The notes beneath the pieces were generated by a model, which searched no databases, was not told the origin of the DNA, and saw only the letters and a list, made by a program, of their open reading frames with translations. A stretch of 64,000 nt of DNA from Kordia periserrulae (GTDB lineage: Bacteria > Bacteroidota > Bacteroidia > Flavobacteriales > Flavobacteriaceae), in assembly GCF_003054265.1 (NCBI RefSeq), contig NZ_QBKT01000004.1, positions 248,001 to 312,000 of the forward strand. The letters run 5' to 3'. Positions 1 through 64,000 of this stretch are shown here, piece after piece. The position numbers and the translations under genes were made by a program. The stretch's first letter is position 1, and every line of letters starts with the position of its first letter.

Positions 1-14
1 AATTTAATATAGTT

Positions 15-52
15 GTTAAAACCGATACCCTTTTTTTGTTATCGGTTTTAAC
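15..52. terminator. Hairpin, likely terminator of an upstream gene
   Basis: A perfect 13-bp inverted repeat (GTTAAAACCGATA and its complement) encloses a 12-base T-rich loop. It sits at the left edge, before the first gene, so it probably ends transcription of a gene outside the window. No long T run follows on either strand, so termination strength is uncertain. Confidence 0.5.
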
Positions 53-280
53 ATTCTATTAAGAAATATGACATTCATACATCAAAAACGGACATCTACA
101 CAACTTCACGAAAACGATGTCGCATTTTTACTACTTTAGATGGTGTAATTACATTTCATGTCGCGACTATTAATGAAAACCACTTTGGGAAATCCCACCA
201 AGATTGCTCAAGTTGTAGATTGTATTCTTGCTGCCAAGCAGCATCTTAATTCAATAAATTAATATCGTAAACTAAACACC

Positions 281-1213
281 ATGAAGAAAAAAATGATGTC
301 ATTGCTTTCTTTGGGACTAGTGTGTATTGCATTTTTCCCAAGCTGTAAGCTACATGACCCAAACACCGAAGAACAGCTTTCTTCTATAGAAATACCTGAA
401 AAAATTATTTCTAATACAAAAGCTGCCACACTGCTTACAAACGACCACGAAACCAGATTATCAAAAATTGGAAAAGCAACTACCACGCTAAGCCAAAAAT
501 CGATGTATTTTGAATTGAATACACTTAAAAATTACATTAATCATATTGAAACAATTGCCAACACCAAAAATATTCCGATTACAGGTGTCAGTTTTGTTTT
601 TGGTGCGACACAACATGGAGAACGAACCGTATTTTTGATGCCTTCCACGAGAAATGCTACGTTGGATTATCAAGAATCCTTTACGATTGAGAATGATGAA
701 TTTGTGACGTTTAAGCATATTGACGATTATATTTCACTTAAAAATCATTCAGCAAATGACGAAAATTTAGTGCTTTCAACTGATGGATTTATTTCTTTTA
801 ATGAAGCGGCTATACTTTTCAATCAGTATCAAAATCAATACATTGAACCTTTTAAAGCAACTGTTAAAAAAGATTATTACACCAAAGCCGTTTGGTATTC
901 GTTGGAAGAAATTGAAGAATATTTGACGTATGTGACAAAGAAATCAAGCCAATATGAGCTTGGAATTACGGGTATTAACGTTTTTTATGGCGTTTATGAC
1001 ACCAATGCTGAATTGGAATTGAAATCCAATGCGCAAACAATTTTCCTAGCTGCCAATACAGAAAATAAAACGATTATCAACTTTAAGGGAACACTTTTAC
1101 AAGAGTATCTACAAAATGACTTTATTGTTAAAGATACAAGCTCAGAAGATGATACTGATGAAAGTTTAGCTTTTAATCTAGGTGAAATTTCACCACCACC
1201 TAAAAACAATTAA
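281..1213 (+). CDS. Lipoprotein with a duplicated domain of unknown function
   Basis: Not a family I recognise. The N-terminus is a lipoprotein signal (lipobox FPSC, Cys at residue 22), so the protein is predicted to be membrane-anchored outside the cytoplasm. The mature part contains two copies of one unit. Each starts with a Ser/Thr-rich helix, continues with an amphipathic stretch around a Y-x-L-x-x-(I/L) pattern, and ends in a core ITGV/ITGI-x-x-x-(F)-G-x followed by an (R)T-(V/I)-F-L strand. The units lie at roughly residues 40-125 and 165-265. The C-terminus ends in SLAFNLGEISPPP, almost identical to the tail of the next gene, which has one copy of the same unit. The two genes are paralogues. 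The start is the ATG directly before the signal peptide. Function is unknown. Confidence 0.8.
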   Translation: MKKKMMSLLSLGLVCIAFFPSCKLHDPNTEEQLSSIEIPEKIISNTKAATLLTNDHETRLSKIGKATTTLSQKSMYFELNTLKNYINHIETIANTKNIPITGVSFVFGATQHGERTVFLMPSTRNATLDYQESFTIENDEFVTFKHIDDYISLKNHSANDENLVLSTDGFISFNEAAILFNQYQNQYIEPFKATVKKDYYTKAVWYSLEEIEEYLTYVTKKSSQYELGITGINVFYGVYDTNAELELKSNAQTIFLAANTENKTIINFKGTLLQEYLQNDFIVKDTSSEDDTDESLAFNLGEISPPPKNN

Positions 1214-1422
1214 TACACTCCTCCATTCCTACCTGATTAAACTTTATTCTTCAAGAAACTCTCTTCCTGTTATCTTTTTAAGATAAATAATCTTTTTCTT
1301 ACATAATTTTTTTTAATCACTTTTTATATAAGGGAAAAACACCCAATTTTTGTTTTTGCATTTTTTTTCTCAAAAGTTTGGCTAATTTTAACAAAATTAA
1401 AAAAGACTAAAACTACAACCTT

Positions 1423-2127
1423 ATGAAAAAAACTGCACTTGCCATTGTTCCGCTACTTTTAGGAGCAGCGATTGGATTCTTTATTTGTAAAGAATATTAC
1501 TGTGACAAACCAACCAATTGCCCTGAATGTCCACCAACGTCAACTACGGAAGCTCCCGCAGGAATTATTTCTACCAACCAAGCTATTGCCTTACATGAAA
1601 CCTACGTAGGAGAACATTATACGGCTATCAATAATGCAATGGGCGACAATTTTTTAGACACCCAATTTGTATGGTTTGAATACGACAGAATGAAGCAGTA
1701 CATGCAGTATTTGGAAGCTGTACAAATGAAAAACCCAAATAATCCGCCAATTTCAGGAGTTCGTGTGTATTTTGGAGCGTATGATGCAAATAATAGTGAC
1801 TATCCAAACCAACAAACGGTTTTCTTTACACCGACTATTGATACCAAACTGAGTGAAAAACATTCCAACATGAAAAATTTACCGTTTTATATCAAGCCAA
1901 CAAGCACAAACGATCCGCTCATTGGAAAATATAAAATTATTGGACGTTTGTTGATAGACCAATACAATCCTGAAGAGCGTGCTTTTATGGCAAATAATAA
2001 CTTAGGCAATAAAGACGAAACTAGAGAAACGATGGTTCAAAAATCAGGTGATGCTAAAAGTGGAGATGACGGAACAAGTTTATCTTTCAATTTAGGAGAG
2101 GTTAGTCCACCACCTCCTAGAAATTAA
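1423..2127 (+). CDS. Membrane-anchored protein, single-unit paralogue of the preceding lipoprotein
   Basis: The 234-residue protein begins with an uncleaved-looking hydrophobic segment (residues 5-21, then FICKEYYC), which suggests an N-terminal membrane anchor. A Cys/Pro-rich linker follows (CPECPP). The rest is one copy of the unit found twice in the upstream lipoprotein: an amphipathic helix region, then the core ISGVRVYFGAYDANN, then QQTVFFTPT. The C-terminus SLSFNLGEVSPPPP matches the upstream gene's tail. The downstream membrane-protein gene begins 11 bases after the stop, so co-transcription with the signalling genes is plausible. The 209-bp gap before this gene is AT-rich and may hold its own promoter. 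No enzymatic motif is visible. Function unknown. Confidence 0.8.
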   Translation: MKKTALAIVPLLLGAAIGFFICKEYYCDKPTNCPECPPTSTTEAPAGIISTNQAIALHETYVGEHYTAINNAMGDNFLDTQFVWFEYDRMKQYMQYLEAVQMKNPNNPPISGVRVYFGAYDANNSDYPNQQTVFFTPTIDTKLSEKHSNMKNLPFYIKPTSTNDPLIGKYKIIGRLLIDQYNPEERAFMANNNLGNKDETRETMVQKSGDAKSGDDGTSLSFNLGEVSPPPPRN

Positions 2128-2137
2128 TTAATATAAA

Positions 2138-2803
2138 ATGACTTTCTTTGATAGCGTAACATCATTAAGAATAGAAAATTTATCATTATGGATAGAAATA
2201 ATTGCTGCCATAGTTGGTAGCATTTATTTCTATAAATATAAAGAAACGTATTTAAAGTATTTTTTAATATTCTTGTGGTATATTGCTTTTAATGAGCTCT
2301 TAGGAAGGTATTTAGCAGAAATTTTAGGAGAATATAATTTAATTATTTTTAATTTATATTTATTAATAAATTTTCCTTTTCTATTTTCTATTTATCGACA
2401 TTTTATAAATAATAAACTACACCGTAGAATTATATTTTATTTCATATACTCATATATTTTAATTTTCATTTTTAATGGAATTTTTTTCGAGGATTATGAA
2501 ATAGAATTGGTTACATATCCTTTCATAATTGGTTCTTCATTTTTAATTATTTCAGTAATTTTCTATTTCATTGAAGTTTTGAATTCTGAAAAGATTTTAA
2601 ATATAACAAGAAATCTACTGTTTTGGATAAGCGTAGGAGTTTTACTTTTTAATATAGGAATAATACCATGGATTATTACTTTAGAGTATTTTGCTGAATC
2701 AATTGATACTGTAAATGTATTATCTAGAGCATTAATAATTATATTAAATATTTGCTATATAATAGGTTTTATATGGAGTCACAAGATGAAGGAATCAGAG
2801 TAA
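2138..2803 (+). CDS. Multi-pass membrane protein, putative partner of the adjacent histidine kinase
   Basis: The 221 residues are almost entirely hydrophobic and form about six or seven transmembrane helices with short loops. No catalytic or ligand motif is visible. The final codons overlap the start of the histidine kinase gene by about 31 bases, which implies translational coupling and joint function. The kinase itself has only one transmembrane segment and no recognisable sensor. It is therefore reasonable, though inferred, that this protein supplies the membrane or sensing part. The start ATG lies 11 bases after the preceding stop. Confidence 0.75.
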   Translation: MTFFDSVTSLRIENLSLWIEIIAAIVGSIYFYKYKETYLKYFLIFLWYIAFNELLGRYLAEILGEYNLIIFNLYLLINFPFLFSIYRHFINNKLHRRIIFYFIYSYILIFIFNGIFFEDYEIELVTYPFIIGSSFLIISVIFYFIEVLNSEKILNITRNLLFWISVGVLLFNIGIIPWIITLEYFAESIDTVNVLSRALIIILNICYIIGFIWSHKMKESE

Positions 2804-3534
2804 TTGCAATAACTCTGATTTTCATTTTATTAGTTATAGTAATCATCGCACTTTTCTTGGTATTCATCAAGCGAAAGAATAATCTCTTGACCGAAAAACA
2901 ACAAGCACAACGGGAGTTTGAAAACGCAATTGCCGAAACACAGATTGAAATTAGAGAGCAAACCCTGCGCAATATCAGCTGGGAATTGCATGATAACATC
3001 GGGCAGTTGTTAACGCTTGCCAAAATACAATTGCATCAATTGTCAGGAAGTAGCGAGGATATTTCTGGCGTTAGCGAAACAATTTCAAAGAGTTTAACCG
3101 AATTACGTGCGTTGTCGAAACTCATCAATCCGGATGCGCTGAAAAATATCATGCTTCCCGAAGCCTTGAGTTTGGAAGTCGCGCGTTTTAATCGATTGAA
3201 CTTTATCGAAGCAACGCTCTCGGTAGCAGGTGAAGAAAAATTGATTGATGATAAAGCAGAAATCATTCTGTTTCGTATCTTACAAGAGTTCTTTTCAAAT
3301 ACGATTAAACATGCAAAAGCCTCTAAGTTAGAAGTTACGCTCAACTATACCGACGAAAAACTGACGATTACAGCCACCGATAATGGAAAAGGCTTTGACA
3401 AATCGCTCGAAACACCTAATAAAGGCATCGGATTGCAAAACATGAAAAGTAGAGGAAAATTGATAGGCGCCGAAATTGAACTCGAATCCGTCATAGAAAA
3501 AGGAACACAACTAACGATTATTCATTACCTTTAG
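2773..3534 (+). CDS. Sensor histidine kinase, NarL/DegS type (HisKA_3)
   Basis: The protein has one N-terminal transmembrane helix (about residues 10-32) and a short coiled coil. The dimerisation/phosphoacceptor region contains WELHDNIGQLL, where His is the predicted phosphorylated residue as in HisKA_3 kinases. A C-terminal HATPase domain has an N box (FFSNTIKHAKAS), a G1 box (DNGKGFD) and a G2 box (GIGLQNMKSR). It lacks any periplasmic or PAS sensor, which may be provided by the overlapping upstream membrane protein. An upstream in-frame TTG at 2752 exists, but the ATG at 2773 places the start directly before a charged-then-hydrophobic segment and is preferred. Its cognate regulator is the next gene. 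Confidence 0.9.
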   Translation: MESQDEGIRVIAITLIFILLVIVIIALFLVFIKRKNNLLTEKQQAQREFENAIAETQIEIREQTLRNISWELHDNIGQLLTLAKIQLHQLSGSSEDISGVSETISKSLTELRALSKLINPDALKNIMLPEALSLEVARFNRLNFIEATLSVAGEEKLIDDKAEIILFRILQEFFSNTIKHAKASKLEVTLNYTDEKLTITATDNGKGFDKSLETPNKGIGLQNMKSRGKLIGAEIELESVIEKGTQLTIIHYL

Positions 3535-3671
3535 TTAGGCATTAGGTTTTGGGGATTAGGGATTAGTGTAATCTGAATTTGATAAACTTCTAAACACCTA
3601 AACTTATAAACTAAAAAGAAAATAAAAGCTAACAATAAAAAAGCTCATAGCAACCATAAAAAAACACCATT

Positions 3672-4316
3672 TTGAAAACGTATTCAGTTGTCATCGTAGA
3701 AGATCATGTATTACTATCACAAGCCATTGGCGGTTTGGTCGATTCGTTTGACCGTTTTAAAGTAAGCTATTTATGTAAAAATGGAAAAGAACTCATCACA
3801 CACTTGGAACAAAAAAGAACCAAAGTGCCCGATATTGTCTTAATGGACATCAACATGCCCATGATGAACGGTATTGAAACTACGCTTTGGTTGGCAGAAC
3901 ATTTTCCTGATATTGACGTTATTGGTCTTTCCATTGAAGAAGACGAACGTACCATTATTCAAATGCTACGCGCAGGTGCGAAAGGATATTTGATGAAAGA
4001 TGTAGAAAAAAGTGTGTTGGAAATGGCACTGAACGAAGTCATTACCAACGGTTTTTATCATTCAAAACACGTGACGAATATTTTGATTGGTTCACTGAAT
4101 GGAAAAAAAGGTTCTGGCTTGCGCTTGAAAGACAACGAAATCGAATTTATGAAATTGGTGTGCACGGAAATGACCTATAAAGAAATTGCCGATCAAATGT
4201 GTTTGAGTCCAAAAACCATTGATGGCTACCGTGATGCGCTGTTTGAAAAACTAGATGTGAAGAATAGAATCGGCTTGGTGATTTATGCCATTAAGAATAA
4301 GATTTATTTACCTTGA
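3672..4316 (+). CDS. Response regulator, NarL/FixJ family
   Basis: A receiver domain (about residues 4-120) carries the acidic pair E10-D11, the phosphoacceptor D59 (VLMDINMP) and the conserved Lys in GYLMKD. A LuxR-type helix-turn-helix follows (about 145-205, KEIADQMCLSPKTIDGYRDA). It is the evident partner of the kinase gene 137 bases upstream. No ATG is available at the right place: the frame opens with TTG at 3672, directly before KTYSVVIVEDH, so a TTG start is called. The 137-bp spacer is made of low-complexity TTAGG/TAAAC-rich sequence similar to that after this gene. Confidence 0.92.
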   Translation: MKTYSVVIVEDHVLLSQAIGGLVDSFDRFKVSYLCKNGKELITHLEQKRTKVPDIVLMDINMPMMNGIETTLWLAEHFPDIDVIGLSIEEDERTIIQMLRAGAKGYLMKDVEKSVLEMALNEVITNGFYHSKHVTNILIGSLNGKKGSGLRLKDNEIEFMKLVCTEMTYKEIADQMCLSPKTIDGYRDALFEKLDVKNRIGLVIYAIKNKIYLP

Positions 4317-4452
4317 TTTTTAGGTTTTGGGTGTTAGGTGTTGGGTTTTAGGTGAACTTTTAAACATCTAAACTCATAAACTTTTCAACTTCTAAATGAT
4401 TTTGAATGTTAAGTTTTGAATGTTGAATTAATCTTTTATAAACTCTTCACTC

Positions 4453-4508
4453 ATAACTGATAACTGATAACTGATAACTGATAACTGATAACTGATAACT
4501 GATAACTG
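4453..4508. repeat. 7-bp tandem repeat (ATAACTG) x8
   Basis: Eight perfect consecutive copies of ATAACTG lie between two convergent genes, ending 4 bases before the stop codon of the minus-strand gene. Copy number of such arrays can vary by slippage. It is intergenic, so no coding effect is expected. Confidence 0.95.
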
Positions 4509-4511
4509 AAA

Positions 4512-5927
4512 CTACGATTTTTTATGCAAAGTCACATCACTATACTTAGCGTTGATGTTGATTTCGCTTCCAGAGTTGCTACTTTTTTGATAGCCGCGAA
4601 CAATCGTGTTGAATTGCGTTTTGTTCTTTGTTCCGTTTACCGTTTCCGGATATGCAATACTAGAGTTTGAACCTATATAGTACAATTTAAACGCAGCAGC
4701 AGGCAATTGAATTCGCGCATCGGTATTCTCTAAAATAATGTCTAATGTCTGAAAATTTTCACCAATATTGTGAATCAGCAAATTGCCAAAAGTTCCACTA
4801 ATAATTCCCTTCTCTCCTAGCGTTCCAACACTTACTTTGGACGAATTTGACATCAAATTAATTTTTGCAACCGACTGTAAATCTACATTTTCCACAAAAT
4901 TTACCTTTAAAGCGCCATCATTCCATTTGGTAACATGAATAGGTGCATACGACGTTTCTATCGTCGTATTTGCACCTTCAATAACATTGGCGTACAAAGC
5001 TGCGTGAGACAGCTTTGCATCCATATTTTCTCCCACCGAAGCAATTGTAACTTCTCCATGACGCACATTGAGTTTTAACTTTGCTTTTTTAGGCATTTTA
5101 ATGTTGATTTTCTTCTTAACTTTTAAATGTTTTCCACCTGAAGACATGATAAAAATATTGTCCTTATCAGCATGTTGCAACATTGCTTTTCCGCGTAATT
5201 TCAACGCTTTAGATTTTTCTAATTGTTCCAATATTTTTTCTTTCTTTTCTGCTAATTCTTTTTGTTTTCCAGCATGCTTTTTGTAAAATTCTTCTAAAAC
5301 TTTCTCACGTTTCTCTTGTTGTTCTTCAAATTTTTCTTGCCATTGCTCCATGCTTTCTTTGAATTTTTTCTCGTCAAAGCCCGATTTCCATTGCTCTTTC
5401 CATTTTTTCATATACGCTTCTCCATCTTTGGCAAACGCTTCGTAATCAAACTTGATGCCTTCCATCGATTCGAGAAGGGTTTCTGGAAAATCAGGCACTT
5501 CAATAATTTGAACTGCTTCTGGAAACGCTGCAATTTCTGGAACTTCAACAATAACTGGAAATTCTTTTTCTATCACAATAGGATCTGCTAACACGAATTG
5601 TCCCGTATTTCCAAACAAACTATGTCCACCTTTAGAGGTCACGGTTACTTTTTCACTGTTTCCAATCGCTTTAAAATTCCAGTTTTTAAAGTATTCGTCA
5701 ATTTCAGCTTCGGTAGCATCTTCTACTTCAATTGTTGCGGTAATTTCTATTTTATCTTTATTCCAAGTATCAAATTCTACATCGGCATGAGACGTGTTAA
5801 TTTCAAGTGTCACGTCTTTATTTACCGTAAAAACTTCTTTCTTTGTTCGTGTTTTTGATTGTGAATAGCCAAGACTGATGATAAATAACATCATCAATAA
5901 ACTTGCTGTTAGTTTTGCGTTATGCAT
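4512..5927 (-). CDS. Secreted DUF4097-like protein with a charged coiled-coil insertion
   Basis: A signal peptide (cleaved about after residue 22, YSQ) precedes a beta-rich N-terminal part. A long Lys/Glu-rich helical segment follows (about residues 170-245, with repeated EEQQEK/KKEKILEQLEK-type heptads), then repeating short beta strands typical of DUF4097-like putative adhesins. It is the last gene of a sigma / anti-sigma / effector operon and its start overlaps the stop of the anti-sigma gene by 8 bases. Flavobacterial operons of this layout commonly end in such a protein, and a role in envelope stress sensing is inferred from context only. The coiled coil may be a length spacer. Confidence 0.75.
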   Translation of the reverse strand: MHNAKLTASLLMMLFIISLGYSQSKTRTKKEVFTVNKDVTLEINTSHADVEFDTWNKDKIEITATIEVEDATEAEIDEYFKNWNFKAIGNSEKVTVTSKGGHSLFGNTGQFVLADPIVIEKEFPVIVEVPEIAAFPEAVQIIEVPDFPETLLESMEGIKFDYEAFAKDGEAYMKKWKEQWKSGFDEKKFKESMEQWQEKFEEQQEKREKVLEEFYKKHAGKQKELAEKKEKILEQLEKSKALKLRGKAMLQHADKDNIFIMSSGGKHLKVKKKINIKMPKKAKLKLNVRHGEVTIASVGENMDAKLSHAALYANVIEGANTTIETSYAPIHVTKWNDGALKVNFVENVDLQSVAKINLMSNSSKVSVGTLGEKGIISGTFGNLLIHNIGENFQTLDIILENTDARIQLPAAAFKLYYIGSNSSIAYPETVNGTKNKTQFNTIVRGYQKSSNSGSEININAKYSDVTLHKKS

Positions 5928-6510
5928 CGTTTTCTGATTTTTTTAGTTCGTTTAATTTTTCCTTTAATTGGTATAACAATTTCAGTCTAAATTGTAGATT
6001 GTCAATCATCGCGTTGATGGTTTGCTCGTTTGGTCCAATATCGGTTAACTCCTGTTGCAATACTTTATGTTCTTCATTAAGCTGCGCGAGTTTTTGCATA
6101 TAACTATCAAACAATTGCTTCCCGATTTCAGAGACTTCTACTTGCGTCAGTTCGTAATTGATACTTGCCACATAGTAATCTTCAATCTTTTTTAAATCGG
6201 GAGAAATATCGCCCAAGCTTTTTAGAGAAGGTTTGGTGTTTTTCGCAGTATCTTCTGCATTTGTCAATTCTGTATTCGAATTAAAAGGAGTATTTGAGAG
6301 TTGTTGATACACCAAAATACTCAAACTAGTTAATAGAATCACTGCTGCCGCAATTTTGTAAAACGCAAACGAGCGCTTCTTTTCTACTTTTTCTTCAGTT
6401 GGCAATGCAGCATCTAAGCGTTCTAAAAAACGAGCTTCATGTCCGTCTGACAATCCTTTTTGAATGTGCAATGGTTCTTTTTTCAACAAATCTTTAATAT
6501 CCTGTGCCAT
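5920..6510 (-). CDS. Single-pass membrane protein, probable anti-sigma factor
   Basis: The 196-residue protein has a cytosolic N-terminus of about 48 residues, one transmembrane helix (around 50-66, FYKIAAAVILLTSLSILVY) and a periplasmic helical domain rich in Gln/Leu/Glu. It overlaps the sigma factor gene by 17 bases upstream and the secreted-protein gene by 8 bases downstream, so all three are translationally coupled. Position and topology fit an anti-sigma factor that binds the upstream sigma factor in the cytoplasm. A zinc-binding ZAS motif (HxxxCxxC) is not present, so assignment rests on context. Confidence 0.7.
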   Translation of the reverse strand: MAQDIKDLLKKEPLHIQKGLSDGHEARFLERLDAALPTEEKVEKKRSFAFYKIAAAVILLTSLSILVYQQLSNTPFNSNTELTNAEDTAKNTKPSLKSLGDISPDLKKIEDYYVASINYELTQVEVSEIGKQLFDSYMQKLAQLNEEHKVLQQELTDIGPNEQTINAMIDNLQFRLKLLYQLKEKLNELKKSENDA

Positions 6511-7039
6511 GATTTCTCTTTTGTAATGCTTGTTGTAACTTCTTTTTTCCTCGTAATAATTGTGTGCGTGATGCTGTGGTTGAAATGTCTAATATTTCTG
6601 AAATTTCTTGATGATCATATCCTTCCAACAAAAATAAAATCACGACGACTCTGTATTTATCGGGTAGTTTTTCAATTTCAGTTTTCACTTCTTCTAACGT
6701 AGTTTCATCACTTGTTTGCCAATTATCTTCGTCGGCAACAACTTCCAATTGTGCTTCGTCAATGCTCAAATAGTATTGTTGTTTAGTGCGTAATTTGTCT
6801 AGACTTTTATTGATGACAATCTTTTTTAACCAAGCTCCAAAACTTACTTCCGCGTTGTATTGATCAATTTTTTGAAATGCGTTGACGAATGCTTCTTGCA
6901 TGGCATCTTCGGCATCTGGCGTATGTTTCAAAAATCGAGAGGCAACCACAAACATTCCTTCACAATACTGCCTGTACAGATGCAGTTGTGCTTTCCTGTC
7001 ATTTCGTTTACACTGTTCGATGAGCTCAATTTGAGACAT
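6494..7039 (-). CDS. RNA polymerase ECF sigma factor
   Basis: The 181-residue protein has sigma-70 region 2 (about 20-90, including DAEDAMQEAFVNAFQKIDQY and FGAWLKKIVINKSLDKLR) and region 4 (about 120-170, LPDKYRVVVILFLLEGYDHQ followed by the helix-turn-helix EISEILDISTTASRTQLLRG). Regions 1.2 and 3 are absent, as in ECF sigma factors. It heads the operon with the membrane anti-sigma-like gene and the secreted protein. An ECF-type promoter pattern lies about 50-75 bases upstream, so it may transcribe its own operon. Confidence 0.93.
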   Translation of the reverse strand: MSQIELIEQCKRNDRKAQLHLYRQYCEGMFVVASRFLKHTPDAEDAMQEAFVNAFQKIDQYNAEVSFGAWLKKIVINKSLDKLRTKQQYYLSIDEAQLEVVADEDNWQTSDETTLEEVKTEIEKLPDKYRVVVILFLLEGYDHQEISEILDISTTASRTQLLRGKKKLQQALQKRNHGTGY

Positions 7040-7089
7040 ACTTTTTGGTTCGCTTTTTTTGGTTTTGGTAATTGTTATACATTCTTAAA

Positions 7090-7115
7090 GACGTAGCACA
7101 TTTTCCAATGTGACA
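7090..7115 (-). promoter_or_regulatory. Predicted ECF-type promoter of the sigma factor operon
   Basis: On the minus strand TGTCACA (7115-7109) is followed after 15 bases by CGTC (7093-7090). This resembles the AAC/ACA -35 and CGTC -10 elements used by many ECF sigma factors. An inverted repeat CACATT-4-AATGTG (7097-7112) overlaps it. The pattern suggests autoregulation; it is inferred from sequence only. Confidence 0.45.
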
Positions 7116-7221
7116 AAAATTTTAAAAAAAGATACAATTAATTGTTTGCAAGACTTTTAAAAACCACTACGAATTTGTCGTCCTATTATTTTATTTTTAA
7201 TTTAACACAAACTTTACCACC

Positions 7222-7656
7222 ATGAATATTATAGATGCGCTGTACGGCGGACAATACGCGGAATTAAAAAAGAAAGGCTACGATGTGAATAAAGGGCGAT
7301 TTTATGGAAATCTCCTATTAACTGCTGTTATTATCATTTACCTTTTTTTACTTGTGATGGTTTTAAATTTTATTAATGAAGATATTTTGGATGATGTTTT
7401 TAGACCTTTACGGCGCATGTTTGGAAGAAGTATGGGAAAAGCCATGAGTAAAGTTGTAGCGATTCCAATTGTGGCGATTATTTATGTAATTGTGATGCTA
7501 CTTTTTGGTTCAAAAAAGCGTTATGAGAAAAGTTATCAAGTATTTTCCAAAGCAACACAACAGGAAAAAGAAAAAGCCACTAACAAAATGATTGTCATTT
7601 TTGTTATTGGTTTGCTTTCGTTGGTTGTACTGAGTATTACGAGTTTGTTTTTGTAA
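7222..7656 (+). CDS. Small three-helix membrane protein of unknown function
   Basis: The 144-residue protein has hydrophobic segments around residues 30-50, 80-97 and 123-143, with Lys/Arg-rich loops between them (FRPLRRMFGRSMGKAMSK, FGSKKRYEKSY). The N-terminus contains LYGGQYAELKKKGYDVNKG, which might be a short amphipathic cytosolic helix. No family recognised. It is divergent from the sigma factor operon and converges on the next gene with only 3 bases between the stops. Confidence 0.75.
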   Translation: MNIIDALYGGQYAELKKKGYDVNKGRFYGNLLLTAVIIIYLFLLVMVLNFINEDILDDVFRPLRRMFGRSMGKAMSKVVAIPIVAIIYVIVMLLFGSKKRYEKSYQVFSKATQQEKEKATNKMIVIFVIGLLSLVVLSITSLFL

Positions 7657-7659
7657 ATA

Positions 7660-8106
7660 TTACTTAAAAAACATAAACGTTACCCAAACAATTACGGAAG
7701 AGAAAAAGATACCAATGGTATTGGCGGCAAAGGCTTGCTTACGTTCAATATTGAACAAATACGTAGCAATGGTACCAGCATACACACCTGTTCCTGGAAT
7801 AGGAATCATCACGAAAATCATTAAACCCCAAAAACCGTATTTCTGAATTTTATCTTTGGCACCTTTTTTAGCTCTGCGAGCCACGAAAATAGCGCCTTTT
7901 TTATACGAACGCCAACGCAAAAAGTAACGATTTACGTGGTCTAAGAAGAAAATCATCACAGGAAATACCAATACATTCGCCACAAATGCGGCTACAAAAA
8001 TCAGATATGGATTCACTTCGGATTGCAACCCGATAGGAATGCCAACTTTGGCTTCTCCTAATGGCGAAATGCTCCACATCATCGTTATCAATATATCCTT
8101 AATCAC
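7660..8106 (-). CDS. Small multi-drug export family membrane protein (COG2426-like)
   Basis: The 148-residue protein has a signature N-terminus with a Pro/Gly-rich re-entrant segment (ISPLGEAKVGIPIGLQ), three to four transmembrane helices and a central cytosolic loop rich in Arg/Lys (VARRAKKGAKDKIQKYGFWG). A second Pro/Gly re-entrant segment follows (IPIPGTGVYAGTIATYLF). These features match the Sm_multidrug_ex family, whose transport substrate is not established. It appears to be monocistronic. Confidence 0.75.
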   Translation of the reverse strand: MIKDILITMMWSISPLGEAKVGIPIGLQSEVNPYLIFVAAFVANVLVFPVMIFFLDHVNRYFLRWRSYKKGAIFVARRAKKGAKDKIQKYGFWGLMIFVMIPIPGTGVYAGTIATYLFNIERKQAFAANTIGIFFSSVIVWVTFMFFK

Positions 8107-8240
8107 AATTTTATTTTAAAAGAAATGCAAAATTACGTACAATTTGTACTGCTAACAAACTTTAGTGAAGTAAAGTTTGATTAAAATTTAAGTGGATGAT
8201 TGGATGATGAATGATTCGAAGTTTCTATAATTTGTATAAA

Positions 8241-8268
8241 AAAAAGCGAGTTTTTCAACTCGCTTTTT
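8241..8268. terminator. Bidirectional rho-independent terminator
   Basis: A perfect 12-bp stem AAAAAGCGAGTT / AACTCGCTTTTT with a 4-base loop has A and T tracts on both sides. It lies 8 bases downstream of the small peptide gene on the minus strand and is well placed to end that transcript. Confidence 0.85.
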
Positions 8269-8275
8269 CTACTTT

Positions 8276-8410
8276 TTAATGCTTTTGAACATTGCAACAA
8301 TGTGTCAATTGCCAACTATTATCAGTGTCGCCACCTTTAATTTTTTCTTTTTTGAAATTTGAAATAATAGATTTTCTAACTTTTAAGCTTTTTAGGTTTC
8401 TTTTTTTCAT
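8276..8410 (-). CDS. GG-leader natural-product (RiPP) precursor-like peptide
   Basis: This 44-residue gene is too short for usual gene cut-offs. It starts MKKRNLKSLKVRKSIISN and has a Lys-rich leader with the alternating Leu/Val-Arg-Lys pattern and ends in IKGG at residues 24-27. This is the layout of Bacteroidota GG-leader natural-product precursors (lanthipeptide-type or radical-SAM targets). The predicted core is 17 residues (DTDNSWQLTHCCNVQKH), with adjacent Cys38-Cys39 and Thr/Ser at 29, 32 and 36. A strong terminator follows within 10 bases, which supports a real monocistronic transcript. A second gene with the same leader plan lies at 41795-41962. No modification enzyme or peptidase-transporter is in the window, so maturation is unknown. 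Confidence 0.65.
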   Translation of the reverse strand: MKKRNLKSLKVRKSIISNFKKEKIKGGDTDNSWQLTHCCNVQKH

Positions 8411-8665
8411 GATATGAAATTTTTAGATTAAAAACTTAATATATAAAAACTGATTCTGAAGTATTTACGGGAATACCATATATTCAATCGGAATTGGACT
8501 TCAAGTTTAAATGCTTTTGATTTTTAAGATGATTCTATAATTATTTCTCATTCAGAAGAAAATGATGCTTATAAAATAATTTTCTTACATATTTATAATA
8601 TTTTACTTATATTTAATGCTGATTAAATATATTAATATGTATTAAACATATAAGTGCGTTAGTAA

Positions 8666-9001
8666 ATGATAAGCATAGTAACATTTCAAAAATTAGTTTC
8701 TTTTACTGCCATTGCTGTGTTCTTTTTGATCACTATTGTTTTCTACACTTCGTACACTTCTATGAAAATAAATCGTGCTACAACTAACAGATTGCATTGG
8801 ATTTCAAAGTTTTTAGAGCTTGAAAAAGCTGCTACAAATGAATATCCATATAATTTGGATTGTTATGAATATAGAACTATGGATGGTTGGAAAAACCCAC
8901 TGATTTACGAGCGTATTAATGATGGAAAAGATTATGTCCTATTTTCTGTTGGTAAAGATCAAATTCCGTACACAGACGATGATGTACATACTAAAAACTA
9001 A
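8666..9001 (+). CDS. Pseudopilin-like protein (GspG C-terminal type)
   Basis: The 111-residue protein has one N-terminal hydrophobic helix (about 8-28) and a short soluble domain ending in DGWKNPLIYE, then YVLFSVGKDQIPYTDDDV. This matches the calcium-binding C-terminal part of type II secretion major pseudopilins of the GspG type (D-x-W-x-N-P-x-x-Y ... S-x-G-x-D ... D-D-(I/V)). The classical prepilin peptidase site (Gly-Phe-Thr-Leu-Ile-Glu) is not evident. It is an isolated gene, and no secretion system genes are nearby. The 255 bp upstream are AT-rich, with no other feature seen. Confidence 0.6.
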   Translation: MISIVTFQKLVSFTAIAVFFLITIVFYTSYTSMKINRATTNRLHWISKFLELEKAATNEYPYNLDCYEYRTMDGWKNPLIYERINDGKDYVLFSVGKDQIPYTDDDVHTKN

Positions 9002-9028
9002 ATCTAAACAATTAATATAACACTAGAC

Positions 9029-9697
9029 TTAGGTTTTTCGACGAAAAACCTTTTGAATTTTATCGTGTTGAATTTCTTTAAAATCTGAAATGACCATATT
9101 GGCAATACTATAATCCTGATTTTTGGAATGCTTACTGTCATACCCTACACAAAAAATTCCCGCTGCATTTGCCGCTTTGATTCCGTTGGTAGAATCTTCT
9201 ATCACCATACAATTTTCACGCTTGTAACCTGTTGCAAACGCTGCTTTTTCAAAGATTTCAGGATGCGGTTTGGATTGTTTCAAATCAGCACCACTAAATT
9301 TGGCAATAAAGTATTGATTCAAATTAAAACGCTCAAACACATTGTCAATCGTCATCATAGAAGCGGAAGAAGCCAATACCAATTTTAGCTCATTTTCATG
9401 ATATTCTTTAATAATATCCAACACGCCGTCAATGAGTTGCAAGCTAGAATCGTTTGCGAACAACTGTTTAAAGTTGTTGCGTTTTGTGTACATTAAACTT
9501 TCAGGAGTTTGTTTTAAATCAAAAAGGTCACACAAACGCTTGCAAATATTGATGGTCGATTGTCCTGTAAACGATTGATATAATTCAGGAGACACCTCAA
9601 TACCTACTTCATCAAACATTTGGTGATATGCTTTGTGATGCAGTGGTTCTGTATCCACAATAACGCCGTCCATATCAAATAAAACTCCTTGTAACAT
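9029..9697 (-). CDS. HAD-superfamily phosphatase, beta-phosphoglucomutase-like subfamily
   Basis: The 222-residue protein carries HAD motif I FDMDGVIVDTEP (nucleophile Asp and acid/base Asp near residues 8-10), a helical cap (about 18-85), motif II LVLASSAS, the motif III Lys around KPHPEIF, and motif IV VIEDSTNGIKAA. The size and the DxDGVIxDTE signature place it with the beta-phosphoglucomutase-like / DUF4743-free sugar-phosphate phosphatases. A true beta-phosphoglucomutase function is not shown, and a link to glucan phosphorolysis elsewhere in the window would be speculation. The last codons overlap a hairpin shared with the convergent gene. Confidence 0.85.
   Translation of the reverse strand: MLQGVLFDMDGVIVDTEPLHHKAYHQMFDEVGIEVSPELYQSFTGQSTINICKRLCDLFDLKQTPESLMYTKRNNFKQLFANDSSLQLIDGVLDIIKEYHENELKLVLASSASMMTIDNVFERFNLNQYFIAKFSGADLKQSKPHPEIFEKAAFATGYKRENCMVIEDSTNGIKAANAAGIFCVGYDSKHSKNQDYSIANMVISDFKEIQHDKIQKVFRRKT
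9031..9051 (+). terminator. Hairpin at the convergent gene ends
   Basis: AGGTTTTTCG and CGAAAAACCT form 10-bp arms around one base, followed by TTTT on the plus strand. It lies 30 bases after the stop of the pseudopilin-like gene and inside the last codons of the opposite gene. It is a plausible terminator for the plus-strand transcript. Confidence 0.45.
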
Positions 9698-9765
9698 GTT
9701 TTTTATTTTGAGCGAATATACTAAAAAGTACCTGATTCTAACGTGACATTAATTTAAGAAAATAC

Positions 9766-9773
9766 TATCTTTA
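9766..9773 (+). promoter_or_regulatory. Putative Bacteroidota -7 promoter element of upp
   Basis: TATCTTTA, close to the TAnnTTTG consensus, lies 20 bases before the upp start codon. No clear TTG -33 element is seen at the expected distance. Confidence 0.4.
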
Positions 9774-9793
9774 TCGCATTAAATAACTGTAGT

Positions 9794-10444
9794 ATGACCA
9801 TTCACGATTTTACTTCTCAATCATCTTTACTCAATCAATTTATCAGTGAACTGCGCGATGTTACCATTCAGAAAGATTCGATGCGCTTCCGCAGAAATAT
9901 TGAGCGTATTGGTGAAATTTTAAGTTATGAATGCAGCAAAACGCTTGAAAATACTACCGAAACTGTAACGACTCCTCTAGGAAGCAAGGAAATCATAACG
10001 CCGAAAAAAGACGTCGTTATTTGCTCCATTCTCCGAGCAGGTTTGCCTTTGCATCAAGGAATTTTAAATTATTTTGACCATGCTGAAAATGCCTTTGTTT
10101 CAGCCTATCGCGACCATATTGACGACGGCGATGATTTTGAAATTGTGGTGAATTATATGGCATCACCTTCTCTTGAAGGAAAAACCTTGTTGCTCGTGGA
10201 TCCAATGTTAGCCACAGGAAGAACCATGAAAAGTGTATATGATATGTTGTTGGAAAAAGGTACGCCAAAACAGCTCCATATCATTTCCGTTTTGGGTGCT
10301 GCTGAAGGTGTAGCTTATGTCAAAAATAACTTTCCATCACACACACATTTATGGATTGCCGCCGTAGATGACCAACTGAACGCTCGCGGATATATAGTAC
10401 CTGGATTGGGTGACGCAGGCGATTTAGCCTATGGAACGAAGTGA
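9794..10444 (+). CDS. upp: Uracil phosphoribosyltransferase
   Basis: This cytosolic enzyme converts uracil and PRPP to UMP in pyrimidine salvage. The 216-residue protein contains the PRPP-binding loop VDPMLATGRTM (about residues 135-145) and, near the N-terminus, the conserved SMRFRRNIERIGEIL segment. The uracil-binding C-terminal part includes GYIVPGLGDAGDLAYGTK, matching the GxGDxGDRxFGT family signature with small changes. Length is typical of the family (about 208-220). It is a single gene, with converging repeats and a weak hairpin downstream. Confidence 0.95.
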   Translation: MTIHDFTSQSSLLNQFISELRDVTIQKDSMRFRRNIERIGEILSYECSKTLENTTETVTTPLGSKEIITPKKDVVICSILRAGLPLHQGILNYFDHAENAFVSAYRDHIDDGDDFEIVVNYMASPSLEGKTLLLVDPMLATGRTMKSVYDMLLEKGTPKQLHIISVLGAAEGVAYVKNNFPSHTHLWIAAVDDQLNARGYIVPGLGDAGDLAYGTK

Positions 10445-10469
10445 TTTTTTAGACTTGTTCTTTAGACGC

Positions 10470-10497
10470 TTAGATTTTTAGATTGTTAGATTTTTTA
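10470..10497. repeat. Short AT-rich intergenic repeat, copy 1
   Basis: The spacer contains TTAGATTTTTAGATT followed by GTTAGATTTTTTA. An almost identical stretch with one extra T occurs at 58981-59009, also just after a stop codon. This is a dispersed low-complexity element of unknown role. Confidence 0.6.
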
Positions 10498-10511
10498 GAA
10501 ATCTTGGCTAA

Positions 10512-10530
10512 TCTGAGTTTGCAACTCAGA
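10512..10530. terminator. Weak hairpin between convergent genes
   Basis: TCTGAGTT and AACTCAGA form an 8-bp stem with a 3-base loop, 9 bases beyond the stop of the minus-strand endonuclease gene. A terminator role for either gene is possible but no clear T tract follows. Confidence 0.35.
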
Positions 10531-10539
10531 CTATAAAAA

Positions 10540-12492
10540 TTACTGAATAATAATCTTTTTTGTCACAGTTTTCTCATCGACAGTAATTTTCGCTACATAC
10601 ATACCACTTTGTAGCTGTAACGGTATTTGTGTCGTTCCCGAGAATTGACTTGTTTGCAGTTTTCGTCCATCAACCGAAAAGATTTCGATAGATGCTTCTT
10701 GTTGAATTCCTGCGATTGTAATGTGATTTTTTGCTGGATTCGGATAGAGTTTGATAGTTTCTGCCGTAAATTCTTCCGTAGATAACGGTTGTTGCCACGC
10801 CACGCCTATTTGATTTCCCCAAAGATGCTCTACCAATTCAGGATGATCGATAAACGGATTTCTATTGAATTGCCACGTATACACGACATTGTTACGATTC
10901 ATTTCAAAATCATCTGGCGGATCGTTTCGGTGCCAGTCTAACAAGGTTGCCAAATCCCCAATTTGTCCTGTAGTAGCAGGAAAGCCATTTTCCACAGACA
11001 ATCCGTTGTAACGAACCGCTAAGAAAAAAACACTTCGTGCTACATCGCCTCGAAAGCTTCCCGCAGTTCCTGTAGGTCCTGTATATTGTCCGTAATGTTG
11101 ATTCCCTCTCGAACTGTTTTCAGGTCCGTCTGCAGCACGCAAGGCATGTCCGTCAGAGTTTCCATGTCGCAACGAATCGGCTCTGGTTACCCAAAAAACA
11201 TCTCTTCCATCGGCAACATCATCTGCTTCAATGCTATTATAACCAGCTAATGAACGTGGAAAGGTGTGTTCTCTGTTCCAAGTTCCTGTATTGTTAGAAC
11301 CCGATTGTACATCGAGTTTGGCTCTTCCCTGCTCTGTATATACCAGCCATACTTGATTGCTATTTGCTGGATTTTGATCTGCTTCGCGCAGAATATCATA
11401 TACATCGGCATAAGTTTGCGCTCTTACCACAGCAGGATCGGCAATAATGGCTTGCATAGCGTCTCGTAAATTTGCATCTGCTAAACCATCCATCGTATCG
11501 TAATATCCAGTTGGAGCTGTACTTGTTACTACACCAAACGTAGGATTTAAAGGCGTTCCGAATGGTGCCACCGTAAAGTCATCATCCACCGCACGAATTA
11601 ACACCTCATCATTTAAAATGATGTATTCTACTGAAAAGTTATCTATTAAATCTATAATAAGTTCTTCATCGCCTTCGTCTAGTGTATCATCTACAAGCGT
11701 AATGTTTGTAGTGATGGAACTTTGTCCTGTTGGAATCGTTACTGTGGTTGTTCCTGTATAATCGGCAGCATCAAAGGTACCATTGTCAAGCGTAAACGTA
11801 ATGTCCAAGTTAGACGATACTGGCATTTCTGTAGTAAATTCTATTGTGAACGTTTCGCCTTCTGTATATTGATTATTAGCTACGTTGATGGCAATTCCGT
11901 TAAGAACAATTCCGCTTCCGTCATTCAATTGTCGCGGTGTTGGTGTTGCCGTGTAATACGTTCCGTCTGTTTCGTTGCGCTGAATAGAGTTTGTATTGTT
12001 GTTTCCGCCTTCACTGATTTGTTCTGTCAAACCAAGTAGCGTTAACAATCCGACATCATCCGCTTCTCCTGTGTCATATACAATTGCATCAATAAGATTT
12101 GTAGTTGTAGCTTGTGTTCCTTGCGGGAAATCGAATCCGCTTGCTTGATAAATCGCCACAGCATCCGCTCCATTTTGAATTACATTGGCACCAATGATAA
12201 GCTGCGGTACAGGCGAAACTGTGTTACTTCCAATCAATAATAAACCGTTGACATCTGTGGTTTGTCCATCCAAATCTAACGCAAAATAACTACTGTCGTT
12301 TCCAGAAGTAGAACCATTAAAAAGTACCAATACATAGCCATCAAGTGGAAAGTTGGGCGTATCAGATTTGAGTTCAATAAATTCTCCTGTATCGGTTCCT
12401 GGCGTATCACAGTCAATTTCGTTAATAACAACTTGACTTATAGCAAGTTGAGAAACCAATAACAATACGAATAAGGGAAATAGTTTTTTCAT
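10540..12492 (-). CDS. T9SS-exported endonuclease I family nuclease with lamin-tail and Calx-beta domains
   Basis: A signal peptide (to about residue 19, AIS) is followed by a lamin-tail-like domain starting VVINEIDCDTPGTDTGEFIE (about 20-190). A Calx-beta-like domain follows (about 200-300, YTEGETFTIEF ... DDTLDEGDEELIIDLID). The endonuclease I domain (about 320-560) shows TWNREHTFPRSL, the active-site His/Arg segment, and the downstream DGHALRAADGPENSSRGN metal-site region. The C-terminal 80 residues are a type A T9SS sorting domain (IKLYPNPAKNHITI ... GMYVAKITVDEKTVTKKIIIQ). The product is predicted to be secreted or attached at the cell surface and to degrade extracellular DNA or RNA for nutrients. 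It is monocistronic as far as visible. Confidence 0.88.
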   Translation of the reverse strand: MKKLFPLFVLLLVSQLAISQVVINEIDCDTPGTDTGEFIELKSDTPNFPLDGYVLVLFNGSTSGNDSSYFALDLDGQTTDVNGLLLIGSNTVSPVPQLIIGANVIQNGADAVAIYQASGFDFPQGTQATTTNLIDAIVYDTGEADDVGLLTLLGLTEQISEGGNNNTNSIQRNETDGTYYTATPTPRQLNDGSGIVLNGIAINVANNQYTEGETFTIEFTTEMPVSSNLDITFTLDNGTFDAADYTGTTTVTIPTGQSSITTNITLVDDTLDEGDEELIIDLIDNFSVEYIILNDEVLIRAVDDDFTVAPFGTPLNPTFGVVTSTAPTGYYDTMDGLADANLRDAMQAIIADPAVVRAQTYADVYDILREADQNPANSNQVWLVYTEQGRAKLDVQSGSNNTGTWNREHTFPRSLAGYNSIEADDVADGRDVFWVTRADSLRHGNSDGHALRAADGPENSSRGNQHYGQYTGPTGTAGSFRGDVARSVFFLAVRYNGLSVENGFPATTGQIGDLATLLDWHRNDPPDDFEMNRNNVVYTWQFNRNPFIDHPELVEHLWGNQIGVAWQQPLSTEEFTAETIKLYPNPAKNHITIAGIQQEASIEIFSVDGRKLQTSQFSGTTQIPLQLQSGMYVAKITVDEKTVTKKIIIQ

Positions 12493-12648
12493 TATTCTAC
12501 ATGATGTTTTGGCAAAAGTACAATAATCGCTGTATAAAATGTTATTTGTCAGCAGATTTCATCATAAATTAACCCAACCATCATTCGATGATCAAGATTT
12601 TATAGGATTGTCTAAAAACAGTAGACTACAAAATGTTCTTTTTCAATG

Positions 12649-13647
12649 TTAACGACTGGTATCACCAATGGTAATGGTGGTATTGAGCACGATATCGCTC
12701 ACAGGAATGTCTTCTAATTTTGATTCGAGTCGGAGCAATAATATTTTCGCCGTTTGCTTGCCAATTTCTTGCGGATGTTGGTCTATGTACGATATTTTTG
12801 GGTAGCTTAAATCGTTTTGAACGGCATTTACATAGCCAATTAACGAAACTTCTTTCCCCGGCGTAAATCCTTGTTTTTGAAGTACTGCATTGCATAACAA
12901 GGTTGCATTGATATCTGCGGCGATAAAGCCATCAATTTCACCTTGTTTGATTGTGTTCTCTAAGGTGATTTTTAATTCTTCCAAATCTTCAAACGCAATC
13001 ACTGTTGGATTGTTAGTTTGCGATAAATAGCCTTCTTCTCTTGACCTACCTACAATAAGAGTTGGAATGGACGATACAAAAGCAATGTTTTGACACTTAT
13101 TGCTTTCTAAGTATTTGTAAGCACTGACAATACTTTCGTAGTCGTTTACCTGTACTGCATCAAATCCGAGTGGTTGCATTGGAATACGATCGAATAATGC
13201 GAGCGGAATTCCTTTTTGCTTGATGTCTATAATATGGTCAAATGTTTTCTTTTTGTTGGTTTCTTCTGCGATACAGATGAGAATTCCGTCTACATTTCCT
13301 TTGGAGAAAAAGTCCAAACATTCTTTTTCTTTTTCCAGACTTTCATTGCTAAAAAACGTAATGATATTGTATTTGGACGAACTTACCAATTCGTCAATTC
13401 CTTTTAATACAGAAGCAAAGAAAGGATTTTCAATATTTGGCAGAATGACTCCTATTTGCATGGTTTTTTGCTTTTGCAAACGCACCGCAATAGGATTTGG
13501 AGAATACCCTCGAAGTTTGGCAAGATTTTTTACACGCTCTTTCGTTTGTTCGCTGATTTCCTCACTATCATTTAACGATTTTGACACCGTAGAAACTGAG
13601 ATATTTAATTCTTTTGCTAGTGATTTTAAAGAAACTACGTTTTTCAT
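12649..13647 (-). CDS. LacI-family transcriptional regulator
   Basis: The N-terminal helix-turn-helix (residues 4-50, SLKSLAKELNISVSTVSKSL, then LRGYSPNPIAVRLQK hinge region) is followed by a periplasmic-binding-protein-like effector domain (about 60-332, starting IGVILPNIENPFFASVLKGI). The 332-residue length is normal. It lies immediately downstream of the glucan utilization genes on the same strand, separated from them by a terminator, so it has its own transcript. It most likely senses a glucan oligosaccharide or phosphorylated sugar and represses some of the intracellular genes, but no operator is evident to me. The effector is not predictable from sequence. Confidence 0.9.
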   Translation of the reverse strand: MKNVVSLKSLAKELNISVSTVSKSLNDSEEISEQTKERVKNLAKLRGYSPNPIAVRLQKQKTMQIGVILPNIENPFFASVLKGIDELVSSSKYNIITFFSNESLEKEKECLDFFSKGNVDGILICIAEETNKKKTFDHIIDIKQKGIPLALFDRIPMQPLGFDAVQVNDYESIVSAYKYLESNKCQNIAFVSSIPTLIVGRSREEGYLSQTNNPTVIAFEDLEELKITLENTIKQGEIDGFIAADINATLLCNAVLQKQGFTPGKEVSLIGYVNAVQNDLSYPKISYIDQHPQEIGKQTAKILLLRLESKLEDIPVSDIVLNTTITIGDTSR

Positions 13648-13705
13648 AGGTTGTTTGTTATTTGATTCGAACTGTGTTACAATCTTGCAACTTCAATAAG
13701 TTAAA

Positions 13706-13737
13706 AAAAGTGTGTCTATTTTCATAAACACACTTTT
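13706..13737 (-). terminator. Rho-independent terminator after the T9SS two-repeat protein gene
   Basis: ACACACTTTT / AAAAGTGTGT form a 10-bp stem with a 12-base loop. On the minus strand the stem is followed by a run of T. It separates the end of the PUL from the LacI regulator gene. Confidence 0.8.
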
Positions 13738-13751
13738 ATAGTTTTGTACAA

Positions 13752-14711
13752 TTAGTTTTTTACTAATTTGACACTACTTGCGCCGTTATCAGTACTAATT
13801 TTTGCAAAGTAAATTCCGTTTTGCAATCCTGTGCCATCAATAGAAGTTTGTGATGTTTTTGGAGAAGAGGTTAAAACTTGTCTTCCCGAAATATCAAACA
13901 CTTCTATGGTATTGATAATTACATTGTCTGTGACAATATTCCACGAATTGTTTGTTGGATTTGGATAGGTTTTGAACGAAGCTGGCGTAAATTCTTCCGT
14001 GCTTAACGTACTTCCTTCCGTTGACCAAACATAGTTTCTAGACTGTTGTCCCGTAACGTTGATGTATCGGTTTGTGAATCCGCCGTTGGTTACCGTTCCT
14101 GCGTCTCCATCTACAAAATTCTCTTGGTCGGTCCAGTTATCTACTTGAAACTTAAATTCTGTATATGCTTCTGGAAGAGGAAGTGTTACAGACCACATTC
14201 CGCCGCCCATATCTGTCATAGGATTGGATAATCCGTCCCAACCGTTGAATTGTCCACTGATATATACTGTAGTAAACGAACCGCCGTATCCACTCATATC
14301 TACATTGAATGTAGTATCGTGTGGTCCTGGATTTCCATCATCATAACACACGCTGAATGTTGGTGTATCTAATGTCATGGCTCCGTTTACTTCTACAATT
14401 CTGTTTACGAATCCGCCATCAGTTACTGTACAAGCATCGCCTGCAGTAAAATTTTCTTGGTCTGTCCAGTTATCAATTGTAAACTTGTATTGGTATTCGC
14501 CAGCAGCAAGATTAATAGTCGTAGACCATATTCCGCCGCCCATATCCGTCATAGGATTGGAATCTCCACTCCAACCATTCAATTCTCCACTTACATATAC
14601 CGTGGTGAATGAACCTCCATAGCTACTCATGTCAACACTAAAGGTAACATCATTTTGTGCTACACTTGCGTAACTAATTAATACTGCAATAAAAAAGTAA
14701 AGTTTCTTCAT
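13752..14711 (-). CDS. T9SS-exported protein with two tandem glycan-binding-like repeats
   Basis: A signal peptide (about 1-18, SVA) precedes two near-identical repeats (residues ~20-115 and ~130-225). Each starts TFSVDMSSYGGSFTTVYVSG or close, and carries a LNGWSG/FNGWDG motif, then NPMTDMGGG-(I/M)-W and KF-x-(I/V)-DNWTDQENF. The pattern of Val/Trp/Tyr strands with an NGW loop resembles E-set / starch-binding-like beta-sandwich modules, but substrate is unknown. The C-terminus is a T9SS sorting domain (FKTYPNPTNNSWNIVTDN ... GIYFAKISTDNGASSVKLVKN) nearly the same as that of the next gene upstream. It has its own promoter-like element and terminators on both sides, so it may be regulated apart from operon B. 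Confidence 0.8.
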   Translation of the reverse strand: MKKLYFFIAVLISYASVAQNDVTFSVDMSSYGGSFTTVYVSGELNGWSGDSNPMTDMGGGIWSTTINLAAGEYQYKFTIDNWTDQENFTAGDACTVTDGGFVNRIVEVNGAMTLDTPTFSVCYDDGNPGPHDTTFNVDMSGYGGSFTTVYISGQFNGWDGLSNPMTDMGGGMWSVTLPLPEAYTEFKFQVDNWTDQENFVDGDAGTVTNGGFTNRYINVTGQQSRNYVWSTEGSTLSTEEFTPASFKTYPNPTNNSWNIVTDNVIINTIEVFDISGRQVLTSSPKTSQTSIDGTGLQNGIYFAKISTDNGASSVKLVKN

Positions 14712-14750
14712 ACTTTATAGGGTTTTAAGTTTAAAGATTAATTATAGTAT

Positions 14751-14758
14751 CAAATATA
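14751..14758 (-). promoter_or_regulatory. Putative -7 promoter element of the two-repeat T9SS protein gene
   Basis: On the minus strand TATATTTG fits TAnnTTTG exactly and lies 40 bases before the start codon. It follows directly after the operon B terminator. No clear -33 TTG was found. Confidence 0.4.
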
Positions 14759-14777
14759 TTACTTTATTTTTTATATA

Positions 14778-14809
14778 AAAGTGAGTTTGCTTTACAACAA
14801 ACTCACTTT
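14778..14809 (-). terminator. Rho-independent terminator at the end of glucan operon B
   Basis: CAAACTCACTTT and AAAGTGAGTTTG form a perfect 12-bp stem with an 8-base loop, 24 bases past the stop codon. An AT-rich tract with T runs follows on the minus strand. This marks the probable 3' end of the operon that starts at 32.4 kb. Confidence 0.8.
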
Positions 14810-14832
14810 GGTTTACTTAAAAGAAATATGAT

Positions 14833-16437
14833 TTAGTTTTTAACTAGTTTCACACTACTTGTTCCTTTATCAGTACTAATGCTGGCAAAATAGATTCCTC
14901 CTTGTAGAGATGTTCCATCAATGGTAGCACGTGTCGCTTTTGGCTCCATTGTCAGTACTTGTCTTCCAGAAATGTCATATACTGCAATGGTATTGATTAC
15001 GGTATCGTCAGTTACCACATTCCATGCATCATTTGTTGGGTTTGGATAGGTTTTGAATGAAGACGTATTAAATTCTTCCGTACTCAATACCGTGTTTTTG
15101 TGAAGGTAAATATTATCATACCAAACATTTGTCAAATTAGCTGTTGTAATTCCTATTTGAGCAATGTCACTTCTTGTAAGACTACCTGCTACCACACCTC
15201 CTAAAGAAGTGATATCAATATCAACGGAAACCCAAGTTCCTGCAACTATCGCTGGTGTTGTTCCTGTATTAATATTTACTTCAAGTGCAGAAGCTTCTCC
15301 TCCGCCGCCAGCAAAATCAACTAATTTTACATTAAATACATCTCCTGTTAAATCCACATCATCTGTGTAGAAATCAAAGTGTATATATGTAAAGTCTGTT
15401 AAGTTTTGTCGGTTTGTAGAAAAATCAATTCCTTGACAAGGAATACCTGAATTCTTTTTGAATGTATTATTACCACCTATTTGTACTTCAGTAATTGCTG
15501 CTCCACACCAACCTGCATCATACGTATTTACAGTTATATTAGGATATGCATCACTATAGATAGAAACGACATCTGCTGCTGGTCTGTTTGGTGGTTGTGG
15601 TGCTCCTGTTGCTGGACCACTAATTTCAAAAGATACTGTATATGTTTCCATTACCATACCATTTTGAGAAGTTACTACAACTGTTGCATCTCCAGGTACT
15701 GCTGGTGCTTGTGTAATGTTTGTAGTAGCCGCAGGATCTGTAGTTGTAACACTTGTAATTTGAGGTGGCATTGTAGTGCCTGGCGCTAGTCCAACTGTGT
15801 AATTGAAAACTCCTGAACCAAATCCTGATATTGTTGATCCGTCTATTTGCAAGTCGCTCAATGTAGCATCAGAGCCAGGTGCCGTTGGGTTTTTCCAAAA
15901 GTATACATTATCTAAGTAAATGTCTACTGGCACCGTACTTCCTGGTCCATTAGCTGCAAATTTCATTTGAAAAACACTATCCCATGTCATTCCTGTAAAA
16001 GCAGATTTTGGAATATCAACGCTTGTCCATGTACCAGAGGTATAAGCGATAGAAACTAACGTTTCTCCTACACCAGAGCCATTGTTAATTGGACTCACTT
16101 GGATGTCTGTAGCTCCTGGACTTGCAGATGTCCAAATGTCAATGTGTAAAAACTCCATTTGTGAAGCATCCGTAGTTGTTACTTCTGTACCTTGGTAATT
16201 AAAGTTAGGGTACGCTAATAAAAACTGTCCTGTTCCTGGGTCATAGTTAGGGTTTACTTGCATGTGACCCGATTGTCCCCAGTTAGGGTCATAGTTTGTT
16301 GCGATATTCGTGTAGGTATCACCATACACAGAAATCACATCCACAGCAGCATTTGTTGGTGCTGCAGGATTTGTTGTTGGTTGTGCAAATGCTAGTGAGG
16401 TCATCAATAACAAGCACAAAAATGTAATTTTCTTCAT
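14833..16437 (-). CDS. T9SS-exported protein with two predicted glucan-binding modules
   Basis: A signal peptide (to about residue 18, AFA) is followed by two copies of a module that starts with a D-V-(I/V)-S-(I/V)-Y-(G/S)-D-x-Y motif (residues ~33 and ~290). Each ends with a strand such as VDIYLDNVYFWK or VWYDNIYLHK. Between them lies a short Ig-like linker domain with sulfur-free beta strands. The same module occurs once in the lipoproteins at 27750-29210 and 34685-36784. It probably folds as a jelly-roll carbohydrate-binding module, judged by the alternating strands and the final FIDNIYFY-type strand. The T9SS C-terminal domain is YPNPTNDAWNVVTDD ... GIYFASISTDKGTSSVKLVKN. It is the last gene of operon B, 15 bases after the GH17 gene. 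No catalytic motif seen. Confidence 0.8.
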   Translation of the reverse strand: MKKITFLCLLLMTSLAFAQPTTNPAAPTNAAVDVISVYGDTYTNIATNYDPNWGQSGHMQVNPNYDPGTGQFLLAYPNFNYQGTEVTTTDASQMEFLHIDIWTSASPGATDIQVSPINNGSGVGETLVSIAYTSGTWTSVDIPKSAFTGMTWDSVFQMKFAANGPGSTVPVDIYLDNVYFWKNPTAPGSDATLSDLQIDGSTISGFGSGVFNYTVGLAPGTTMPPQITSVTTTDPAATTNITQAPAVPGDATVVVTSQNGMVMETYTVSFEISGPATGAPQPPNRPAADVVSIYSDAYPNITVNTYDAGWCGAAITEVQIGGNNTFKKNSGIPCQGIDFSTNRQNLTDFTYIHFDFYTDDVDLTGDVFNVKLVDFAGGGGEASALEVNINTGTTPAIVAGTWVSVDIDITSLGGVVAGSLTRSDIAQIGITTANLTNVWYDNIYLHKNTVLSTEEFNTSSFKTYPNPTNDAWNVVTDDTVINTIAVYDISGRQVLTMEPKATRATIDGTSLQGGIYFASISTDKGTSSVKLVKN

Positions 16438-16452
16438 AATATACTAGTTTGT

Positions 16453-17337
16453 TTAAAATTTTAATTGTTCATGTTTGTCCCAAAGTCCCCAATACGCGCC
16501 AACGTCGCCTTCACTTCCGACTTTCCACGATTCGTCAAAAGAGGAAAAATAAAAGATTTCGATGCCTTCTTCTTGGGCCCATCTTTGAGTGTTTATAAAA
16601 TATTTAATTGCATTTGTATTAGACGGATACGCGCCTTCCAGACTCGTTCCGTTGTTTGGCCATCCTGTTTCTGTAATAATGACCTTCTTCCCGTTTGCTG
16701 CACGCAATGCTCTGTTATACATATCTTTTACGTACAACAACGAATAATCTTGATCGCAACCTTCCCAAAACGGATAACAATTGGCTAGGATAACATCACA
16801 GGCTTCCGTTATTTCCGGGCGTTCTATGAATTCATAATACGCATCTACATAACCTACGGGAATTCCGTTGAGTTCTTTTTTTGTGTCGTAAATGAATTGT
16901 AATAATTCTTCTTCTGTTAAATCACCACGATACATGACTTCATTTCCAACGCCCGCAATGTCTACACAGCCTTTTTTTGCAAGATTGATTAACCCTTCAA
17001 TTTCAGCTTCGTTTATTTCAGGATTGTCTCCCAACCAAGCACCCACAAGCGTTTTCATCCCCATTTCTTTTGCGATTTCAGGAATTAATTCATTGCCTTC
17101 CGTGCAAGAAAATGAACGCACCCAATTGGTATACGGTTTGATGATTTCCAAACGGCGTCTTACTTGTTGTTCCGATAATGTATCTCCTGGCTCTTGCCCT
17201 TCTACATAAGGACTAAAACACATACCATGCATCCCTGCTTGGAGTGTTTTGCGCCATAGCACTTTTAGCTCTTCGTAGGAATGTCCTTCGAATTCTAAAG
17301 CTGCTAGTGAAAAGAATTTTTCTTTACGTAGAGACAT
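16453..17337 (-). CDS. Cytosolic GH17-type beta-1,3-glucan hydrolase/transferase, copy 2
   Basis: The 294-residue TIM-barrel protein has no signal peptide or lipobox, so it is predicted to be cytosolic. GH17/clan GH-A signatures are visible: the acid/base Glu133 in IAGVGNEVMYRG and the nucleophile Glu223 in VIITETGWPNNG. An aromatic cluster around FYFSSFDESWK also fits this family. It is about 60 percent identical by eye to the next upstream gene (17347-18258) and lies 9 bases from it, so this is a tandem duplication. It probably acts on imported beta-1,3-gluco-oligosaccharides. Neighbours are an MFS transporter and a phosphorylase. Transglycosylase activity cannot be excluded. Confidence 0.87.
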   Translation of the reverse strand: MSLRKEKFFSLAALEFEGHSYEELKVLWRKTLQAGMHGMCFSPYVEGQEPGDTLSEQQVRRRLEIIKPYTNWVRSFSCTEGNELIPEIAKEMGMKTLVGAWLGDNPEINEAEIEGLINLAKKGCVDIAGVGNEVMYRGDLTEEELLQFIYDTKKELNGIPVGYVDAYYEFIERPEITEACDVILANCYPFWEGCDQDYSLLYVKDMYNRALRAANGKKVIITETGWPNNGTSLEGAYPSNTNAIKYFINTQRWAQEEGIEIFYFSSFDESWKVGSEGDVGAYWGLWDKHEQLKF

Positions 17338-17346
17338 TGTTTTTAT

Positions 17347-18258
17347 TTAAAATTTGAGTTTTTCATGTTTATCCCACAATCCCCAATAGGCACCAACATC
17401 GCCTTCATCGCCTGTTTTCCACGATTCATCAAATGATGAAAAATAGAAACTTTCGATATTGGCTTTTTCTGCCCAAACCTGAGTATTTATAAAATATTTC
17501 ATGGCATTGGTTTCCGATGATTCTGCTCCTCGCAGACTTCCGCCTTCACTTGGCCAACCAGTTTCGGTGATGATGACTTTTTTTCCTTTTGCCGCGTGCG
17601 ATGCTTGTCCGTACATTTGTTGCATGTGTGCCAATGAACCATCGATGTGACAACCTTCCCAATACGGATAACAATTGGCCAGAATAACGTCACTCACTTC
17701 AACCAATTCAGGATGTACAGAGAATTCATAATATGCATCTACATATCCTACTGGAATTCCTTCAGGCAAAGCTTCTTTTACTCTTCGGATGTAATCTAGC
17801 AGTTCTTCTAACGTTAAGTCATTTCGATATAATACTTCATTTCCAACCGCTGCAATATCCACAACTCCTTCTTTAGCAAGTTGAATTAGCGCTTCAATTT
17901 CTTTTTCATTATCCTCTTTGTCATCGCCAAGCCAAGCTCCTACGAGTGTTTTCATACCGTGTTTTTTTGCATAACGAGGAATGTGTTCATTTCCTTCAAT
18001 ACAAGAAAACGAACGTACCCATTTTGAATAGGGTTTTAAAATTTTGATGCGTCGTTCTACTTGAGCTTCACTGATAATATCGCCTGGTTCTTGCCCGTCT
18101 TCGTACATACTAAAGCAAATACCGTGCATGCCTTTTTTGAGGGTTGCTCTCCAAAGTTTCTTTAAATCTTCCGAAGAATATTTGCTAAAGTCTATTCCGG
18201 AATGTTCGGTGAAATTAATTCCGCCGTATAAGTGATAATCTTCCTCTCTGTATGACAT
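17347..18258 (-). CDS. Cytosolic GH17-type beta-1,3-glucan hydrolase/transferase, copy 1
   Basis: The 303-residue protein lacks any export signal. The catalytic Glu141 lies in IAAVGNEVLYRND and the nucleophile Glu232 in VIITETGWPSEGG, as in GH17. Strand and loop motifs GMKTLVGAWLGDD, VGYVDAYYEF and ILANCYPYWEGCH are shared almost word for word with the neighbouring copy. The main differences are an N-terminal extension (YGGINFTEHSGIDFSKY) and the region after Glu232. The pair may differ in chain-length preference or direction of attack. It sits 33 bases downstream of the MFS transporter gene in the same operon, which supports a role after import. Confidence 0.87.
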   Translation of the reverse strand: MSYREEDYHLYGGINFTEHSGIDFSKYSSEDLKKLWRATLKKGMHGICFSMYEDGQEPGDIISEAQVERRIKILKPYSKWVRSFSCIEGNEHIPRYAKKHGMKTLVGAWLGDDKEDNEKEIEALIQLAKEGVVDIAAVGNEVLYRNDLTLEELLDYIRRVKEALPEGIPVGYVDAYYEFSVHPELVEVSDVILANCYPYWEGCHIDGSLAHMQQMYGQASHAAKGKKVIITETGWPSEGGSLRGAESSETNAMKYFINTQVWAEKANIESFYFSSFDESWKTGDEGDVGAYWGLWDKHEKLKF

Positions 18259-18291
18259 TTTTAAATTTTATTCTGATTTATAATAGGTTTT

Positions 18292-19725
18292 TTATAGTTC
18301 TCCTCTTCGTTCTACGAGCTCTTCTTTTATTTCCATAGCTCTACTTTCGGTAAGACTGTATTTCCACATTACAATCATTGCTAATGCAGCAGTTACCGCA
18401 GGTATGGTTATATCGGCTATTCGTAATTGATGTAAAGTTTCCGCTGTTTGTGTTGGTAATTCACCATCAAAGCCAATTAATTTTAACACTAAGCCCCCTA
18501 AAATTAATGCAATAGCTTGTCCTAGTTTTACCATCCACCAATAAATGGCACCAAACGTTCCTTCTTTACGTGGCATTCCATTCTCCAATTCATCCAAATC
18601 ACATACATCAGCTGTCATGGACATCATTAGTGTAAATAACCCTCCTAATCCAAATGCCATTAGTGGAATTGGCATAAATACTAAGTATGGATTGTCAATA
18701 TCAAAAGCCCACCATTTTAAGATGTAGCCGATAATTGAGATAAACGTTGAAATTAAAAAAGCTTTACGTTTTCCTAATTTGTTTGCCATCCAAGATATAA
18801 TTGGAATGATTAGAAAAGCTGTTGCTATAGCATTTACGGTATTAAACCAAGCAGGCCAAGTGCCAGCAGCTTCATAGCTTCCTCCGTACATATAAAATAC
18901 AATAATATATACACTAAAAGCTGCTACCATTTGAAATCCGTTGAATACTAAGAATGTTGCTCCACATAACTTCATAAAAGGTTTATTCCTTGTAATTTGC
19001 TTAATCCCAATAAATAAATCTTTGAGGTTAGAAGACAAGGTTTTCATATTGATTTCCTTACGATTCTCCATATTTTCAGCATCAATTCCTCTACAAAATA
19101 TTGCAGGAATGATTCCAAATACAATACATATTAAACCAACCACAATAGCCATGAAGCGAACTCCTTCTGCTTGCGTAGTAAAAAGTGTTTCGTCTGGAAT
19201 TATGAAGTATAACCAAGGAACAATCATCCAAGCAAATTGTCCCATAGTGTTTGAGAATGCCATTAATCGCGTGCGTTCTTTATAGTCTGATGTCATTTCA
19301 TATCCTAAACCAATTAAAGGAGTTGCAAATATGGTATTTCCAATTAAGAAAATAATTTGAAGTATCATGATATACCAAAAATTATACATTTCAGTATCAT
19401 TTTCATCAATTTGCCACATTAAGATAAACATCAATCCACTAAAGATGGCTCCGAAAAAGATGTATGGTCTTCTTCTTCCCCATTTAGATTTTGTATTATC
19501 AGAAATGAATCCCATGATAGGATCTGTTAAGGCATCAAATATTCTAGGCAATCCACCCAATAATCCTGCTAAGAATGGATCCATTCCAAATGCAGTTAAT
19601 AAAAAGTATTGAATAAAAACACCCAGAGTTCCTGGAAGAATGTTTAAAACAAAGTGACCAGAACCGAATGAGATTTTCTGAACGAAAGGGACTTTGTCTT
19701 TTCTAGCAGTTATAATTTTTGACAT
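18292..19725 (-). CDS. MFS sugar transporter, glycoside-pentoside-hexuronide (GPH) type
   Basis: The 477-residue protein has about 12 transmembrane helices. The first loop carries PRIFDALTDPIMGFISDNTKSKWGRRRPY, the hallmark D-x-x-x-D-P and R-x-G-R-R-(R/P)-P of GPH symporters; shown here as separate motifs FDALTDPIMGFISDN and KWGRRRPY. It is predicted to move gluco-oligosaccharides or glucose from periplasm to cytoplasm, coupled to Na+ or H+. It sits between the periplasmic GH30 and the cytosolic GH17 genes, which is the expected place for an inner-membrane importer in a laminarin locus. Exact substrate is inferred. Confidence 0.9.
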   Translation of the reverse strand: MSKIITARKDKVPFVQKISFGSGHFVLNILPGTLGVFIQYFLLTAFGMDPFLAGLLGGLPRIFDALTDPIMGFISDNTKSKWGRRRPYIFFGAIFSGLMFILMWQIDENDTEMYNFWYIMILQIIFLIGNTIFATPLIGLGYEMTSDYKERTRLMAFSNTMGQFAWMIVPWLYFIIPDETLFTTQAEGVRFMAIVVGLICIVFGIIPAIFCRGIDAENMENRKEINMKTLSSNLKDLFIGIKQITRNKPFMKLCGATFLVFNGFQMVAAFSVYIIVFYMYGGSYEAAGTWPAWFNTVNAIATAFLIIPIISWMANKLGKRKAFLISTFISIIGYILKWWAFDIDNPYLVFMPIPLMAFGLGGLFTLMMSMTADVCDLDELENGMPRKEGTFGAIYWWMVKLGQAIALILGGLVLKLIGFDGELPTQTAETLHQLRIADITIPAVTAALAMIVMWKYSLTESRAMEIKEELVERRGEL

Positions 19726-19735
19726 ATTGGTAATT

Positions 19736-21253
19736 TTAGTTGGTTATAACAATGGTTTGAATGGCTTGAGGATTGATGGAAATGTTTTTAGCTGTTTCAC
19801 CTAGGTGAAGTGAAAAGTGCTTCTCCGTTTTTCCCTCATTAAATATGACTACTGCAATGCTTCCATCAGGATTTTTTGCGGCAGTTACCATTAATTCTTT
19901 GTCTGTATGTTGTGCATCTATAATTTTTGCCTCAGGGCGAATGTATTTGCTAAAGTGAACCATGACATAATACAATGGCGTCATGTAGACTTCATCGGTT
20001 TCAGGATCGACAATGATTGGCGCAATACACCAGTTTTTAAACCAGTTTGGGCCGCCTTGCTTGTCCAACACCATATTCCAGTCTACCCAACCATCTACCC
20101 AGTTGTTTAAACAGCCAATGATGTCACGCGCATAGCGATTGACAGGTGCGTATTTTGGATGCAAGTATTTTTCTTCTTCTTTTGCCCAATCCCAACCCCA
20201 ATCGGTTGCTTCTTTTTTCCAGTACCAAGCATCATCTTGCCATACAGGAACTTCCGCATCAATACAACCTTCAGTTTCTATTAGGTATTTGTTTGGCGCT
20301 TTGTTGTGTGCGTATTGCAAGTCTTCTGCAAAGATTTTATAGGTGCTTTCATACCAGTGAATCGCAGTTCCGTCATAGTATTTTGAGGAAGCTTCGTCTT
20401 TGTACATTACATCCACCCATTCTTTGAGTCCAGCTCGATTTTGATCGTATCCTAAAATGATTAAATCGCCTTTTCCGTCTTTTTCAAGTTTTGGTCCTAG
20501 GTGATTTTGAACGAAATCGGTCATTTCTTCTGGCGTAAAGTGCATGCTTTCCCAGTTGTTTCCGTTTCCGTGTGGCTCGTTTTCTACCGTGAATCCCCAA
20601 ATATCAATACCTTCTGATTTGTAAGCGTCTGCATATTTTGAGAAAAATAGTGCCCACGTATCATAGTATTTTTTGAGTAATTTTCCTCCAACCCAATGAT
20701 TGTTGTCTTTCATCCAAGGAGCTGCTGTCCACGGTGACGCAAATATTTTGAAACCATCTTGCGAAGCTGCCATCGCATCTTTTATCATCGGAATCAGGTC
20801 GTCTCGGTCTTCTTCAATAGAGAAATGCTCTAAATTCACATCATCAGGCACTGGCGTATAGGAATAATTTGTCAGTGAGAAATCGCACGAATTCATGTGC
20901 GTTCGCGTGAGTGAATAATTGGCATGGTCTTTATCAAAGTATGCTTTTATAATTTTTTCTCTGTTTTCTTTACTTAATTTGTTTAATAGATATGCAGAAG
21001 ATTCTGTAAACGCGCCGCCAAATCCAGTGATTGTTTGGTATTGTTTTTCAGGATTCAATACAATCGAACTTACGTTTACTGTAGTATCTTGTGGCATATT
21101 GAATGTTTCACGTTTTGTGAGTTTGTTTCCGCTTTCGGAAGTTTCAAACACAGCTGCTTCCAACTGTTTCAACGTTTTCTTTTCTTCTTTTTCGTTGCAA
21201 GCTGTAATCATAATGAGTAGCATTAAAAAGCTATATGTTTTTAGTTGTTTCAT
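19736..21253 (-). CDS. GH30 family lipoprotein, probable beta-1,6-glucanase/glucosidase
   Basis: A lipobox (MITAC, Cys19) anchors the protein in a membrane facing the periplasm or cell surface. The GH30 fold starts at TITGFGGAFTESSAYLLN (about 74-90). The acid/base Glu226 lies in FTVENEPHG and the nucleophile Glu328 in YLIETEGCID. A side beta-domain occupies about 430-505. In laminarin loci GH30 enzymes remove beta-1,6-linked side glucoses, so branch removal is the likely job here; beta-glucosylceramidase-like exo activity on other links is an alternative. It is followed by the MFS gene after 10 bases and preceded by the GH17 lipoprotein gene after 2 bases. Confidence 0.92.
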   Translation of the reverse strand: MKQLKTYSFLMLLIMITACNEKEEKKTLKQLEAAVFETSESGNKLTKRETFNMPQDTTVNVSSIVLNPEKQYQTITGFGGAFTESSAYLLNKLSKENREKIIKAYFDKDHANYSLTRTHMNSCDFSLTNYSYTPVPDDVNLEHFSIEEDRDDLIPMIKDAMAASQDGFKIFASPWTAAPWMKDNNHWVGGKLLKKYYDTWALFFSKYADAYKSEGIDIWGFTVENEPHGNGNNWESMHFTPEEMTDFVQNHLGPKLEKDGKGDLIILGYDQNRAGLKEWVDVMYKDEASSKYYDGTAIHWYESTYKIFAEDLQYAHNKAPNKYLIETEGCIDAEVPVWQDDAWYWKKEATDWGWDWAKEEEKYLHPKYAPVNRYARDIIGCLNNWVDGWVDWNMVLDKQGGPNWFKNWCIAPIIVDPETDEVYMTPLYYVMVHFSKYIRPEAKIIDAQHTDKELMVTAAKNPDGSIAVVIFNEGKTEKHFSLHLGETAKNISINPQAIQTIVITN

Positions 21254-21255
21254 GA

Positions 21256-22545
21256 TTAATGGTCTACGACTAGTTTTGCTTTTACTGGTGGTAATTGTAC
21301 TTCTATCAGAAGTGAGTCTTTATTGCCTTTATAGGTTTTTACGATAGGATTTCCATTGCGCGTAAGTCCTTTAAAGACGCCTTTGTCTACCAAATCCCAA
21401 AGCGCATATTTTGCTTTTCCATCGATGGTAAATAATCCAAAATGATTTTCAGAACCGCCAGGATTTCGCGCATCTTTCCATATTTCATCAAAAGCCTCAA
21501 AGTAGAAACAAGAGATGTTGTTCTTTTCTGTCCAATCGCGTATGCTGTGATAGTACAACGCTTCCTTGTATTCGTCGGTTGCTTTGCTTCCTGTATCGCC
21601 GTAATGTCCGTTGGAATAGGATGCCCAACCTGTTTCACCGATATGAATTGGCTTGTCAACACCTAGACTTTTCATGTACTTATACACACTGTCATATTGT
21701 GAAATGGCATATTCTTTTGCCTTTTGCATGGCATAGTCGATTTTTTCCAAGCTTGAGCGTTTTCCATCGTCCACAGTTCCCCAGAATACAGGATTGTAAT
21801 GTGTATCGTGCATCGGATAGGTGTGCATGGAGATATAATCAACTGCTTTGATGAGTTTGTTTAAGTCTTCTACATGATACAAACTATCGCCTCCGCCCCA
21901 AGATGCAAAATTGTCAGAGCTGGTTATCCACAAGTCTTTGTCAAGTTTTCCGTCTTTTTTTAGCTGTTGCAGATGATTCACCCATTTTAAAATGACATCA
22001 GGTTGTACATAGTAGCTTGTTGCCCATTTCACCATAGCTTCGTTACCTACGGCTATGATTTTGATAATATCTGGATATTGATTCGCCAATGCGACAGCTC
22101 TTTCGATTTCGCCCTCGTTTTGTTCACTTTCCTGATTGTGATCGGGAGTTTGCCCTGTCCAGGCATATTTACAATCAATCCACGCACCCAACATGACATA
22201 CATCTCAAAATCGTTGTCTTCGTTTTTCAGTTCCCTGATTGCTTTTAAAAGGTTAGCTGCGTGTGGTAGTTGTACATTGTATGTACGCAAAACTCGGATG
22301 CCCATCGCATGGAGAATCTTCATATCTTCCTTCAATTCGGCTATGGTAGGTTGTATATCGCGTGTTTTGGCACGATATCCACCGTAAGAAATGGCTACAT
22401 AGTCTTTATTTCCTAGTATATCTTTCGCTGTCACTGCTTTTTGTGTTAGTTGTTCTGACGAAGCTTTCTTTTTTTGTCCGTTTTCACAAGACACCATTAA
22501 GAGCGTTACCATTAGTAATTTAGATATGTGCTTTAACGTTCTCAT
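21256..22545 (-). CDS. GH17 family lipoprotein, periplasmic beta-1,3-glucan hydrolase
   Basis: The N-terminus has a lipoprotein signal with lipobox MVSC (Cys20). The TIM barrel (about 45-400) starts ISYGGYRAKTRDIQPT. It has the acid/base Glu169 in IIAVGNEAMVKW and the nucleophile Glu304 in IHIGETGWASYSNG, as in GH17. The C-terminal 35 residues form a small beta tail (LTRNGNPIVKTYKGNKDSLL). It differs clearly from the two cytosolic GH17 copies in this operon, being longer and exported. The likely role is cleavage of imported laminarin fragments in the periplasm together with GH30. Its start is 11 bases after the phosphorylase stop. Confidence 0.9.
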   Translation of the reverse strand: MRTLKHISKLLMVTLLMVSCENGQKKKASSEQLTQKAVTAKDILGNKDYVAISYGGYRAKTRDIQPTIAELKEDMKILHAMGIRVLRTYNVQLPHAANLLKAIRELKNEDNDFEMYVMLGAWIDCKYAWTGQTPDHNQESEQNEGEIERAVALANQYPDIIKIIAVGNEAMVKWATSYYVQPDVILKWVNHLQQLKKDGKLDKDLWITSSDNFASWGGGDSLYHVEDLNKLIKAVDYISMHTYPMHDTHYNPVFWGTVDDGKRSSLEKIDYAMQKAKEYAISQYDSVYKYMKSLGVDKPIHIGETGWASYSNGHYGDTGSKATDEYKEALYYHSIRDWTEKNNISCFYFEAFDEIWKDARNPGGSENHFGLFTIDGKAKYALWDLVDKGVFKGLTRNGNPIVKTYKGNKDSLLIEVQLPPVKAKLVVDH

Positions 22546-22556
22546 GATTGCTGTTT

Positions 22557-25500
22557 TTACTTTAAATGATCTTTTTGGATATGTACATTGATTTGTACAA
22601 CATCGCCTGAACGATCAAATACTTTTTGACTGGTTGCTGCATCTAAACTTAAACTGTCGAATGTTTGCGTACTTCCGTCAGATAGTTGCACTTCTAAGCC
22701 ATTGGAATTTGCTATTGTGTATACAATTGGTACTTGACAATAGGTAAAACATAACGAACCTTTCGCAATGGAAAGTTCTTTGGCTTCAGAAGCAATGTTA
22801 ATGTATTGGAAAGTGCTATTCTTAATCAAAAATTCATCTTTACGCAACATACACGGATCAAAATAGAGTTTTCCTTCATATACAAAAACACCCAATTCGC
22901 CAAAACGACTTAGAATGTCTTCTTTTACTTGTCCTGTCATTCCTGGTTGTTGAGCTCCTTTTCCTGCTGGTGTATGCGAGTACGGATCGGTTGGAAATGC
23001 ACCGTATAATGATGGTGATTTGTGCACGCCAATTCCTTCGTTGATTTCGTAATAGTGTTCTAAAAGTCTGCCCACAATTTCACCACTTTCACTATCGCGA
23101 ATGGCTTTTAAACAGCATTCTAACACTGCTAATTGCAGTTTGGAAACCATGTGCCAGTAGATAGAACCTAAACCTTCATAGCCATAGAAGGTTCCTGAAC
23201 GACCTGTAAATGCTTTGTGATTGAATACTTCTTCAAACGTTGCCAATGCATGTTTGCTTTCTGCTTCAACCAAATCGCTGTATTGGGTATTTTTTAATTT
23301 GGTAAGCGCTGCTTCTAAATCGCCAGCGTTTTTAAAGTTTCCGTTGAAGTGATATTCGCCGTTGATGTCTTTTGAAACGATGGCGTTATTTCCGTCGTCA
23401 AGCAGTTTTGTGAATAGTGTTGATTCATTAATTGCTTTTTGCGGAATGGTATTTCGCTCCATAAAGCCTTTTAGCTCTTTGTTTGGATAGAGCAAGTAAC
23501 TGTACTGATCTGGTCGGAAGAGTTTGCTACTTTTCAATCCGTCCAACACCGCTAAGGCTTCTTTTGACGAAATGTATCCTGAGCTTAATACAGCAACTTG
23601 TCCTTCCAACATTTCATTGAGATACGAAATAGAGATTTCGTTATCATTTTCTACGGTCATTAAGTTGTAGGCGTGATATAAATTGTCATGTCGTTTGTTG
23701 GCTTCGATAGAATGTTCTAAATATGCCAAACTTACCGTTACAAACGACTTGATATTTTGAATGGAAACCGTTTCTTTTCTACCTGAAAACGCATGATTGT
23801 AGATTTGCTCACGATATTCGCTACCTGCAATTCCCAATCCGTCTAAGACTGTTTTACGGTCTTTGTCGTTTATTTTTCCAGCAAGCACATATTGATTGTC
23901 TGTAAGCGTTTTGCTAACTTTTTGGAAAAATGTTGCCAATTCCTTAGAAATTTCAACAGTTTCTGTATCTGCACCTTCAAAAATAGTTTCAAAAAACTTC
24001 AAGAAGCGACGCAAATAATATAATGTCACCATCGATACACCATTTCCAACCAACGCATTGTTAGCGTCGTTCCACTCTGGACGTTGTGTGTTCATCCAAA
24101 TTCCGCCTTCAGGAATAAAGTTGGAGATTTTAGCCAGCGTCGTTGCTAGTATTTTTTCGATAAAGTTTACTTTGACAATGAATCTGTTTTCATCGCGAAG
24201 CAACGCGCCATCTGCTCCCAACTCTTCACGATGTTGACGAATTTTATGGTCTAATTCTTCATCAAATTCAATCGTATCTTTTGGATTTTTGAGCAAATCG
24301 GCATATTGCTTTATTTTATACGGTACGTTTGCGTACACAAATAAATCTTTCTCAAAGAAGCTTTCCAATCTGCCAGGCTTGTGACTTTCAATGATTTCCA
24401 AAAACTTTTGCAGGTAGATGATTTGGTGATCGCCCCAATAACCGATATACGACCAAGGATCGTCTGGTTCGGCAACTTCCCAATCGAAACCGTCTTTTGT
24501 CACACGATATGGATTGTATCCGTCAAACGTAGTGGCGTTTAGGAATTTGTGAATCATGCTTTCGATGAATTCTGGATACGAATGTGCCAACGCTTCCCAG
24601 TTTTGGAAAATATCGCGCCAGTTTCCTTCATAATCTAGAATTTTAGAACCGTCTTCTTCACTTCGTGTGTTGATGGAGAATTTGTTCCAAGGACGACTTG
24701 GATCTCCGTGACGACGACTGAATTTCAACGGCATGTATTCCAAACACAAACGTCTGAAGTTTTTATCATCACTTTCGTACGCTATTTTTTGGATGTCAGC
24801 TACAGAGAATTCTTCTGGCAATCCTGCGATGATTGCTTCGGTTGTTCTCGCTACTTTTTTGTTTGCTTTTGCTAGATAGTTTTTGAAATCCCACTTCTCT
24901 ATTTGATAGTTATTGTCAAAAATTCCGCCACGCATAATGTTAAACAATGTGTTGGCGAAATGACGTGTATCTCTAAATTTATCTGCCGTAAGCTGCATCG
25001 CATCGGAAGCGGCATTGAGTGCTAGTAGTTTTTCTGTTCCAGCATCAATAGACGCTTGAATTTTGTCTGCTAAGTCAGCTTCATTGGTAATGCGATGTAC
25101 CAAAGTAGCAATATCGTCGTGATCTTGATTTACATTGGCAATTGTCATCCAATTGCTACTTTCGTTTGCTTTTAAGTCAATTTTGGTATTGATAAAATAC
25201 GCACCTTTTTCAGCTTTTACGTCTGTTTCTTGCTGTATTGGCTGTTGCTTTCGGAACGCTTTTAGTTGTAATGACGATAATAAATACGTTGGATTTTTCA
25301 CTCCTAATGACCAAACTACATTGGCTTTCAGTGCTTCACTTGGTTCTGCTTTGTCTACAATAATCGCGCTCAACGCAAAGATTCCCAAACCTGAGTTTTC
25401 TTCTAGTTCTGTGCGTTTGTAGGCATCCACCAAATTACTACTCGCATTTTGTATGTCTGCACCGACACCATACGGCAATACGTTTTGAATTCCGTCCAAC

Positions 25501-25976
25501 ACATTTACAGTTACTCCTTCGTCAGCATTGTTGCTTAATTCAGATTTTTTAACAAATCCGAACTCATCACTCGAATTCCACTGATAGCGGAATGTCAATG
25601 CCAAATCGTGATTGATTTCTTCGAAGAGAATTTTGTTTCCATAGGTATTTTTATACAAGTTACGCGTAACTTTATACATTCCGTCAAATCGTTCTGAAAA
25701 CGGTTCCCAATAGTGAGTTTTACCATTTTTTTCAACTTGAAAGATGGATTTACTTCCTGTAATTTCAGTTGATTCAGTGATTTTATCGTCTGTATAATAT
25801 GGAAATAACGAATATTCTGAGTTTTTACGTCCAGCGGTCAATCCGCCATTGCTAGAGATGAACATCCAGTGATTGGAATCGCTCACAATACTCATAAAAA
25901 ATGGTCGAATAGTATCGCTATTGGAAATTTTAAAAAAACGTTCGTCGTTTATGTGTACGGTTTCTATTTGAGACAT
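22557..25976 (-). CDS. Beta-1,3-oligoglucan phosphorylase, GH149/GH161 type
   Basis: The 1139-residue protein has no signal peptide, so it is cytosolic. Size and architecture match the GH94-related phosphorylases: an N-terminal beta-sandwich domain with a GGLTAGRKNSEYSLFPYYTDD segment (around residues 43-64, quoted as GGLTAGRKNSEYSLFPYY), a helical linker and an (alpha/alpha)6 barrel. The catalytic Asp is probably Asp637 in RPEWNDANNALVGNG. GH149 and GH161 phosphorylate beta-1,3-gluco-oligosaccharides to alpha-glucose-1-phosphate and occur beside GH16, GH17 and GH30 genes. I cannot separate the two families by eye. Cellobiose phosphorylase (GH94) is less likely, given the length of about 1100 residues. 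The 69-bp gap before it is the longest inside operon B. Confidence 0.8.
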   Translation of the reverse strand: MSQIETVHINDERFFKISNSDTIRPFFMSIVSDSNHWMFISSNGGLTAGRKNSEYSLFPYYTDDKITESTEITGSKSIFQVEKNGKTHYWEPFSERFDGMYKVTRNLYKNTYGNKILFEEINHDLALTFRYQWNSSDEFGFVKKSELSNNADEGVTVNVLDGIQNVLPYGVGADIQNASSNLVDAYKRTELEENSGLGIFALSAIIVDKAEPSEALKANVVWSLGVKNPTYLLSSLQLKAFRKQQPIQQETDVKAEKGAYFINTKIDLKANESSNWMTIANVNQDHDDIATLVHRITNEADLADKIQASIDAGTEKLLALNAASDAMQLTADKFRDTRHFANTLFNIMRGGIFDNNYQIEKWDFKNYLAKANKKVARTTEAIIAGLPEEFSVADIQKIAYESDDKNFRRLCLEYMPLKFSRRHGDPSRPWNKFSINTRSEEDGSKILDYEGNWRDIFQNWEALAHSYPEFIESMIHKFLNATTFDGYNPYRVTKDGFDWEVAEPDDPWSYIGYWGDHQIIYLQKFLEIIESHKPGRLESFFEKDLFVYANVPYKIKQYADLLKNPKDTIEFDEELDHKIRQHREELGADGALLRDENRFIVKVNFIEKILATTLAKISNFIPEGGIWMNTQRPEWNDANNALVGNGVSMVTLYYLRRFLKFFETIFEGADTETVEISKELATFFQKVSKTLTDNQYVLAGKINDKDRKTVLDGLGIAGSEYREQIYNHAFSGRKETVSIQNIKSFVTVSLAYLEHSIEANKRHDNLYHAYNLMTVENDNEISISYLNEMLEGQVAVLSSGYISSKEALAVLDGLKSSKLFRPDQYSYLLYPNKELKGFMERNTIPQKAINESTLFTKLLDDGNNAIVSKDINGEYHFNGNFKNAGDLEAALTKLKNTQYSDLVEAESKHALATFEEVFNHKAFTGRSGTFYGYEGLGSIYWHMVSKLQLAVLECCLKAIRDSESGEIVGRLLEHYYEINEGIGVHKSPSLYGAFPTDPYSHTPAGKGAQQPGMTGQVKEDILSRFGELGVFVYEGKLYFDPCMLRKDEFLIKNSTFQYINIASEAKELSIAKGSLCFTYCQVPIVYTIANSNGLEVQLSDGSTQTFDSLSLDAATSQKVFDRSGDVVQINVHIQKDHLK

Positions 25977-26045
25977 AATTGATTAGGTATCTTTGGTCTT
26001 AGTATTAGGTTCGTTTCTATTATTGTGATATAGTGTTGTTAATTT

Positions 26046-26879
26046 CTATTCTTGCGTGATGTCGTCAAAATAATAAACATCGCCATCACAAGGTGCATTT
26101 CGTTCAAAGTAGATAATCACACTTTTAAACGTTCCAGAGTTGACATTGGTAAAGTCGAAACTAAGTTCTTGCCACTCGCCTACTTGCGTGATGCTTGCAA
26201 TTCGTTCTTGGAAAGGATTTACGTTTGGAAATGGCATAAATTCCAATCGCAGCGTTACGTCCGTGATTTGGTTTTCTGCCAATACTTTCATTTTAAACGT
26301 TTTGTTTGTAATGGTTGAAAAATCGAGCGAAGTTGCCAATTCTACACCAACTCCTGACCATGTTTGACAACCTGTAGTTTTGTCATATCTGTAGACAAAA
26401 CAGCTGTTATTTACATTGTCTAATACAGGGTTTGCCACAATAGCGCCACCAATATCACCAAATGCATCAAAAGCAGCATCGTCATTTAAGAATGTCCAAT
26501 TTAAGTCGCCATTAGCAGGATTGATGTTTTGCGTTTCTTCATCCACACAGCCATCAATGATAAACGTTTCTTCGTATGTGCTAGATTCTCCTTTGTCGTT
26601 GTAAGCCGTTAAAACCACTGTGTAGGTTCCGTTGGAATAGCGTTTTTCTAATTCTTCAAGTGTAGACGTAGTGCCATCACCCAAATCCCATGAATATGAG
26701 GTAGCATTGTTAGAAGCATTTACAAATGTGATGGTTTTTGAATTGATTTCAGCAATAAATCTGGCTTCTAGTCCTATTAGTGTTACTCCGCTTTCGTTAT
26801 CATCTTCACAAGAAGTAAATAAGCTTATACAGCATACTGCGAAAGCGAGAAAGGTTAATTTATATGTTAGAAATTTCAT
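26046..26879 (-). CDS. PKD-domain lipoprotein with a C-terminal binding-like module
   Basis: A lipoprotein signal (lipobox FTSC, Cys24) is followed by a PKD domain (about 35-108) with SYSWDLGDGTTSTLEE and GTYTVVLTAYN. A C-terminal beta-sandwich module (about 115-277) contains CFVYRYDKTTGCQTWSGVGV and ends in CDGDVYYFDDITQE. The last strand pattern (YYFDDI) resembles carbohydrate-binding modules found in the neighbouring proteins. No catalytic motif is seen. It is probably a surface glucan-binding protein that works with the GH16 gene 14 bases upstream. Its position in operon B supports this, but specificity is unknown. Confidence 0.75.
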   Translation of the reverse strand: MKFLTYKLTFLAFAVCCISLFTSCEDDNESGVTLIGLEARFIAEINSKTITFVNASNNATSYSWDLGDGTTSTLEELEKRYSNGTYTVVLTAYNDKGESSTYEETFIIDGCVDEETQNINPANGDLNWTFLNDDAAFDAFGDIGGAIVANPVLDNVNNSCFVYRYDKTTGCQTWSGVGVELATSLDFSTITNKTFKMKVLAENQITDVTLRLEFMPFPNVNPFQERIASITQVGEWQELSFDFTNVNSGTFKSVIIYFERNAPCDGDVYYFDDITQE

Positions 26880-26893
26880 GTTTTACTCTTTTT

Positions 26894-27730
26894 TTAGTTA
26901 TAAACTCTTACGTAATCAACAAGCATTCGTTGCGGGAATGTGGTGTTTGCGTCTGGATTTCCAGGCAAGTTTCCGCCGACAGCTACGTTTATGATGATGT
27001 AGAAAGGATTGTCAAAAACCCACGTTCCTTCACCGTTCGTATCTTGTGCTATTGTTTCTGGTGTAATGCTTTGGTACAATACATCATCTACATAGTAATT
27101 GATGATGGTTGGACTCCACTCAATACCAAAAACATGAAATTCAGTGTCAAATCTGCTGCTAGCCAATTCATATTTTTTTGTGATGGATTCCGCTCCTGAA
27201 AAATTTGGTCCGTGCGCACTACCAAAAACAATGGTTGGCTCGTCTCCTACATTTTCCATGATGTCAATTTCGCCACAAGCTGGCCACGGATTTTGGTCAC
27301 AATTGTTTCCTAAGAGCCAAAATGCTGGCCATAGTCCTTTCCCTTGCGGTAAACGAATTCGCGCTTCAAAACGTCCGTATTGTTGCTCAAAGAGTCCTTC
27401 TGTTTTGATTCTTGCAGAAGTATACCCACCTGAACCATTTTCTCTAGCTGTAATTACTAAAAGTCCGTTTTGCACTTCTACATTTTCAGCATTACTCGTG
27501 TACACTTGTAGTTCGTTATTTCCCCAACCTGGCAATCCTTCTTGCGAACCATCGCCTACATCGTATGTCCATAAACTTGGGTCTGGCGCGCCGTCAACAT
27601 CAAACTCATCTGCCATGATTAGATTCGTTTTGGTCACCACGGTTTGCGTTTCGTCTGCTTCACAACTCACAAAAGCAATACTTGAAATGAGCGTCAGCGC
27701 TAGTATAGTATGTTTGATTAATTTTTTCAT
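26894..27730 (-). CDS. GH16 lipoprotein, endo-beta-1,3-glucanase (laminarinase)
   Basis: The start is set at the ATG before MKKLIKHTILALTL, since the in-frame ATG at 27772 would overlap the upstream gene. A lipobox FVSC (Cys23) anchors the 278-residue protein. The GH16 domain (about 38-278) shows TSARIKTEGLFEQQYGRFE and GLWPAFWLLG. The catalytic EIDIME motif has nucleophile Glu154 and acid/base Glu159. This is the laminarinase-type signature with one extra residue relative to lichenases. Compared with the GH16 in operon A it has no extra domains. It probably cuts laminarin at the cell surface or in the periplasm. Confidence 0.93.
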   Translation of the reverse strand: MKKLIKHTILALTLISSIAFVSCEADETQTVVTKTNLIMADEFDVDGAPDPSLWTYDVGDGSQEGLPGWGNNELQVYTSNAENVEVQNGLLVITARENGSGGYTSARIKTEGLFEQQYGRFEARIRLPQGKGLWPAFWLLGNNCDQNPWPACGEIDIMENVGDEPTIVFGSAHGPNFSGAESITKKYELASSRFDTEFHVFGIEWSPTIINYYVDDVLYQSITPETIAQDTNGEGTWVFDNPFYIIINVAVGGNLPGNPDANTTFPQRMLVDYVRVYN

Positions 27731-27749
27731 GTATTCAATTTTTGAGTTC

Positions 27750-29210
27750 TTAATAGAAATAGATATTGTCAACTAGGAATGATGCTCCGTTTGAAGAAAC
27801 AAAAACGATGTACCCAATATTCGCCAAGTTAGGATTTCCAGATCCGCCACCACCTGTTGGCAATGTAAAGGCACTTAGTGGAATGTCAATTCCAACCCAT
27901 TGTCCTTGAATTAATTGGCTACTTACGTTGAATCCTCCGGCAGAACCGTCACCAAAACCATTGTCTGTATCGTCAGGTCCAAAATCGATAAGTTCCATCA
28001 CCAATGCTGAGCCCGCCGCACTTGTTAGTTGAATGTCTACGTGTACCATTGTTTCTCCGGTTACGTTTACAGTTCCGTCCCAACCAATTCCTATAAAGTC
28101 AATTCCTTCATAGCGCACATGATTGTTTCCGTCAAAGGTTTGTACCGAAATGTTTTCTGTATTTGAACCTGCAAAAACACCTGGATCGAATCCGTTGACA
28201 CTTACATACGAGTCACTGTAGATTGAAATGACATCTGCTTCTGCCTGCGTTGGAACTGGTGCATTTACAAATGCTCCCGAAGATGTGATTTCTAACGAAC
28301 CATTTGCTTGTTGATTCCCAATACTTCCTGTGATTGTTGCCACACCAGAGCCAATAACATTTACATTGCCAAAAGTATCTACTGTAGCAACTGAGTTGTT
28401 TGAAGAAGCAAATTCAAAATATGCTATGGCTGCATTTACAGATACATTTTGTCCATTGGCAAGATTGAACGTTGCGCCCAATCCGTCAATGGCTTGCATG
28501 TAGCCTGTGAAATTGTCAATGGCAACATCTTCTCCATTGAGAATGTACGGAAATAGCAAGCTTGTTGTGCCTAATTTTTCAAATCGTAATTCGTCAATCC
28601 AAAAAGTATATCCGATGTTATCGCTGAAAGAATCAGCAATCGCTGGATTGTCATTTCCTAGCGGATCAAATGAACCTGCTGAGAATAGGAACATTCCTCT
28701 TTCTTGGGTTAATTTGGAAGCATCTGGAATTGGAATCACATATTTTGACCACCCGCTTGTCAATTGAATTTCTGTTGATACAGGATATAGGTTTGTTTCA
28801 AAATCGGTTCCGAAACCAACAGTTACATTTCCCGTTAAGGTTCCTTTTGCCCAAAAAGTCAATGCGTCATAGCCTGATAAATCTCTACCAGCGCCACGAT
28901 CTCTAAAGATTCCACCAATAAAACCACCATCTGGGTCACTTGGACTTGGCACGTCAATTCGAATAGAAGTTGAACCTTCATAGGCTTCGTTTTCGTCCGT
29001 TCCAAAACCATTAGGATTGGCTCCCACCGCAGGATCAAATGATTCGAAGAATGCATCTGTAAGTCCCACTGGAGTATCCGTAAAAATGTCTGGTGTATTT
29101 GGGAATGATGCTAATACGGCATCATCCGATATTTCTCGTTCACAACTTACGGTTAGCGCAATTGCCAATCCTGCAAGCAGTGTATTTTTTATATATGTAA
29201 ATGCTTTCAT
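27750..29210 (-). CDS. Surface lipoprotein with two binding-like modules and a Big_2-like domain
   Basis: A lipoprotein signal with lipobox TVSC (Cys23) is followed by three parts. Residues about 50-215 form a jelly-roll-like module (STSIRIDVPSPSDPDGGF ... YTFWIDELRFEK). Residues about 220-320 resemble a bacterial Ig-like Big_2 domain (NNSVATVDTFGNVNVIGSGV). Residues about 325-486 are the ADVISIYSDSY module shared with two other proteins of the locus, ending in ASFLVDNIYFY. No catalytic residues are seen, so it is probably a glucan-binding surface protein. It lies between the hydrolase/beta-barrel gene (12 bases upstream) and GH16 (19 bases downstream) in operon B. Confidence 0.78.
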   Translation of the reverse strand: MKAFTYIKNTLLAGLAIALTVSCEREISDDAVLASFPNTPDIFTDTPVGLTDAFFESFDPAVGANPNGFGTDENEAYEGSTSIRIDVPSPSDPDGGFIGGIFRDRGAGRDLSGYDALTFWAKGTLTGNVTVGFGTDFETNLYPVSTEIQLTSGWSKYVIPIPDASKLTQERGMFLFSAGSFDPLGNDNPAIADSFSDNIGYTFWIDELRFEKLGTTSLLFPYILNGEDVAIDNFTGYMQAIDGLGATFNLANGQNVSVNAAIAYFEFASSNNSVATVDTFGNVNVIGSGVATITGSIGNQQANGSLEITSSGAFVNAPVPTQAEADVISIYSDSYVSVNGFDPGVFAGSNTENISVQTFDGNNHVRYEGIDFIGIGWDGTVNVTGETMVHVDIQLTSAAGSALVMELIDFGPDDTDNGFGDGSAGGFNVSSQLIQGQWVGIDIPLSAFTLPTGGGGSGNPNLANIGYIVFVSSNGASFLVDNIYFY

Positions 29211-29222
29211 TGTACTAGCTTA

Positions 29223-32200
29223 TTATTTTCCGATGTTGATGTGTATGTAAGTTCTAATTTCCCATTCGGTACCATTGTCAAATCCGACAGGACTTAGAAT
29301 TGGTACGTTTGAAAATTGTCCAGCTGTTGCATTTGGAGCGTATCGTGGAGAAAACTCGTTTAGCGAACGCCATGTTCCACGAATTCCGATGCGAGTACTT
29401 GGCAAAATGAACCAATCTGGTTTTCCGAGTGATGTAGAAACGTCTAACATCAACTGTGTTGGATATGTTAGGTTAAAATCTCTATGGTAATCAAATGGTC
29501 CCCAATCATTGATTTTTACGTGTGATTCTACTTTTATATTCTTGTAAATCATTCTGATATCACCTCCAAAACGCTTGATGAGTCTGTTGCTATCACCATT
29601 TGCCTGTCCGTTTCCGTAGTAGAAGTTACCAATGATTCCTAAATCTGGAGATACTTTGGATACCATACGGGAGTTGATTTCCCATAAATCTTCCGCAGGA
29701 ACTGTATTTGGAAATGCAAAGAATTGACGATTTGCGTTGAAACCAATGTGTGCATCTTGCTGTGTTGGCAAGTGGCGGAATACAAATCCTAAGTTGGCAG
29801 CAAATTTTGCATCTTCTGCTCTGTCATTGTTCCACTCATACATCCAAGTTCCAGGTGTTGGATCATACGTGATTAAAATTTCACCTGCTGTAGTTTCACG
29901 ATTTCCACCGCGTACCGCAAATGGATCATCAATTACATTACGAAGTCTCGCCGGTGCTGGCGCATCCGTAGGAATTGCTTCTACTAATGGTTTTTGGTAC
30001 ATGAAGTTTGGCGCAATTTGGAAATCTCCAAACGTATATGTGAAACCAGATAAGAAGTTGGTCATGTTTCCACTTCCTGAGTCTCTTAATCGCCATCCTG
30101 TAAAAGTTTGTGTTTGGTCAGCACCACCATTAGCAACTAATCCCATTACAGAACCTTGTGCATACCAATTGAAACGTCCACCTTGATAGGTAATTTTTGC
30201 TTTTGCTCCCCAGTTGTCACTAGATTTTACTTTGTCTTGTACAACAACGTAATTTCCTGACGAACCAGCCACATCTTGATAGGTACTTCCATTTAAAGGA
30301 CTTCCTGCCCAGATACCTCCAAGTTGCAACCCAAATTTACCAAAATCACGTTCTACAGCTAACGTAGCGCGTTCCATTGGCCACGGTGGAATTACACCAC
30401 TTCGCAATTGATTTTCATCTAAAACACGACGTCCTGTCTCATCAAACGTTAAATCGGTTTCAAAATCTCTGTGATAAATTCCTGTTACGTCCCAACCTTT
30501 GATGTTTCTTGAGTATTTGAATAACATTGTTGGATTGGCACCCCACCATAATTGTGGACCAAACGCTGCTTTTGCGCCATTTAATGCACCTTTACCGTCT
30601 ACTTCGAAACCTAGAATTTCACCTCCGTAGATGTCTAAGTTTGGACCATAGTTGGCTTCTGGGTAAAGTCCGAAGAAATCACCTTCGTATCCCCAATGAT
30701 AGTGTCCTGTTCGATAGAATCCTCGTAAATCGAAATCTTTCGCTTTCCATTCAAATTCAGCTTGGTACACATTGACGCGGTTGTTATCGTTGAGTACCAC
30801 TTCATTTCCACTAGCATCCGTAATTGTTACTGGACGCGCTCGGTTTTCATAGAAAATTTCATTGATAGGATTTTCAGCTACTTTTCCAATCACGTTCATA
30901 ACTACATTGGCTCTCATGTTTGGCGCAGGATTTCCTTCTACACCAATAAAGTACGATTGCATGTGATCGAATCCCAATTGATTTGGAAAATCATTTGAAT
31001 CTGGATCAGGATTGTCTGGTGTTGTGATTAAGCTTCCTCCTGTATTGAAGGTTGTAAATTCTGCTCTCAACTGACTTACGCGTATTTTTTGACTGCTTCC
31101 GCCGCCCATCGCTGCTTGGTCTCCTCTAGCTTTGAGCACCGCATCCATAATTTGAATGTTGTCAAAGTAATTTTCTACAAACTTTTTGGTAACTCCTTGT
31201 GCGTACGGATCTAGTTGATGTGCTTCTTTTAATGCATAATATGCTGCACGTGGATAGAGTGTGTATAATCCTCTCGCATTTGTTGGTCCTTTGGCACAAA
31301 CGCCAAACCATTCTTCGTTCATGTTATTGTCTGTTGATTTTTCTTGGTCTCTAGAGTATCCTCCGTTTGGCCAAGAAGCATTGTTATCATGAACGTCTAA
31401 GTTTTCTGTTTGCTTGTATTTCCACCATCCGTCAGAGAATTGGAAGGTAAAACCTCCTAAAGAGTTTTGTGCGCCACCAACTCCAGCAGCATTTGCATAA
31501 ATTTCTTTCCAGTTTCCTGTCATGTAGTATGCTTGCGAGTATTGATCTTCTTGATTGTCTCTCGCATTGAAAGCATCAGCACCAAATTCTGCAAATAGAA
31601 TCGGCATGTCTAATTCGTCTTTTACTCGTTGAAATGCATCGCCAAAAGAGATTCCGCGATACATGTTTGTACCATAGATATCAACGTCTGTACATTCTTC
31701 TTTTACCAAATCAGCATATAATAAGTCTCCATTACAGATGGCTATTGGATGCGACGAATCAATTTTCTTTACTTCGATAGCCGCGTCATTGAATGCTTTG
31801 TAGAGTGCACGTGCGGCTTTTATTTTTTCAGAATCGACTCCTTCAATTGGAATTGCTTCTGTTTCTGCACCAGTCCATGATAAGTGGTAGTTGTTTTCAT
31901 TTCCAATCATGTATAAGAGTAATCCTGGTGTGTTTTTGTAGGTATTTGCCATGTCGATGGCTTCTTGCATTAATACCTCTCGGGTTGCAGGATCGGCATA
32001 ATCCGTTTGCGGTGTCCATGCGCCGTTGATGGTAAGTCCATACGCACCAAACGTAATGTTCAACATGGTATAGATGCCGTAGTTTTCATAGATATACGTA
32101 ATCCACTTTGGTGGTAAGTTATACGTTCTAATGGCGTTTACGCCCATGTTTTTGAGTAGTAGCATTTCAGCATCTAGAGCAGATTTGATAACATCGTCCG

Positions 32201-32399
32201 ATCGGTTCCATATTCCAGGATCGGTAATGGTTGAACCTATTGGCACGTAGTCCCAGTTCATACCATTGATCATAAAATCTTTTCCATTCACTACTAATTT
32301 CATTCCTTGATCCGATTTCTGAACAGTTACATTATCTGCTTGCGAAAACATAGATGTCGTTAAAAAAATCAGTGCTAACGTTAGAAAGGTTTTTTTCAT
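29223..32399 (-). CDS. Clan GH-A glycoside hydrolase fused to a predicted outer-membrane beta-barrel
   Basis: A signal peptide (cleaved about after residue 20, FSQ) is followed by a TIM-barrel hydrolase (about 30-430). It carries NGKDFMINGMNWDYVPIG, the likely acid/base Glu168 in MIGNENNYHL, and the likely nucleophile Glu271 in PILFAEFGADAF. The fold is clan GH-A, closest in appearance to GH2-type or GH72-like TIM barrels, but I cannot assign a family. From about residue 455 to 1058 the sequence changes to alternating aromatic/polar strands rich in Tyr, Trp, Phe and Gly (WYAQGSVMGLVANG, FQIAPNFMYQKPL, VKINDWGPFDYHRDFN), ending in EIRTYIHINIGK. This looks like a porin-type outer-membrane barrel. 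It would display the enzyme at the membrane. It is the first gene of operon B and has its own conserved upstream region. Confidence 0.75.
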   Translation of the reverse strand: MKKTFLTLALIFLTTSMFSQADNVTVQKSDQGMKLVVNGKDFMINGMNWDYVPIGSTITDPGIWNRSDDVIKSALDAEMLLLKNMGVNAIRTYNLPPKWITYIYENYGIYTMLNITFGAYGLTINGAWTPQTDYADPATREVLMQEAIDMANTYKNTPGLLLYMIGNENNYHLSWTGAETEAIPIEGVDSEKIKAARALYKAFNDAAIEVKKIDSSHPIAICNGDLLYADLVKEECTDVDIYGTNMYRGISFGDAFQRVKDELDMPILFAEFGADAFNARDNQEDQYSQAYYMTGNWKEIYANAAGVGGAQNSLGGFTFQFSDGWWKYKQTENLDVHDNNASWPNGGYSRDQEKSTDNNMNEEWFGVCAKGPTNARGLYTLYPRAAYYALKEAHQLDPYAQGVTKKFVENYFDNIQIMDAVLKARGDQAAMGGGSSQKIRVSQLRAEFTTFNTGGSLITTPDNPDPDSNDFPNQLGFDHMQSYFIGVEGNPAPNMRANVVMNVIGKVAENPINEIFYENRARPVTITDASGNEVVLNDNNRVNVYQAEFEWKAKDFDLRGFYRTGHYHWGYEGDFFGLYPEANYGPNLDIYGGEILGFEVDGKGALNGAKAAFGPQLWWGANPTMLFKYSRNIKGWDVTGIYHRDFETDLTFDETGRRVLDENQLRSGVIPPWPMERATLAVERDFGKFGLQLGGIWAGSPLNGSTYQDVAGSSGNYVVVQDKVKSSDNWGAKAKITYQGGRFNWYAQGSVMGLVANGGADQTQTFTGWRLRDSGSGNMTNFLSGFTYTFGDFQIAPNFMYQKPLVEAIPTDAPAPARLRNVIDDPFAVRGGNRETTAGEILITYDPTPGTWMYEWNNDRAEDAKFAANLGFVFRHLPTQQDAHIGFNANRQFFAFPNTVPAEDLWEINSRMVSKVSPDLGIIGNFYYGNGQANGDSNRLIKRFGGDIRMIYKNIKVESHVKINDWGPFDYHRDFNLTYPTQLMLDVSTSLGKPDWFILPSTRIGIRGTWRSLNEFSPRYAPNATAGQFSNVPILSPVGFDNGTEWEIRTYIHINIGK

Positions 32400-32593
32400 C
32401 TGTTTGTTTTTAGTTTGTTAATTAGGTCAGATGGAATTCGCTTAGAATCTATTTTGTGAATTACGAAGGTGATTCTGCTCATTTCATTGCTTTTTTAATT
32501 TACATTGGTTTGGTATGGTAGCGTAATTCACTATGTTTTTTATGTTTTCTAAATCTATATATAATTATTATGGAATTGTAAATTTATACTACA

Positions 32594-32754
32594 ACAAAAA
32601 ACATACATCTCAATAATAAGATGTTAATTTTATATTTTTTTCAATATAGTTAGCCTGTTTTTGCAGGATTCACAATATTTTCAGATGAACCTTTTTTTAA
32701 AACATTATAGCAACAACAGTTGATTTTTACTGCATGTTGTGGTAATGTTGTAGT
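32594..32754 (-). promoter_or_regulatory. Predicted promoter/operator region of glucan operon B
   Basis: Three blocks recur at the same spacing as upstream of susC (see 41516-41704). They are ACAAAAAACATACAT (32594-32608), ATTCACAATA (32668-32677, 74 bases from the first block's start in both places) and GTTGTGGTAATGTTGTAGT (32736-32754, offset 142 versus 143). In the last block GTTGTGGT and GTTGTAGT start 11 bases apart, one helical turn. Read on the minus strand, TATTGTGA of block two might be the -7 element and the direct repeat an activator site upstream of it. Regulator identity is inferred. Confidence 0.65.
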
Positions 32755-32971
32755 GATTTGAAAGCTTTTCTAGTATCTATTTTTAAACAATTTTATAGTT
32801 TTCTTGCTTTTTCACTTTTTTAAACTGTGAAACGAAATCGATATCGAAATATGGAATTCGCATTTTTTAGGTGTAGATTTTAGTAATATGGTGTGTTAAT
32901 GTCTTAAAGATTGTAAAATTTATTAAGGTATCCTAATTTTAAAAAACTAATTTTTACAATTGTTTATTTGT

Positions 32972-33009
32972 AATGTTAGTTCTTTTCAAGCTTGAAAAGA
33001 ACTAACATT
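32972..33009. terminator. 38-bp perfect palindrome after operon A
   Basis: Two 19-base arms meet with no spacer at AAGCTT, so the RNA would form a hairpin with a small internal loop. It begins 39 bases past the stop of the GH16 gene. No clear T tract follows on the minus strand, so it may be a transcript-stabilising hairpin or terminator, or a dimeric protein site. Confidence 0.55.
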
Positions 33010-33047
33010 TACAAGTTGTATAGCTGTATTCAATAAATTTTCAATGC

Positions 33048-34673
33048 TTATTGATACACTCTTACATAGTCAATTTCCATTGTATCTTGCGTAAAATTAG
33101 GATCAATATCTCCTCCTAAGGTTCCGCCCATGGCAACATTTAAGATTAAGAAGAAATCTCCGTTGAAAGGCAATGTAACATTGTTATCTACCGTATGATA
33201 TACAAATCCATCTACTAAAAATGTGATGGTTGTATCGGTCCATTCAACTGTGTAATTGTGAAATTCGGAAGTAGATGTTGGCAAGGCTGTCGTAGAAGAA
33301 TCTCCAGCACCTGGAGAAACTCCTGGATGATGTACCGTTCCAAGAACCGTGTTTTTGTCTTGTCCTTTTTGCTCCATAATATCAATTTCTCCGCAAACTG
33401 GCCAACCTACCGTGTCAAAATCGGCTCCGAGCATCCAAATTGCTGGCCATGTTCCTTGTGATGCAGGCAATTTGGCACGCACTTCTACTCTACCATAGGT
33501 AAATTCATAAAGGTTTTCCGATTTTATACGTGCAGACGTGTAGTTGTCTCCAGCTTCTTTGATAGCAGTTATTTTTAACATACCATCTTCCACAATAACG
33601 TTGTTTGCATTGTTTGTATAGTTTTGCACTTCTTCATTTCCCCATCCGCCATCGCCGAGGTCGTATGTCCAGTTGTTAGCATCTGGCGCTCCAGCAACAT
33701 CAAAGTTATCTTCCCAAACTAAGTTGTTATACTGCGTTTGGAAATCACTTGAAGAAGGTTCTGCCGATGTAATGATAAACCACCAATCAAATTCGCCGTT
33801 TCCGTCTGTAGTTCTTAGTATCAATTCATTTGGGACAGAGCGATCAAAGATTTCGTAATTGTGTGTTCCTCCTGTGTAATACCCGATAAATCCATTTCCT
33901 GTAAGGCTAATCGTTTCTACACCTCCTGGCGCGATTAATGCCCAACTTTCTTGGAAATCATTGTAAGGAAGGTTTTCAATATCAGAACCGTCAACAGTTC
34001 CACCAGAAGCGCCTAGTTCGTCTATCAAATTGATACGACCAAATACTGTTCCTGTTGGATCTTCTCCGCCTTCGTCATTGGTATTATCCGTAACAAATGT
34101 AAATGTTCCATCTGCGCTGAAGATGTATCTATCATCGTACATTCCTACATCTGCTTTTTCATCAGGTTGCGCTCCATACCATTCGGTTGGAATGCTTCCA
34201 CCGACAGGTCCTAATCCGAAGTGACCTGCTTGCTCAGATTTGATTCTCCATGTTCTAGAACCGTTACCAACTAATTTTTCTATCAATTCTGCAGGAGGTG
34301 CGTACGTTGCTAATACATCTACTGTTATTGTAGTTGATGTAGAATTTCCACCTGTTCCATACGCTACAACATTAACAGTGTATGTATTTACGCCTAATTC
34401 AGAGAAAATAAACGACGCTGTTCCTGTTGCGGCTGTTTGTTGATTGGCTCCATAAATAAATCGGTAGGAAATGGCATCATCTGCAGTAGCGCTAAAATTA
34501 ACAACACCACTTCCATCACCATTCGGATTGTTTGCATCTTGTCCAACAATGGTTGCCGTTACTTGCAAATTTGTTGGCGTTAATAAGTCTCCTACAGTTG
34601 CCTCATCTTGACAGCTTACTGTAAACAGTACGACCGCAAGTAAGGATGTAAGTATATATTTTATGTTTTTCAT
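33048..34673 (-). CDS. Multi-domain GH16 lipoprotein, surface endo-beta-1,3-glucanase
   Basis: A lipobox TVSC (Cys21) is followed by a PKD-like domain (about 35-122). A beta-barrel-like module follows (about 130-303, TWRIKSEQAGHFGLGP ... YDDRYIFSADGTFTFV). This module shares the W...GP...YDD-x-Y-x-F-x-x-DG-x-F pattern with the tandem modules of the next gene. The GH16 domain (about 315-541) has the EIDIME active site with nucleophile Glu429 and acid/base Glu434, and GTWPAIWMLGADF. It is the last gene of operon A after susC, susD and the modular lipoprotein. The likely role is outer-surface cleavage of laminarin before SusCD uptake. Confidence 0.92.
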   Translation of the reverse strand: MKNIKYILTSLLAVVLFTVSCQDEATVGDLLTPTNLQVTATIVGQDANNPNGDGSGVVNFSATADDAISYRFIYGANQQTAATGTASFIFSELGVNTYTVNVVAYGTGGNSTSTTITVDVLATYAPPAELIEKLVGNGSRTWRIKSEQAGHFGLGPVGGSIPTEWYGAQPDEKADVGMYDDRYIFSADGTFTFVTDNTNDEGGEDPTGTVFGRINLIDELGASGGTVDGSDIENLPYNDFQESWALIAPGGVETISLTGNGFIGYYTGGTHNYEIFDRSVPNELILRTTDGNGEFDWWFIITSAEPSSSDFQTQYNNLVWEDNFDVAGAPDANNWTYDLGDGGWGNEEVQNYTNNANNVIVEDGMLKITAIKEAGDNYTSARIKSENLYEFTYGRVEVRAKLPASQGTWPAIWMLGADFDTVGWPVCGEIDIMEQKGQDKNTVLGTVHHPGVSPGAGDSSTTALPTSTSEFHNYTVEWTDTTITFLVDGFVYHTVDNNVTLPFNGDFFLILNVAMGGTLGGDIDPNFTQDTMEIDYVRVYQ

Positions 34674-34684
34674 CGTTTTCTGTG

Positions 34685-36784
34685 TTAATTTTTAATTAGC
34701 TTAAATGTCCAGAATACACCAGCACCAGCTTCTATTTGTACTGTAATCGTATTATCGTCAATAAAGGTGATATCGTACGTAATTGAGCTTGGCGCATCTG
34801 CTGGATTTGAAAGTTCGCCGGCATTATTCGCTTTTGGAATTCCCAAATACGCTCCTGTTCCGTTGAGCGTTACCGTTCCTGAAGTGTCATCGTACACGTA
34901 GGTTGCTGCGGCAGATCCGTCATGTGGTGCTACTGGCGTTCCACAAGCGTCGCCACTTCCGCTTTGCCATCCTTCAATCCAAGTATCCATTCCTAGTACA
35001 TTACTGAAAGATCCGTCTGCATTAAACACATATTCGTCGTCGTAGAAACAAGCTCTTTCTGTTACTTGTGCATCACTGATAGCAAACCAATCGCCTGAAC
35101 CTGCTGTTGGTCCTACTGCTAATGAACCTGCTTCTGGAGCAATACTCCATGAACCTACTAATGGTGAACTTGGTACATCGCCTTCACGAACTAATTTGAA
35201 CGTCCAGAATACACCTGAACCTGCTTCAATTTGAACGGTCATATTGTTGATATCGTCTAATGTGACATTGTATGTGATAGAACTTGGCGCATCTGCTGGG
35301 TTTGAAAGTTCTCCCGAGTTATTTGCTTTTGGTAAAGCGATGTATGCTCCTGTTCCGTTGATTGTAACTGTTCCTGCCGTTTCATCATACGTGTAGGTTG
35401 CTGCTGCAGATCCGTCATGCGGAGCTATCGGTGTTCCGCAAGCATCGCCACTTCCGCTTTGCCAACCTTCAATCCAAGTATCCATTCCTAATACATTGCT
35501 AAACGATCCATCAGTTCCGAAAACATAGGTATCATCGTAATAACAAGCTCTTTCTGCTACTTGTGCATCACTGATAGAGAACCATTCTCCAGAACCTGGT
35601 GTTGGTCCTACAGCTAACGATCCTGCTACTGGAGCCACTTTCCATGTTCCTGCAATGGTTGGTGCTTGTGTTGGTTGCTTGTAGAAATAAATATTGTCAA
35701 TAAATACCGTTCCTTGCGCCCATGGCGTTCCTACAAATTTTAATTGAAAGATTTCATTGACTGATAATCCTTGATCAACATATTCTGCAATTGGAATTTC
35801 GATAGTTGTCCATGAATCTGCTGTTAATGGTCGCGTTACTGGCGCTTCTGTTGTTGCTGACGGACTGTTGATGAGTGATACTTCTAAATCAGTTACTACA
35901 TCCGCTGTCCATACATCTAAGTGTAAAAATTCCATGCCTGAAACATCAATCGTTGTTCCGTCTGCCAACGCAATCCCTTGATAACTGATGTTGATGTATT
36001 GAAGTATTTGGTCGCCATTCAAATCGTACATTGCCCAGCTACTTCCTTGTCCGCCTTGTCCCCAATCTGGGAAGTAGTTAGTTCCTGGCACATCGTCGTA
36101 CGCACTGCTAAATATAGAAATAACGTCTTCTGCTGCTCTAGCAGGTTGTGCTGGCGCAGATGCTATTGGCGCTACGATTGCTGTTACTTCAAAATCTTCT
36201 GTATAGGTAGTGGTTTCAATTGCTCCACCCATCGCTACTACTGTAATCGTATAAATCCCTGGTTCGTCGTAGATGTACGAAATGGTTTCTCCGATGTTTC
36301 CTGTTACAGGCTCACTTCCGTCTCCAAAATTGATTTGGTTACTCATAGCGAAATCCGCTGTAGCGGTAATGTTTACCTGCTTAGATACGCCTGGATCATT
36401 TTCAATAGTTACTACTAAGTTTTGCGGTGCAATGAATGATACGACGATTTGCTGCGTCAGCGTTGTAGTGTCGCCATTTAATGCTTTTGCTGTTAAAGTA
36501 ACATCATACGTTCCTTCTGCGTATGTGTGTTCTACAAAACTTCCTGGAGCTATGCCTGTTACGGCGTCTGAGCCATCTCCGAAGTTTAAGTTATAGGTAG
36601 TAACTCCTTCGCCAAGTGGCGTGATTTTTACCAGACCTGTATTGTCTTGTGTAATTTCTGTGAGTAAGGACAGATTTGTAGGCGCGTTAACGGTATCTAC
36701 AAAGTCCAAGTTTTCGTCGTCATCGCAACTGAAGACAATCAGCGCGATAAGACAGATACTGAATACATATTTTATTGCTTTCAT
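34685..36784 (-). CDS. Modular surface glycan-binding lipoprotein (SusE/SGBP position)
   Basis: The start chosen is the ATG before MKAIKYVFSICLIALIVFSC (lipid Cys20). An in-frame ATG 51 bases upstream would overlap susD. The N-terminal part has two PKD-like repeats (about 25-205, with NLNFGDGSDAVTG and QINFGDGSEPVTGN). An ADVISIFSSAY module follows (about 220-370). The C-terminal 330 residues are two near-identical modules of about 165 residues (GTWKVAPVAGSLAVGPT and GSWSIAPEAGSLAVGPT). No catalytic motif. Gene order after susD matches surface glycan-binding proteins of PULs. It probably holds the polysaccharide near SusCD and GH16. Confidence 0.82.
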   Translation of the reverse strand: MKAIKYVFSICLIALIVFSCDDDENLDFVDTVNAPTNLSLLTEITQDNTGLVKITPLGEGVTTYNLNFGDGSDAVTGIAPGSFVEHTYAEGTYDVTLTAKALNGDTTTLTQQIVVSFIAPQNLVVTIENDPGVSKQVNITATADFAMSNQINFGDGSEPVTGNIGETISYIYDEPGIYTITVVAMGGAIETTTYTEDFEVTAIVAPIASAPAQPARAAEDVISIFSSAYDDVPGTNYFPDWGQGGQGSSWAMYDLNGDQILQYINISYQGIALADGTTIDVSGMEFLHLDVWTADVVTDLEVSLINSPSATTEAPVTRPLTADSWTTIEIPIAEYVDQGLSVNEIFQLKFVGTPWAQGTVFIDNIYFYKQPTQAPTIAGTWKVAPVAGSLAVGPTPGSGEWFSISDAQVAERACYYDDTYVFGTDGSFSNVLGMDTWIEGWQSGSGDACGTPIAPHDGSAAATYTYDETAGTVTINGTGAYIALPKANNSGELSNPADAPSSITYNVTLDDINNMTVQIEAGSGVFWTFKLVREGDVPSSPLVGSWSIAPEAGSLAVGPTAGSGDWFAISDAQVTERACFYDDEYVFNADGSFSNVLGMDTWIEGWQSGSGDACGTPVAPHDGSAAATYVYDDTSGTVTLNGTGAYLGIPKANNAGELSNPADAPSSITYDITFIDDNTITVQIEAGAGVFWTFKLIKN
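34707..35660. repeat. Tandem internal gene duplication, 495-bp period
   Basis: Two consecutive coding segments of about 465-470 bases, offset by 495 bases, encode almost the same module. Long identical stretches include the parts for ERAC-x-YDD and NVLGMDTWIEGWQSGSGDAC. The DNA similarity implies a recent duplication or ongoing gene conversion. Confidence 0.85.
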
Positions 36785-36810
36785 ATTGTATGTTTTCTTT
36801 TTTCTAGCGA

Positions 36811-38277
36811 TTAATATCCTGCATTTTGCTGCCAACGATTTCCTGCCAATTCAATTTCGATTCGTGGAATTGGAAATATTTCGTTTTTCCCTGGCGTAAA
36901 CCCTGGAATAGTACTTGTTTCTCCTGTTCTAACTTGATCGAAGAAACGATGTCCTTCGCCTGCTAGCTCTCTTCTTCTTTCTGCTAATACGTTTTCTAAC
37001 GTTGCTGTAATTCGATTGTTGGTATTTCCAAAAGCTCTATCGCGAATCGCATCTAAGAATGTTTGCGGATTGGCAATTGGTGCTGGCGCACGCAAGTTGG
37101 CTTCAGCTGCCATTAATAGTACGTCTGCATAACGAATAGCTCTGTAGTTGTTACTACGGTTGATGTTTGCATCTTGAATTACGTTGTCATTCGCATACGG
37201 AATGTATTTTAGGTTGAAGTATCCTGTATGCTCAGAACCTTCTGTAAAGGTTACATCTGGACGTTCTACTACAAATGCATTGATGTCTAATACCGTAGCT
37301 GCCAAACGCGAATCTCCAGATTGGTATAAGTCTACCACATCTTGTACAGGCACGTTGAAACTGAAACCTGAAGCATACGGACTAAAGTTTCCACTTTGAA
37401 AACGTGGTCCCATAAATCCTACGGCAACATTTCCTTCTACACATTGAAAACAACCGAAACTTGCTCCTTCTTGCGTACCTGAGTATTGAATTTCAAATAC
37501 AGATTCTGAGTTGTTTTCGTTGTTGTTTAGGAAGATTGTATTAAAATCTTGTACCAATTGATATTGTCCAGAGTTAATAACTTCATTAAAAGCTTGTGCT
37601 GCTTCTGTAAATTTTTCTTGGTAGAGATAGATTTTACCAAGCAATGCCCACGCAGCTCCTTTGGTTGCGCGCCCTGGTTGTGTTTGCGTCCAAGGTAAGT
37701 TTGGAATGGCATTCATCAAATCTACTTCTATTTGTAAATAGACATCTTCTTTTGGTGTTCTGTCAATCGATTGTGTTTCTTCGATGGTGATTCTTCTGTC
37801 GGTGTACATTGGAACATCTCCAAAGAATTTTACCAATTCAAAGTAATAGTACGAGCGTAAGAATAGATTTTCTGCTAATAGTTGCTCTTTTCCATCAAAG
37901 TCTAGATTGTCTTGAAATTCTACAATATAGTTTGCACGACTGATTCCTGCATACATCCACTGAAATACGTTTCGCAACGCACCATTATCTGGTGTATGAA
38001 TCATGTCGTCAATTTGTTGCCAATCGAGAACATCTGTAGGATTTTCTCCTCCACAGAGACTGTTATCAGAGGCAATTTCACCCAAAATATTATTCAAATA
38101 CGTTGTAGAGAGTAAATCGTACACACCTACAAGTGCATCTTGATAGTTTTCTGGAGTGTTGAAAAAGTTTTCGGTGTTTTCTTGCCCTGGCGGCAATATT
38201 TCTAAGTAATCATCACAAGATTGTATGCTCATAATGATTAGCAGTGCGGCTGCTAGTTTTGTTATCTTATTATACAT
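36811..38277 (-). CDS. susD: SusD-family glycan-binding lipoprotein
   Basis: The start is the ATG before MYNKITKLAAALLIIMSIQSC (lipid Cys21). The in-frame ATG at 38301 would overlap susC. The SusD/RagB domain spans most of the 488 residues, with typical segments DYLEILPPGQ, RSYYYFELVKFFGDVPMYTD and GRATKGAAWALLGKIYLYQE (TPR-like). The C-terminal RADVLLMAAEANLRA / ERRRELAGEGHRFFDQVRTGE part is also typical. It forms the outer-membrane lid over the SusC channel and binds the incoming glucan oligosaccharide. It is translated 10 bases after susC. Confidence 0.95.
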   Translation of the reverse strand: MYNKITKLAAALLIIMSIQSCDDYLEILPPGQENTENFFNTPENYQDALVGVYDLLSTTYLNNILGEIASDNSLCGGENPTDVLDWQQIDDMIHTPDNGALRNVFQWMYAGISRANYIVEFQDNLDFDGKEQLLAENLFLRSYYYFELVKFFGDVPMYTDRRITIEETQSIDRTPKEDVYLQIEVDLMNAIPNLPWTQTQPGRATKGAAWALLGKIYLYQEKFTEAAQAFNEVINSGQYQLVQDFNTIFLNNNENNSESVFEIQYSGTQEGASFGCFQCVEGNVAVGFMGPRFQSGNFSPYASGFSFNVPVQDVVDLYQSGDSRLAATVLDINAFVVERPDVTFTEGSEHTGYFNLKYIPYANDNVIQDANINRSNNYRAIRYADVLLMAAEANLRAPAPIANPQTFLDAIRDRAFGNTNNRITATLENVLAERRRELAGEGHRFFDQVRTGETSTIPGFTPGKNEIFPIPRIEIELAGNRWQQNAGY

Positions 38278-38287
38278 AGTGATGTGT

Positions 38288-41200
38288 TTAGAATGATACA
38301 TTGATTCCTGTTGTAAATGTTCTTGCTAATGGATATTGCCCTAAATCAACTCCTGCTGCTAATGGATTGGCATTGTTGACATCTGGGTTGTATCCACGAT
38401 ATTTTGTAAACGTATACAAGTTGTTAACACTGAAGTACAGTCGGAAGCGATCTAAGTGAATTTTTTCTAAGATTTCGCTTGGCAACGAGTACCCAATTTG
38501 AATGTTTTGTATACGTAAGTATGATCCATCTTCTACAAAGAAGTCTGAGAATAAACGGTTGTTAGACGCATTTGTAGAAGCTCTTGGTACAGAGTTCGAC
38601 GTTCCTTCGCCTGTCCAACGATCTAAGTATAGTGTTGGTTTGTTACTGTATGTTAAGAAACGCTCATAACTTCTTGCAATGTCATTTCCGATAGAAGCGT
38701 ATAATGACGTACCAAAGTCAAATTGTTTGTAATTTAAGTTTAAGTTGAAGCCCATGGTAAAGTCTGGAATTGGATTACCAATCATCGTTTGATCGTCTTC
38801 ACTTCCAAATTCAATGACGCCATCACCATCCACATCTACGTAACGAATGTCTCCTGGTTGCGCACCTGGTTGTGCTGCATGCGCATCAATTTCTGCTTGA
38901 TTTTGGAAGATTCCGTCTGTTTGTAATCCCCAAAAAGCACCAATTGGTAAGCCCGATTGGAAACGCGAGGTTGTTTGATTCAAATCGAATAAACCTCCTG
39001 GCAAGAATCCTGCGGCATTGTTTACTTCAATGGCTTCGTTGTCGATACTTGTTAGGTTGTACCCAACTTGAATGCTGAAATCGTCAGAGAAATCGTGAGA
39101 GAAGTTGATACTTAAATCCAATCCTCTGTTTTCTACGATTCCCGCATTTACGACTGGCGCTGAACTTCCTCCAGCACTTGTTCCTAATAACGCAGATACT
39201 TCTGGCACTAATAACAAGTCTTCCGTACGTTTTTTATAGTAATCGACAGTTACGTTTAATTTACGATCAAATAAGCTCATATCCAAACCAATGTTGGTTT
39301 GTTTCGTAGTTTCCCACTGTAAGCTAGGGTTTGAGAGTGCTCCAATGGCATTTCCAAACGATAATACATCGCCAAAAGGATAGGTTGCTTCGGCATTGGC
39401 TCCTTGTAACAATCCTAACCAACGATAACTACCAATTCGGTCGTTACCTGTGATTCCCCAGCTTCCTCTTAGTTTTAAGTTGTCGATGATGCTTGATTTG
39501 AAGAATTCTTCTTGCGAAACAATCCAACCTCCAGATAATGATGGAAAATATCCTACACGATTGTTTGGTCCGAAACGCGTAGAAGCATCACGACGTAACA
39601 TTGCTGAAAATAAATACTTTCCTTGATAATCGTATTGAACTCTACCAAAGATAGAATATAAACGATCTTCTCCAATACCTGTTGTTGGACTTAGCGTTTG
39701 TTGAATGTCATTTGGATCGCCGTTTGGCGTATCGTCATCATCAATGATAAATGATTGTGTATTGCTTAAATAGGCATTGCTCCACTCGTCTGGTCCGTTT
39801 ACTAAGAAACCTGTTGCGAAGAATCCGTCGTATTGGAAACTTTGTAAGGATGTTCCTAGTAATCCATCAAAGTTGTGATCTCCGAAGGATTTTTTGTAGT
39901 TGATGAAACTTTCCCAAGTGTAATCAAAGAAGTTTTGCACGTTTTCACCTACCAAACTGTACACATCTCTATCGCCATCATCATTCGTATCTAATACAAA
40001 TTGGTTGTTGGTTACATTTACTGTGTTTTGCACTTTGTTTGGTCCGTAGTATTGCAATGGAATGTAAAAACGGTTGACAACATCCGCATAGTTAAAGTTG
40101 AAACGCGATGTCGCTTGTAAATCTGGAATAATTTCATATTGCAATTCTAACTTTCCTGTGAAACGATTTGTTTTTGTTTCGTTGAAGGTATTGTTGATTA
40201 CCGCAAAAGGGTTAATGATTTCAATTCCTTGCTCAGAGCCAATATATGAGAATCCGCGCGAAGGACCGCTTCCGTCAGTTCCGTCAAATATTGGTGTTAA
40301 TGGTGAAGCATTTGCTCCATAATATAATATAGAACCACGTCCACCTTCTGGAATTCCTCTTCTTTTTACATTTGTATATAGAAGTAAGGTGTTTAATTTT
40401 AAATCTTCTGTCAAGTTGATACTTAAGTTATTTTTAAGCGTCCAACGTGTAAAGTTTGATTTTTCACTCGCAATGATACCATCTTGTCCTAAATAACCTC
40501 CACTAATTCCATAAGTGATGTTTTCTGAACCTCCAGACGCACTTAAACTGTGACTGAATAATGGCGCTGTCGTAAACAATTCATCTTGCCAATCAGTTCC
40601 TACACCTAAAGTGGAAAGGTTTGGATATGGCAACGGATTTCCATCTGCAATTTCAGTTTCATTGACATATACTCCATATTCTGTAGCATTCATTAAATCT
40701 AACGTATTAGATGTTTCCTGTACAGCATAGAAAGAGTTGTAATTGAATTTTGTTTTTGATTCTCTACGTCCGCTTTTCGTGGTGATTAAGATAACTCCAT
40801 TAGAAGCTTGCACACCATATATAGCAGAACTGGCATCTTTAATGACATCTAGTTTTTCAATATCATTTGGATCAATCACACTTAAATCATCTCCAACATT
40901 GACACCATCTACAATAATTAACGGATTGTTGTTTCCATTAGATGTAATACCACGAATACGAATGTTGAGTGCCGCACCTGGCGAACCCGAAGTAGCATTT
41001 ACTTGTACTCCCGAAGCCGATCCCTGTAGTGCTTCTTCCACTCGCACAGGGTTACGCTCTAAAATTTCTTCCGATTCTACCGAAGAAAAAGCTCCTGAAA
41101 CCAATTCTTTTCGTTGTGAACCATATCCAATAACGACTACAGACTCTAGCGCTTCTGCATCTTCTTTTAAGACTATGGTTAGTTCTTTACTTGAGGTTAT

Positions 41201-41449
41201 GACAACTTCTTGAGTTGCATATCCAACGGAAGAAAATACAATTGTACTTCCGCCAGGAACATTTTTCAGACTGAAATTTCCATCAAAATCAGTGGACGTT
41301 CCTTTTGAAGTGTTTTTCAGTAAAACGGTAACTCCAGGTAGTGGCATTTGACTGCCATCTTCTACTACTTTCCCTTTTACTTCAAACTCTTGCCCAAAGC
41401 TCCATATCGAGGAGAGCATGAAAGCAAGGATGATAACATAACGGTTCAT
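38288..41449 (-). CDS. susC: SusC-family TonB-dependent outer-membrane transporter
   Basis: A signal peptide (to about residue 20, SFGQ) is followed by a CarboxypepD_reg-like domain (about 22-100, VKGKVVEDGSQMPLPGVTV ... FDGNFSLKNVPGG). The plug (about 110-230) contains NIRIRGITSNGNNNPLIIVD and SSAIYGVQASNGVILITTK. A 22-strand barrel ends in ARTFTTGINVSF. Length 1053 is typical of SusC. It imports oligosaccharides energised by TonB. As the first gene of operon A it is preceded by the conserved blocks at 41516-41704, and a divergent small peptide gene starts 345 bases away. Confidence 0.95.
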   Translation of the reverse strand: MNRYVIILAFMLSSIWSFGQEFEVKGKVVEDGSQMPLPGVTVLLKNTSKGTSTDFDGNFSLKNVPGGSTIVFSSVGYATQEVVITSSKELTIVLKEDAEALESVVVIGYGSQRKELVSGAFSSVESEEILERNPVRVEEALQGSASGVQVNATSGSPGAALNIRIRGITSNGNNNPLIIVDGVNVGDDLSVIDPNDIEKLDVIKDASSAIYGVQASNGVILITTKSGRRESKTKFNYNSFYAVQETSNTLDLMNATEYGVYVNETEIADGNPLPYPNLSTLGVGTDWQDELFTTAPLFSHSLSASGGSENITYGISGGYLGQDGIIASEKSNFTRWTLKNNLSINLTEDLKLNTLLLYTNVKRRGIPEGGRGSILYYGANASPLTPIFDGTDGSGPSRGFSYIGSEQGIEIINPFAVINNTFNETKTNRFTGKLELQYEIIPDLQATSRFNFNYADVVNRFYIPLQYYGPNKVQNTVNVTNNQFVLDTNDDGDRDVYSLVGENVQNFFDYTWESFINYKKSFGDHNFDGLLGTSLQSFQYDGFFATGFLVNGPDEWSNAYLSNTQSFIIDDDDTPNGDPNDIQQTLSPTTGIGEDRLYSIFGRVQYDYQGKYLFSAMLRRDASTRFGPNNRVGYFPSLSGGWIVSQEEFFKSSIIDNLKLRGSWGITGNDRIGSYRWLGLLQGANAEATYPFGDVLSFGNAIGALSNPSLQWETTKQTNIGLDMSLFDRKLNVTVDYYKKRTEDLLLVPEVSALLGTSAGGSSAPVVNAGIVENRGLDLSINFSHDFSDDFSIQVGYNLTSIDNEAIEVNNAAGFLPGGLFDLNQTTSRFQSGLPIGAFWGLQTDGIFQNQAEIDAHAAQPGAQPGDIRYVDVDGDGVIEFGSEDDQTMIGNPIPDFTMGFNLNLNYKQFDFGTSLYASIGNDIARSYERFLTYSNKPTLYLDRWTGEGTSNSVPRASTNASNNRLFSDFFVEDGSYLRIQNIQIGYSLPSEILEKIHLDRFRLYFSVNNLYTFTKYRGYNPDVNNANPLAAGVDLGQYPLARTFTTGINVSF

Positions 41450-41515
41450 ATGGTTAATTTTTTAATTCGAGGCAATTTATCCACAATTGCTAACGAATCC
41501 TTAAAAAACACCTAT

Positions 41516-41704
41516 ACAAAAAACATACATGTTAATTTTTAGTTGCTATTTTTAAATAATTGTTAAGAAAACCCCTTTGTTTATACGTTATTCACAATAG
41601 TCTTGTTTTTGAAAAAAAATGAATGTTGAGGTATGAAAATTCTAACTACAACGTTATTGTTGTGGTAATGTTGTGGTCTTTTTTAGTAATGTTGTGGTCT
41701 TTTT
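41516..41704 (-). promoter_or_regulatory. Predicted promoter/operator region of glucan operon A, divergent from a peptide gene
   Basis: The blocks are ACAAAAAACATACAT (41516-41530), ATTCACAATA (41590-41599) and GTTGTGGT at 41659, 41670 and 41691. Copies two and three are part of a perfect 19-base direct repeat GTAATGTTGTGGTCTTTTT (41665-41683, 41686-41704). Copy spacing of 11 and 21 bases puts all three on one DNA face. The first two copies and the other two blocks recur with equal spacing before operon B. The adjacent LuxR-type sensor-regulator (42062-44863) is the best candidate to bind here. The rest of the 345-bp gap is AT-rich with nothing else seen. Confidence 0.7.
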
Positions 41705-41794
41705 GTAATTGCTGTAATTTTGTATTGGCTATAAATCCTCATCTTCCGATGATTTTACGTATTTTTAAGTAATTAATACTTAAAATATTAAATC

Positions 41795-41962
41795 ATGAAA
41801 AAATCTGTTAAAAAATTAAACTTACGTAAAATTGCCATTTTAAAATTGAACCAAATACCAACGATTGTAGGTGGACGAGATGTACCTATTGATGCATCTG
41901 GAGCACAAGGATGTGGCGGTGCAAAAACGCAGCCTGAATGCCCAACTACTGTTACAGGATAA
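41795..41962 (+). CDS. GG-leader natural-product (RiPP) precursor-like peptide inside the glucan locus
   Basis: This 55-residue gene starts MKKSVKKLNLRKIAILKLNQ and reaches a double glycine at residues 26-27 (IPTIVGG). The Lys-rich leader with an LNLRK motif is of the Bacteroidota GG-leader precursor type. The predicted 28-residue core has Cys40 and Cys49, Ser35 and Thr at 45, 51, 52 and 54, which could allow thioether or other crosslinks. The GG position is identical to that of the gene at 8276-8410, with Arg-Lys at 11-12 versus 12-13 and Ile24 shared. It is divergent from susC and lies 90 bases past the operator-like GTTGTGGT repeats, so it may share regulation. No maturation or export gene is in the window. 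Confidence 0.6.
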   Translation: MKKSVKKLNLRKIAILKLNQIPTIVGGRDVPIDASGAQGCGGAKTQPECPTTVTG

Positions 41963-42061
41963 GATTTTTTATTTTTTGATACCATTTTAGAAAGAATATG
42001 CTATAATACGTTCTGTGTTGTAGCGTATTTTTTTTGACTCGATAATCACAATTTAACTTTA

Positions 42062-44863
42062 TTATAAATTTAAAAAGTAATCGTTCAGATTGATTTCTCG
42101 TGCGAGACTGATCTTTTTACGCAGACGATAGCGCTTTATTTCCACACTTCGAACCGATATGTTCAATAACGGCGCAATTTCTTTTGAAGATAGATTTAAA
42201 CGCAAATACGCGCATAATCGCAAATCGTTTGCCGTAAGTTGTGGATGCAATTCTTTTACTTTTTTAAAGAAGTCTTTATCTGCATGATTGAACGCTTCTT
42301 CAAAGAATTTCCAGTCTTCCGCATTGTTGATATTTTTATCAATGAGCCTTATTACTGGTTTTACATCTTGTTGTTCTGTTTTTTGTTTTTGCAATTCCTG
42401 CTTGATGTTGTTCAGTGTTTCATTCTTCTTAATCATGTTCATCGTAGCAATTGCCAATTCCCTATTTTTCGCTTCAATATCGCTGTTTAATTGGGTATTT
42501 TTCAATTCAACGATTTCTTTTTGTGCTTCCAATTCTTTTAGAGCCAATTCGCGTGTTTTCTTTTCTAACAAACGCTCACGCTGCTTTTTGTAATAACGCT
42601 TGTAAAAACTATTAATCGCTGCAAAAAGTAAGATTGTAAGAATGGCATAAATAGCAATGGCGACATTCGATAGATACCAAGGGTGATTAATCGTGAATGA
42701 ATAGGTTGCTGTGTTTTCCGTGACTTCGTTGTTAATTCGTGCTTTTACTTTGAATTTGTAACTGCCATGCGGTAAATTCTCATACGATATTTGCGATTGC
42801 GTACTCCAATCGCTCCATTTATTGTACAAACCTTCTAATTGATAAGAATATTCCGCAACTTCATATTTGTTATACGCAGGAATACTGTAACTGAATGCCA
42901 AATAATTTTCGTTAGCATTAAATTCTTGGTCTTCTGCTTGTAAAGCTATTTGCCGCTCAGCTCCTGTGAGTGTACGATTGGAAACCGAATTGATGTGTAT
43001 TTCATACTTTTTGGACGCTATTTCACCTAAATCAATGGTAATATAACCGTTTGAAGTTCCTAAAAGATAGGTTTTGCCTTTGATATGCGAAATGTTTTCA
43101 TAACCTTTCATCTCGTTACGCAACGATTGCGGAATGGCAATTCGCTGTATTTTAAAGTCTCCGTTGATTTTTTCTTTGGTAACGTAATTGATATAATTAT
43201 TTGTAAACGCCCATAAATAGCCAACATCGTCTACCACTAATTTTCCTGAAGTGTACGCATCATTTTCAAAAATGGCACTCAATGCTGCGTTTTTCTGGAA
43301 GCTTCCAGAAGCAATATCGTAATTGAAAATACCATTTTTATTAGCTTGGTAAATGTTACCATCAAAAGTGACCAAACTGGTATTGGCGCTTTTTTCGATG
43401 TCTGTGTTTTTGGTAAATGATACAACTTCTTGATAGTTTTCATCTAGCGTCAACTCATATACGCCTTTATATTCGTGATTTACCAGAATTTTTGTCGGTG
43501 TCGCCCATTCAAAATGTTTGGATGAAATGTCAAATCCTTTCAATTTATAGTCTAACTGCCAAGTATCGTTTTGTCTTGATAAAATGTACAATCCGTCGTA
43601 ATTTCCTTGAATGATTTTGTTATTCACACCTGGAATTTTCTTAATATCCCACGTTCCTTGAATAGTTCCTATTTGCTTCTGTGTATTTCCTTTGATGAGA
43701 AACGTTCCTGTGTCGTGTCCGCAGAACAATTCGCCATCAATAATCCGCAAACACCATACTTGCCCTTTGGTTCCTGCTATAAACTCAAAATCGTTTGTAC
43801 TATTGACCGATTTGTAAAATAATCCCTGATTGGTTCCTAAATACACATAATCTTCATGAATGATGGAAGCGTAAATCGTTCCCAAACGTCCTGTTTGATC
43901 GGCATAGTATTTAAACGGTTCTTTGGTGTTGATACAATTGATACCATCGTCCAAGCCTACCCATAAATTTCCTTCTACATCTTCAAATAACGACAACGCC
44001 GTATTATCGCTCAATCCTTTTTCTTGGTCAATATGATAGCGCAATGTTCCTTCGGGCGAAATCAAAAAAATTCCTTTGGCAATGGTTCCTAACACAAAAC
44101 TTCCATCTGCCAATTGCATACTGGTGTAAATACTTTTTTGAGTCGTATCTGCATGATACGGAAGTTGCAATGCTGTCAATTCGTTTTTATCAAGCGTAAA
44201 CCAGCCACTATCGCGTGTAATGATAATTTTTTGATTGTTTTTCGGGAAAATTCCAACGACTCTGCTATTCTGAAGAATCGCATCATTAGTTACCAATACT
44301 TTTTCGCCATTTTCAATACTATACAAACCTTCTCCAAGCACCTGAAAAAGTAATTCGTCCTGAATTTTATATAGTTTGGTAATGGTATTGGTTGCATTGA
44401 TGACTTTTAAGCTATTGTCTTCCGTATGATACGTATAAATTCGATCTAGCGATTGAAAAAGCACCCATTTATCCAGTTGAATGATTTGCCAAAACTGTTC
44501 ATCTTCCTTCATATCTACTTGCAAAACATCACTGAGAGAAGTATATTCTAGTGTGCCCGCAGCATTGCGTTCCCAATAGCCAAAATTCATATAGCAACCT
44601 GTGTACACTCTATTTCCAATAACTTTCACCGAACGCATAATGGTCTCATTCGGCGATTTGTAGAGTTTCCACTGCGCTCCGTTAAATTCCAACAATCCTT
44701 GATTATTCGCTACATACATATATGCATCGTCAGATTGTGAAATCATCCAATTTTGATTGCCTGCGTTGTATGTTTTTGGAGTATATTTTATAATTGGTGG
44801 CAATTCCTGTGCAAAGGAACAGCTGATAAACAATACAAGTAATGCTTTTACTAAGGTTCGCAA
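42062..44863 (-). CDS. Beta-propeller/Y_Y_Y sensor with C-terminal LuxR-type DNA-binding domain
   Basis: A signal-like N-terminus (to about FAQ, residue 19) is followed by a long periplasmic region of two-component-regulator propeller repeats (for example DNTALSLFEDVEGNLWVGLD). A Y_Y_Y domain (about 660-735, NKYEVAEYSYQLEGLYNKWS) and one transmembrane helix (about 738-758) come next, then a coiled coil (about 765-845). The C-terminal helix-turn-helix (about 870-920) includes LSSKEIAPLLNISVRSVEIK. There is no kinase domain, so the protein seems to couple ligand binding directly to DNA binding from the membrane, as SusR-type PUL regulators do. It lies next to the susC promoter on the same strand and is the likely activator of both glucan operons. 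Confidence 0.85.
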   Translation of the reverse strand: MRTLVKALLVLFISCSFAQELPPIIKYTPKTYNAGNQNWMISQSDDAYMYVANNQGLLEFNGAQWKLYKSPNETIMRSVKVIGNRVYTGCYMNFGYWERNAAGTLEYTSLSDVLQVDMKEDEQFWQIIQLDKWVLFQSLDRIYTYHTEDNSLKVINATNTITKLYKIQDELLFQVLGEGLYSIENGEKVLVTNDAILQNSRVVGIFPKNNQKIIITRDSGWFTLDKNELTALQLPYHADTTQKSIYTSMQLADGSFVLGTIAKGIFLISPEGTLRYHIDQEKGLSDNTALSLFEDVEGNLWVGLDDGINCINTKEPFKYYADQTGRLGTIYASIIHEDYVYLGTNQGLFYKSVNSTNDFEFIAGTKGQVWCLRIIDGELFCGHDTGTFLIKGNTQKQIGTIQGTWDIKKIPGVNNKIIQGNYDGLYILSRQNDTWQLDYKLKGFDISSKHFEWATPTKILVNHEYKGVYELTLDENYQEVVSFTKNTDIEKSANTSLVTFDGNIYQANKNGIFNYDIASGSFQKNAALSAIFENDAYTSGKLVVDDVGYLWAFTNNYINYVTKEKINGDFKIQRIAIPQSLRNEMKGYENISHIKGKTYLLGTSNGYITIDLGEIASKKYEIHINSVSNRTLTGAERQIALQAEDQEFNANENYLAFSYSIPAYNKYEVAEYSYQLEGLYNKWSDWSTQSQISYENLPHGSYKFKVKARINNEVTENTATYSFTINHPWYLSNVAIAIYAILTILLFAAINSFYKRYYKKQRERLLEKKTRELALKELEAQKEIVELKNTQLNSDIEAKNRELAIATMNMIKKNETLNNIKQELQKQKTEQQDVKPVIRLIDKNINNAEDWKFFEEAFNHADKDFFKKVKELHPQLTANDLRLCAYLRLNLSSKEIAPLLNISVRSVEIKRYRLRKKISLAREINLNDYFLNL

Positions 44864-45011
44864 AAATGAATCGGTTTATGGGTTTAAGGTAAATTTAAGC
44901 TTATTTTTTGAAATGAAAACTTTTTAAAGTTTAATATATATCAATTGTAACTTTTTTCAGACTTAATTACAGTTATGAAGGCTTCAAACTGAACAAACAA
45001 CAAAATCGTAG

Positions 45012-45019
45012 TATCTTTG
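45012..45019 (+). promoter_or_regulatory. Putative -7 promoter element of the MscS gene
   Basis: TATCTTTG fits TAnnTTTG exactly and lies 17 bases before the start codon at 45036. A -33 TTG at the usual distance is not clear. Confidence 0.5.
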
Positions 45020-45035
45020 CAAAAAATACCTGTTC

Positions 45036-46271
45036 ATGAATCCACAAAATTTGTTTCGCTACGTGTACCATCTTTTAAAAGATGATTATGGAGAAACTAC
45101 CGCAATTTATATCAATTTGATTGTAGGTGTTGTTGCTGTAGCCATATTGGCATTTGTTACGGATTACGTCGTGCGTCGCGTATTGATTGCTATTTCGCAT
45201 CGTTTGGCACCAAAAACAAAAAGCAATTTTGACGATTTACTCATCAAAAATAAAACGCCGCAAAATTTAGCACATATTGTGCCCGTCTTACTTATTGAAC
45301 AGACAACACCGTATTTATTTGCCGATTTTCCAAACTTTCAACACAGCTTTTTAATCGCGATTGATATTTTTATTGTCATCTTGGTGATTAAAGTCATTCG
45401 TAGTATTCTCAATTCCCTGCGCGATTTCTTGAAAACGCTCAATGCTTTTAAAGACAAGCCCATTGATAGCTATATTCAAGTATTTATGATTTTTGTTTGG
45501 TTTGTGGGAATTGTGTTGAGTTTTTCTATCCTTACGGGAAAATCCGTGTTGACCTTTGTGACGACTTTAGGAGCATTGTCTGCGGTAATTTTGTTGATTT
45601 TTAGAGATACCATTCTTGGTTTTGTGGCGAGTATTCAAGTCGCGGTGAACGATATGGTGCGCATTGGCGATTGGATAACGATGGAAAAATACGGCGCCGA
45701 TGGTGATGTGGTTGAAATCAATTTGGCAACCGTAAAAGTGCAGAATTTTGATAAAACCATCACTACTATTCCAACCTATGCGCTCATTTCCGATTCGTTT
45801 AAAAACTGGCGCGGCATGAACGATTCTGGCGGACGCCGTATCAAACGCGCTATCATCATTAAAGCGCCGAGCATACACTATTTGAGCGATGAAAAAATTG
45901 AAGAACTAAAAAGTATTCAGTTGATTTCGGATTATTTAGAAAATCGTCAGCAAGATATTATCAAATTCAATCAAGAACGAGAAATCGACAAATCACTACT
46001 CGTCAACGGACGAAATATGACCAATATTGGCGTATTCCGAAAATATGTAGAATCGTATTTGGAAAACCATCCTGCGATTAATAAAGACATGACTATTATG
46101 AGCCGACAAATGCCACAAACGCCTCAGGGAATTCCGCTGGAAATTTACGCGTTTAGCAAAGATAAAGTCTGGAAAAACTACGAATACATCATGGGCGATA
46201 TTTTCGATCATTTACTAGCTGCATTGCCTTACTTTGATTTGGAGATGTATGAGTTGGGTGTTGGGTCTTAG
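45036..46271 (+). CDS. Small-conductance mechanosensitive channel, MscS family
   Basis: The 411-residue inner-membrane protein has about five transmembrane helices (first near residues 25-48, others at 80-100, 110-125, 145-165 and 170-190). The pore-lining helix and beta domain follow: TTLGALSAVILLIFRDTILG, then IQVAVNDMVRIGDWITMEKY, VVEINLATVKVQNFDKTITT and the C-terminal cytosolic cage. The length and the insertion after the MS domain resemble the YbdG-like branch. It releases solutes on osmotic downshift. Monocistronic, with a good promoter element in front. Confidence 0.9.
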   Translation: MNPQNLFRYVYHLLKDDYGETTAIYINLIVGVVAVAILAFVTDYVVRRVLIAISHRLAPKTKSNFDDLLIKNKTPQNLAHIVPVLLIEQTTPYLFADFPNFQHSFLIAIDIFIVILVIKVIRSILNSLRDFLKTLNAFKDKPIDSYIQVFMIFVWFVGIVLSFSILTGKSVLTFVTTLGALSAVILLIFRDTILGFVASIQVAVNDMVRIGDWITMEKYGADGDVVEINLATVKVQNFDKTITTIPTYALISDSFKNWRGMNDSGGRRIKRAIIIKAPSIHYLSDEKIEELKSIQLISDYLENRQQDIIKFNQEREIDKSLLVNGRNMTNIGVFRKYVESYLENHPAINKDMTIMSRQMPQTPQGIPLEIYAFSKDKVWKNYEYIMGDIFDHLLAALPYFDLEMYELGVGS

Positions 46272-46437
46272 GTGTTGGGTCGCTGCGCTCTTAGTTGTTC
46301 GTTGTTTGTTTTTTGTGGATTCGTTAATTTGTATATGTATGTTTTTCATTCACAACCGACAACACACAACTGAAAACCGACAACTGAAAACTGAAAAGAT
46401 TCAAAATCCAACATTTATAATTCCAATTTCAAAGTTG

Positions 46438-46445
46438 TATCTTTG
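46438..46445 (+). promoter_or_regulatory. Putative -7 promoter element of the DCC protein gene
   Basis: TATCTTTG fits TAnnTTTG and lies 25 bases before the ATG at 46471. The preceding 160 bases are repeat-like spacer (ACAACTGAAAACCGACAACTG). Confidence 0.5.
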
Positions 46446-46470
46446 TAGGACAGATTAGAAATCTCAGAAA

Positions 46471-46890
46471 ATGATAGATTCCTTACCAAAAGATAAAAAG
46501 ATTGTGCTGTTTGACGGCGTTTGCAATTTGTGCAACGGTTTTGTTGATAAAATCATAGCAAAAGATAAAAATGATGTCTTTCGTTTTGCGTCGTTGCAAT
46601 CGGATATTGGTATTGAGATACAAAAACATTTGCAGCTCAATCCTGAGCAATTGGATTCTGTGATTTTGTATGAACCTGGCGTTGCGTATTACCACAAATC
46701 ACAAGCAGCCTTGCGTATTATCAATGAATTTGGCGGCGCTTGGAAATTGTTGCAAGTCTTTCGTATTTTACCAAAATTCGTAAATGACGCCGTGTATAAT
46801 TTCGTTGCCAAATACCGTTACAAATGGTTTGGGCAAAAAGAAACCTGCAGAATGCCCACGCCTGAGGAACGTGCGAAGTTTTTGGGGTAG
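46471..46890 (+). CDS. DCC family thiol-disulfide oxidoreductase-like protein (DUF393)
   Basis: The 139-residue protein carries the family signature near the N-terminus, VLFDGVCNLCNGFVDKII, with the D-G-x-C-x-x-C thioredoxin-like pair at Cys23 and Cys26 approximately. It continues RFASLQSDIGIEIQKHL and ends in YRYKWFGQKETCRMPTPEER. The family is predicted to act in redox exchange but its partner is not known. Its stop lies 1 base from the end of the convergent TPR gene. Confidence 0.9.
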   Translation: MIDSLPKDKKIVLFDGVCNLCNGFVDKIIAKDKNDVFRFASLQSDIGIEIQKHLQLNPEQLDSVILYEPGVAYYHKSQAALRIINEFGGAWKLLQVFRILPKFVNDAVYNFVAKYRYKWFGQKETCRMPTPEERAKFLG

Positions 46891-46891
46891 A

Positions 46892-48655
46892 TTATTCTTC
46901 TTCGTTGTTTGGAAACTTTTCTTTTATCCAAGTTTCTACGTCAATATCCCAGTTCAGCAATACTAAAAAAGCTTCCTTTAAATAATTTTGAATGTAACCT
47001 ATTTCTTGAAAAGGTACTAAAATAGTAATAGCTTCTTCTATATATTGTAGAGACAATTCTTTATCAATTTGCGATTCTTGATAAAATATTGCTATATTTT
47101 TTAAAGTCATTCCAACGTCTGGTAAATACGTCTGTGGATTTTCGGCGGCTAAGGCTCGATAGATTGATAAAGCTTCTTTATAGCTCGCACTGACCTGCGC
47201 ATACTCATTTTGATTACTCTGTAAAATCCCTAAATTATTTAAAGTACCTGCTACATACGGTACATACGTCTGTGGATTTTCGGCGGCTAAGGTTCGATAG
47301 ATTTCCAAAGCTTCTTTATAGCTCGCACTAGCGTTCGCATACTCATTTTGATTTCGCTGTAAATTCGCTAAATTATTTAACGTCATTCCAACGTCTGGTA
47401 AATACGTTTGTGGATTTTCGGCGGCTAAGGCTTGATAGATAGATAACCCTTCTTCATAGCTCGCACTTGCTTTCGCATAATCATTTTGAGCCCTCTGTAA
47501 ATTCCCTAAATTATTTAAAGTATGTGCTACATACGGTACATACGTCTGTGGATTTTCGACGGCTAAGGGTCGATAGATTTCCAAAGCTTCTTCATAGCTT
47601 GCACTGGCTTTAGCATACTCATTTTGAGCTCTCTGTAAATTCCCTAAATTATTTAAAGTCATTCCAACGCCTGGTAAATACGTCTGTGGATTTTCCGCGG
47701 CTAAAGCTCTTCGGATTGATAAAGCTTCTTCATAGCTTGCACTGGCTTTAACATACTCATTTTGAGCTCTCTGTAAAACAGCTAAATTATTTAAAGTCAT
47801 TCCAACGCCTGGTAAATACGTCTGTGGATTTTCCGCGGCTAAAGCTCTTCGTATTGATAAAGCTTCTTCATAGCTTGCACTGGCTTTCGTATACTCATTT
47901 TGATCACTCTGTAAATTTCCTAAATTATTTAAAATAGCTGCTTTTTGTTCTTTAGAAGAGGTTTTTACCAAGCATTTTTGATAGTAGTTTTCAGCTTTAT
48001 TATAGTTATTTAAAAACTCAAAATAATACGCTGCTTCGAAACAAGTGTCATAACTTTCATACAATTCTACTGCTTTTTCATAATTTTCTCCTGCTTCTTC
48101 GTAGTTATGTTTTATGCGCAGTAATTGTGCTTTTAGAATACGATTTTGTGCTAATTTACGATTATCGTTTTCTATAGCTTCACTCCGCTTTTTGTTCTTT
48201 TCCTTAGTTTTATGTTCCGCTTCTTGTAGTTTTGCTTCACTTAAAACCAATAAAGCATCCTCAATTTTTTCTTCAATAAATAAATTAAATGCTTCTTTAT
48301 ATAAGCTGGTTTCATCGATTAAATCTTTCCCTGAAACTTCTTGTAGTAAATGTTTAATTTGTGCGATTCGTCGCTGTTTTTCTTCTTCTTGTATTTGAAT
48401 TTTTTGAGATAAGGAGAGTACTTCTTTGTTCAAATAGGTTTTGTTTTCTTCTTTTTCTTTGATTAGTGCTTTTTGTACTGAAAGCTGTTCTTTTAGTAAT
48501 GTAATCTGTTCTAAGTAAGACTCAATAAATGGTTTTAGAAATTCTTCAAGAGATTTACGCTCTTCAGTTGTATTTCCATTGCTATCAGCGTATTGAAAGA
48601 TAAAAATATTACTTCCTTCTACTTTTTCTACTTTGTTTATGTTAGCATTAAACAT
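46892..48655 (-). CDS. TPR protein with six near-identical 46-residue repeats and an N-terminal coiled coil
   Basis: The 587-residue protein has no signal peptide. The N-terminal part (about 1-40) has strand-like segments NANINKVEKVEGSNIFIFQY, which resemble short adaptor strands in some signalling proteins. Residues about 40-110 form a coiled coil (LLKEQLSVQKALIKEKEENK). Residues about 115-240 are degenerate TPRs. Residues about 240-515 are six nearly identical 46-residue kinesin-light-chain-like TPR units (YAKASASYEEALSIYRALAAENPQTYLP type). A final variant unit follows. The repeat similarity points to recent expansion. The 48665 gene begins 9 bases upstream and is likely co-transcribed. 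Function unknown; protein-interaction scaffold. Confidence 0.85.
   Translation of the reverse strand: MFNANINKVEKVEGSNIFIFQYADSNGNTTEERKSLEEFLKPFIESYLEQITLLKEQLSVQKALIKEKEENKTYLNKEVLSLSQKIQIQEEEKQRRIAQIKHLLQEVSGKDLIDETSLYKEAFNLFIEEKIEDALLVLSEAKLQEAEHKTKEKNKKRSEAIENDNRKLAQNRILKAQLLRIKHNYEEAGENYEKAVELYESYDTCFEAAYYFEFLNNYNKAENYYQKCLVKTSSKEQKAAILNNLGNLQSDQNEYTKASASYEEALSIRRALAAENPQTYLPGVGMTLNNLAVLQRAQNEYVKASASYEEALSIRRALAAENPQTYLPGVGMTLNNLGNLQRAQNEYAKASASYEEALEIYRPLAVENPQTYVPYVAHTLNNLGNLQRAQNDYAKASASYEEGLSIYQALAAENPQTYLPDVGMTLNNLANLQRNQNEYANASASYKEALEIYRTLAAENPQTYVPYVAGTLNNLGILQSNQNEYAQVSASYKEALSIYRALAAENPQTYLPDVGMTLKNIAIFYQESQIDKELSLQYIEEAITILVPFQEIGYIQNYLKEAFLVLLNWDIDVETWIKEKFPNNEEE
47106..47935. 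repeat. Six-copy 138-bp coding tandem repeat
   Basis: The DNA encoding the six TPR units repeats with a period of 138 bases. Segments such as AAATACGTCTGTGGATTTTC recur in most copies. This is a candidate for copy-number variation by recombination. Confidence 0.85.
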
Positions 48656-48664
48656 CCTTGAAGT

Positions 48665-49102
48665 TTATTTTTTATTGATATTTTGATGAACCTGTATATT
48701 TTCTCCCTTTACATTTTTTACTACATTTTTATTTATAGTAAAATCAAGAAACGTACCTTTTAACTTTCCATTTCGTTCAAAATAATCAAGAAACAAGCAA
48801 AATCCTGCTAATAGAATTAAACCAAAAGTCACCACCCAACTTATCTCACCACTACCAACTTTAAAATCTATTCCAAACAGCGTACCTTTTATTTCAAAAA
48901 AGAATTTATTCAATCCCGCTATGATAGCAATTATCATAGAAAACGCACGAAAGTATCTTCGTTTCGGATCAAAATATAAGGCAATAAGAAAACTCAGAAT
49001 TCCTGCGGGCAAGGCTATTTTCCAACTTTCAAAAGTTAGCTGTACAGCAACTCCGCTACAAATTCCGATACATAAAGAAATAAGTGTCCAGTGAATTTTC
49101 AT
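48665..49102 (-). CDS. Small four-helix membrane protein, putative partner of the TPR protein
   Basis: The 145-residue protein has four hydrophobic segments (about 5-22, 28-45, 52-70 and 86-106) and a cytosolic tail of about 35 residues. The tail (FTINKNVVKNVKGENIQVHQ) has the same alternating Asn/Val/Lys strand character as the N-terminus of the downstream TPR protein (NINKVEKVEGSNIF). This raises the possibility that the tails interact. The TPR gene starts 9 bases after this stop. No family recognised. Confidence 0.65.
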   Translation of the reverse strand: MKIHWTLISLCIGICSGVAVQLTFESWKIALPAGILSFLIALYFDPKRRYFRAFSMIIAIIAGLNKFFFEIKGTLFGIDFKVGSGEISWVVTFGLILLAGFCLFLDYFERNGKLKGTFLDFTINKNVVKNVKGENIQVHQNINKK

Positions 49103-49313
49103 GCAGTTGTTGAATCGTGTTTTGAGATTTTAAATACGCTTTGGGAGAATTACTCAAATGTACGATTTTTTTGATATGTTAGCTACATGTCTTCTGAAAA
49201 GGGCGAAAAAGTTGTAGGAAATATGTGTTTTATAAGTTCATTAGTAATCATCATAGTGTTTTCGACTGCGCTCAAACTGACAAATCCGCTTCTTAAATAA
49301 TTTCGCATCAATA

Positions 49314-49913
49314 TTATTTCTCCCGACTTTTCAACACATTTACAATATCATTCAACGTAAATCCTTTGGCTTGTAGCAAAATCAAGTAATGAAACAACAA
49401 ATCAGCACTTTCATTTAGGAATAAATCGTCGTTGTCATCTTTGGCTTCAATCACTGTTTCTATGGCTTCCTCGCCTACTTTTTGCGCGATTTTATTGATA
49501 CCTTTTCGGAACAATGACGCGACATAACTTTTTTCGTCTTCCTGATTTTCCTTACGATTTTGAATAGTTTTTTCTAATTGTGATAAAAATCCAAACGTTT
49601 GTGTGTTTTCTTCGTTCCAACAGGTGTCAGAACCTTTATGACAGGTTGGTCCCACTGGGTTTACTTTGATGAGCAGTGTATCTTCATCACAATCGTTTTG
49701 GATGCTGACAAGGTTTAAAAAGTTGCCACTTTCCTCACCTTTGGTCCACAAACGTTGCTTGGTTCTGCTGTAAAACGTCACTTTTTTGGTTTCCACCGTT
49801 TTGTTGTAGGCTTCTTCATTCATAAAACCTAGCATCAATACGTTTTTCGTTTCACTATCCTGAATAATCGCAGGGACTAATCCGTCGTTGTTTTTATTGA
49901 AGTTAATTGTCAT
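49314..49913 (-). CDS. hisIE: Bifunctional phosphoribosyl-AMP cyclohydrolase / phosphoribosyl-ATP pyrophosphatase
   Basis: It catalyses steps 2 and 3 of histidine synthesis. The HisI domain (about 1-110) shows VLMLGFMNEEAYNKT, the zinc-binding NDCDEDTLLIKVNPVGPTCH segment and CHKGSDTCW. The HisE domain (about 115-199) has the helical KGINKIAQKVGEEAIETVIE and NESADLLFHYLILLQ motifs. At 199 residues the length is typical of the fused form. It is the last gene of the his operon, separated from hisF by 275 bases of repeat-rich spacer. Confidence 0.96.
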   Translation of the reverse strand: MTINFNKNNDGLVPAIIQDSETKNVLMLGFMNEEAYNKTVETKKVTFYSRTKQRLWTKGEESGNFLNLVSIQNDCDEDTLLIKVNPVGPTCHKGSDTCWNEENTQTFGFLSQLEKTIQNRKENQEDEKSYVASLFRKGINKIAQKVGEEAIETVIEAKDDNDDLFLNESADLLFHYLILLQAKGFTLNDIVNVLKSREK

Positions 49914-50021
49914 TTTGTTGTTTTTTGATCTTTGTTTTTTGTTATTCGTTTACACTGAGCTTGTCGAAGTGTTTTTTGTTCGCTTCGCTCTTTTGTTGGT
50001 TTGTCTATTTGTCAATTTGTC

Positions 50022-50056
50022 TTGGCTCTTGGCTCTTGGCTCTTGGCTCTTGGCTC
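50022..50056. repeat. 7-bp tandem repeat (TTGGCTC) x5
   Basis: Five perfect copies of TTGGCTC lie in the hisF-hisIE spacer. They are preceded by T-rich low-complexity sequence and by CACTGAGCTTGTCGAAGTG at 49953-49971, a word related to the dispersed elements below. Confidence 0.9.
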
Positions 50057-50145
50057 ATAAAAAATAAATTATTCAATAGGTTTTTCTAAAAATTTTTATG
50101 CAAAAATTCAAAATTTAAAGTCCAACATTCATCATTTCAAAGTAC

Positions 50146-50186
50146 TTCTCGATACAAAATTCTAACGAATTTCACTCGAAGTGACA
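50146..50186. repeat. Dispersed repeat family B, copy 1
   Basis: A 41-base element begins TTCTCGATACAAAATTCT and ends CACTCGAAGTGACA. An inverted copy with a few changes occurs at 51929-51970 in the hisA-hisH spacer. Confidence 0.75.
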
Positions 50187-50188
50187 AT

Positions 50189-50944
50189 TTAGATTCTAAC
50201 GTTAATTCCATTATTTTTTAAATAGTGCTTCAATGCTGGAATGGGAATTTCTTTAAAGTGAAATACACTTGCGGCTAAAGCGGCATCTGCTTTTCCATCC
50301 ACAAATGTATCTTGAAAATGTTGCATGTTGCCTGCGCCGCCAGAAGCAATAATCGGAATGTTGACGATTTCTGAAAGTTTGGCTAAGGCTTCGTTGGCAA
50401 AACCGTTCTTAGTGCCGTCATTGTTCATGGACGTGAATAGAATTTCTCCCGCGCCACGTTGCTCGACTTCCTGTGCCCAATCAAACAATTTGATGTCTGT
50501 TGGCACCTTTCCTCCTACCAAATGCACAAACCATTCGCCATCGATTTGCTTCGCGTCAATCGCCACCACAATACACTGATTTCCAAATTTAGAAGACAAT
50601 TCGTTGATGAGTTCTGGACGTTTTACAGCGGCAGAGTTAATCGAGACTTTGTCTGCGCCCGCTTGTAACATTCTATCGACATCTTCTACAGAGGAAATTC
50701 CACCACCAACGGTAAATGGAATGTCTACTTGCGCGGCAACGTCCAAGACGAGTTTTTGTAAGGTTTTCCTGCGTTCTTCCGTTGCGGAAATGTCTAAAAA
50801 CACCAATTCGTCCGCGCCTTCATCTGCGTAAATTTTTGCCAATTCCACAGGATCGCCCGCATCACGGAGATTTACGAAATTGACACCTTTTACGGTACGA
50901 CCGTTTTTGATGTCTAGGCAAGGAATGATTCTTTTTGTAAGCAT
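50189..50944 (-). CDS. hisF: Imidazole glycerol phosphate synthase, cyclase subunit
   Basis: With HisH it converts PRFAR plus ammonia to imidazole glycerol phosphate and AICAR. The 251-residue (beta/alpha)8 barrel has the catalytic Asp in [16 protein letters not shown] (about residue 11) and the second catalytic Asp in [11 protein letters not shown]. Phosphate-binding loops [15 protein letters not shown] and [12 protein letters not shown] are visible. It lies between hisA and hisIE. The spacer before it holds a copy of repeat family A. Confidence 0.97.
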
Positions 50945-51035
50945 TTTATTATTTGATTGAAAGATTAAAATATTTAATGATTAAATAATTAAATCTCTAT
51001 TGACTTATGTATTATAATTCTTGGTTTCCCAACTG

Positions 51036-51060
51036 CATCTCGACTGCGCTCGATGTGACA
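51036..51060. repeat. Dispersed repeat family A, copy 1 (hisF-hisA spacer)
   Basis: The 25-base element contains CTCGACTGCGCTCGATGTGA. Identical copies in core occur at 53912-53936 (hisB-hisC spacer), a 23/25 match occurs inside hisA at 51227-51251, and a shorter relative at 49261-49282. It contains an imperfect inverted repeat TCGA...TCGA. Confidence 0.8.
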
Positions 51061-51073
51061 CTAAGGAATGGCA

Positions 51074-51829
51074 TTATAGTAATGTTTCTAACTGTTTTAG
51101 AGATATTTTGTTTTCGTAAATGGCTTTTCCGATGATGACACCTTCGCAACCTAATTCTTTGAGTTTTGGCAATTCGTCAAAGGTGGAAATTCCGCCAGAA
51201 GCGATTAATTTAATGGACTTTGAAGACCTCTTGACTGCGCTCGATGTGACATTTTGATTGCATTCTTTTAGTATCTTTTCATAAAGTGCGAATGATGGAC
51301 CTTCTAGCATTCCGTCTTTAGCAATATCAGTACAAATCACGTATTCGATGCCTTTTTGTTGGTATTTTTGGATGAATGGAATGAGTTCTTCTTCGCTTTC
51401 TTCTTGCCAGCCACTAATCGCGATTTTTTCATTGTTGGCATCTGCGCCTAGAATAATTTTTTCGCTTCCGTACTGTTGAATCCAACGGGTAAATAGTTCT
51501 GGATTATTCACGGCAATACTTCCGCCCGTAATTTGTTTCGCGCCGCTTTCAAAAGCTATTTTTAAATCTTTATCCGATTTCAATCCGCCACCAAAATCGA
51601 TTTTCAAATTCGTTTTCGAAGCGACTTCCTCCAAAACTTTATAATTTACGATGTGTTTCGCTTTCGCACCGTCTAAATCGACCATGTGCAAGTATTGAAT
51701 TCCCGCGTCTTCAAACTGTTTCGCGACTTCTAATGGATGTTCGTTGTATATTTTTTTCGTATCATAATCACCTTTGGAAAGTCGTACACACTTTCCATCG
51801 ATGATGTCTATAGCTGGGATGATTCGCAT
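51074..51829 (-). CDS. hisA: Phosphoribosylformimino-AICAR-phosphate isomerase (ProFAR isomerase), with an in-frame repeat insertion
   Basis: It catalyses step 4 of histidine synthesis. The 251-residue TIM barrel has the catalytic Asp in [13 protein letters not shown] and the second acid in [14 protein letters not shown]. Phosphate loops [12 protein letters not shown] and [12 protein letters not shown] are present. Between ILKE and IKLIASGG it carries about 16 extra residues ([16 protein letters not shown]) compared with the usual short loop. The DNA for NVTSSAVKR is a copy of dispersed repeat family A (51227-51251). The frame stays open and catalytic residues are intact, so the enzyme is probably active. 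This insertion is the odd feature. Confidence 0.95.
51227..51251. repeat. Dispersed repeat family A inside hisA
   Basis: A 23/25 match to the copies at 51036 and 53912 lies within the hisA coding sequence and is translated in frame as part of [10 protein letters not shown]. It sits in the loop before the phosphate-binding ASGG strand. Confidence 0.8.
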
Positions 51830-51928
51830 TTTTTTGGTTATTTGTTTTTTGTTGTTTGTTGTTTGTTTTTTGTGGATTCGTCAATTTGTCTTGATTCTAA
51901 AATCTAATTTCAATAACCTGCTCCAAAC

Positions 51929-51970
51929 GTCAGTTCGAGTGGAATTCTGAAAGAATTTTGTATCGAGAAC
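51929..51970. repeat. Dispersed repeat family B, inverted copy 2
   Basis: Reverse complement of the element at 50146-50186, with a few substitutions and one indel: the minus strand reads TTCTCGATACAAAATTCTTT and then CCACTCGAACTGACG. It lies in the hisA-hisH spacer. Confidence 0.75.
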
Positions 51971-52020
51971 AACTTTAAAATTCATAACATAACTAATTCC
52001 TATTGCCTAATGCCTAAAAA

Positions 52021-52602
52021 TCATAGTTTCAAGAAGTTTTCCAAAATTATACTTCCTGCTTTACTACTTTTTTCTGGATGAAATTGCACCCCGTAAAAGT
52101 TATCTTTTTGCAAAGCAGATGCATATTGAATATCGTATTCACTTTCGGCAATCATTTCACTTGATTTTTTGGCGTAATAACTGTGTACCAAATACATATA
52201 TTCGTTTTCGCGAACACCTTCAAACAGTTCACTTTTCAAGTTTTGAATGGTATTCCAACCGATTTGTGGCACTTTCACAGTCGGAGAAAAACGAACGACT
52301 TCCGTATCAAAAATGCCCAAACCTTGTGTATTTCCTTCTTCCGATGAATTGCACATGAGTTGCATTCCCAAACAAATTCCCAAAACAGGTTGTTGTAGTG
52401 TCGGAATGACTTCGTCTAGTTGACTTTCGCGTAATTTTTGCATTGCGCTACTCGCCTCTCCTACACCTGGAAATATGACTTTATCAGCGTTTCTGATTTC
52501 TTCGGCATTGTTACTCAACACAGCTTCCACGCCCAACCGCTGTAACGCAAATTTGATACTTTGGATGTTTCCTGCACCGTAATTTATGATGATTGTTTTC
52601 AT
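52021..52602 (-). CDS. hisH: Imidazole glycerol phosphate synthase, glutamine amidotransferase subunit
   Basis: It hydrolyses glutamine and feeds ammonia to HisF. The 193-residue class I amidotransferase starts IINYGAGNIQSIKFAL. It has the nucleophilic Cys in LGICLGMQLM (about residue 76) and the His/Glu of the triad in YGVQFHPEKSSKAG near the C-terminus. Length is typical. The spacer to hisA (191 bases) contains an inverted copy of repeat family B and low-complexity sequence. Confidence 0.96.
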   Translation of the reverse strand: MKTIIINYGAGNIQSIKFALQRLGVEAVLSNNAEEIRNADKVIFPGVGEASSAMQKLRESQLDEVIPTLQQPVLGICLGMQLMCNSSEEGNTQGLGIFDTEVVRFSPTVKVPQIGWNTIQNLKSELFEGVRENEYMYLVHSYYAKKSSEMIAESEYDIQYASALQKDNFYGVQFHPEKSSKAGSIILENFLKL

Positions 52603-52677
52603 TTGATAGCTTTTGGCTGTTAGCTTTTTGCTTTTAGATTGATAATTTAAAATTTAGCATTCAACATTTATAATTTC

Positions 52678-53811
52678 TTAGAGCATTCCTTTGGTTGATG
52701 GTAAAATCATTTTTTCTACATCGCGTTTTACGGCTGCTTTGATGGCTTTGGCAAACGCTTTAAAAATTGCTTCTATTTTGTGGTGTTCGTTAACGCCTGT
52801 GGCTTGAATGTTTAAATTTGCTTTGGCGCCATCCGAGAACGATTTGAAAAAGTGGAAAAACATTTCTGTCGGCATTTTCCCGATCATTTCACGGTTGAAT
52901 TTTGCATCCCACACAAGCCAATTTCTTCCTCCAAAATCAATCGCGACTTGTGCCAAACAATCGTCCATAGGCAAACAGAAACCGTAACGTTCAATTCCCA
53001 ATTTGTTTCCCAAAGCTTTCGCAAATACTTCACCTAAGGCAATTGCCGTATCTTCAATCGTGTGATGTTCGTCTACTTCCAAATCGCCTTTAACTTTGAT
53101 GTCTAAATCCATTTGTCCGTGACGTGCAATTTGGTCGAGCATGTGATCAAAAAAGGCAATTCCAGTGTCAATATTCGATTTTCCTGTTCCGTCAAGGTTC
53201 AAATCGATTTGAATCTTGGTTTCGTTGGTGTTTCGCGTCAACGAAGCGGTGCGTTCTTCGGCTTTTAAGTATGCATAAATTTCATCCCAGTCATTCGATT
53301 CCAATGCGATATAAGCGTCCAATTCTGAACGTTTTACGGTAATTTCATCCGTTCCCAAGAAGGTTTCATCGTTGATGTAAATTCCTTTTGCGTCTAAGTT
53401 TTTAGCTAATTCGATATCCGTCAAGCGATCGCCAATCACAAACGAATTTTTCAAATCGTATTCGTCCGAGAAATATTCCGTTAATAAACCTGTATTCGGT
53501 TTTCGTGTGGGCGCGTTGTCTTTAGCAAAGGTTCTATCGATGACAATCTTGTCAAACACAATTCCTTCACCTTTTAAAGTTTGTAAAATAAAATTGTGTA
53601 CAGGCCAAAACGTATCTTCAGGATACACGTCTGTCCCTAAACCATCTTGATTGGTAATCATCACCAATTCAAAATCCAGTTCGCTGGCAATTTTTCGCAG
53701 TGCGGATAAGGCTTTCGGATAGAATTCCAGTTTTTCAAAACTGTCTATTTGCTCGTCTGCAGGTTCTTTGATGATCGTTCCATCACGATCTATAAATAGT
53801 ACTTTTTTCAT
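52678..53811 (-). CDS. hisB: Bifunctional histidinol-phosphatase / imidazoleglycerol-phosphate dehydratase
   Basis: It catalyses steps 6 and 8 of the pathway. The N-terminal HAD domain (about 1-165) begins with [12 protein letters not shown] (nucleophile and acid/base Asp) and has [16 protein letters not shown]. The C-terminal IGPD domain (about 185-377) shows the metal-binding [27 protein letters not shown] and [17 protein letters not shown] motifs. At 377 residues this is the fused type known from Enterobacteria and Bacteroidota. Confidence 0.96.
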
Positions 53812-53911
53812 AGCTTTAGCTTTATTATTTTGTCATTCCTGCGACTTGTACTGAGTTTATCAAAGTAAGGCAGGAATTTGTTCTTTCCTTTTTTAATTTG
53901 TGTTTCGATGC

Positions 53912-53936
53912 CATCTCGACTGCGCTCGATGTGACA
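53912..53936. repeat. Dispersed repeat family A, copy 3 (hisB-hisC spacer)
   Basis: An exact 25-base copy of the 51036-51060 element. Nearby (53835-53877) ATTCCTGC and GCAGGAAT form inverted arms around a 27-base centre that contains another related word. Confidence 0.8.
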
Positions 53937-53945
53937 ATTTGGTTT

Positions 53946-54992
53946 TTAAACAATCGCTTCTAACGCTTTTATTAATCTTTGATTTTCTACTTCTGTTCCA
54001 ACCGTAAATCGCAAACAATTGTCACACAACGGTTGCGTGGTGCGGTTTCTAATGACGATTCCTTTGTCAACCAACTGATTGTAGCGAAGATTGGCATCAT
54101 CCACCTTTACCAAAATAAAGTTGGCGTCTGATGGATATATTTTTTCAATGAAATTGATATGTTCCAACGCGTTTGCTAATGCTGTTCGGTTTTGTAAAAT
54201 GTTCTTTATTTCTTGCTGAACGTTTTCTTGATTATCAATTCGGTTCAACGCTTTTTCTTGCGTTAGCAAATTTACGTTATATGGCGGTTTTATGCGATTT
54301 AAAACATCTACAATAGTGAGCGAAGCATAACAGACACCAAGCCTTATACCAGCCATTCCATACGCTTTTGACAGCGTTTGCGTAATGACTAAGTTCGGGA
54401 ATTCCTCTAGCCTATTCAACCAACTTTTTTGACTAGAAAAGTCTATATATGCTTCGTCTATCACTATAATTCCGTTAAATTCTTTGAGTAATTTTTCTAC
54501 CGCTTCCTCAGAAAAACTGTTTCCTGTAGGATTGTTTGGCGAGCAAAGAAATAGTAGTTTGCTATTTTCGTCTGCCACATTTAAAATTTCAGCTACATTG
54601 GGTTGAAACGTTTCGGTTAAATACACTTCTTTTACCGCAATATCATTGATACCTGCCAATACGTTGTACATTCCGTAAGTTGGTGGCAACGTGATAATAT
54701 TGTCTTGTTTTGGCTCGCAAAACGCTCTGAAAATCAAATCGAGAATTTCGTCGCTTCCGTTTCCTAACACTATATTTTCAGCATTGCACTTTTTGACTGC
54801 TGCCAACGCCGATTTTACATCCTTTTGCTTCGGATCGGGATAGCGATTCACGCCATTTTCAAACGGATTTTCATTAGCGTCCAAAAACACCATGTCGCTT
54901 CCAGAAGCTTTGTATTCATCTCTTGCGGAAGAATACGGTTTGAGTGTTTTGATGTTTTCTCTGATGAGAGATTGTATGTTGATTGTGTTCAT
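53946..54992 (-). CDS. hisC: Histidinol-phosphate aminotransferase
   Basis: It catalyses step 7, a PLP-dependent transamination. The 348-residue fold-type I enzyme shows VFLDANENPFENGVNRYPDP near the N-terminus, LGNGSDEILDLIFRAF, the CSPNNPTGNSFSE loop, VIDEAYIDFS with the PLP-contacting Asp, and the Schiff-base Lys in TQTLSKAYGMAGIRLG. The C-terminal NRTTQPLCDNCLRFTVG contains the conserved Arg for the substrate carboxyl/phosphate. It lies between hisD and hisB as in other Bacteroidota. Confidence 0.96.
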   Translation of the reverse strand: MNTINIQSLIRENIKTLKPYSSARDEYKASGSDMVFLDANENPFENGVNRYPDPKQKDVKSALAAVKKCNAENIVLGNGSDEILDLIFRAFCEPKQDNIITLPPTYGMYNVLAGINDIAVKEVYLTETFQPNVAEILNVADENSKLLFLCSPNNPTGNSFSEEAVEKLLKEFNGIIVIDEAYIDFSSQKSWLNRLEEFPNLVITQTLSKAYGMAGIRLGVCYASLTIVDVLNRIKPPYNVNLLTQEKALNRIDNQENVQQEIKNILQNRTALANALEHINFIEKIYPSDANFILVKVDDANLRYNQLVDKGIVIRNRTTQPLCDNCLRFTVGTEVENQRLIKALEAIV

Positions 54993-55026
54993 CTGTGTAG
55001 CTTTTGACTTTTACTTCAATTATTGG

Positions 55027-55046
55027 ATTCCTGCCTTCGCAGGAAT
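55027..55046. repeat. Hairpin repeat in the hisC-hisD spacer
   Basis: ATTCCTGC and GCAGGAAT form an 8-bp stem with the loop CTTC, followed by GACA. The same arms flank a longer centre in the hisB-hisC spacer. It resembles REP-like intergenic hairpins of Flavobacteriaceae. Confidence 0.6.
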
Positions 55047-55057
55047 GACAAAGCGTT

Positions 55058-56341
55058 TTATTTTAAACTTTCTAAACGTAATGTGACTGCGTTTTTGTGT
55101 GCTTGTAAACCTTCGGCTTCTGCCATGAGTTCAATAGCGTTTCCAATGTTTTGAATGCCTTGTTTCGAGATTTTTTGAAACGTGACACTTTTTTGAAAAC
55201 TTGCCAAATTCACACCCGAATAGTTTTTTGCATAACCGTTTGTTGGTAAGGTGTGATTGGTTCCAGAAGCATAATCGCCTGCACTTTCTGGCGTGTAATT
55301 CCCCACAAATACCGAACCTGCATTTTGAATGTTTTGTGTGTAATAATCTTCGTCCTTTACGCAGACGATGAAGTGTTCTGGACCGTATTCGTTGATTAAA
55401 TCTAATGCAATTTGATTGTTTTCTACATAAATGAGTTTGGAGTTTTCAATGGCTTTCGTCGCGATTTCTTTTCGTGGCAAGTCTTCCAACTGTGTTTCTA
55501 TCGCTGTTTCCACTTCCGTGAGAAAGTTCTTTGAGGTTGTTACTAAGATAACCTGACTGTCCGTTCCGTGTTCTGCCTGACTTAACAAGTCGGAAGCCAC
55601 AAAGGAAGCATTTGCCGTTTCGTCAGCAACTACTAATAATTCACTTGGTCCCGCAGGCATGTCAATCGCAACGCCGTATTTGGTGGCTAATTGTTTGGCA
55701 ACCGTTACAAATTGATTTCCTGGTCCGAAGATTTTGTAGACTTTAGACATGGTTTCCGTTCCAAAGGTCATTCCTGCTACAGCTTGAATGCCTCCTACTT
55801 TGTATATTTTCGTGATGCCACACAATTGCGCTGTGTACAATATTGCAGGATTTACCTTTCCTTCTTTGTTTGGTGGTGTACACAATATAATTTCCTCACA
55901 ACCAGCAATTTTGGCTGGAATCGCCAACATGAGTATGGTAGAAAATAACGGAGCTGTTCCGCCTGGAATGTACAAACCTACTTTTTGGATGGCTCTTTTT
56001 TCTTGCCAACAGTGTACGCCCTGAGTCGTTTCTACCGAAACTGTATCGGTTTTTTGTGCATTGTGAAACGACGTAATATTTGCTTTCGCGACAGCGATAG
56101 CATCTTTTAAATTTGCAGAGACGTTGTTTGCAGCAGCGTCCATTTCAGCTTGACTGACCACCAACTCATCCAACTGAACATTGTCAAAGAACGAGGTATA
56201 TTTTTTGATAGCGATATCGCCGTTTTTTTGGACTTCGGAGAAAATTTGCGAAACCGTTTCTTCGATGTCGTCAACAGTTTGCGTTGGACGCTCTAAAATA
56301 GCTGTCCAAGTGTTCGGTTGTGGATTGAATATTTTGTTCAT
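55058..56341 (-). CDS. hisD: Histidinol dehydrogenase
   Basis: It catalyses the last two oxidations to histidine with NAD+ and zinc. The start is the ATG at 56341, whose A is also the last A of the hisG stop codon (TAATG), so the two genes are translationally coupled. The 427-residue protein has GLYIPGGTAPLFSTILMLAI, the family signature region IDMPAGPSELLVVADETANA with SQAEHGTDSQVILVT, and the zinc/catalytic GPEHFIVCV and NHTLPTNGYAKNYSG motifs. Length is typical. Confidence 0.96.
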   Translation of the reverse strand: MNKIFNPQPNTWTAILERPTQTVDDIEETVSQIFSEVQKNGDIAIKKYTSFFDNVQLDELVVSQAEMDAAANNVSANLKDAIAVAKANITSFHNAQKTDTVSVETTQGVHCWQEKRAIQKVGLYIPGGTAPLFSTILMLAIPAKIAGCEEIILCTPPNKEGKVNPAILYTAQLCGITKIYKVGGIQAVAGMTFGTETMSKVYKIFGPGNQFVTVAKQLATKYGVAIDMPAGPSELLVVADETANASFVASDLLSQAEHGTDSQVILVTTSKNFLTEVETAIETQLEDLPRKEIATKAIENSKLIYVENNQIALDLINEYGPEHFIVCVKDEDYYTQNIQNAGSVFVGNYTPESAGDYASGTNHTLPTNGYAKNYSGVNLASFQKSVTFQKISKQGIQNIGNAIELMAEAEGLQAHKNAVTLRLESLK

Positions 56342-57198
56342 TATAAGACCATTTTTTCGATTGGACATACTAAAATTCCTTCGGCTCCATTGGCTTTGAG
56401 TTCGTCAATGACTTCCCAGAAATCTTCTTTTTTGATAACAGAGTGTAATGAGCTCCAACCTTCTTCGGCGAGTGGCAATACGGTTGGACTTTTGAGTACG
56501 GGTAATATTTTGCTGATGGCTTCTATTTTGTCGTTTGGCGCGTTGAGGAGAATGTATTTGGATTCGCGTGCCGTGAGTACAGATTGAATTCTGAATCGTA
56601 ATTTTTGAAGTAATTGTTGGCGCTCGTCGTCTATTTTTGGAGAAACGGCTAAAACAGCTTCACTTTTGAGCATGACTTCCACTTCTTTGAGATTGTTTTT
56701 GAAAAGTGTGCTTCCGCTGGAAACAATATCACATATAGCGTCGGCGAGTCCGATATTTGGTGCAATTTCCACAGAGCCATTGATAATGTGTAAATCGGCA
56801 TTGACACCTTTTTCTTTGAGATATGCCTTTACTGTTTCCGGATAGGAAGTCGCGATGCGCTTGCCTTCAAAGTCTTTGACCGAATTGTAGGTTTCTCCTT
56901 TTGGAATGGCGAGCGAGACTTTGCATTTGGAGAATCCTAATTTTTCTGCAATGGTGATGTTTTCGCCTTTTTCTACCAATACATTTTCTCCGATGATAGC
57001 AATGTCTACCACGCCATCGCGCAAGTATTGTGGAATGTCTCCGTTTCTGAGGTAGAATACTTCTAATGGAAAGTTGCGTGCTGCTGCTTTGAGTTGATCT
57101 TTTCCATTGTCGATGGAAATTCCGCAGTCTTTTAAGATGTTGAGCGAGTCTTCGTTGAGTCGTCCCGATTTTTGAATGGCAATTTTTAACTTTTTCAT
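56341..57198 (-). CDS. hisG: ATP phosphoribosyltransferase, long (HisG-L) form
   Basis: It catalyses the first committed step, ATP plus PRPP, and is the feedback-regulated enzyme. The start is the ATG before MKKLKIAIQKSGRL; an in-frame ATG at 57261 would put the attenuator terminator inside the coding region. The 285-residue protein has the catalytic domains (AIQKSGRLNEDSL, DGVVDIAIIGENVL, ADAICDIVSSGSTLFKN) and a C-terminal regulatory domain of about 75 residues (SPTVLPLAEEGWSSLHSVI, ECF of the ACT-like type). The long form works without HisZ. It is the first structural gene after the attenuator. Confidence 0.95.
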   Translation of the reverse strand: MKKLKIAIQKSGRLNEDSLNILKDCGISIDNGKDQLKAAARNFPLEVFYLRNGDIPQYLRDGVVDIAIIGENVLVEKGENITIAEKLGFSKCKVSLAIPKGETYNSVKDFEGKRIATSYPETVKAYLKEKGVNADLHIINGSVEIAPNIGLADAICDIVSSGSTLFKNNLKEVEVMLKSEAVLAVSPKIDDERQQLLQKLRFRIQSVLTARESKYILLNAPNDKIEAISKILPVLKSPTVLPLAEEGWSSLHSVIKKEDFWEVIDELKANGAEGILVCPIEKMVL

Positions 57199-57238
57199 AG
57201 TTATTTGATTGTGTTTGAATACAAAAATTGGGCATAAA

Positions 57239-57271
57239 AAAAACCCGTTTGATGTACTCAAACGGGTTTTT
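57239..57271 (-). terminator. Attenuator terminator of the his operon
   Basis: AAAAACCCGTTTGA and its complement form a perfect 14-bp stem with a 5-base loop, followed on the minus strand by a run of at least eight T. It sits 41 bases before the hisG start, after the leader peptide. Seven bases of its 5' arm (57258-57264) can pair, with one G-U pair, with TCAAGCG in the leader (57308-57314), which would give an antiterminator. Confidence 0.88.
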
Positions 57272-57301
57272 AATATATTTTAGAATTACTTCAATACATT
57301 A

Positions 57302-57358
57302 TCAGCTCGCTTGAGGGCAAGTATGAAAATGATGATGATGTAATTGTGTAAAAGACAT
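57302..57358 (-). CDS. hisL: His operon leader peptide
   Basis: An 18-codon reading frame encodes MSFTQLHHHHFHTCPQAS, with five His codons, four in a row (all CAT). It lies upstream of the attenuator terminator and about 13 bases downstream of the predicted transcription start. When His-tRNA is scarce the ribosome should stall in the His run and leave the downstream antiterminator segment free. This is the classical transcription attenuation layout. It is inferred from sequence and not tested. Confidence 0.88.
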   Translation of the reverse strand: MSFTQLHHHHFHTCPQAS

Positions 57359-57377
57359 GTTTGTTTTTTTGTTGCCA

Positions 57378-57409
57378 CAAATGTAACTAATAATTTTTAT
57401 TGCTTGCAA
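57378..57409 (-). promoter_or_regulatory. Predicted his operon promoter
   Basis: On the minus strand TTG (57409-57407) is followed after 21 bases by TACATTTG (57385-57378), an exact match to the Bacteroidota TAnnTTTG -7 element. The transcript would start about 13 bases before the leader peptide ATG. Confidence 0.7.
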
Positions 57410-57535
57410 CTATTTTTTAAAATTATTTTTCTGCATTTTATCGAAAATTTACGATTAACAGCATTTTTTTAGGAGTTTCGTTGTGATATGAAAAAATGAA
57501 TTCCTACTTTTAAAGCATTAATAGCCAGCCCACCT

Positions 57536-58378
57536 ATGAAACATTTTTTGATTGCTTTTGTACTTTTTTGTACATGGCTTTACTTTGGTGTTCGTTACTA
57601 CGAATGCTCTGTAAAAAATCTTTGTGAAGTCCCGACGACTCCTGTTGTGGACACTATAAAGGTTATCAAGGAAATTCCTGCGAAAAAACCACTTACTTTT
57701 TTACCGTTTTCGATTACTAAAAATACAGCAAAGGTGTCATTGATTGATTCTGTTTCGAATCCGTTGCAGTCCTTTTTTGAGTATTTGAATTCGCATCAGC
57801 AAGAAGAATTGGTGGTAACGTCCTTTTTTAGTAAATCAGAAAATAGTGCTATTGCGCTTGAGCGAAATGATAGCATTCAGAAACGATTGAGTGATTTTGG
57901 AATTAACACAGATCGTGTGGTGTTTCAAACAAAACAAAACGATTTTACATTTGACGAGAATAATCAATATGCAAAAGGATTTGCGTACGAGTATCAAAAA
58001 ATGTCTGAGGAACGCATGAATGCAATCGATAAAAGCATTGCGTCAAAGATTTTGTATGCAGGTTTTGGCTCGAAGACGTTTCAACCAGATAATACCTTGA
58101 ATGCGTATGCGATTGAATTGAAGAATTATTTAGAAAAACATCCCACAAAAAAAGTAGAGATTATTGGTCATACCGATAGCAATGGAGATGCAGAAGCCAA
58201 TATGTGGTTTGGAAAAGAACGCGCCAAAAGTGTAATGCAATATTTTGTTTCTCAAGGAATTGATGAGAATAAGTTAACGATTTCATCAAAAGGAGAAACG
58301 ACACCTATAGCTCCAAATACCACTTTGGAAGGACAACGACTGAACAGACGAATTGAAATAAACATCACCCAAAACTAA
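57536..58378 (+). CDS. OmpA-family protein with an N-terminal membrane anchor
   Basis: The 280-residue protein has an N-terminal hydrophobic segment (residues 4-20, uncleaved or signal-type) and a short Pro-rich linker. A first degenerate OmpA-like unit occupies about 45-140 (NSHQQEELVVTSFFSKSENS ... NDSIQKRLSDFGI). A C-terminal OmpA domain (about 175-280) shows FQPDNTLNAYAIELKNYLEK, VEIIGHTDSNGDAEANMWFG, RAKSVMQYFVSQGI and RLNRRIEINI, the peptidoglycan-binding signature. It probably tethers the envelope to peptidoglycan. A TTG-21-TACTTTTA promoter-like pattern lies upstream. The next gene starts 20 bases downstream. Confidence 0.88.
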   Translation: MKHFLIAFVLFCTWLYFGVRYYECSVKNLCEVPTTPVVDTIKVIKEIPAKKPLTFLPFSITKNTAKVSLIDSVSNPLQSFFEYLNSHQQEELVVTSFFSKSENSAIALERNDSIQKRLSDFGINTDRVVFQTKQNDFTFDENNQYAKGFAYEYQKMSEERMNAIDKSIASKILYAGFGSKTFQPDNTLNAYAIELKNYLEKHPTKKVEIIGHTDSNGDAEANMWFGKERAKSVMQYFVSQGIDENKLTISSKGETTPIAPNTTLEGQRLNRRIEINITQN

Positions 58379-58398
58379 CTTAATACGCCCTTATTTTT

Positions 58399-58965
58399 AT
58401 GCCTTTTTTATTTTTAGAAAATTTTGTACCGACATCAACTTGGGAATATATTGTAGTATTCTTGATAGGATTTGGTTGTTTTTTGATTGGCTGGATTTTT
58501 GGAAAACGCAATACACGACGAAAGTTTGAAAAGTTACTTGCTGCGGAAAAGTCCAAAACAAAAGACGAATATATCAATACCAATTATGCCCCTTCTCATG
58601 GTGTACGTGCTCGGAAAACACGTGAACGCTCCGGAAGAGCAGTTGATTCAGAAAATACAATCGAGGTTGATATTGAGAATTCACCGTTGAATTTTGATAG
58701 TTTTGGTGTGGCAGATGCTTCTCAAAAAGATGATTTGAAGCGTATTAAAGGTATTGGGCCTTTTATTGAAGATAAATTGAATGCTATCGGAATTTACACC
58801 TTTGAGCAGATTAGTAAATTTTCACCTGAAGATATGCAAACTGTTACCGAATTGATTTCCTTTTTCCCAGGTCGCATTGAACGCGACGACTGGAAAGGAC
58901 AAGCAACCGTTTTGAAGAAAGGCAGCGATACTGATTTTAGCAAACGATTGGGCTCTAAGAAGTAG
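58399..58965 (+). CDS. Membrane-anchored helix-hairpin-helix domain protein
   Basis: The 188-residue protein has one transmembrane helix (about 14-34) and a basic linker. A C-terminal helix-hairpin-helix-like domain (about 112-175) contains DDLKRIKGIGPFIEDKLNAI and FFPGRIERDDWKGQA. This domain is found in many Bacteroidota proteins annotated as flap-endonuclease-like or 50S ribosomal L21-fusions. It lacks nuclease active residues, so nucleic-acid or protein binding is the likely role. It follows the OmpA gene by 20 bases in the same direction. Confidence 0.82.
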   Translation: MPFLFLENFVPTSTWEYIVVFLIGFGCFLIGWIFGKRNTRRKFEKLLAAEKSKTKDEYINTNYAPSHGVRARKTRERSGRAVDSENTIEVDIENSPLNFDSFGVADASQKDDLKRIKGIGPFIEDKLNAIGIYTFEQISKFSPEDMQTVTELISFFPGRIERDDWKGQATVLKKGSDTDFSKRLGSKK

Positions 58966-58980
58966 ATTTATCTAGACTAT

Positions 58981-59009
58981 TTAGATTTTTAGATTTGTTA
59001 GATTTTTTA
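58981..59009. repeat. Short AT-rich intergenic repeat, copy 2
   Basis: TTAGATTTTTAGATTTGTTAG followed by ATTTTTTA, one base longer than the copy at 10470-10497; given here in two parts of TTAGATTTTTAGATTTG and TTAGATTTTTTA. It follows the stop of the helix-hairpin-helix gene. Confidence 0.6.
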
Positions 59010-59076
59010 AAATATTTAAGATTGTAGTTAGCTAATTGAATGATAGCTTACTCCTTACCTAAAATTACTTACAACT

Positions 59077-59109
59077 AAAAAGGGAAACTTTAAGCCAGTT
59101 TCCCTTTTT
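59077..59109. terminator. Bidirectional rho-independent terminator
   Basis: AAAAAGGGAAACT and AGTTTCCCTTTTT form a perfect 13-bp stem with a 7-base loop between two convergent genes. It has A and T tracts suited to termination in both directions. Confidence 0.9.
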
Positions 59110-59130
59110 TATTTGATATGTGTACTTTCT

Positions 59131-59946
59131 TTATTGATTTCCAAGAATGATTGGCAATCCGCTGTCTCCAGAACCAATTACAATAACTTTGCTATTTGGT
59201 GATTCAGACATTTTTAACGTTGCTTCAATTCCTTTGTCTTGTAGAATTTTATCCGTTAGTGACGCACTTAAAATTCGGTTCGCGTCTGCTTTACCTTGCG
59301 CTTCAATACGTACTTTTTCTGCTTCTTTTTGCGCTGTTACGAGTCTAAACTCATATTCCAACGATTCTTGCTCTTGCTTTAGTTTACGCTCAATCGCTTG
59401 CTTAATGGTTGGTGGTAATTTTACATCTCTAATCAATACTCTTTCCAAAATGATGTATTGATCTTCTACAATTTTCTTTGTTTCTTCAAAGATTTCATTT
59501 TGAATTGCATCACGCTTACTAGAATATAACTGCTCTGGTGTATAACGTCCTACAACGCTTCTTGCCGCACTTCGTACTGCTGGTTGTAACACACGTTTTA
59601 AATAACTTTCTCCTTTTTCGTTGTGCAATCTTCCTAAATTATTGATATCTGGCATGTACTGTACAGAAGCGTCTAATTCAATATCCAAACCATTTGATGA
59701 TAATACAGACATGGTTTCTGGCACTTCTTGTAAACGCGTTTCATAGTCAATCACGCGGTTCCACGGTGCAATTAGGTGAAATCCTGGTTGCAATGCAGCT
59801 TCTTCAGAATCTACACCATTTCCTAATGTTTTGTATAAAACTGCTGCGTGACCTGCATCAATAGTAACGGCAGACTTTGCGATGGCAATGATTGCTATGA
59901 TGATAATGATTAATACGGGAATTCCGATTTTGGGTAATTTGTCCAT
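59131..59946 (-). CDS. Prohibitin/SPFH-family membrane protein
   Basis: The 271-residue protein has one N-terminal transmembrane helix (about 7-27). The SPFH/Band 7 domain (about 28-200) includes HAAVLYKTLG, PGFHLIAPWNRVIDYETRLQ and ERVLIRDVKLPPTIKQAIER. A C-terminal coiled coil follows (about 190-240, KLKQEQESLEYEFRLVTAQK, EAEKVRIEAQGKADANRI). The protein likely forms membrane ring assemblies and may help membrane protease regulation. Monocistronic. Confidence 0.93.
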   Translation of the reverse strand: MDKLPKIGIPVLIIIIIAIIAIAKSAVTIDAGHAAVLYKTLGNGVDSEEAALQPGFHLIAPWNRVIDYETRLQEVPETMSVLSSNGLDIELDASVQYMPDINNLGRLHNEKGESYLKRVLQPAVRSAARSVVGRYTPEQLYSSKRDAIQNEIFEETKKIVEDQYIILERVLIRDVKLPPTIKQAIERKLKQEQESLEYEFRLVTAQKEAEKVRIEAQGKADANRILSASLTDKILQDKGIEATLKMSESPNSKVIVIGSGDSGLPIILGNQ

Positions 59947-60036
59947 TTTTCTTTTAGTTTTTGATTATTTTGTTTTTTGTTCTTCTTCTGTTTGTTGTTT
60001 TTTCAATATGTCTTGACTCTATATTCTTGATTCTAA

Positions 60037-62073
60037 TTAGATAAGTCCATAATACTTCCTTGAAAACCATTCCAGCGCAAGTAATAGCGCTATGAAAGCT
60101 AGCAAATATTTCCAATCTATCAAAGATACGACCTTTTCGTTACTTTTTTCAATGGTTTTGAAACGTTGATCGTTTAGCAAAGAATTTATAAGTTTTTCTG
60201 GATTGTCATCAATGTGAAATGCTTTTCCGTCAGTTTTTGTTGCAATCGATTGTAAACGTGGTGTATCTGCGTTTAAGAATTGTTTTTCGATGTCAAATTC
60301 TAAAATCTTAAAACTACCTGATTTGCTGATATTTTTTCCTTCGGCGCGAACCGTAAATGTGTAGGATGCTGGCGGCAAATTGTTTAAATCGACCGTGTAA
60401 AAACCAGCATTGAGCAACATTGGATATGTGGTGGTTTCGTCTGTTTCTGTGTTTTTGATGATTGCGGTGAGATTGGCATTTGAATCAAATTCATACGACG
60501 GATTGAAATATTGTGCTGTCAATTGAATTTCTCGATTTCCGTAATAGAACGATTCATAACCCACTGTTAAACGTTCTCGCTTTTTGTTAGATGCTAAATA
60601 TTGCACCAATTTCCCTAAAAAGGTATCAAATTCTATAAAGTTTTCTTGCGATAAGAAGCTGTTGGCGCGCCATTTCCATATATTTTCTCCCGCTAAAATT
60701 GCTGCTCGCTTGGAATCTTCGGAATATGTTGCCAAGAGTGCGGAATTTGTGGAAACTCCCGAAATGATTTGCGTCAGAATGATTTCATGTGCAACGTTAA
60801 ATTCCACGTCACCAAATGCATTTTCTAACGGCGGATAATCTGTGAAATCAATATTCTCGATTAAGAAATTTGTATAGTTTGAATTGAGTTGTCCTTGTAC
60901 TTCTTCCGTTTCTGCCAAGTCGTCTTTTCGGAAACTGGATTGCACATCGTTTAGAAAATTCCAATCGGTTTGCGTTCCAGTGATGGTAAAGGTATTTTTT
61001 TCTAAACGTTGAATATTGTCATATACTTCTTGAAACTTTGTGGTTGGTTGATAGAGAATAATCAACTGATAATCATTGAGTTTCCCGGAAGCTTCATTCG
61101 GTTTTAAAATGTCCACACCGCGCAATTCGTTGCTTTCCAAACTTTTCTTTATCGCGCCTAAATCGGGATGAATGATATCGGAAACCAAGGCAATTTTCAC
61201 TTTTTGGTCAATGACTTCTACCGCAAAATAACGTGAGTTGTTTTGTGTGTTTTTTTCCTCGTTTAACGGCGTTAATGTTGCACGTAAGGTTTGTACACCA
61301 ATTTTCGTTGCCGAAATATTGAGATTGACGACTTTAGAATTGTCTGTTGGTGAAAATGTCAGTGCTTGACTCGCCACGCGTTTTCCATCGGCAGTTAAGA
61401 CTAAATTTGTTTGCACCGTTTCGTTTCCTGTATAGGTTGCGATGACTTCTACAGGAAATTTATTTTTTAAATAGGCGTATTTATTCGCGTTGAGCTGATC
61501 TATTTTTACATCCACAAAAGTGGTGGTATCGCCTGCTATCACAGGAAAAATAGGTTGCTTTATTTTGGATGAAATGAATTGATAGTCGTTTCCGTAGGTT
61601 TGATTTCCATCAGTAATAAGAATTGTTGGTGCAATGGCGTTTTTGTAGAGTTTGTTCAGGTCTTTGAGTGCTTTGCTTATGTTTGTTTGCACACCTGAAA
61701 AGTCAATCGTATCACTTTCTTGCAGCGTTGATGAAAATGTATAGGAATCAATCTCGAATTTATCATTTAATTCTTGAGAATTTTTAAGCGTTGTAACAAT
61801 ATCATTTACTTTCGTATCATAGCCTAATTCTGTAATGGAAGAAGAATTATCAACTGCAATCGTCAATATCGGTTTTTCCGTGTAATAGCTTGTTTGCTTA
61901 AATTTCGGATTGATAATTAACAACAACAAAGCAAACACACTTAAAAATCGTAAAAACGAAAAAAGCACTAATTTTTTAGTGCGTTTTTTTGTTTTGTAAT
62001 AGTAATGAAATATCGCGACAAGCGCCGATATTAGGACTGCTATACAGATATATACGATAGTTGTCGTTTGCAA
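60037..62073 (-). CDS. Membrane protein with a von Willebrand factor A-like domain
   Basis: The 678-residue protein has two N-terminal transmembrane helices (about 5-23, 33-53), as in Bat/BatA-like and DUF4159-related proteins. A periplasmic VWA domain begins ILTIAVDNSSSITELGYDTK (MIDAS D-x-S-x-S), with ILITDGNQTYGNDYQFISSK later. Long beta-rich periplasmic domains follow. One C-terminal helix ends the protein (about 655-672, IDWKYLLAFIALLLALEWFS). The function in this group is unknown; envelope stress or protein assembly is usual for Bat-like proteins. The downstream neighbour in the transcript order is not visible; the upstream gene (62078-62614) ends 4 bases before this start. Confidence 0.82.
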   Translation of the reverse strand: MQTTTIVYICIAVLISALVAIFHYYYKTKKRTKKLVLFSFLRFLSVFALLLLIINPKFKQTSYYTEKPILTIAVDNSSSITELGYDTKVNDIVTTLKNSQELNDKFEIDSYTFSSTLQESDTIDFSGVQTNISKALKDLNKLYKNAIAPTILITDGNQTYGNDYQFISSKIKQPIFPVIAGDTTTFVDVKIDQLNANKYAYLKNKFPVEVIATYTGNETVQTNLVLTADGKRVASQALTFSPTDNSKVVNLNISATKIGVQTLRATLTPLNEEKNTQNNSRYFAVEVIDQKVKIALVSDIIHPDLGAIKKSLESNELRGVDILKPNEASGKLNDYQLIILYQPTTKFQEVYDNIQRLEKNTFTITGTQTDWNFLNDVQSSFRKDDLAETEEVQGQLNSNYTNFLIENIDFTDYPPLENAFGDVEFNVAHEIILTQIISGVSTNSALLATYSEDSKRAAILAGENIWKWRANSFLSQENFIEFDTFLGKLVQYLASNKKRERLTVGYESFYYGNREIQLTAQYFNPSYEFDSNANLTAIIKNTETDETTTYPMLLNAGFYTVDLNNLPPASYTFTVRAEGKNISKSGSFKILEFDIEKQFLNADTPRLQSIATKTDGKAFHIDDNPEKLINSLLNDQRFKTIEKSNEKVVSLIDWKYLLAFIALLLALEWFSRKYYGLI

Positions 62074-62077
62074 TAGT

Positions 62078-62614
62078 TTATTTTGTTTTTATCAGTTCAA
62101 AAGAGTTTAAAAAACGATAAATGCTATCATTTCTATCTTTGTCTTCTAAGCAAATTACTTGCGTTATAAACATCGAGTTTTCAACCAAATAGGCATTGAT
62201 GTATATATAACCGCCTTGCATTTTTATTTTGATGCTTCTACCTGGATATCCGTTAAATTTCACTTCATGATCAAAAACTAGAAATCCTTTTACATTAGAC
62301 ACCGCACCTTTTACAGCTCCGTCTAATACTGTTTTGTTGTATTCATCATCCGCATCTTTGAATTGTTCTTCAGGATAATCAGAACGAATTACAGAATATA
62401 CCGCATTGTCATCTCCTGAAGTTGGCGAATACATAATCATGTGCATGTCCAATTCGCCCACAGCTGTAGGTACTTTTTGTACGGTTCTTTTAGGCTCTTT
62501 TGGATAGTAGGCTACAAATTCTAAATCTTCAGCTTTGTACTTTTCCCAATTTTGTGCTTGTACTGCGCTAAAAGACAGAAAGCATACCATGATTGCTACT
62601 ACAGTTTTTTTCAT
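62078..62614 (-). CDS. Small secreted protein of unknown function
   Basis: A signal peptide (to about residue 20, VQAQ) is followed by about 158 residues of mixed beta strands. The start WEKYKAEDLEFVAYYPKEPK and the strand pairs KGFLVFDHEVKFNGYPGRSI and GGYIYINAYLVENSMFITQV resemble small periplasmic lipid-binding or DUF-type domains of Bacteroidota, but I cannot name a family. It lies 4 bases before the VWA gene on the same strand, so they are likely co-transcribed. Confidence 0.75.
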   Translation of the reverse strand: MKKTVVAIMVCFLSFSAVQAQNWEKYKAEDLEFVAYYPKEPKRTVQKVPTAVGELDMHMIMYSPTSGDDNAVYSVIRSDYPEEQFKDADDEYNKTVLDGAVKGAVSNVKGFLVFDHEVKFNGYPGRSIKIKMQGGYIYINAYLVENSMFITQVICLEDKDRNDSIYRFLNSFELIKTK

Positions 62615-62717
62615 CTTGTGTATGTTAAGTGTTATGTTAAAAGATGTAATTCGCCTAAAATCATTCCAAATTCGCTTTAAAAATGCTAGTGGCGTTATTT
62701 TATTATGATTTTGATAT

Positions 62718-63464
62718 TTATGTCAACATTCCTCCATCCACGTTCAGCACTTGTCCTGTGACATAGGCTGATAAATCACTGGCAAGGAATACACATGCAT
62801 TGGCAACATCTTCTGGCGTTCCTCCTCTTTTGAGTGGAATGGCTTCTCTCCAACCTTTTACTACATCTTCAGGTAATTTACCTGTCATTTCAGTTTCTAT
62901 AAAGCCTGGCGCAATGACGTTGCTACGAATGTTTCGAGAACCTAATTCCAATGCAACAGATTTTGAAAATCCAATAATTCCTGCTTTGGAAGCCGCATAA
63001 TTGGTTTGTCCAGCATTTCCTTTAACTCCAACTACAGAACTCATATTGATGATTGAGCCTTTGCGTTGCTTTAACATGGTGCGTTGCACAGCTTTGGTCA
63101 TGTTGAACACGGATTTTAGGTTGACTTCAATGACTTTGTCAAAATCTTCTTCAGAAATACGCATCAATAAATTGTCTTTTGTAATTCCTGCGTTATTTAT
63201 CAATACATCAATCGAGCCAAACTCTTTCAACACTTCCGCAGCTAAGTCTTGAGCTTGTTGATAATCGGCTGCATTGCTTTGATATCCTTTGGCTTTGATG
63301 CCTAATCCGTTTAATTCTTTTTCTAATTCGTTTGCAGCTTCTACAGATGAACTGTATGTAAACGCAACATTAGCTCCGTTCGCTGCAAATACTTCTGCAA
63401 TTCCTTTTCCTATTCCTCTACTCGCGCCTGTAATGATGGCTGTTTTGCCTTCTAGTAATTTCAT
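62718..63464 (-). CDS. fabG: 3-oxoacyl-[acyl-carrier-protein] reductase
   Basis: It reduces 3-ketoacyl-ACP with NADPH in fatty acid elongation. The 248-residue short-chain dehydrogenase has the cofactor motif TGASRGIGKGIA (residues 12-23), NNAGITKDNLLMRI, the catalytic Ser in SIINMSSVVGVKGNAGQTNY and the Tyr-Lys pair in YAASKAGIIGFSK. The C-terminus is YVTGQVLNVDGGM, the FabG hallmark. Length and motifs support fabG over other SDRs. The gene appears monocistronic, with 242 bases of AT-rich sequence to the next gene. Confidence 0.93.
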   Translation of the reverse strand: MKLLEGKTAIITGASRGIGKGIAEVFAANGANVAFTYSSSVEAANELEKELNGLGIKAKGYQSNAADYQQAQDLAAEVLKEFGSIDVLINNAGITKDNLLMRISEEDFDKVIEVNLKSVFNMTKAVQRTMLKQRKGSIINMSSVVGVKGNAGQTNYAASKAGIIGFSKSVALELGSRNIRSNVIAPGFIETEMTGKLPEDVVKGWREAIPLKRGGTPEDVANACVFLASDLSAYVTGQVLNVDGGMLT

Positions 63465-63707
63465 ACGTATGTAATGGTTGATTTTTATTTAATTCAAATA
63501 TACTCAGAATAGTTAGGTTTGCAATACTTCCTTTTGGGATTATTCGTCATTATCAAGGGAATCGATGCTAATAAATTCATATCGAATAGGTTATAAATGT
63601 ATCATAAAAATTATGAGTTTCCAATAAATTCAAAAAAATATCTAAAAACCTGTAACAACCACCTTGATTTCTCGTCGTATGAAACAAATCAAACAAAAAA
63701 TAAAAAC

Positions 63708-64000
63708 ATGAAAAAACTACTGCTTTTTTCCTTAGTGATGCTTTTTATCGCTTGTAAAGAGGAAACCAAAAAACAACCTGAACTTTCTGAAATGAAACCC
63801 GCACCTAAAATCTCCGTGGAAGATTTCTTTAAAAATTCTGAAAAAACATCTTTCCGTTTGTCTCCTAATGGAGAATTTTTATCCTATTTAGCTCCTTATA
63901 AAGACCGTATGAACATTCACGTTCAAAAAATTGGCAGTGACGACGTAAAAAGAGTGACGAGTGTAGAAGATCGTGATTTGTCTGGCTATTTTTGGGCAAG
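63708..64000 (+). CDS. Probable S9-family (prolyl oligopeptidase-like) peptidase lipoprotein, 5' part only
   Basis: The gene runs off the right edge. The 97 visible codons start MKKLLLFSLVMLFIACKEET, a lipoprotein signal with Cys16. Then comes ISVEDFFKNSEKTSFRLSPN, followed by GEFLSYLAPYKDRMNIHVQK and a VEDRDLSGYFW segment. The SFRLSPNGxFLSYLxPxKDRMNxxVQ pattern is typical of the beta-propeller N-terminus of secreted S9 peptidases. The catalytic Ser-Asp-His domain would lie outside the window. Family assignment is therefore moderate. Confidence 0.7.
   Translation, partial: MKKLLLFSLVMLFIACKEETKKQPELSEMKPAPKISVEDFFKNSEKTSFRLSPNGEFLSYLAPYKDRMNIHVQKIGSDDVKRVTSVEDRDLSGYFWA

Follow-up and report, generated by a model that had tools for sequence, protein, structure and literature searches.

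SusR-like regulators of Bacteroides are membrane proteins with a periplasmic sensor and a C-terminal HTH, and their predicted operators, in the available text of Ravcheev et al. (2013; PMC3878776), are direct repeats whose centres lie 67 or 77 bp from each other, an unusually long and roughly helical spacing. That text, which deals with Bacteroides genomes only, describes no two-pair layout of the kind reported below. The window analysed here, a 64,000-nucleotide stretch of the Kordia periserrulae genome, encodes beside a susC/susD pair a regulator predicted to be built alike, with a periplasmic sensor joined by a transmembrane helix to a C-terminal HTH in the cytoplasm, and no kinase. Its putative operator differs in that each half is an 11-bp tandem pair, the halves are inverted and mostly 100–165 bp apart, and a −7-like box is fixed in position; direct repeats at 67 or 77 bp are not seen at the window promoters, which have two inverted pairs ~148 bp apart; in a paralogous regulator clade, P1, a direct unit lies at 66 bp. 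The regulator's sensor also matches solved HTCS sensors (3v9f, 4a2l), and HTCS sites are, in the portion of the literature available, likewise direct repeats, ~21 bp apart, but HTCS proteins have a histidine kinase, a receiver and an AraC-type HTH, none of which was found in the regulator by Pfam scans. A LuxR-type HTH is present in MalT of E. coli. The available texts describe MalT as a STAND-class signal-transduction ATPase (PMC4381067) whose binding sites form direct repeats at every one of its promoters (Vidal-Ingigliardi 1991, via PMC8265627). In contrast, the Kordia regulator has a transmembrane stretch and yielded no NOD ATPase domain (Pfam, E ≤ 0.01). No defined operator for flavobacterial laminarin loci was found in the literature searched.

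Pfam assigned Y_Y_Y to the regulator, Reg_prop slightly below its cut-off, and GerE or Sigma70_r4 among family members: 20 of the 30 aligned have a GerE HTH (best E 9.9e-10), and the window protein's own HTH match was to Sigma70_r4_2 only (E 0.00099, below cut-off). The N-terminus is hydrophobic and compatible with a signal peptide, and hydropathy places one transmembrane stretch near 728–755. The closest named match is in Kordia sp. TARA_039_SRF (95%); that to BT3442_fam is weak, far below cut-off. Two operons of the window (Table 1) probably serve laminarin digestion. Operon B encodes a GH2-type TIM-barrel protein, a protein with a weak Big_2 match, GH16, a PKD protein, a GH149 phosphorylase, GH17, GH30, a GPH-like symporter (slightly under its curated cut-off), two further GH17 and a T9SS-secreted protein.

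Table 1. Features of the two operons, their regulator and their predicted promoters (window coordinates).
Feature	Position	Strand	Details
Operon A	33048–41449	−	SusC 38288–41449, SusD 36811–38301, PKD protein 34685–36835, GH16 33048–34673
Operon B	14833–32399	−	extent judged from gene spacing
SusR-like one-component regulator	42062–44863	−	Reg_prop/Y_Y_Y sensor, C-terminal LuxR-type HTH
Putative distal operator pair, operon A	41658–41677 (units 41670–41677, 41659–41666)	−	sense ACCACAAC-ATT-ACCACAACA
Third distal unit, operon A	41691–41698	−	21 bp outside distal pair
Extra inverted unit inside distal pair, operon A	41646–41653	−	sense GTTGTAGT
Putative proximal operator pair, operon A	41510–41529	−	TGTATGTTTTTTGTATAGGT, inverted relative to distal pair
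Predicted −7 box, operon A	41472–41479	−	TAAATTGC, 50 bp from proximal-pair start
Putative distal operator pair, operon B	32736–32754	−	sense ACTACAAC-ATT-ACCACAAC
Putative proximal inverted operator pair, operon B	32588–32607	−	TGTATGTTTTTTGTTGTAGT
Predicted −7 box, operon B	32550–32557	−	TAGATTTA, 50 bp from proximal-pair start
Block 2 (not in conserved layout)	41590–41599 (operon A); 32668–32677 (operon B)	+	ATTCACAATA; among 18 Kordia-genus promoters, exact only in this genome

The initial annotation had described three sequence blocks in the same order before both operons. The first, ACAAAAAACATACAT (32594 and 41516), the second, ATTCACAATA (32668 and 41590), and the third, GTTGTGGTAATGTTGT(A/G)GT (32736 and 41659), are all present as described, with exact offsets from the first block of 74 and 142 at operon B and 74 and 143 at operon A, and so are the 11-bp spacing of the third-block units, the further operon-A unit at 41691, 21 bp past 41670, and the 19-base direct repeat with copies at 41665 and 41686. 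Read in the sense of transcription, the GTTGTGGT words make up a tandem pair, ACCnnnACA-TT-ACCnnnACA. Block 1 did prove to be conserved, not as a simple promoter word but as part of a second pair, TGTATRTTTTTTGTnnnGGT, which is inverted relative to the first and ~148 bp closer to the gene; at operon A, this proximal pair covers all but one base of the block. The likely operator proposed there would have two phased halves. Block 2 fell outside the conserved system: it has three exact copies within the window, and the 10-mer occurs in none of the 16 other Kordia-genus promoters compared, and we rejected it as a functional element. Checked before orthologous operons, blocks 1 and 3 proved conserved and block 2 did not.

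In the 4.73-Mb genome, the exact pair GTTGTGGTNNNGTTGTRGT is found only at these two promoters, the remaining matches having two mismatches. It is present in 13 of the 99 genomes searched, each of which has a regulator ortholog, and the reversed control pattern gave no match in the same search. With up to three mismatches, the third block matched four times in the window against 0.29 expected, three of the four overlapping in the operon-A array. Block 1 extended to TGTATGTTTTTTGTWKWGGT matched the genome with at most one mismatch only at these two promoters, and its 21 further matches at three mismatches were not above control. The suggestion that the words define a regulon is supported by operons A and B here and by a third promoter in genome G008. 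By eye, the extra inverted unit GTTGTAGT is at the same place in eight of 11 Kordia-genus operon-A promoters. The layout also occurs away from the regulator gene, at operon-B promoters and at four C promoters (with a degenerate proximal half in G067), and in genome G005, where regulator and operon lie ~10 kb apart, the operator remains with the operon. For these reasons, we rejected a reading of the operator as part of the regulator's 3′ end and, on the same grounds, set aside an RNA element.

Beside the regulator, both pairs were found in order in 80 of 97 promoters, one per genus, with scores of at least 11/14 for the distal and 13/15 for the proximal pair; the other 17 fell below one or both thresholds. 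A set of 80 genera had been sampled with one locus each, best match first, among the matches listed. On the wrong strand, these thresholds were reached in 6/97 (distal) and 2/97 (proximal) cases, and in shuffled sequences in 46/2910 and 11/2910. The unit at −21 scored at least 5/6 in 34 of the 80 genera. The distance between the pairs varies in ~11-bp steps and clusters at 114, 126, 136 and 148 bp, rungs that were picked after the data were seen and that nine of the 80 spacings miss; rung changes were counted without these nine, and rungs vary by clade (148 versus 151; 104 versus 102). Among 40 disjoint tree pairs, spacings differed by 0–2 bp in 20, 9–14 in 13, 20–25 in five, 36 in one and 82 in one, with none at 3–8 or 15–19 bp. 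The fitted period was ~11.3 bp rather than 10.5. A likely core promoter is predicted 50 bp beyond the proximal pair: a −7-like TAnnTT, which was not included in the operator search pattern, is at exactly +50 relative to the proximal start in 76 of the 80 two-pair promoters (next-best offset, 8), and TAnnTTTG and TAnnTTGY boxes are described in the available text of PMC9723704. Operon A transcription would start near 41467.

Paralogous regulators have the same layout with other words. It was found in 24 of 25 promoters of clade P1 and 20 of 24 of clade P2, both with the −7 box at +49 to +52, in a comparison that left out G008p and G009p (same genus as G010p). P1 regulators, with ET[HQNY] helices, adjoin the word TACGTCA, its variable base being G in 23 of 25 and T in two, and P2 regulators, with E[IVL][HQ] helices, adjoin TACATCA, with A in all 23 scored; in both clades, proximal words change along with distal words. 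An extra TACGTCA lies 68 bp from the distal-pair start, or 66 bp when measured from the corresponding letters in the pair's first unit, in 22 of the 23 P1 promoters having one. In a set of 18 paralogous regulators, 11 showed the layout by score with their own clade's words, the exceptions being G052p, G029q, G029r, G030p, G033p, G011q and G035p; G011q has laminarin-type words by eye. The P2 row G441 has a laminarin-type helix, and G165 passes the thresholds with an odd spacing of 45. Operator words largely follow the recognition helix, a link that spans few clades and therefore few evolutionary events. The link has exceptions: at locus L284, an ETK regulator adjoins the ordinary ACCACAACATTACCACAACA and not a G-bearing word, and two of 18 laminarin-clade helices listed are DVK or EMK (G011, G021). 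In another order, family f54 has the layout at 11 of 13 loci in three genera (five loci in g334, five in g320 and one in g445), as scored with a consensus derived from the same 16 loci that were compared, out of 18 considered. It was absent beside the regulator at f54 loci L285 and L297 and at all three loci inspected in f17 (L298, L301) and f18 (L300). The two loci left out were L284 (f76), with laminarin-type words and a proximal pair not clear by eye, and L299 (own family), which is of P1 type.

We consider it probable that the conserved blocks each make up one half of a single operator and that the adjacent regulator binds them as a laminarin-responsive, DNA-looping activator. The initial annotation had named this kinase-less, membrane-spanning LuxR-type protein as the best candidate binder, a choice favoured by conservation across genera and by the shift of the words with the recognition helix. 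Its C-terminal HTH would read 9-bp units, ACCnnnACA, in tandem and one helical turn (11 bp) apart. If TAnnTT is the −7 element, the proximal pair lies at −62 to −43, directly upstream of the core promoter, where a bound activator would be positioned to contact RNA polymerase; the distal pair, in opposite orientation and mostly ~100–165 bp further upstream, would present the same helix face. Periplasmic laminarin fragments may bind the propeller/Y_Y_Y sensor, upon which dimers or larger assemblies would occupy both pairs, the DNA probably forming a loop next to the membrane, and would turn on operon A (SusC/SusD, PKD, GH16) and operon B (GH16, GH149, GH17, GH30, symporter). The sequences themselves show that the pairs are present and conserved, that the distance to a −7-like box is fixed, that the spacing moves in steps and that the words shift with the regulator clade; binder, activation and signal are inferred, and looping is suggested by the phasing of the pairs, its sole basis.

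The same phased, oppositely oriented pairs at 100–165 bp would also fit a short repression loop, in which the unliganded regulator bridges the pairs and blocks RNA polymerase until laminarin fragments release it. We regard this as unlikely, since the proximal pair is placed like an activator site, upstream of the −33 region and with a constant 50 bp to the −7-like box, a TTG −33 box shows no conservation among the compared promoters, and the related SusR is described as an activator in the available text of PMC3878776. Block 1 could instead be the core promoter itself, with TATGTTTT, one letter off TAnnTTTG, as −7 box and the distal pair as sole operator. This is very unlikely given the separate TA..TT at +50; moreover, diverged genera keep TGTAT and TGTnnnGG (by eye) and not the −7 letters, and proximal blocks of P1 (TGACGTA...) have the box at +50 without any TAnnTTTG-like word where block 1 would stand.

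Two further readings concern the origin of the resemblance and the identity of the binder. Binding by another, unlinked regulator, with the adjacency of the LuxR-type gene incidental, would suit the distance of operon-B promoters from the regulator gene and the common word kept beside the ETK regulator of L284, but is highly improbable with a regulator ortholog in every genome that has the exact pair and with paralogs that adjoin their own word, changing with the recognition helix. That the two promoters are alike merely through recent copying of one from the other, as the confinement of exact block 2 matches to this genome might suggest, is scarcely credible and largely refuted: spacers differ between A and B, and each promoter is conserved independently within the genus, that of operon A across 80 of 97 genera.

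More tentatively, and with somewhat less than even confidence, we propose that one promoter grammar, comprising an 11-bp tandem pair at −62 to −43, a phased inverted partner 100–165 bp upstream and a loop closed by a membrane-anchored protein, serves kinase-less membrane LuxR-type regulators in two or more orders of the class, with operator letters largely predictable from two or three recognition-helix residues. Laminarin is a major form of marine algal carbon and has flavobacteria among its main consumers. The analysis supplies a candidate operator, with base-pair predictions, for laminarin loci of 80 genera, and links it with a type of regulator obliged to act from the membrane. Because the two inverted sites are in helical phase, direct tests of looping by a membrane-bound activator become possible, and the word–helix link offers a route for matching regulators to their target genes. 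If the shared grammar and the prediction from the helix are true, polysaccharide regulons would become readable directly from genomes.

Rechecked in the window, the three promoter blocks of the initial annotation, their offsets and the 19-base repeat all lie where it had placed them. The window (G000:C4:248001-312000) belongs to a 4.73-Mb genome, a search of which found the exact GTTGTGGT pair in two places, the operon A and B promoters only; the pair is present in 13 of 99 genomes searched, and a reversed control pattern in none. Block 1 stretched to 20 letters also occurs with at most one mismatch only at these two promoters in the genome, and block 2 (ATTCACAATA) is common, with 20 one-mismatch occurrences in the window versus 12.8 expected. 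In the transcribed sense, block 3 reads ACCACAAC-ATT-ACCACAACA: a direct repeat of two units set 11 bp apart (the distal pair), joined at operon A by a third unit 21 bp upstream. Block 1 falls inside TGTATGTTTTTTGTATAGGT at operon A and inside TGTATGTTTTTTGTTGTAGT at operon B, and since this stretch contains TGTnnnGGT, the reverse complement of ACCnnnACA, with a weaker TGTAT 11 bp before it, block 1 is, judged by its bases, part of a second tandem pair (the proximal pair) oriented opposite to the distal one. The gene content of the two operons fits use of beta-1,3/1,6-glucan (laminarin).

Features in and around the glucan operons of the window
Feature	Position (strand)	Description
Operon A	(-)	SusC, SusD, PKD protein, GH16
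Operon B	(-)	GH2-type TIM-barrel protein, GH16, GH149 1,3-beta-glucan phosphorylase, GH17 and GH30 enzymes, GPH-like symporter
Regulator	42062-44863 (-)	Membrane LuxR-type protein adjoining operon A
Operon A start	near 41467	Predicted transcription start
Operon B start	near 32545	Predicted transcription start
Spacer stretch	41570-41600	Example of the Kordia spacer motif
Small ORF	41795-41962 (+)	55 residues (MKKSVKKLNLRKIAILKLNQIPTIVGG...CGG...); between regulator and operon-A operator, opposite transcription
T9SS-secreted protein	13752-14711 (-)	CBM48/AMPK1-type glycogen-binding domains; just past glucan operon

Regulator orthologs (E <= 1e-225) were found in 214 of 397 genomes and 143 of 231 genera of the family, and across 97 genera we compared the DNA that separates the regulator from the operon following it; 17 of these promoters come from the window and earlier loci, 80 from a further set. 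The distal pair scored at least 11/14 in 92 promoters and the proximal at least 13/15 in 80, both occurring in order in 80/97; on the wrong strand, 6/97 (distal) and 2/97 (proximal) scored, and in shuffles 46/2910 and 11/2910. Three of the 17 failing promoters (genomes G402, G311 and G277) have no same-strand gene following within the 900 bases fetched; in others the pairs are degenerate or absent. Before operon B, the layout is present in 7/7 aligned promoters of the genus Kordia; the operon-B operator was not flagged in G003 and G009, and in G007 and G010 the contig stretch stops short of it. The layout also stands apart from the regulator at four further promoters (C set, in G008, G027, G077 and G067), though the G067 copy has a degenerate proximal half. 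At locus L083 (G005), regulator and operon A are some 10 kb apart, with other genes in between, and the operator remains beside the operon. Locus L101 (G038) has an unusual distal-proximal spacing of 217 and, at ~2958-3000 in regulator orientation, an inverted copy (ACCACAACATTACCACAACATCATGTTGTGGTAATGTTGTATG) directly after the distal pair.

TA..TT lies exactly 50 bp from the proximal pair start in 76/80 promoters (runner-up offset, only 8), as TAnnTTTA (53), TAnnTTG[CT] (10) or TAnnTTTG (7). For Flavobacterium psychrophilum, PMC9723704 places TAnnTTTG or TAnnTTGY at -12 to -5. If the +50 box is this -7 box, the proximal pair would span -62 to -43, as an activator site does.

The distances from one pair start to the other fall into clusters at 114, 126, 136 and 148, with a best-fit period of ~11.25-11.5 (Rayleigh p ~1e-20, kinship ignored). 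These four rungs, defined post hoc with the data already in view, hold 71/80 rows; for these 71, a quick tree built from SusC N-terminal stretches requires at least 26 changes of rung. Among 40 disjoint-path pairs, spacings differed by 0-2 (20 pairs), 9-14 (13), 20-25 (5), 36 (1) or 82 (1) and never by 3-8 or 15-19, so that spacing shifts mainly in steps close to a full turn; with the 19 differences that fall between 4 and 40, p was 0.0006 at period 11 and 0.009 at 10.5. By eye, Kordia spacers seem commonly to share, at many operon A/B promoters, a degenerate ATTGnSAAT...AAAGGG...ATTGAYAAT, possibly the site of another regulator.

Two paralog clades have similar layouts. P1 regulators (31-34% identity) are encoded at a different locus, together with SusC/SusD-like proteins and, judged from the translated sequences, probably a GH3-like enzyme; their words are ACTACGTCATTACTACGTCA and inverted TGACGTAATTnnnATGTAA. 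Thresholds were passed by 24/25; spacing is 103-106 in 20 of these rows and 114-117 in the other 4, and the -7 box falls at +50 in 21, +49 in 2 and +51 in 1 of the 24. Of 23 rows with a TACGTCA unit, 22 have it 68 bp away from the distal start. In P2 (TACATCA/TGATGTA), 20/24 passed, with spacing 101-106 in 19/20 and the box at +51 in 14, +50 in 4 and +52 in 2. Proximal and distal words change together across clades, and single genomes (G029, G034, G173) carry both regulators, each with its own words. The recognition helix is E[IV]KRYR in 16/18 printed rows of the laminarin clade (DVK and EMK in the other two), ET[HQNY]RYR with TACGTCA and E[IVL][HQ]RYR with TACATCA; the word base is G in 23/25 for ET helices and A in 23/23 scored for E[IVL]. 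Yet a distant relative (L284, G732) combines an ETK helix with ACCACAACATTACCACAACA just downstream of the regulator, which counts against a strict residue-base code.

Class-wide, relatives at E <= 1e-60 occur in 78/396 genomes, and 11/16 scored loci have ACTACATCATTACCTCTCA and inverted TGATGTATTAATGTAGAG or close variants at spacing 142-163, with CAnnTT at +50/51 in 10/11. All 11 belong to family f54 (11/13 of its loci, three genera; helix EIRRYR), presumably Sphingobacteriales, judged from its proteins; beside the regulator at three f17 and f18 loci the layout is absent.

Among the matches listed, the regulator is closest to one of Kordia sp. TARA_039_SRF (95% identity; other Kordia records, 71-80%). 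It has a hydrophobic N-terminus, one transmembrane stretch by hydropathy (~residues 728-755), a Reg_prop/Y_Y_Y sensor related to the solved HTCS sensors 3v9f and 4a2l, a LuxR-type HTH (GerE matched in 20/30 aligned members) and, by Pfam, no kinase or receiver domain. The neighbouring small ORF, the sole one found in the whole window with one leader-like pattern, has no NCBIfam match at E <= 0.001 and resembles a leader-GG or lanthipeptide-type precursor.

The closest published work predicts SusR-like motifs for Bacteroides (PMC3878776); in a search covering mostly open-access papers, none of the titles and abstract openings among the matches listed described the operator of such a regulator in flavobacteria. 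On the simplest reading, an activator would bind the proximal pair just upstream of the core promoter, aided by the distant phased site, probably via DNA looping; we infer activation, looping and a laminarin signal. The membrane anchor would make such an arrangement of activator and distant phased site unusual.
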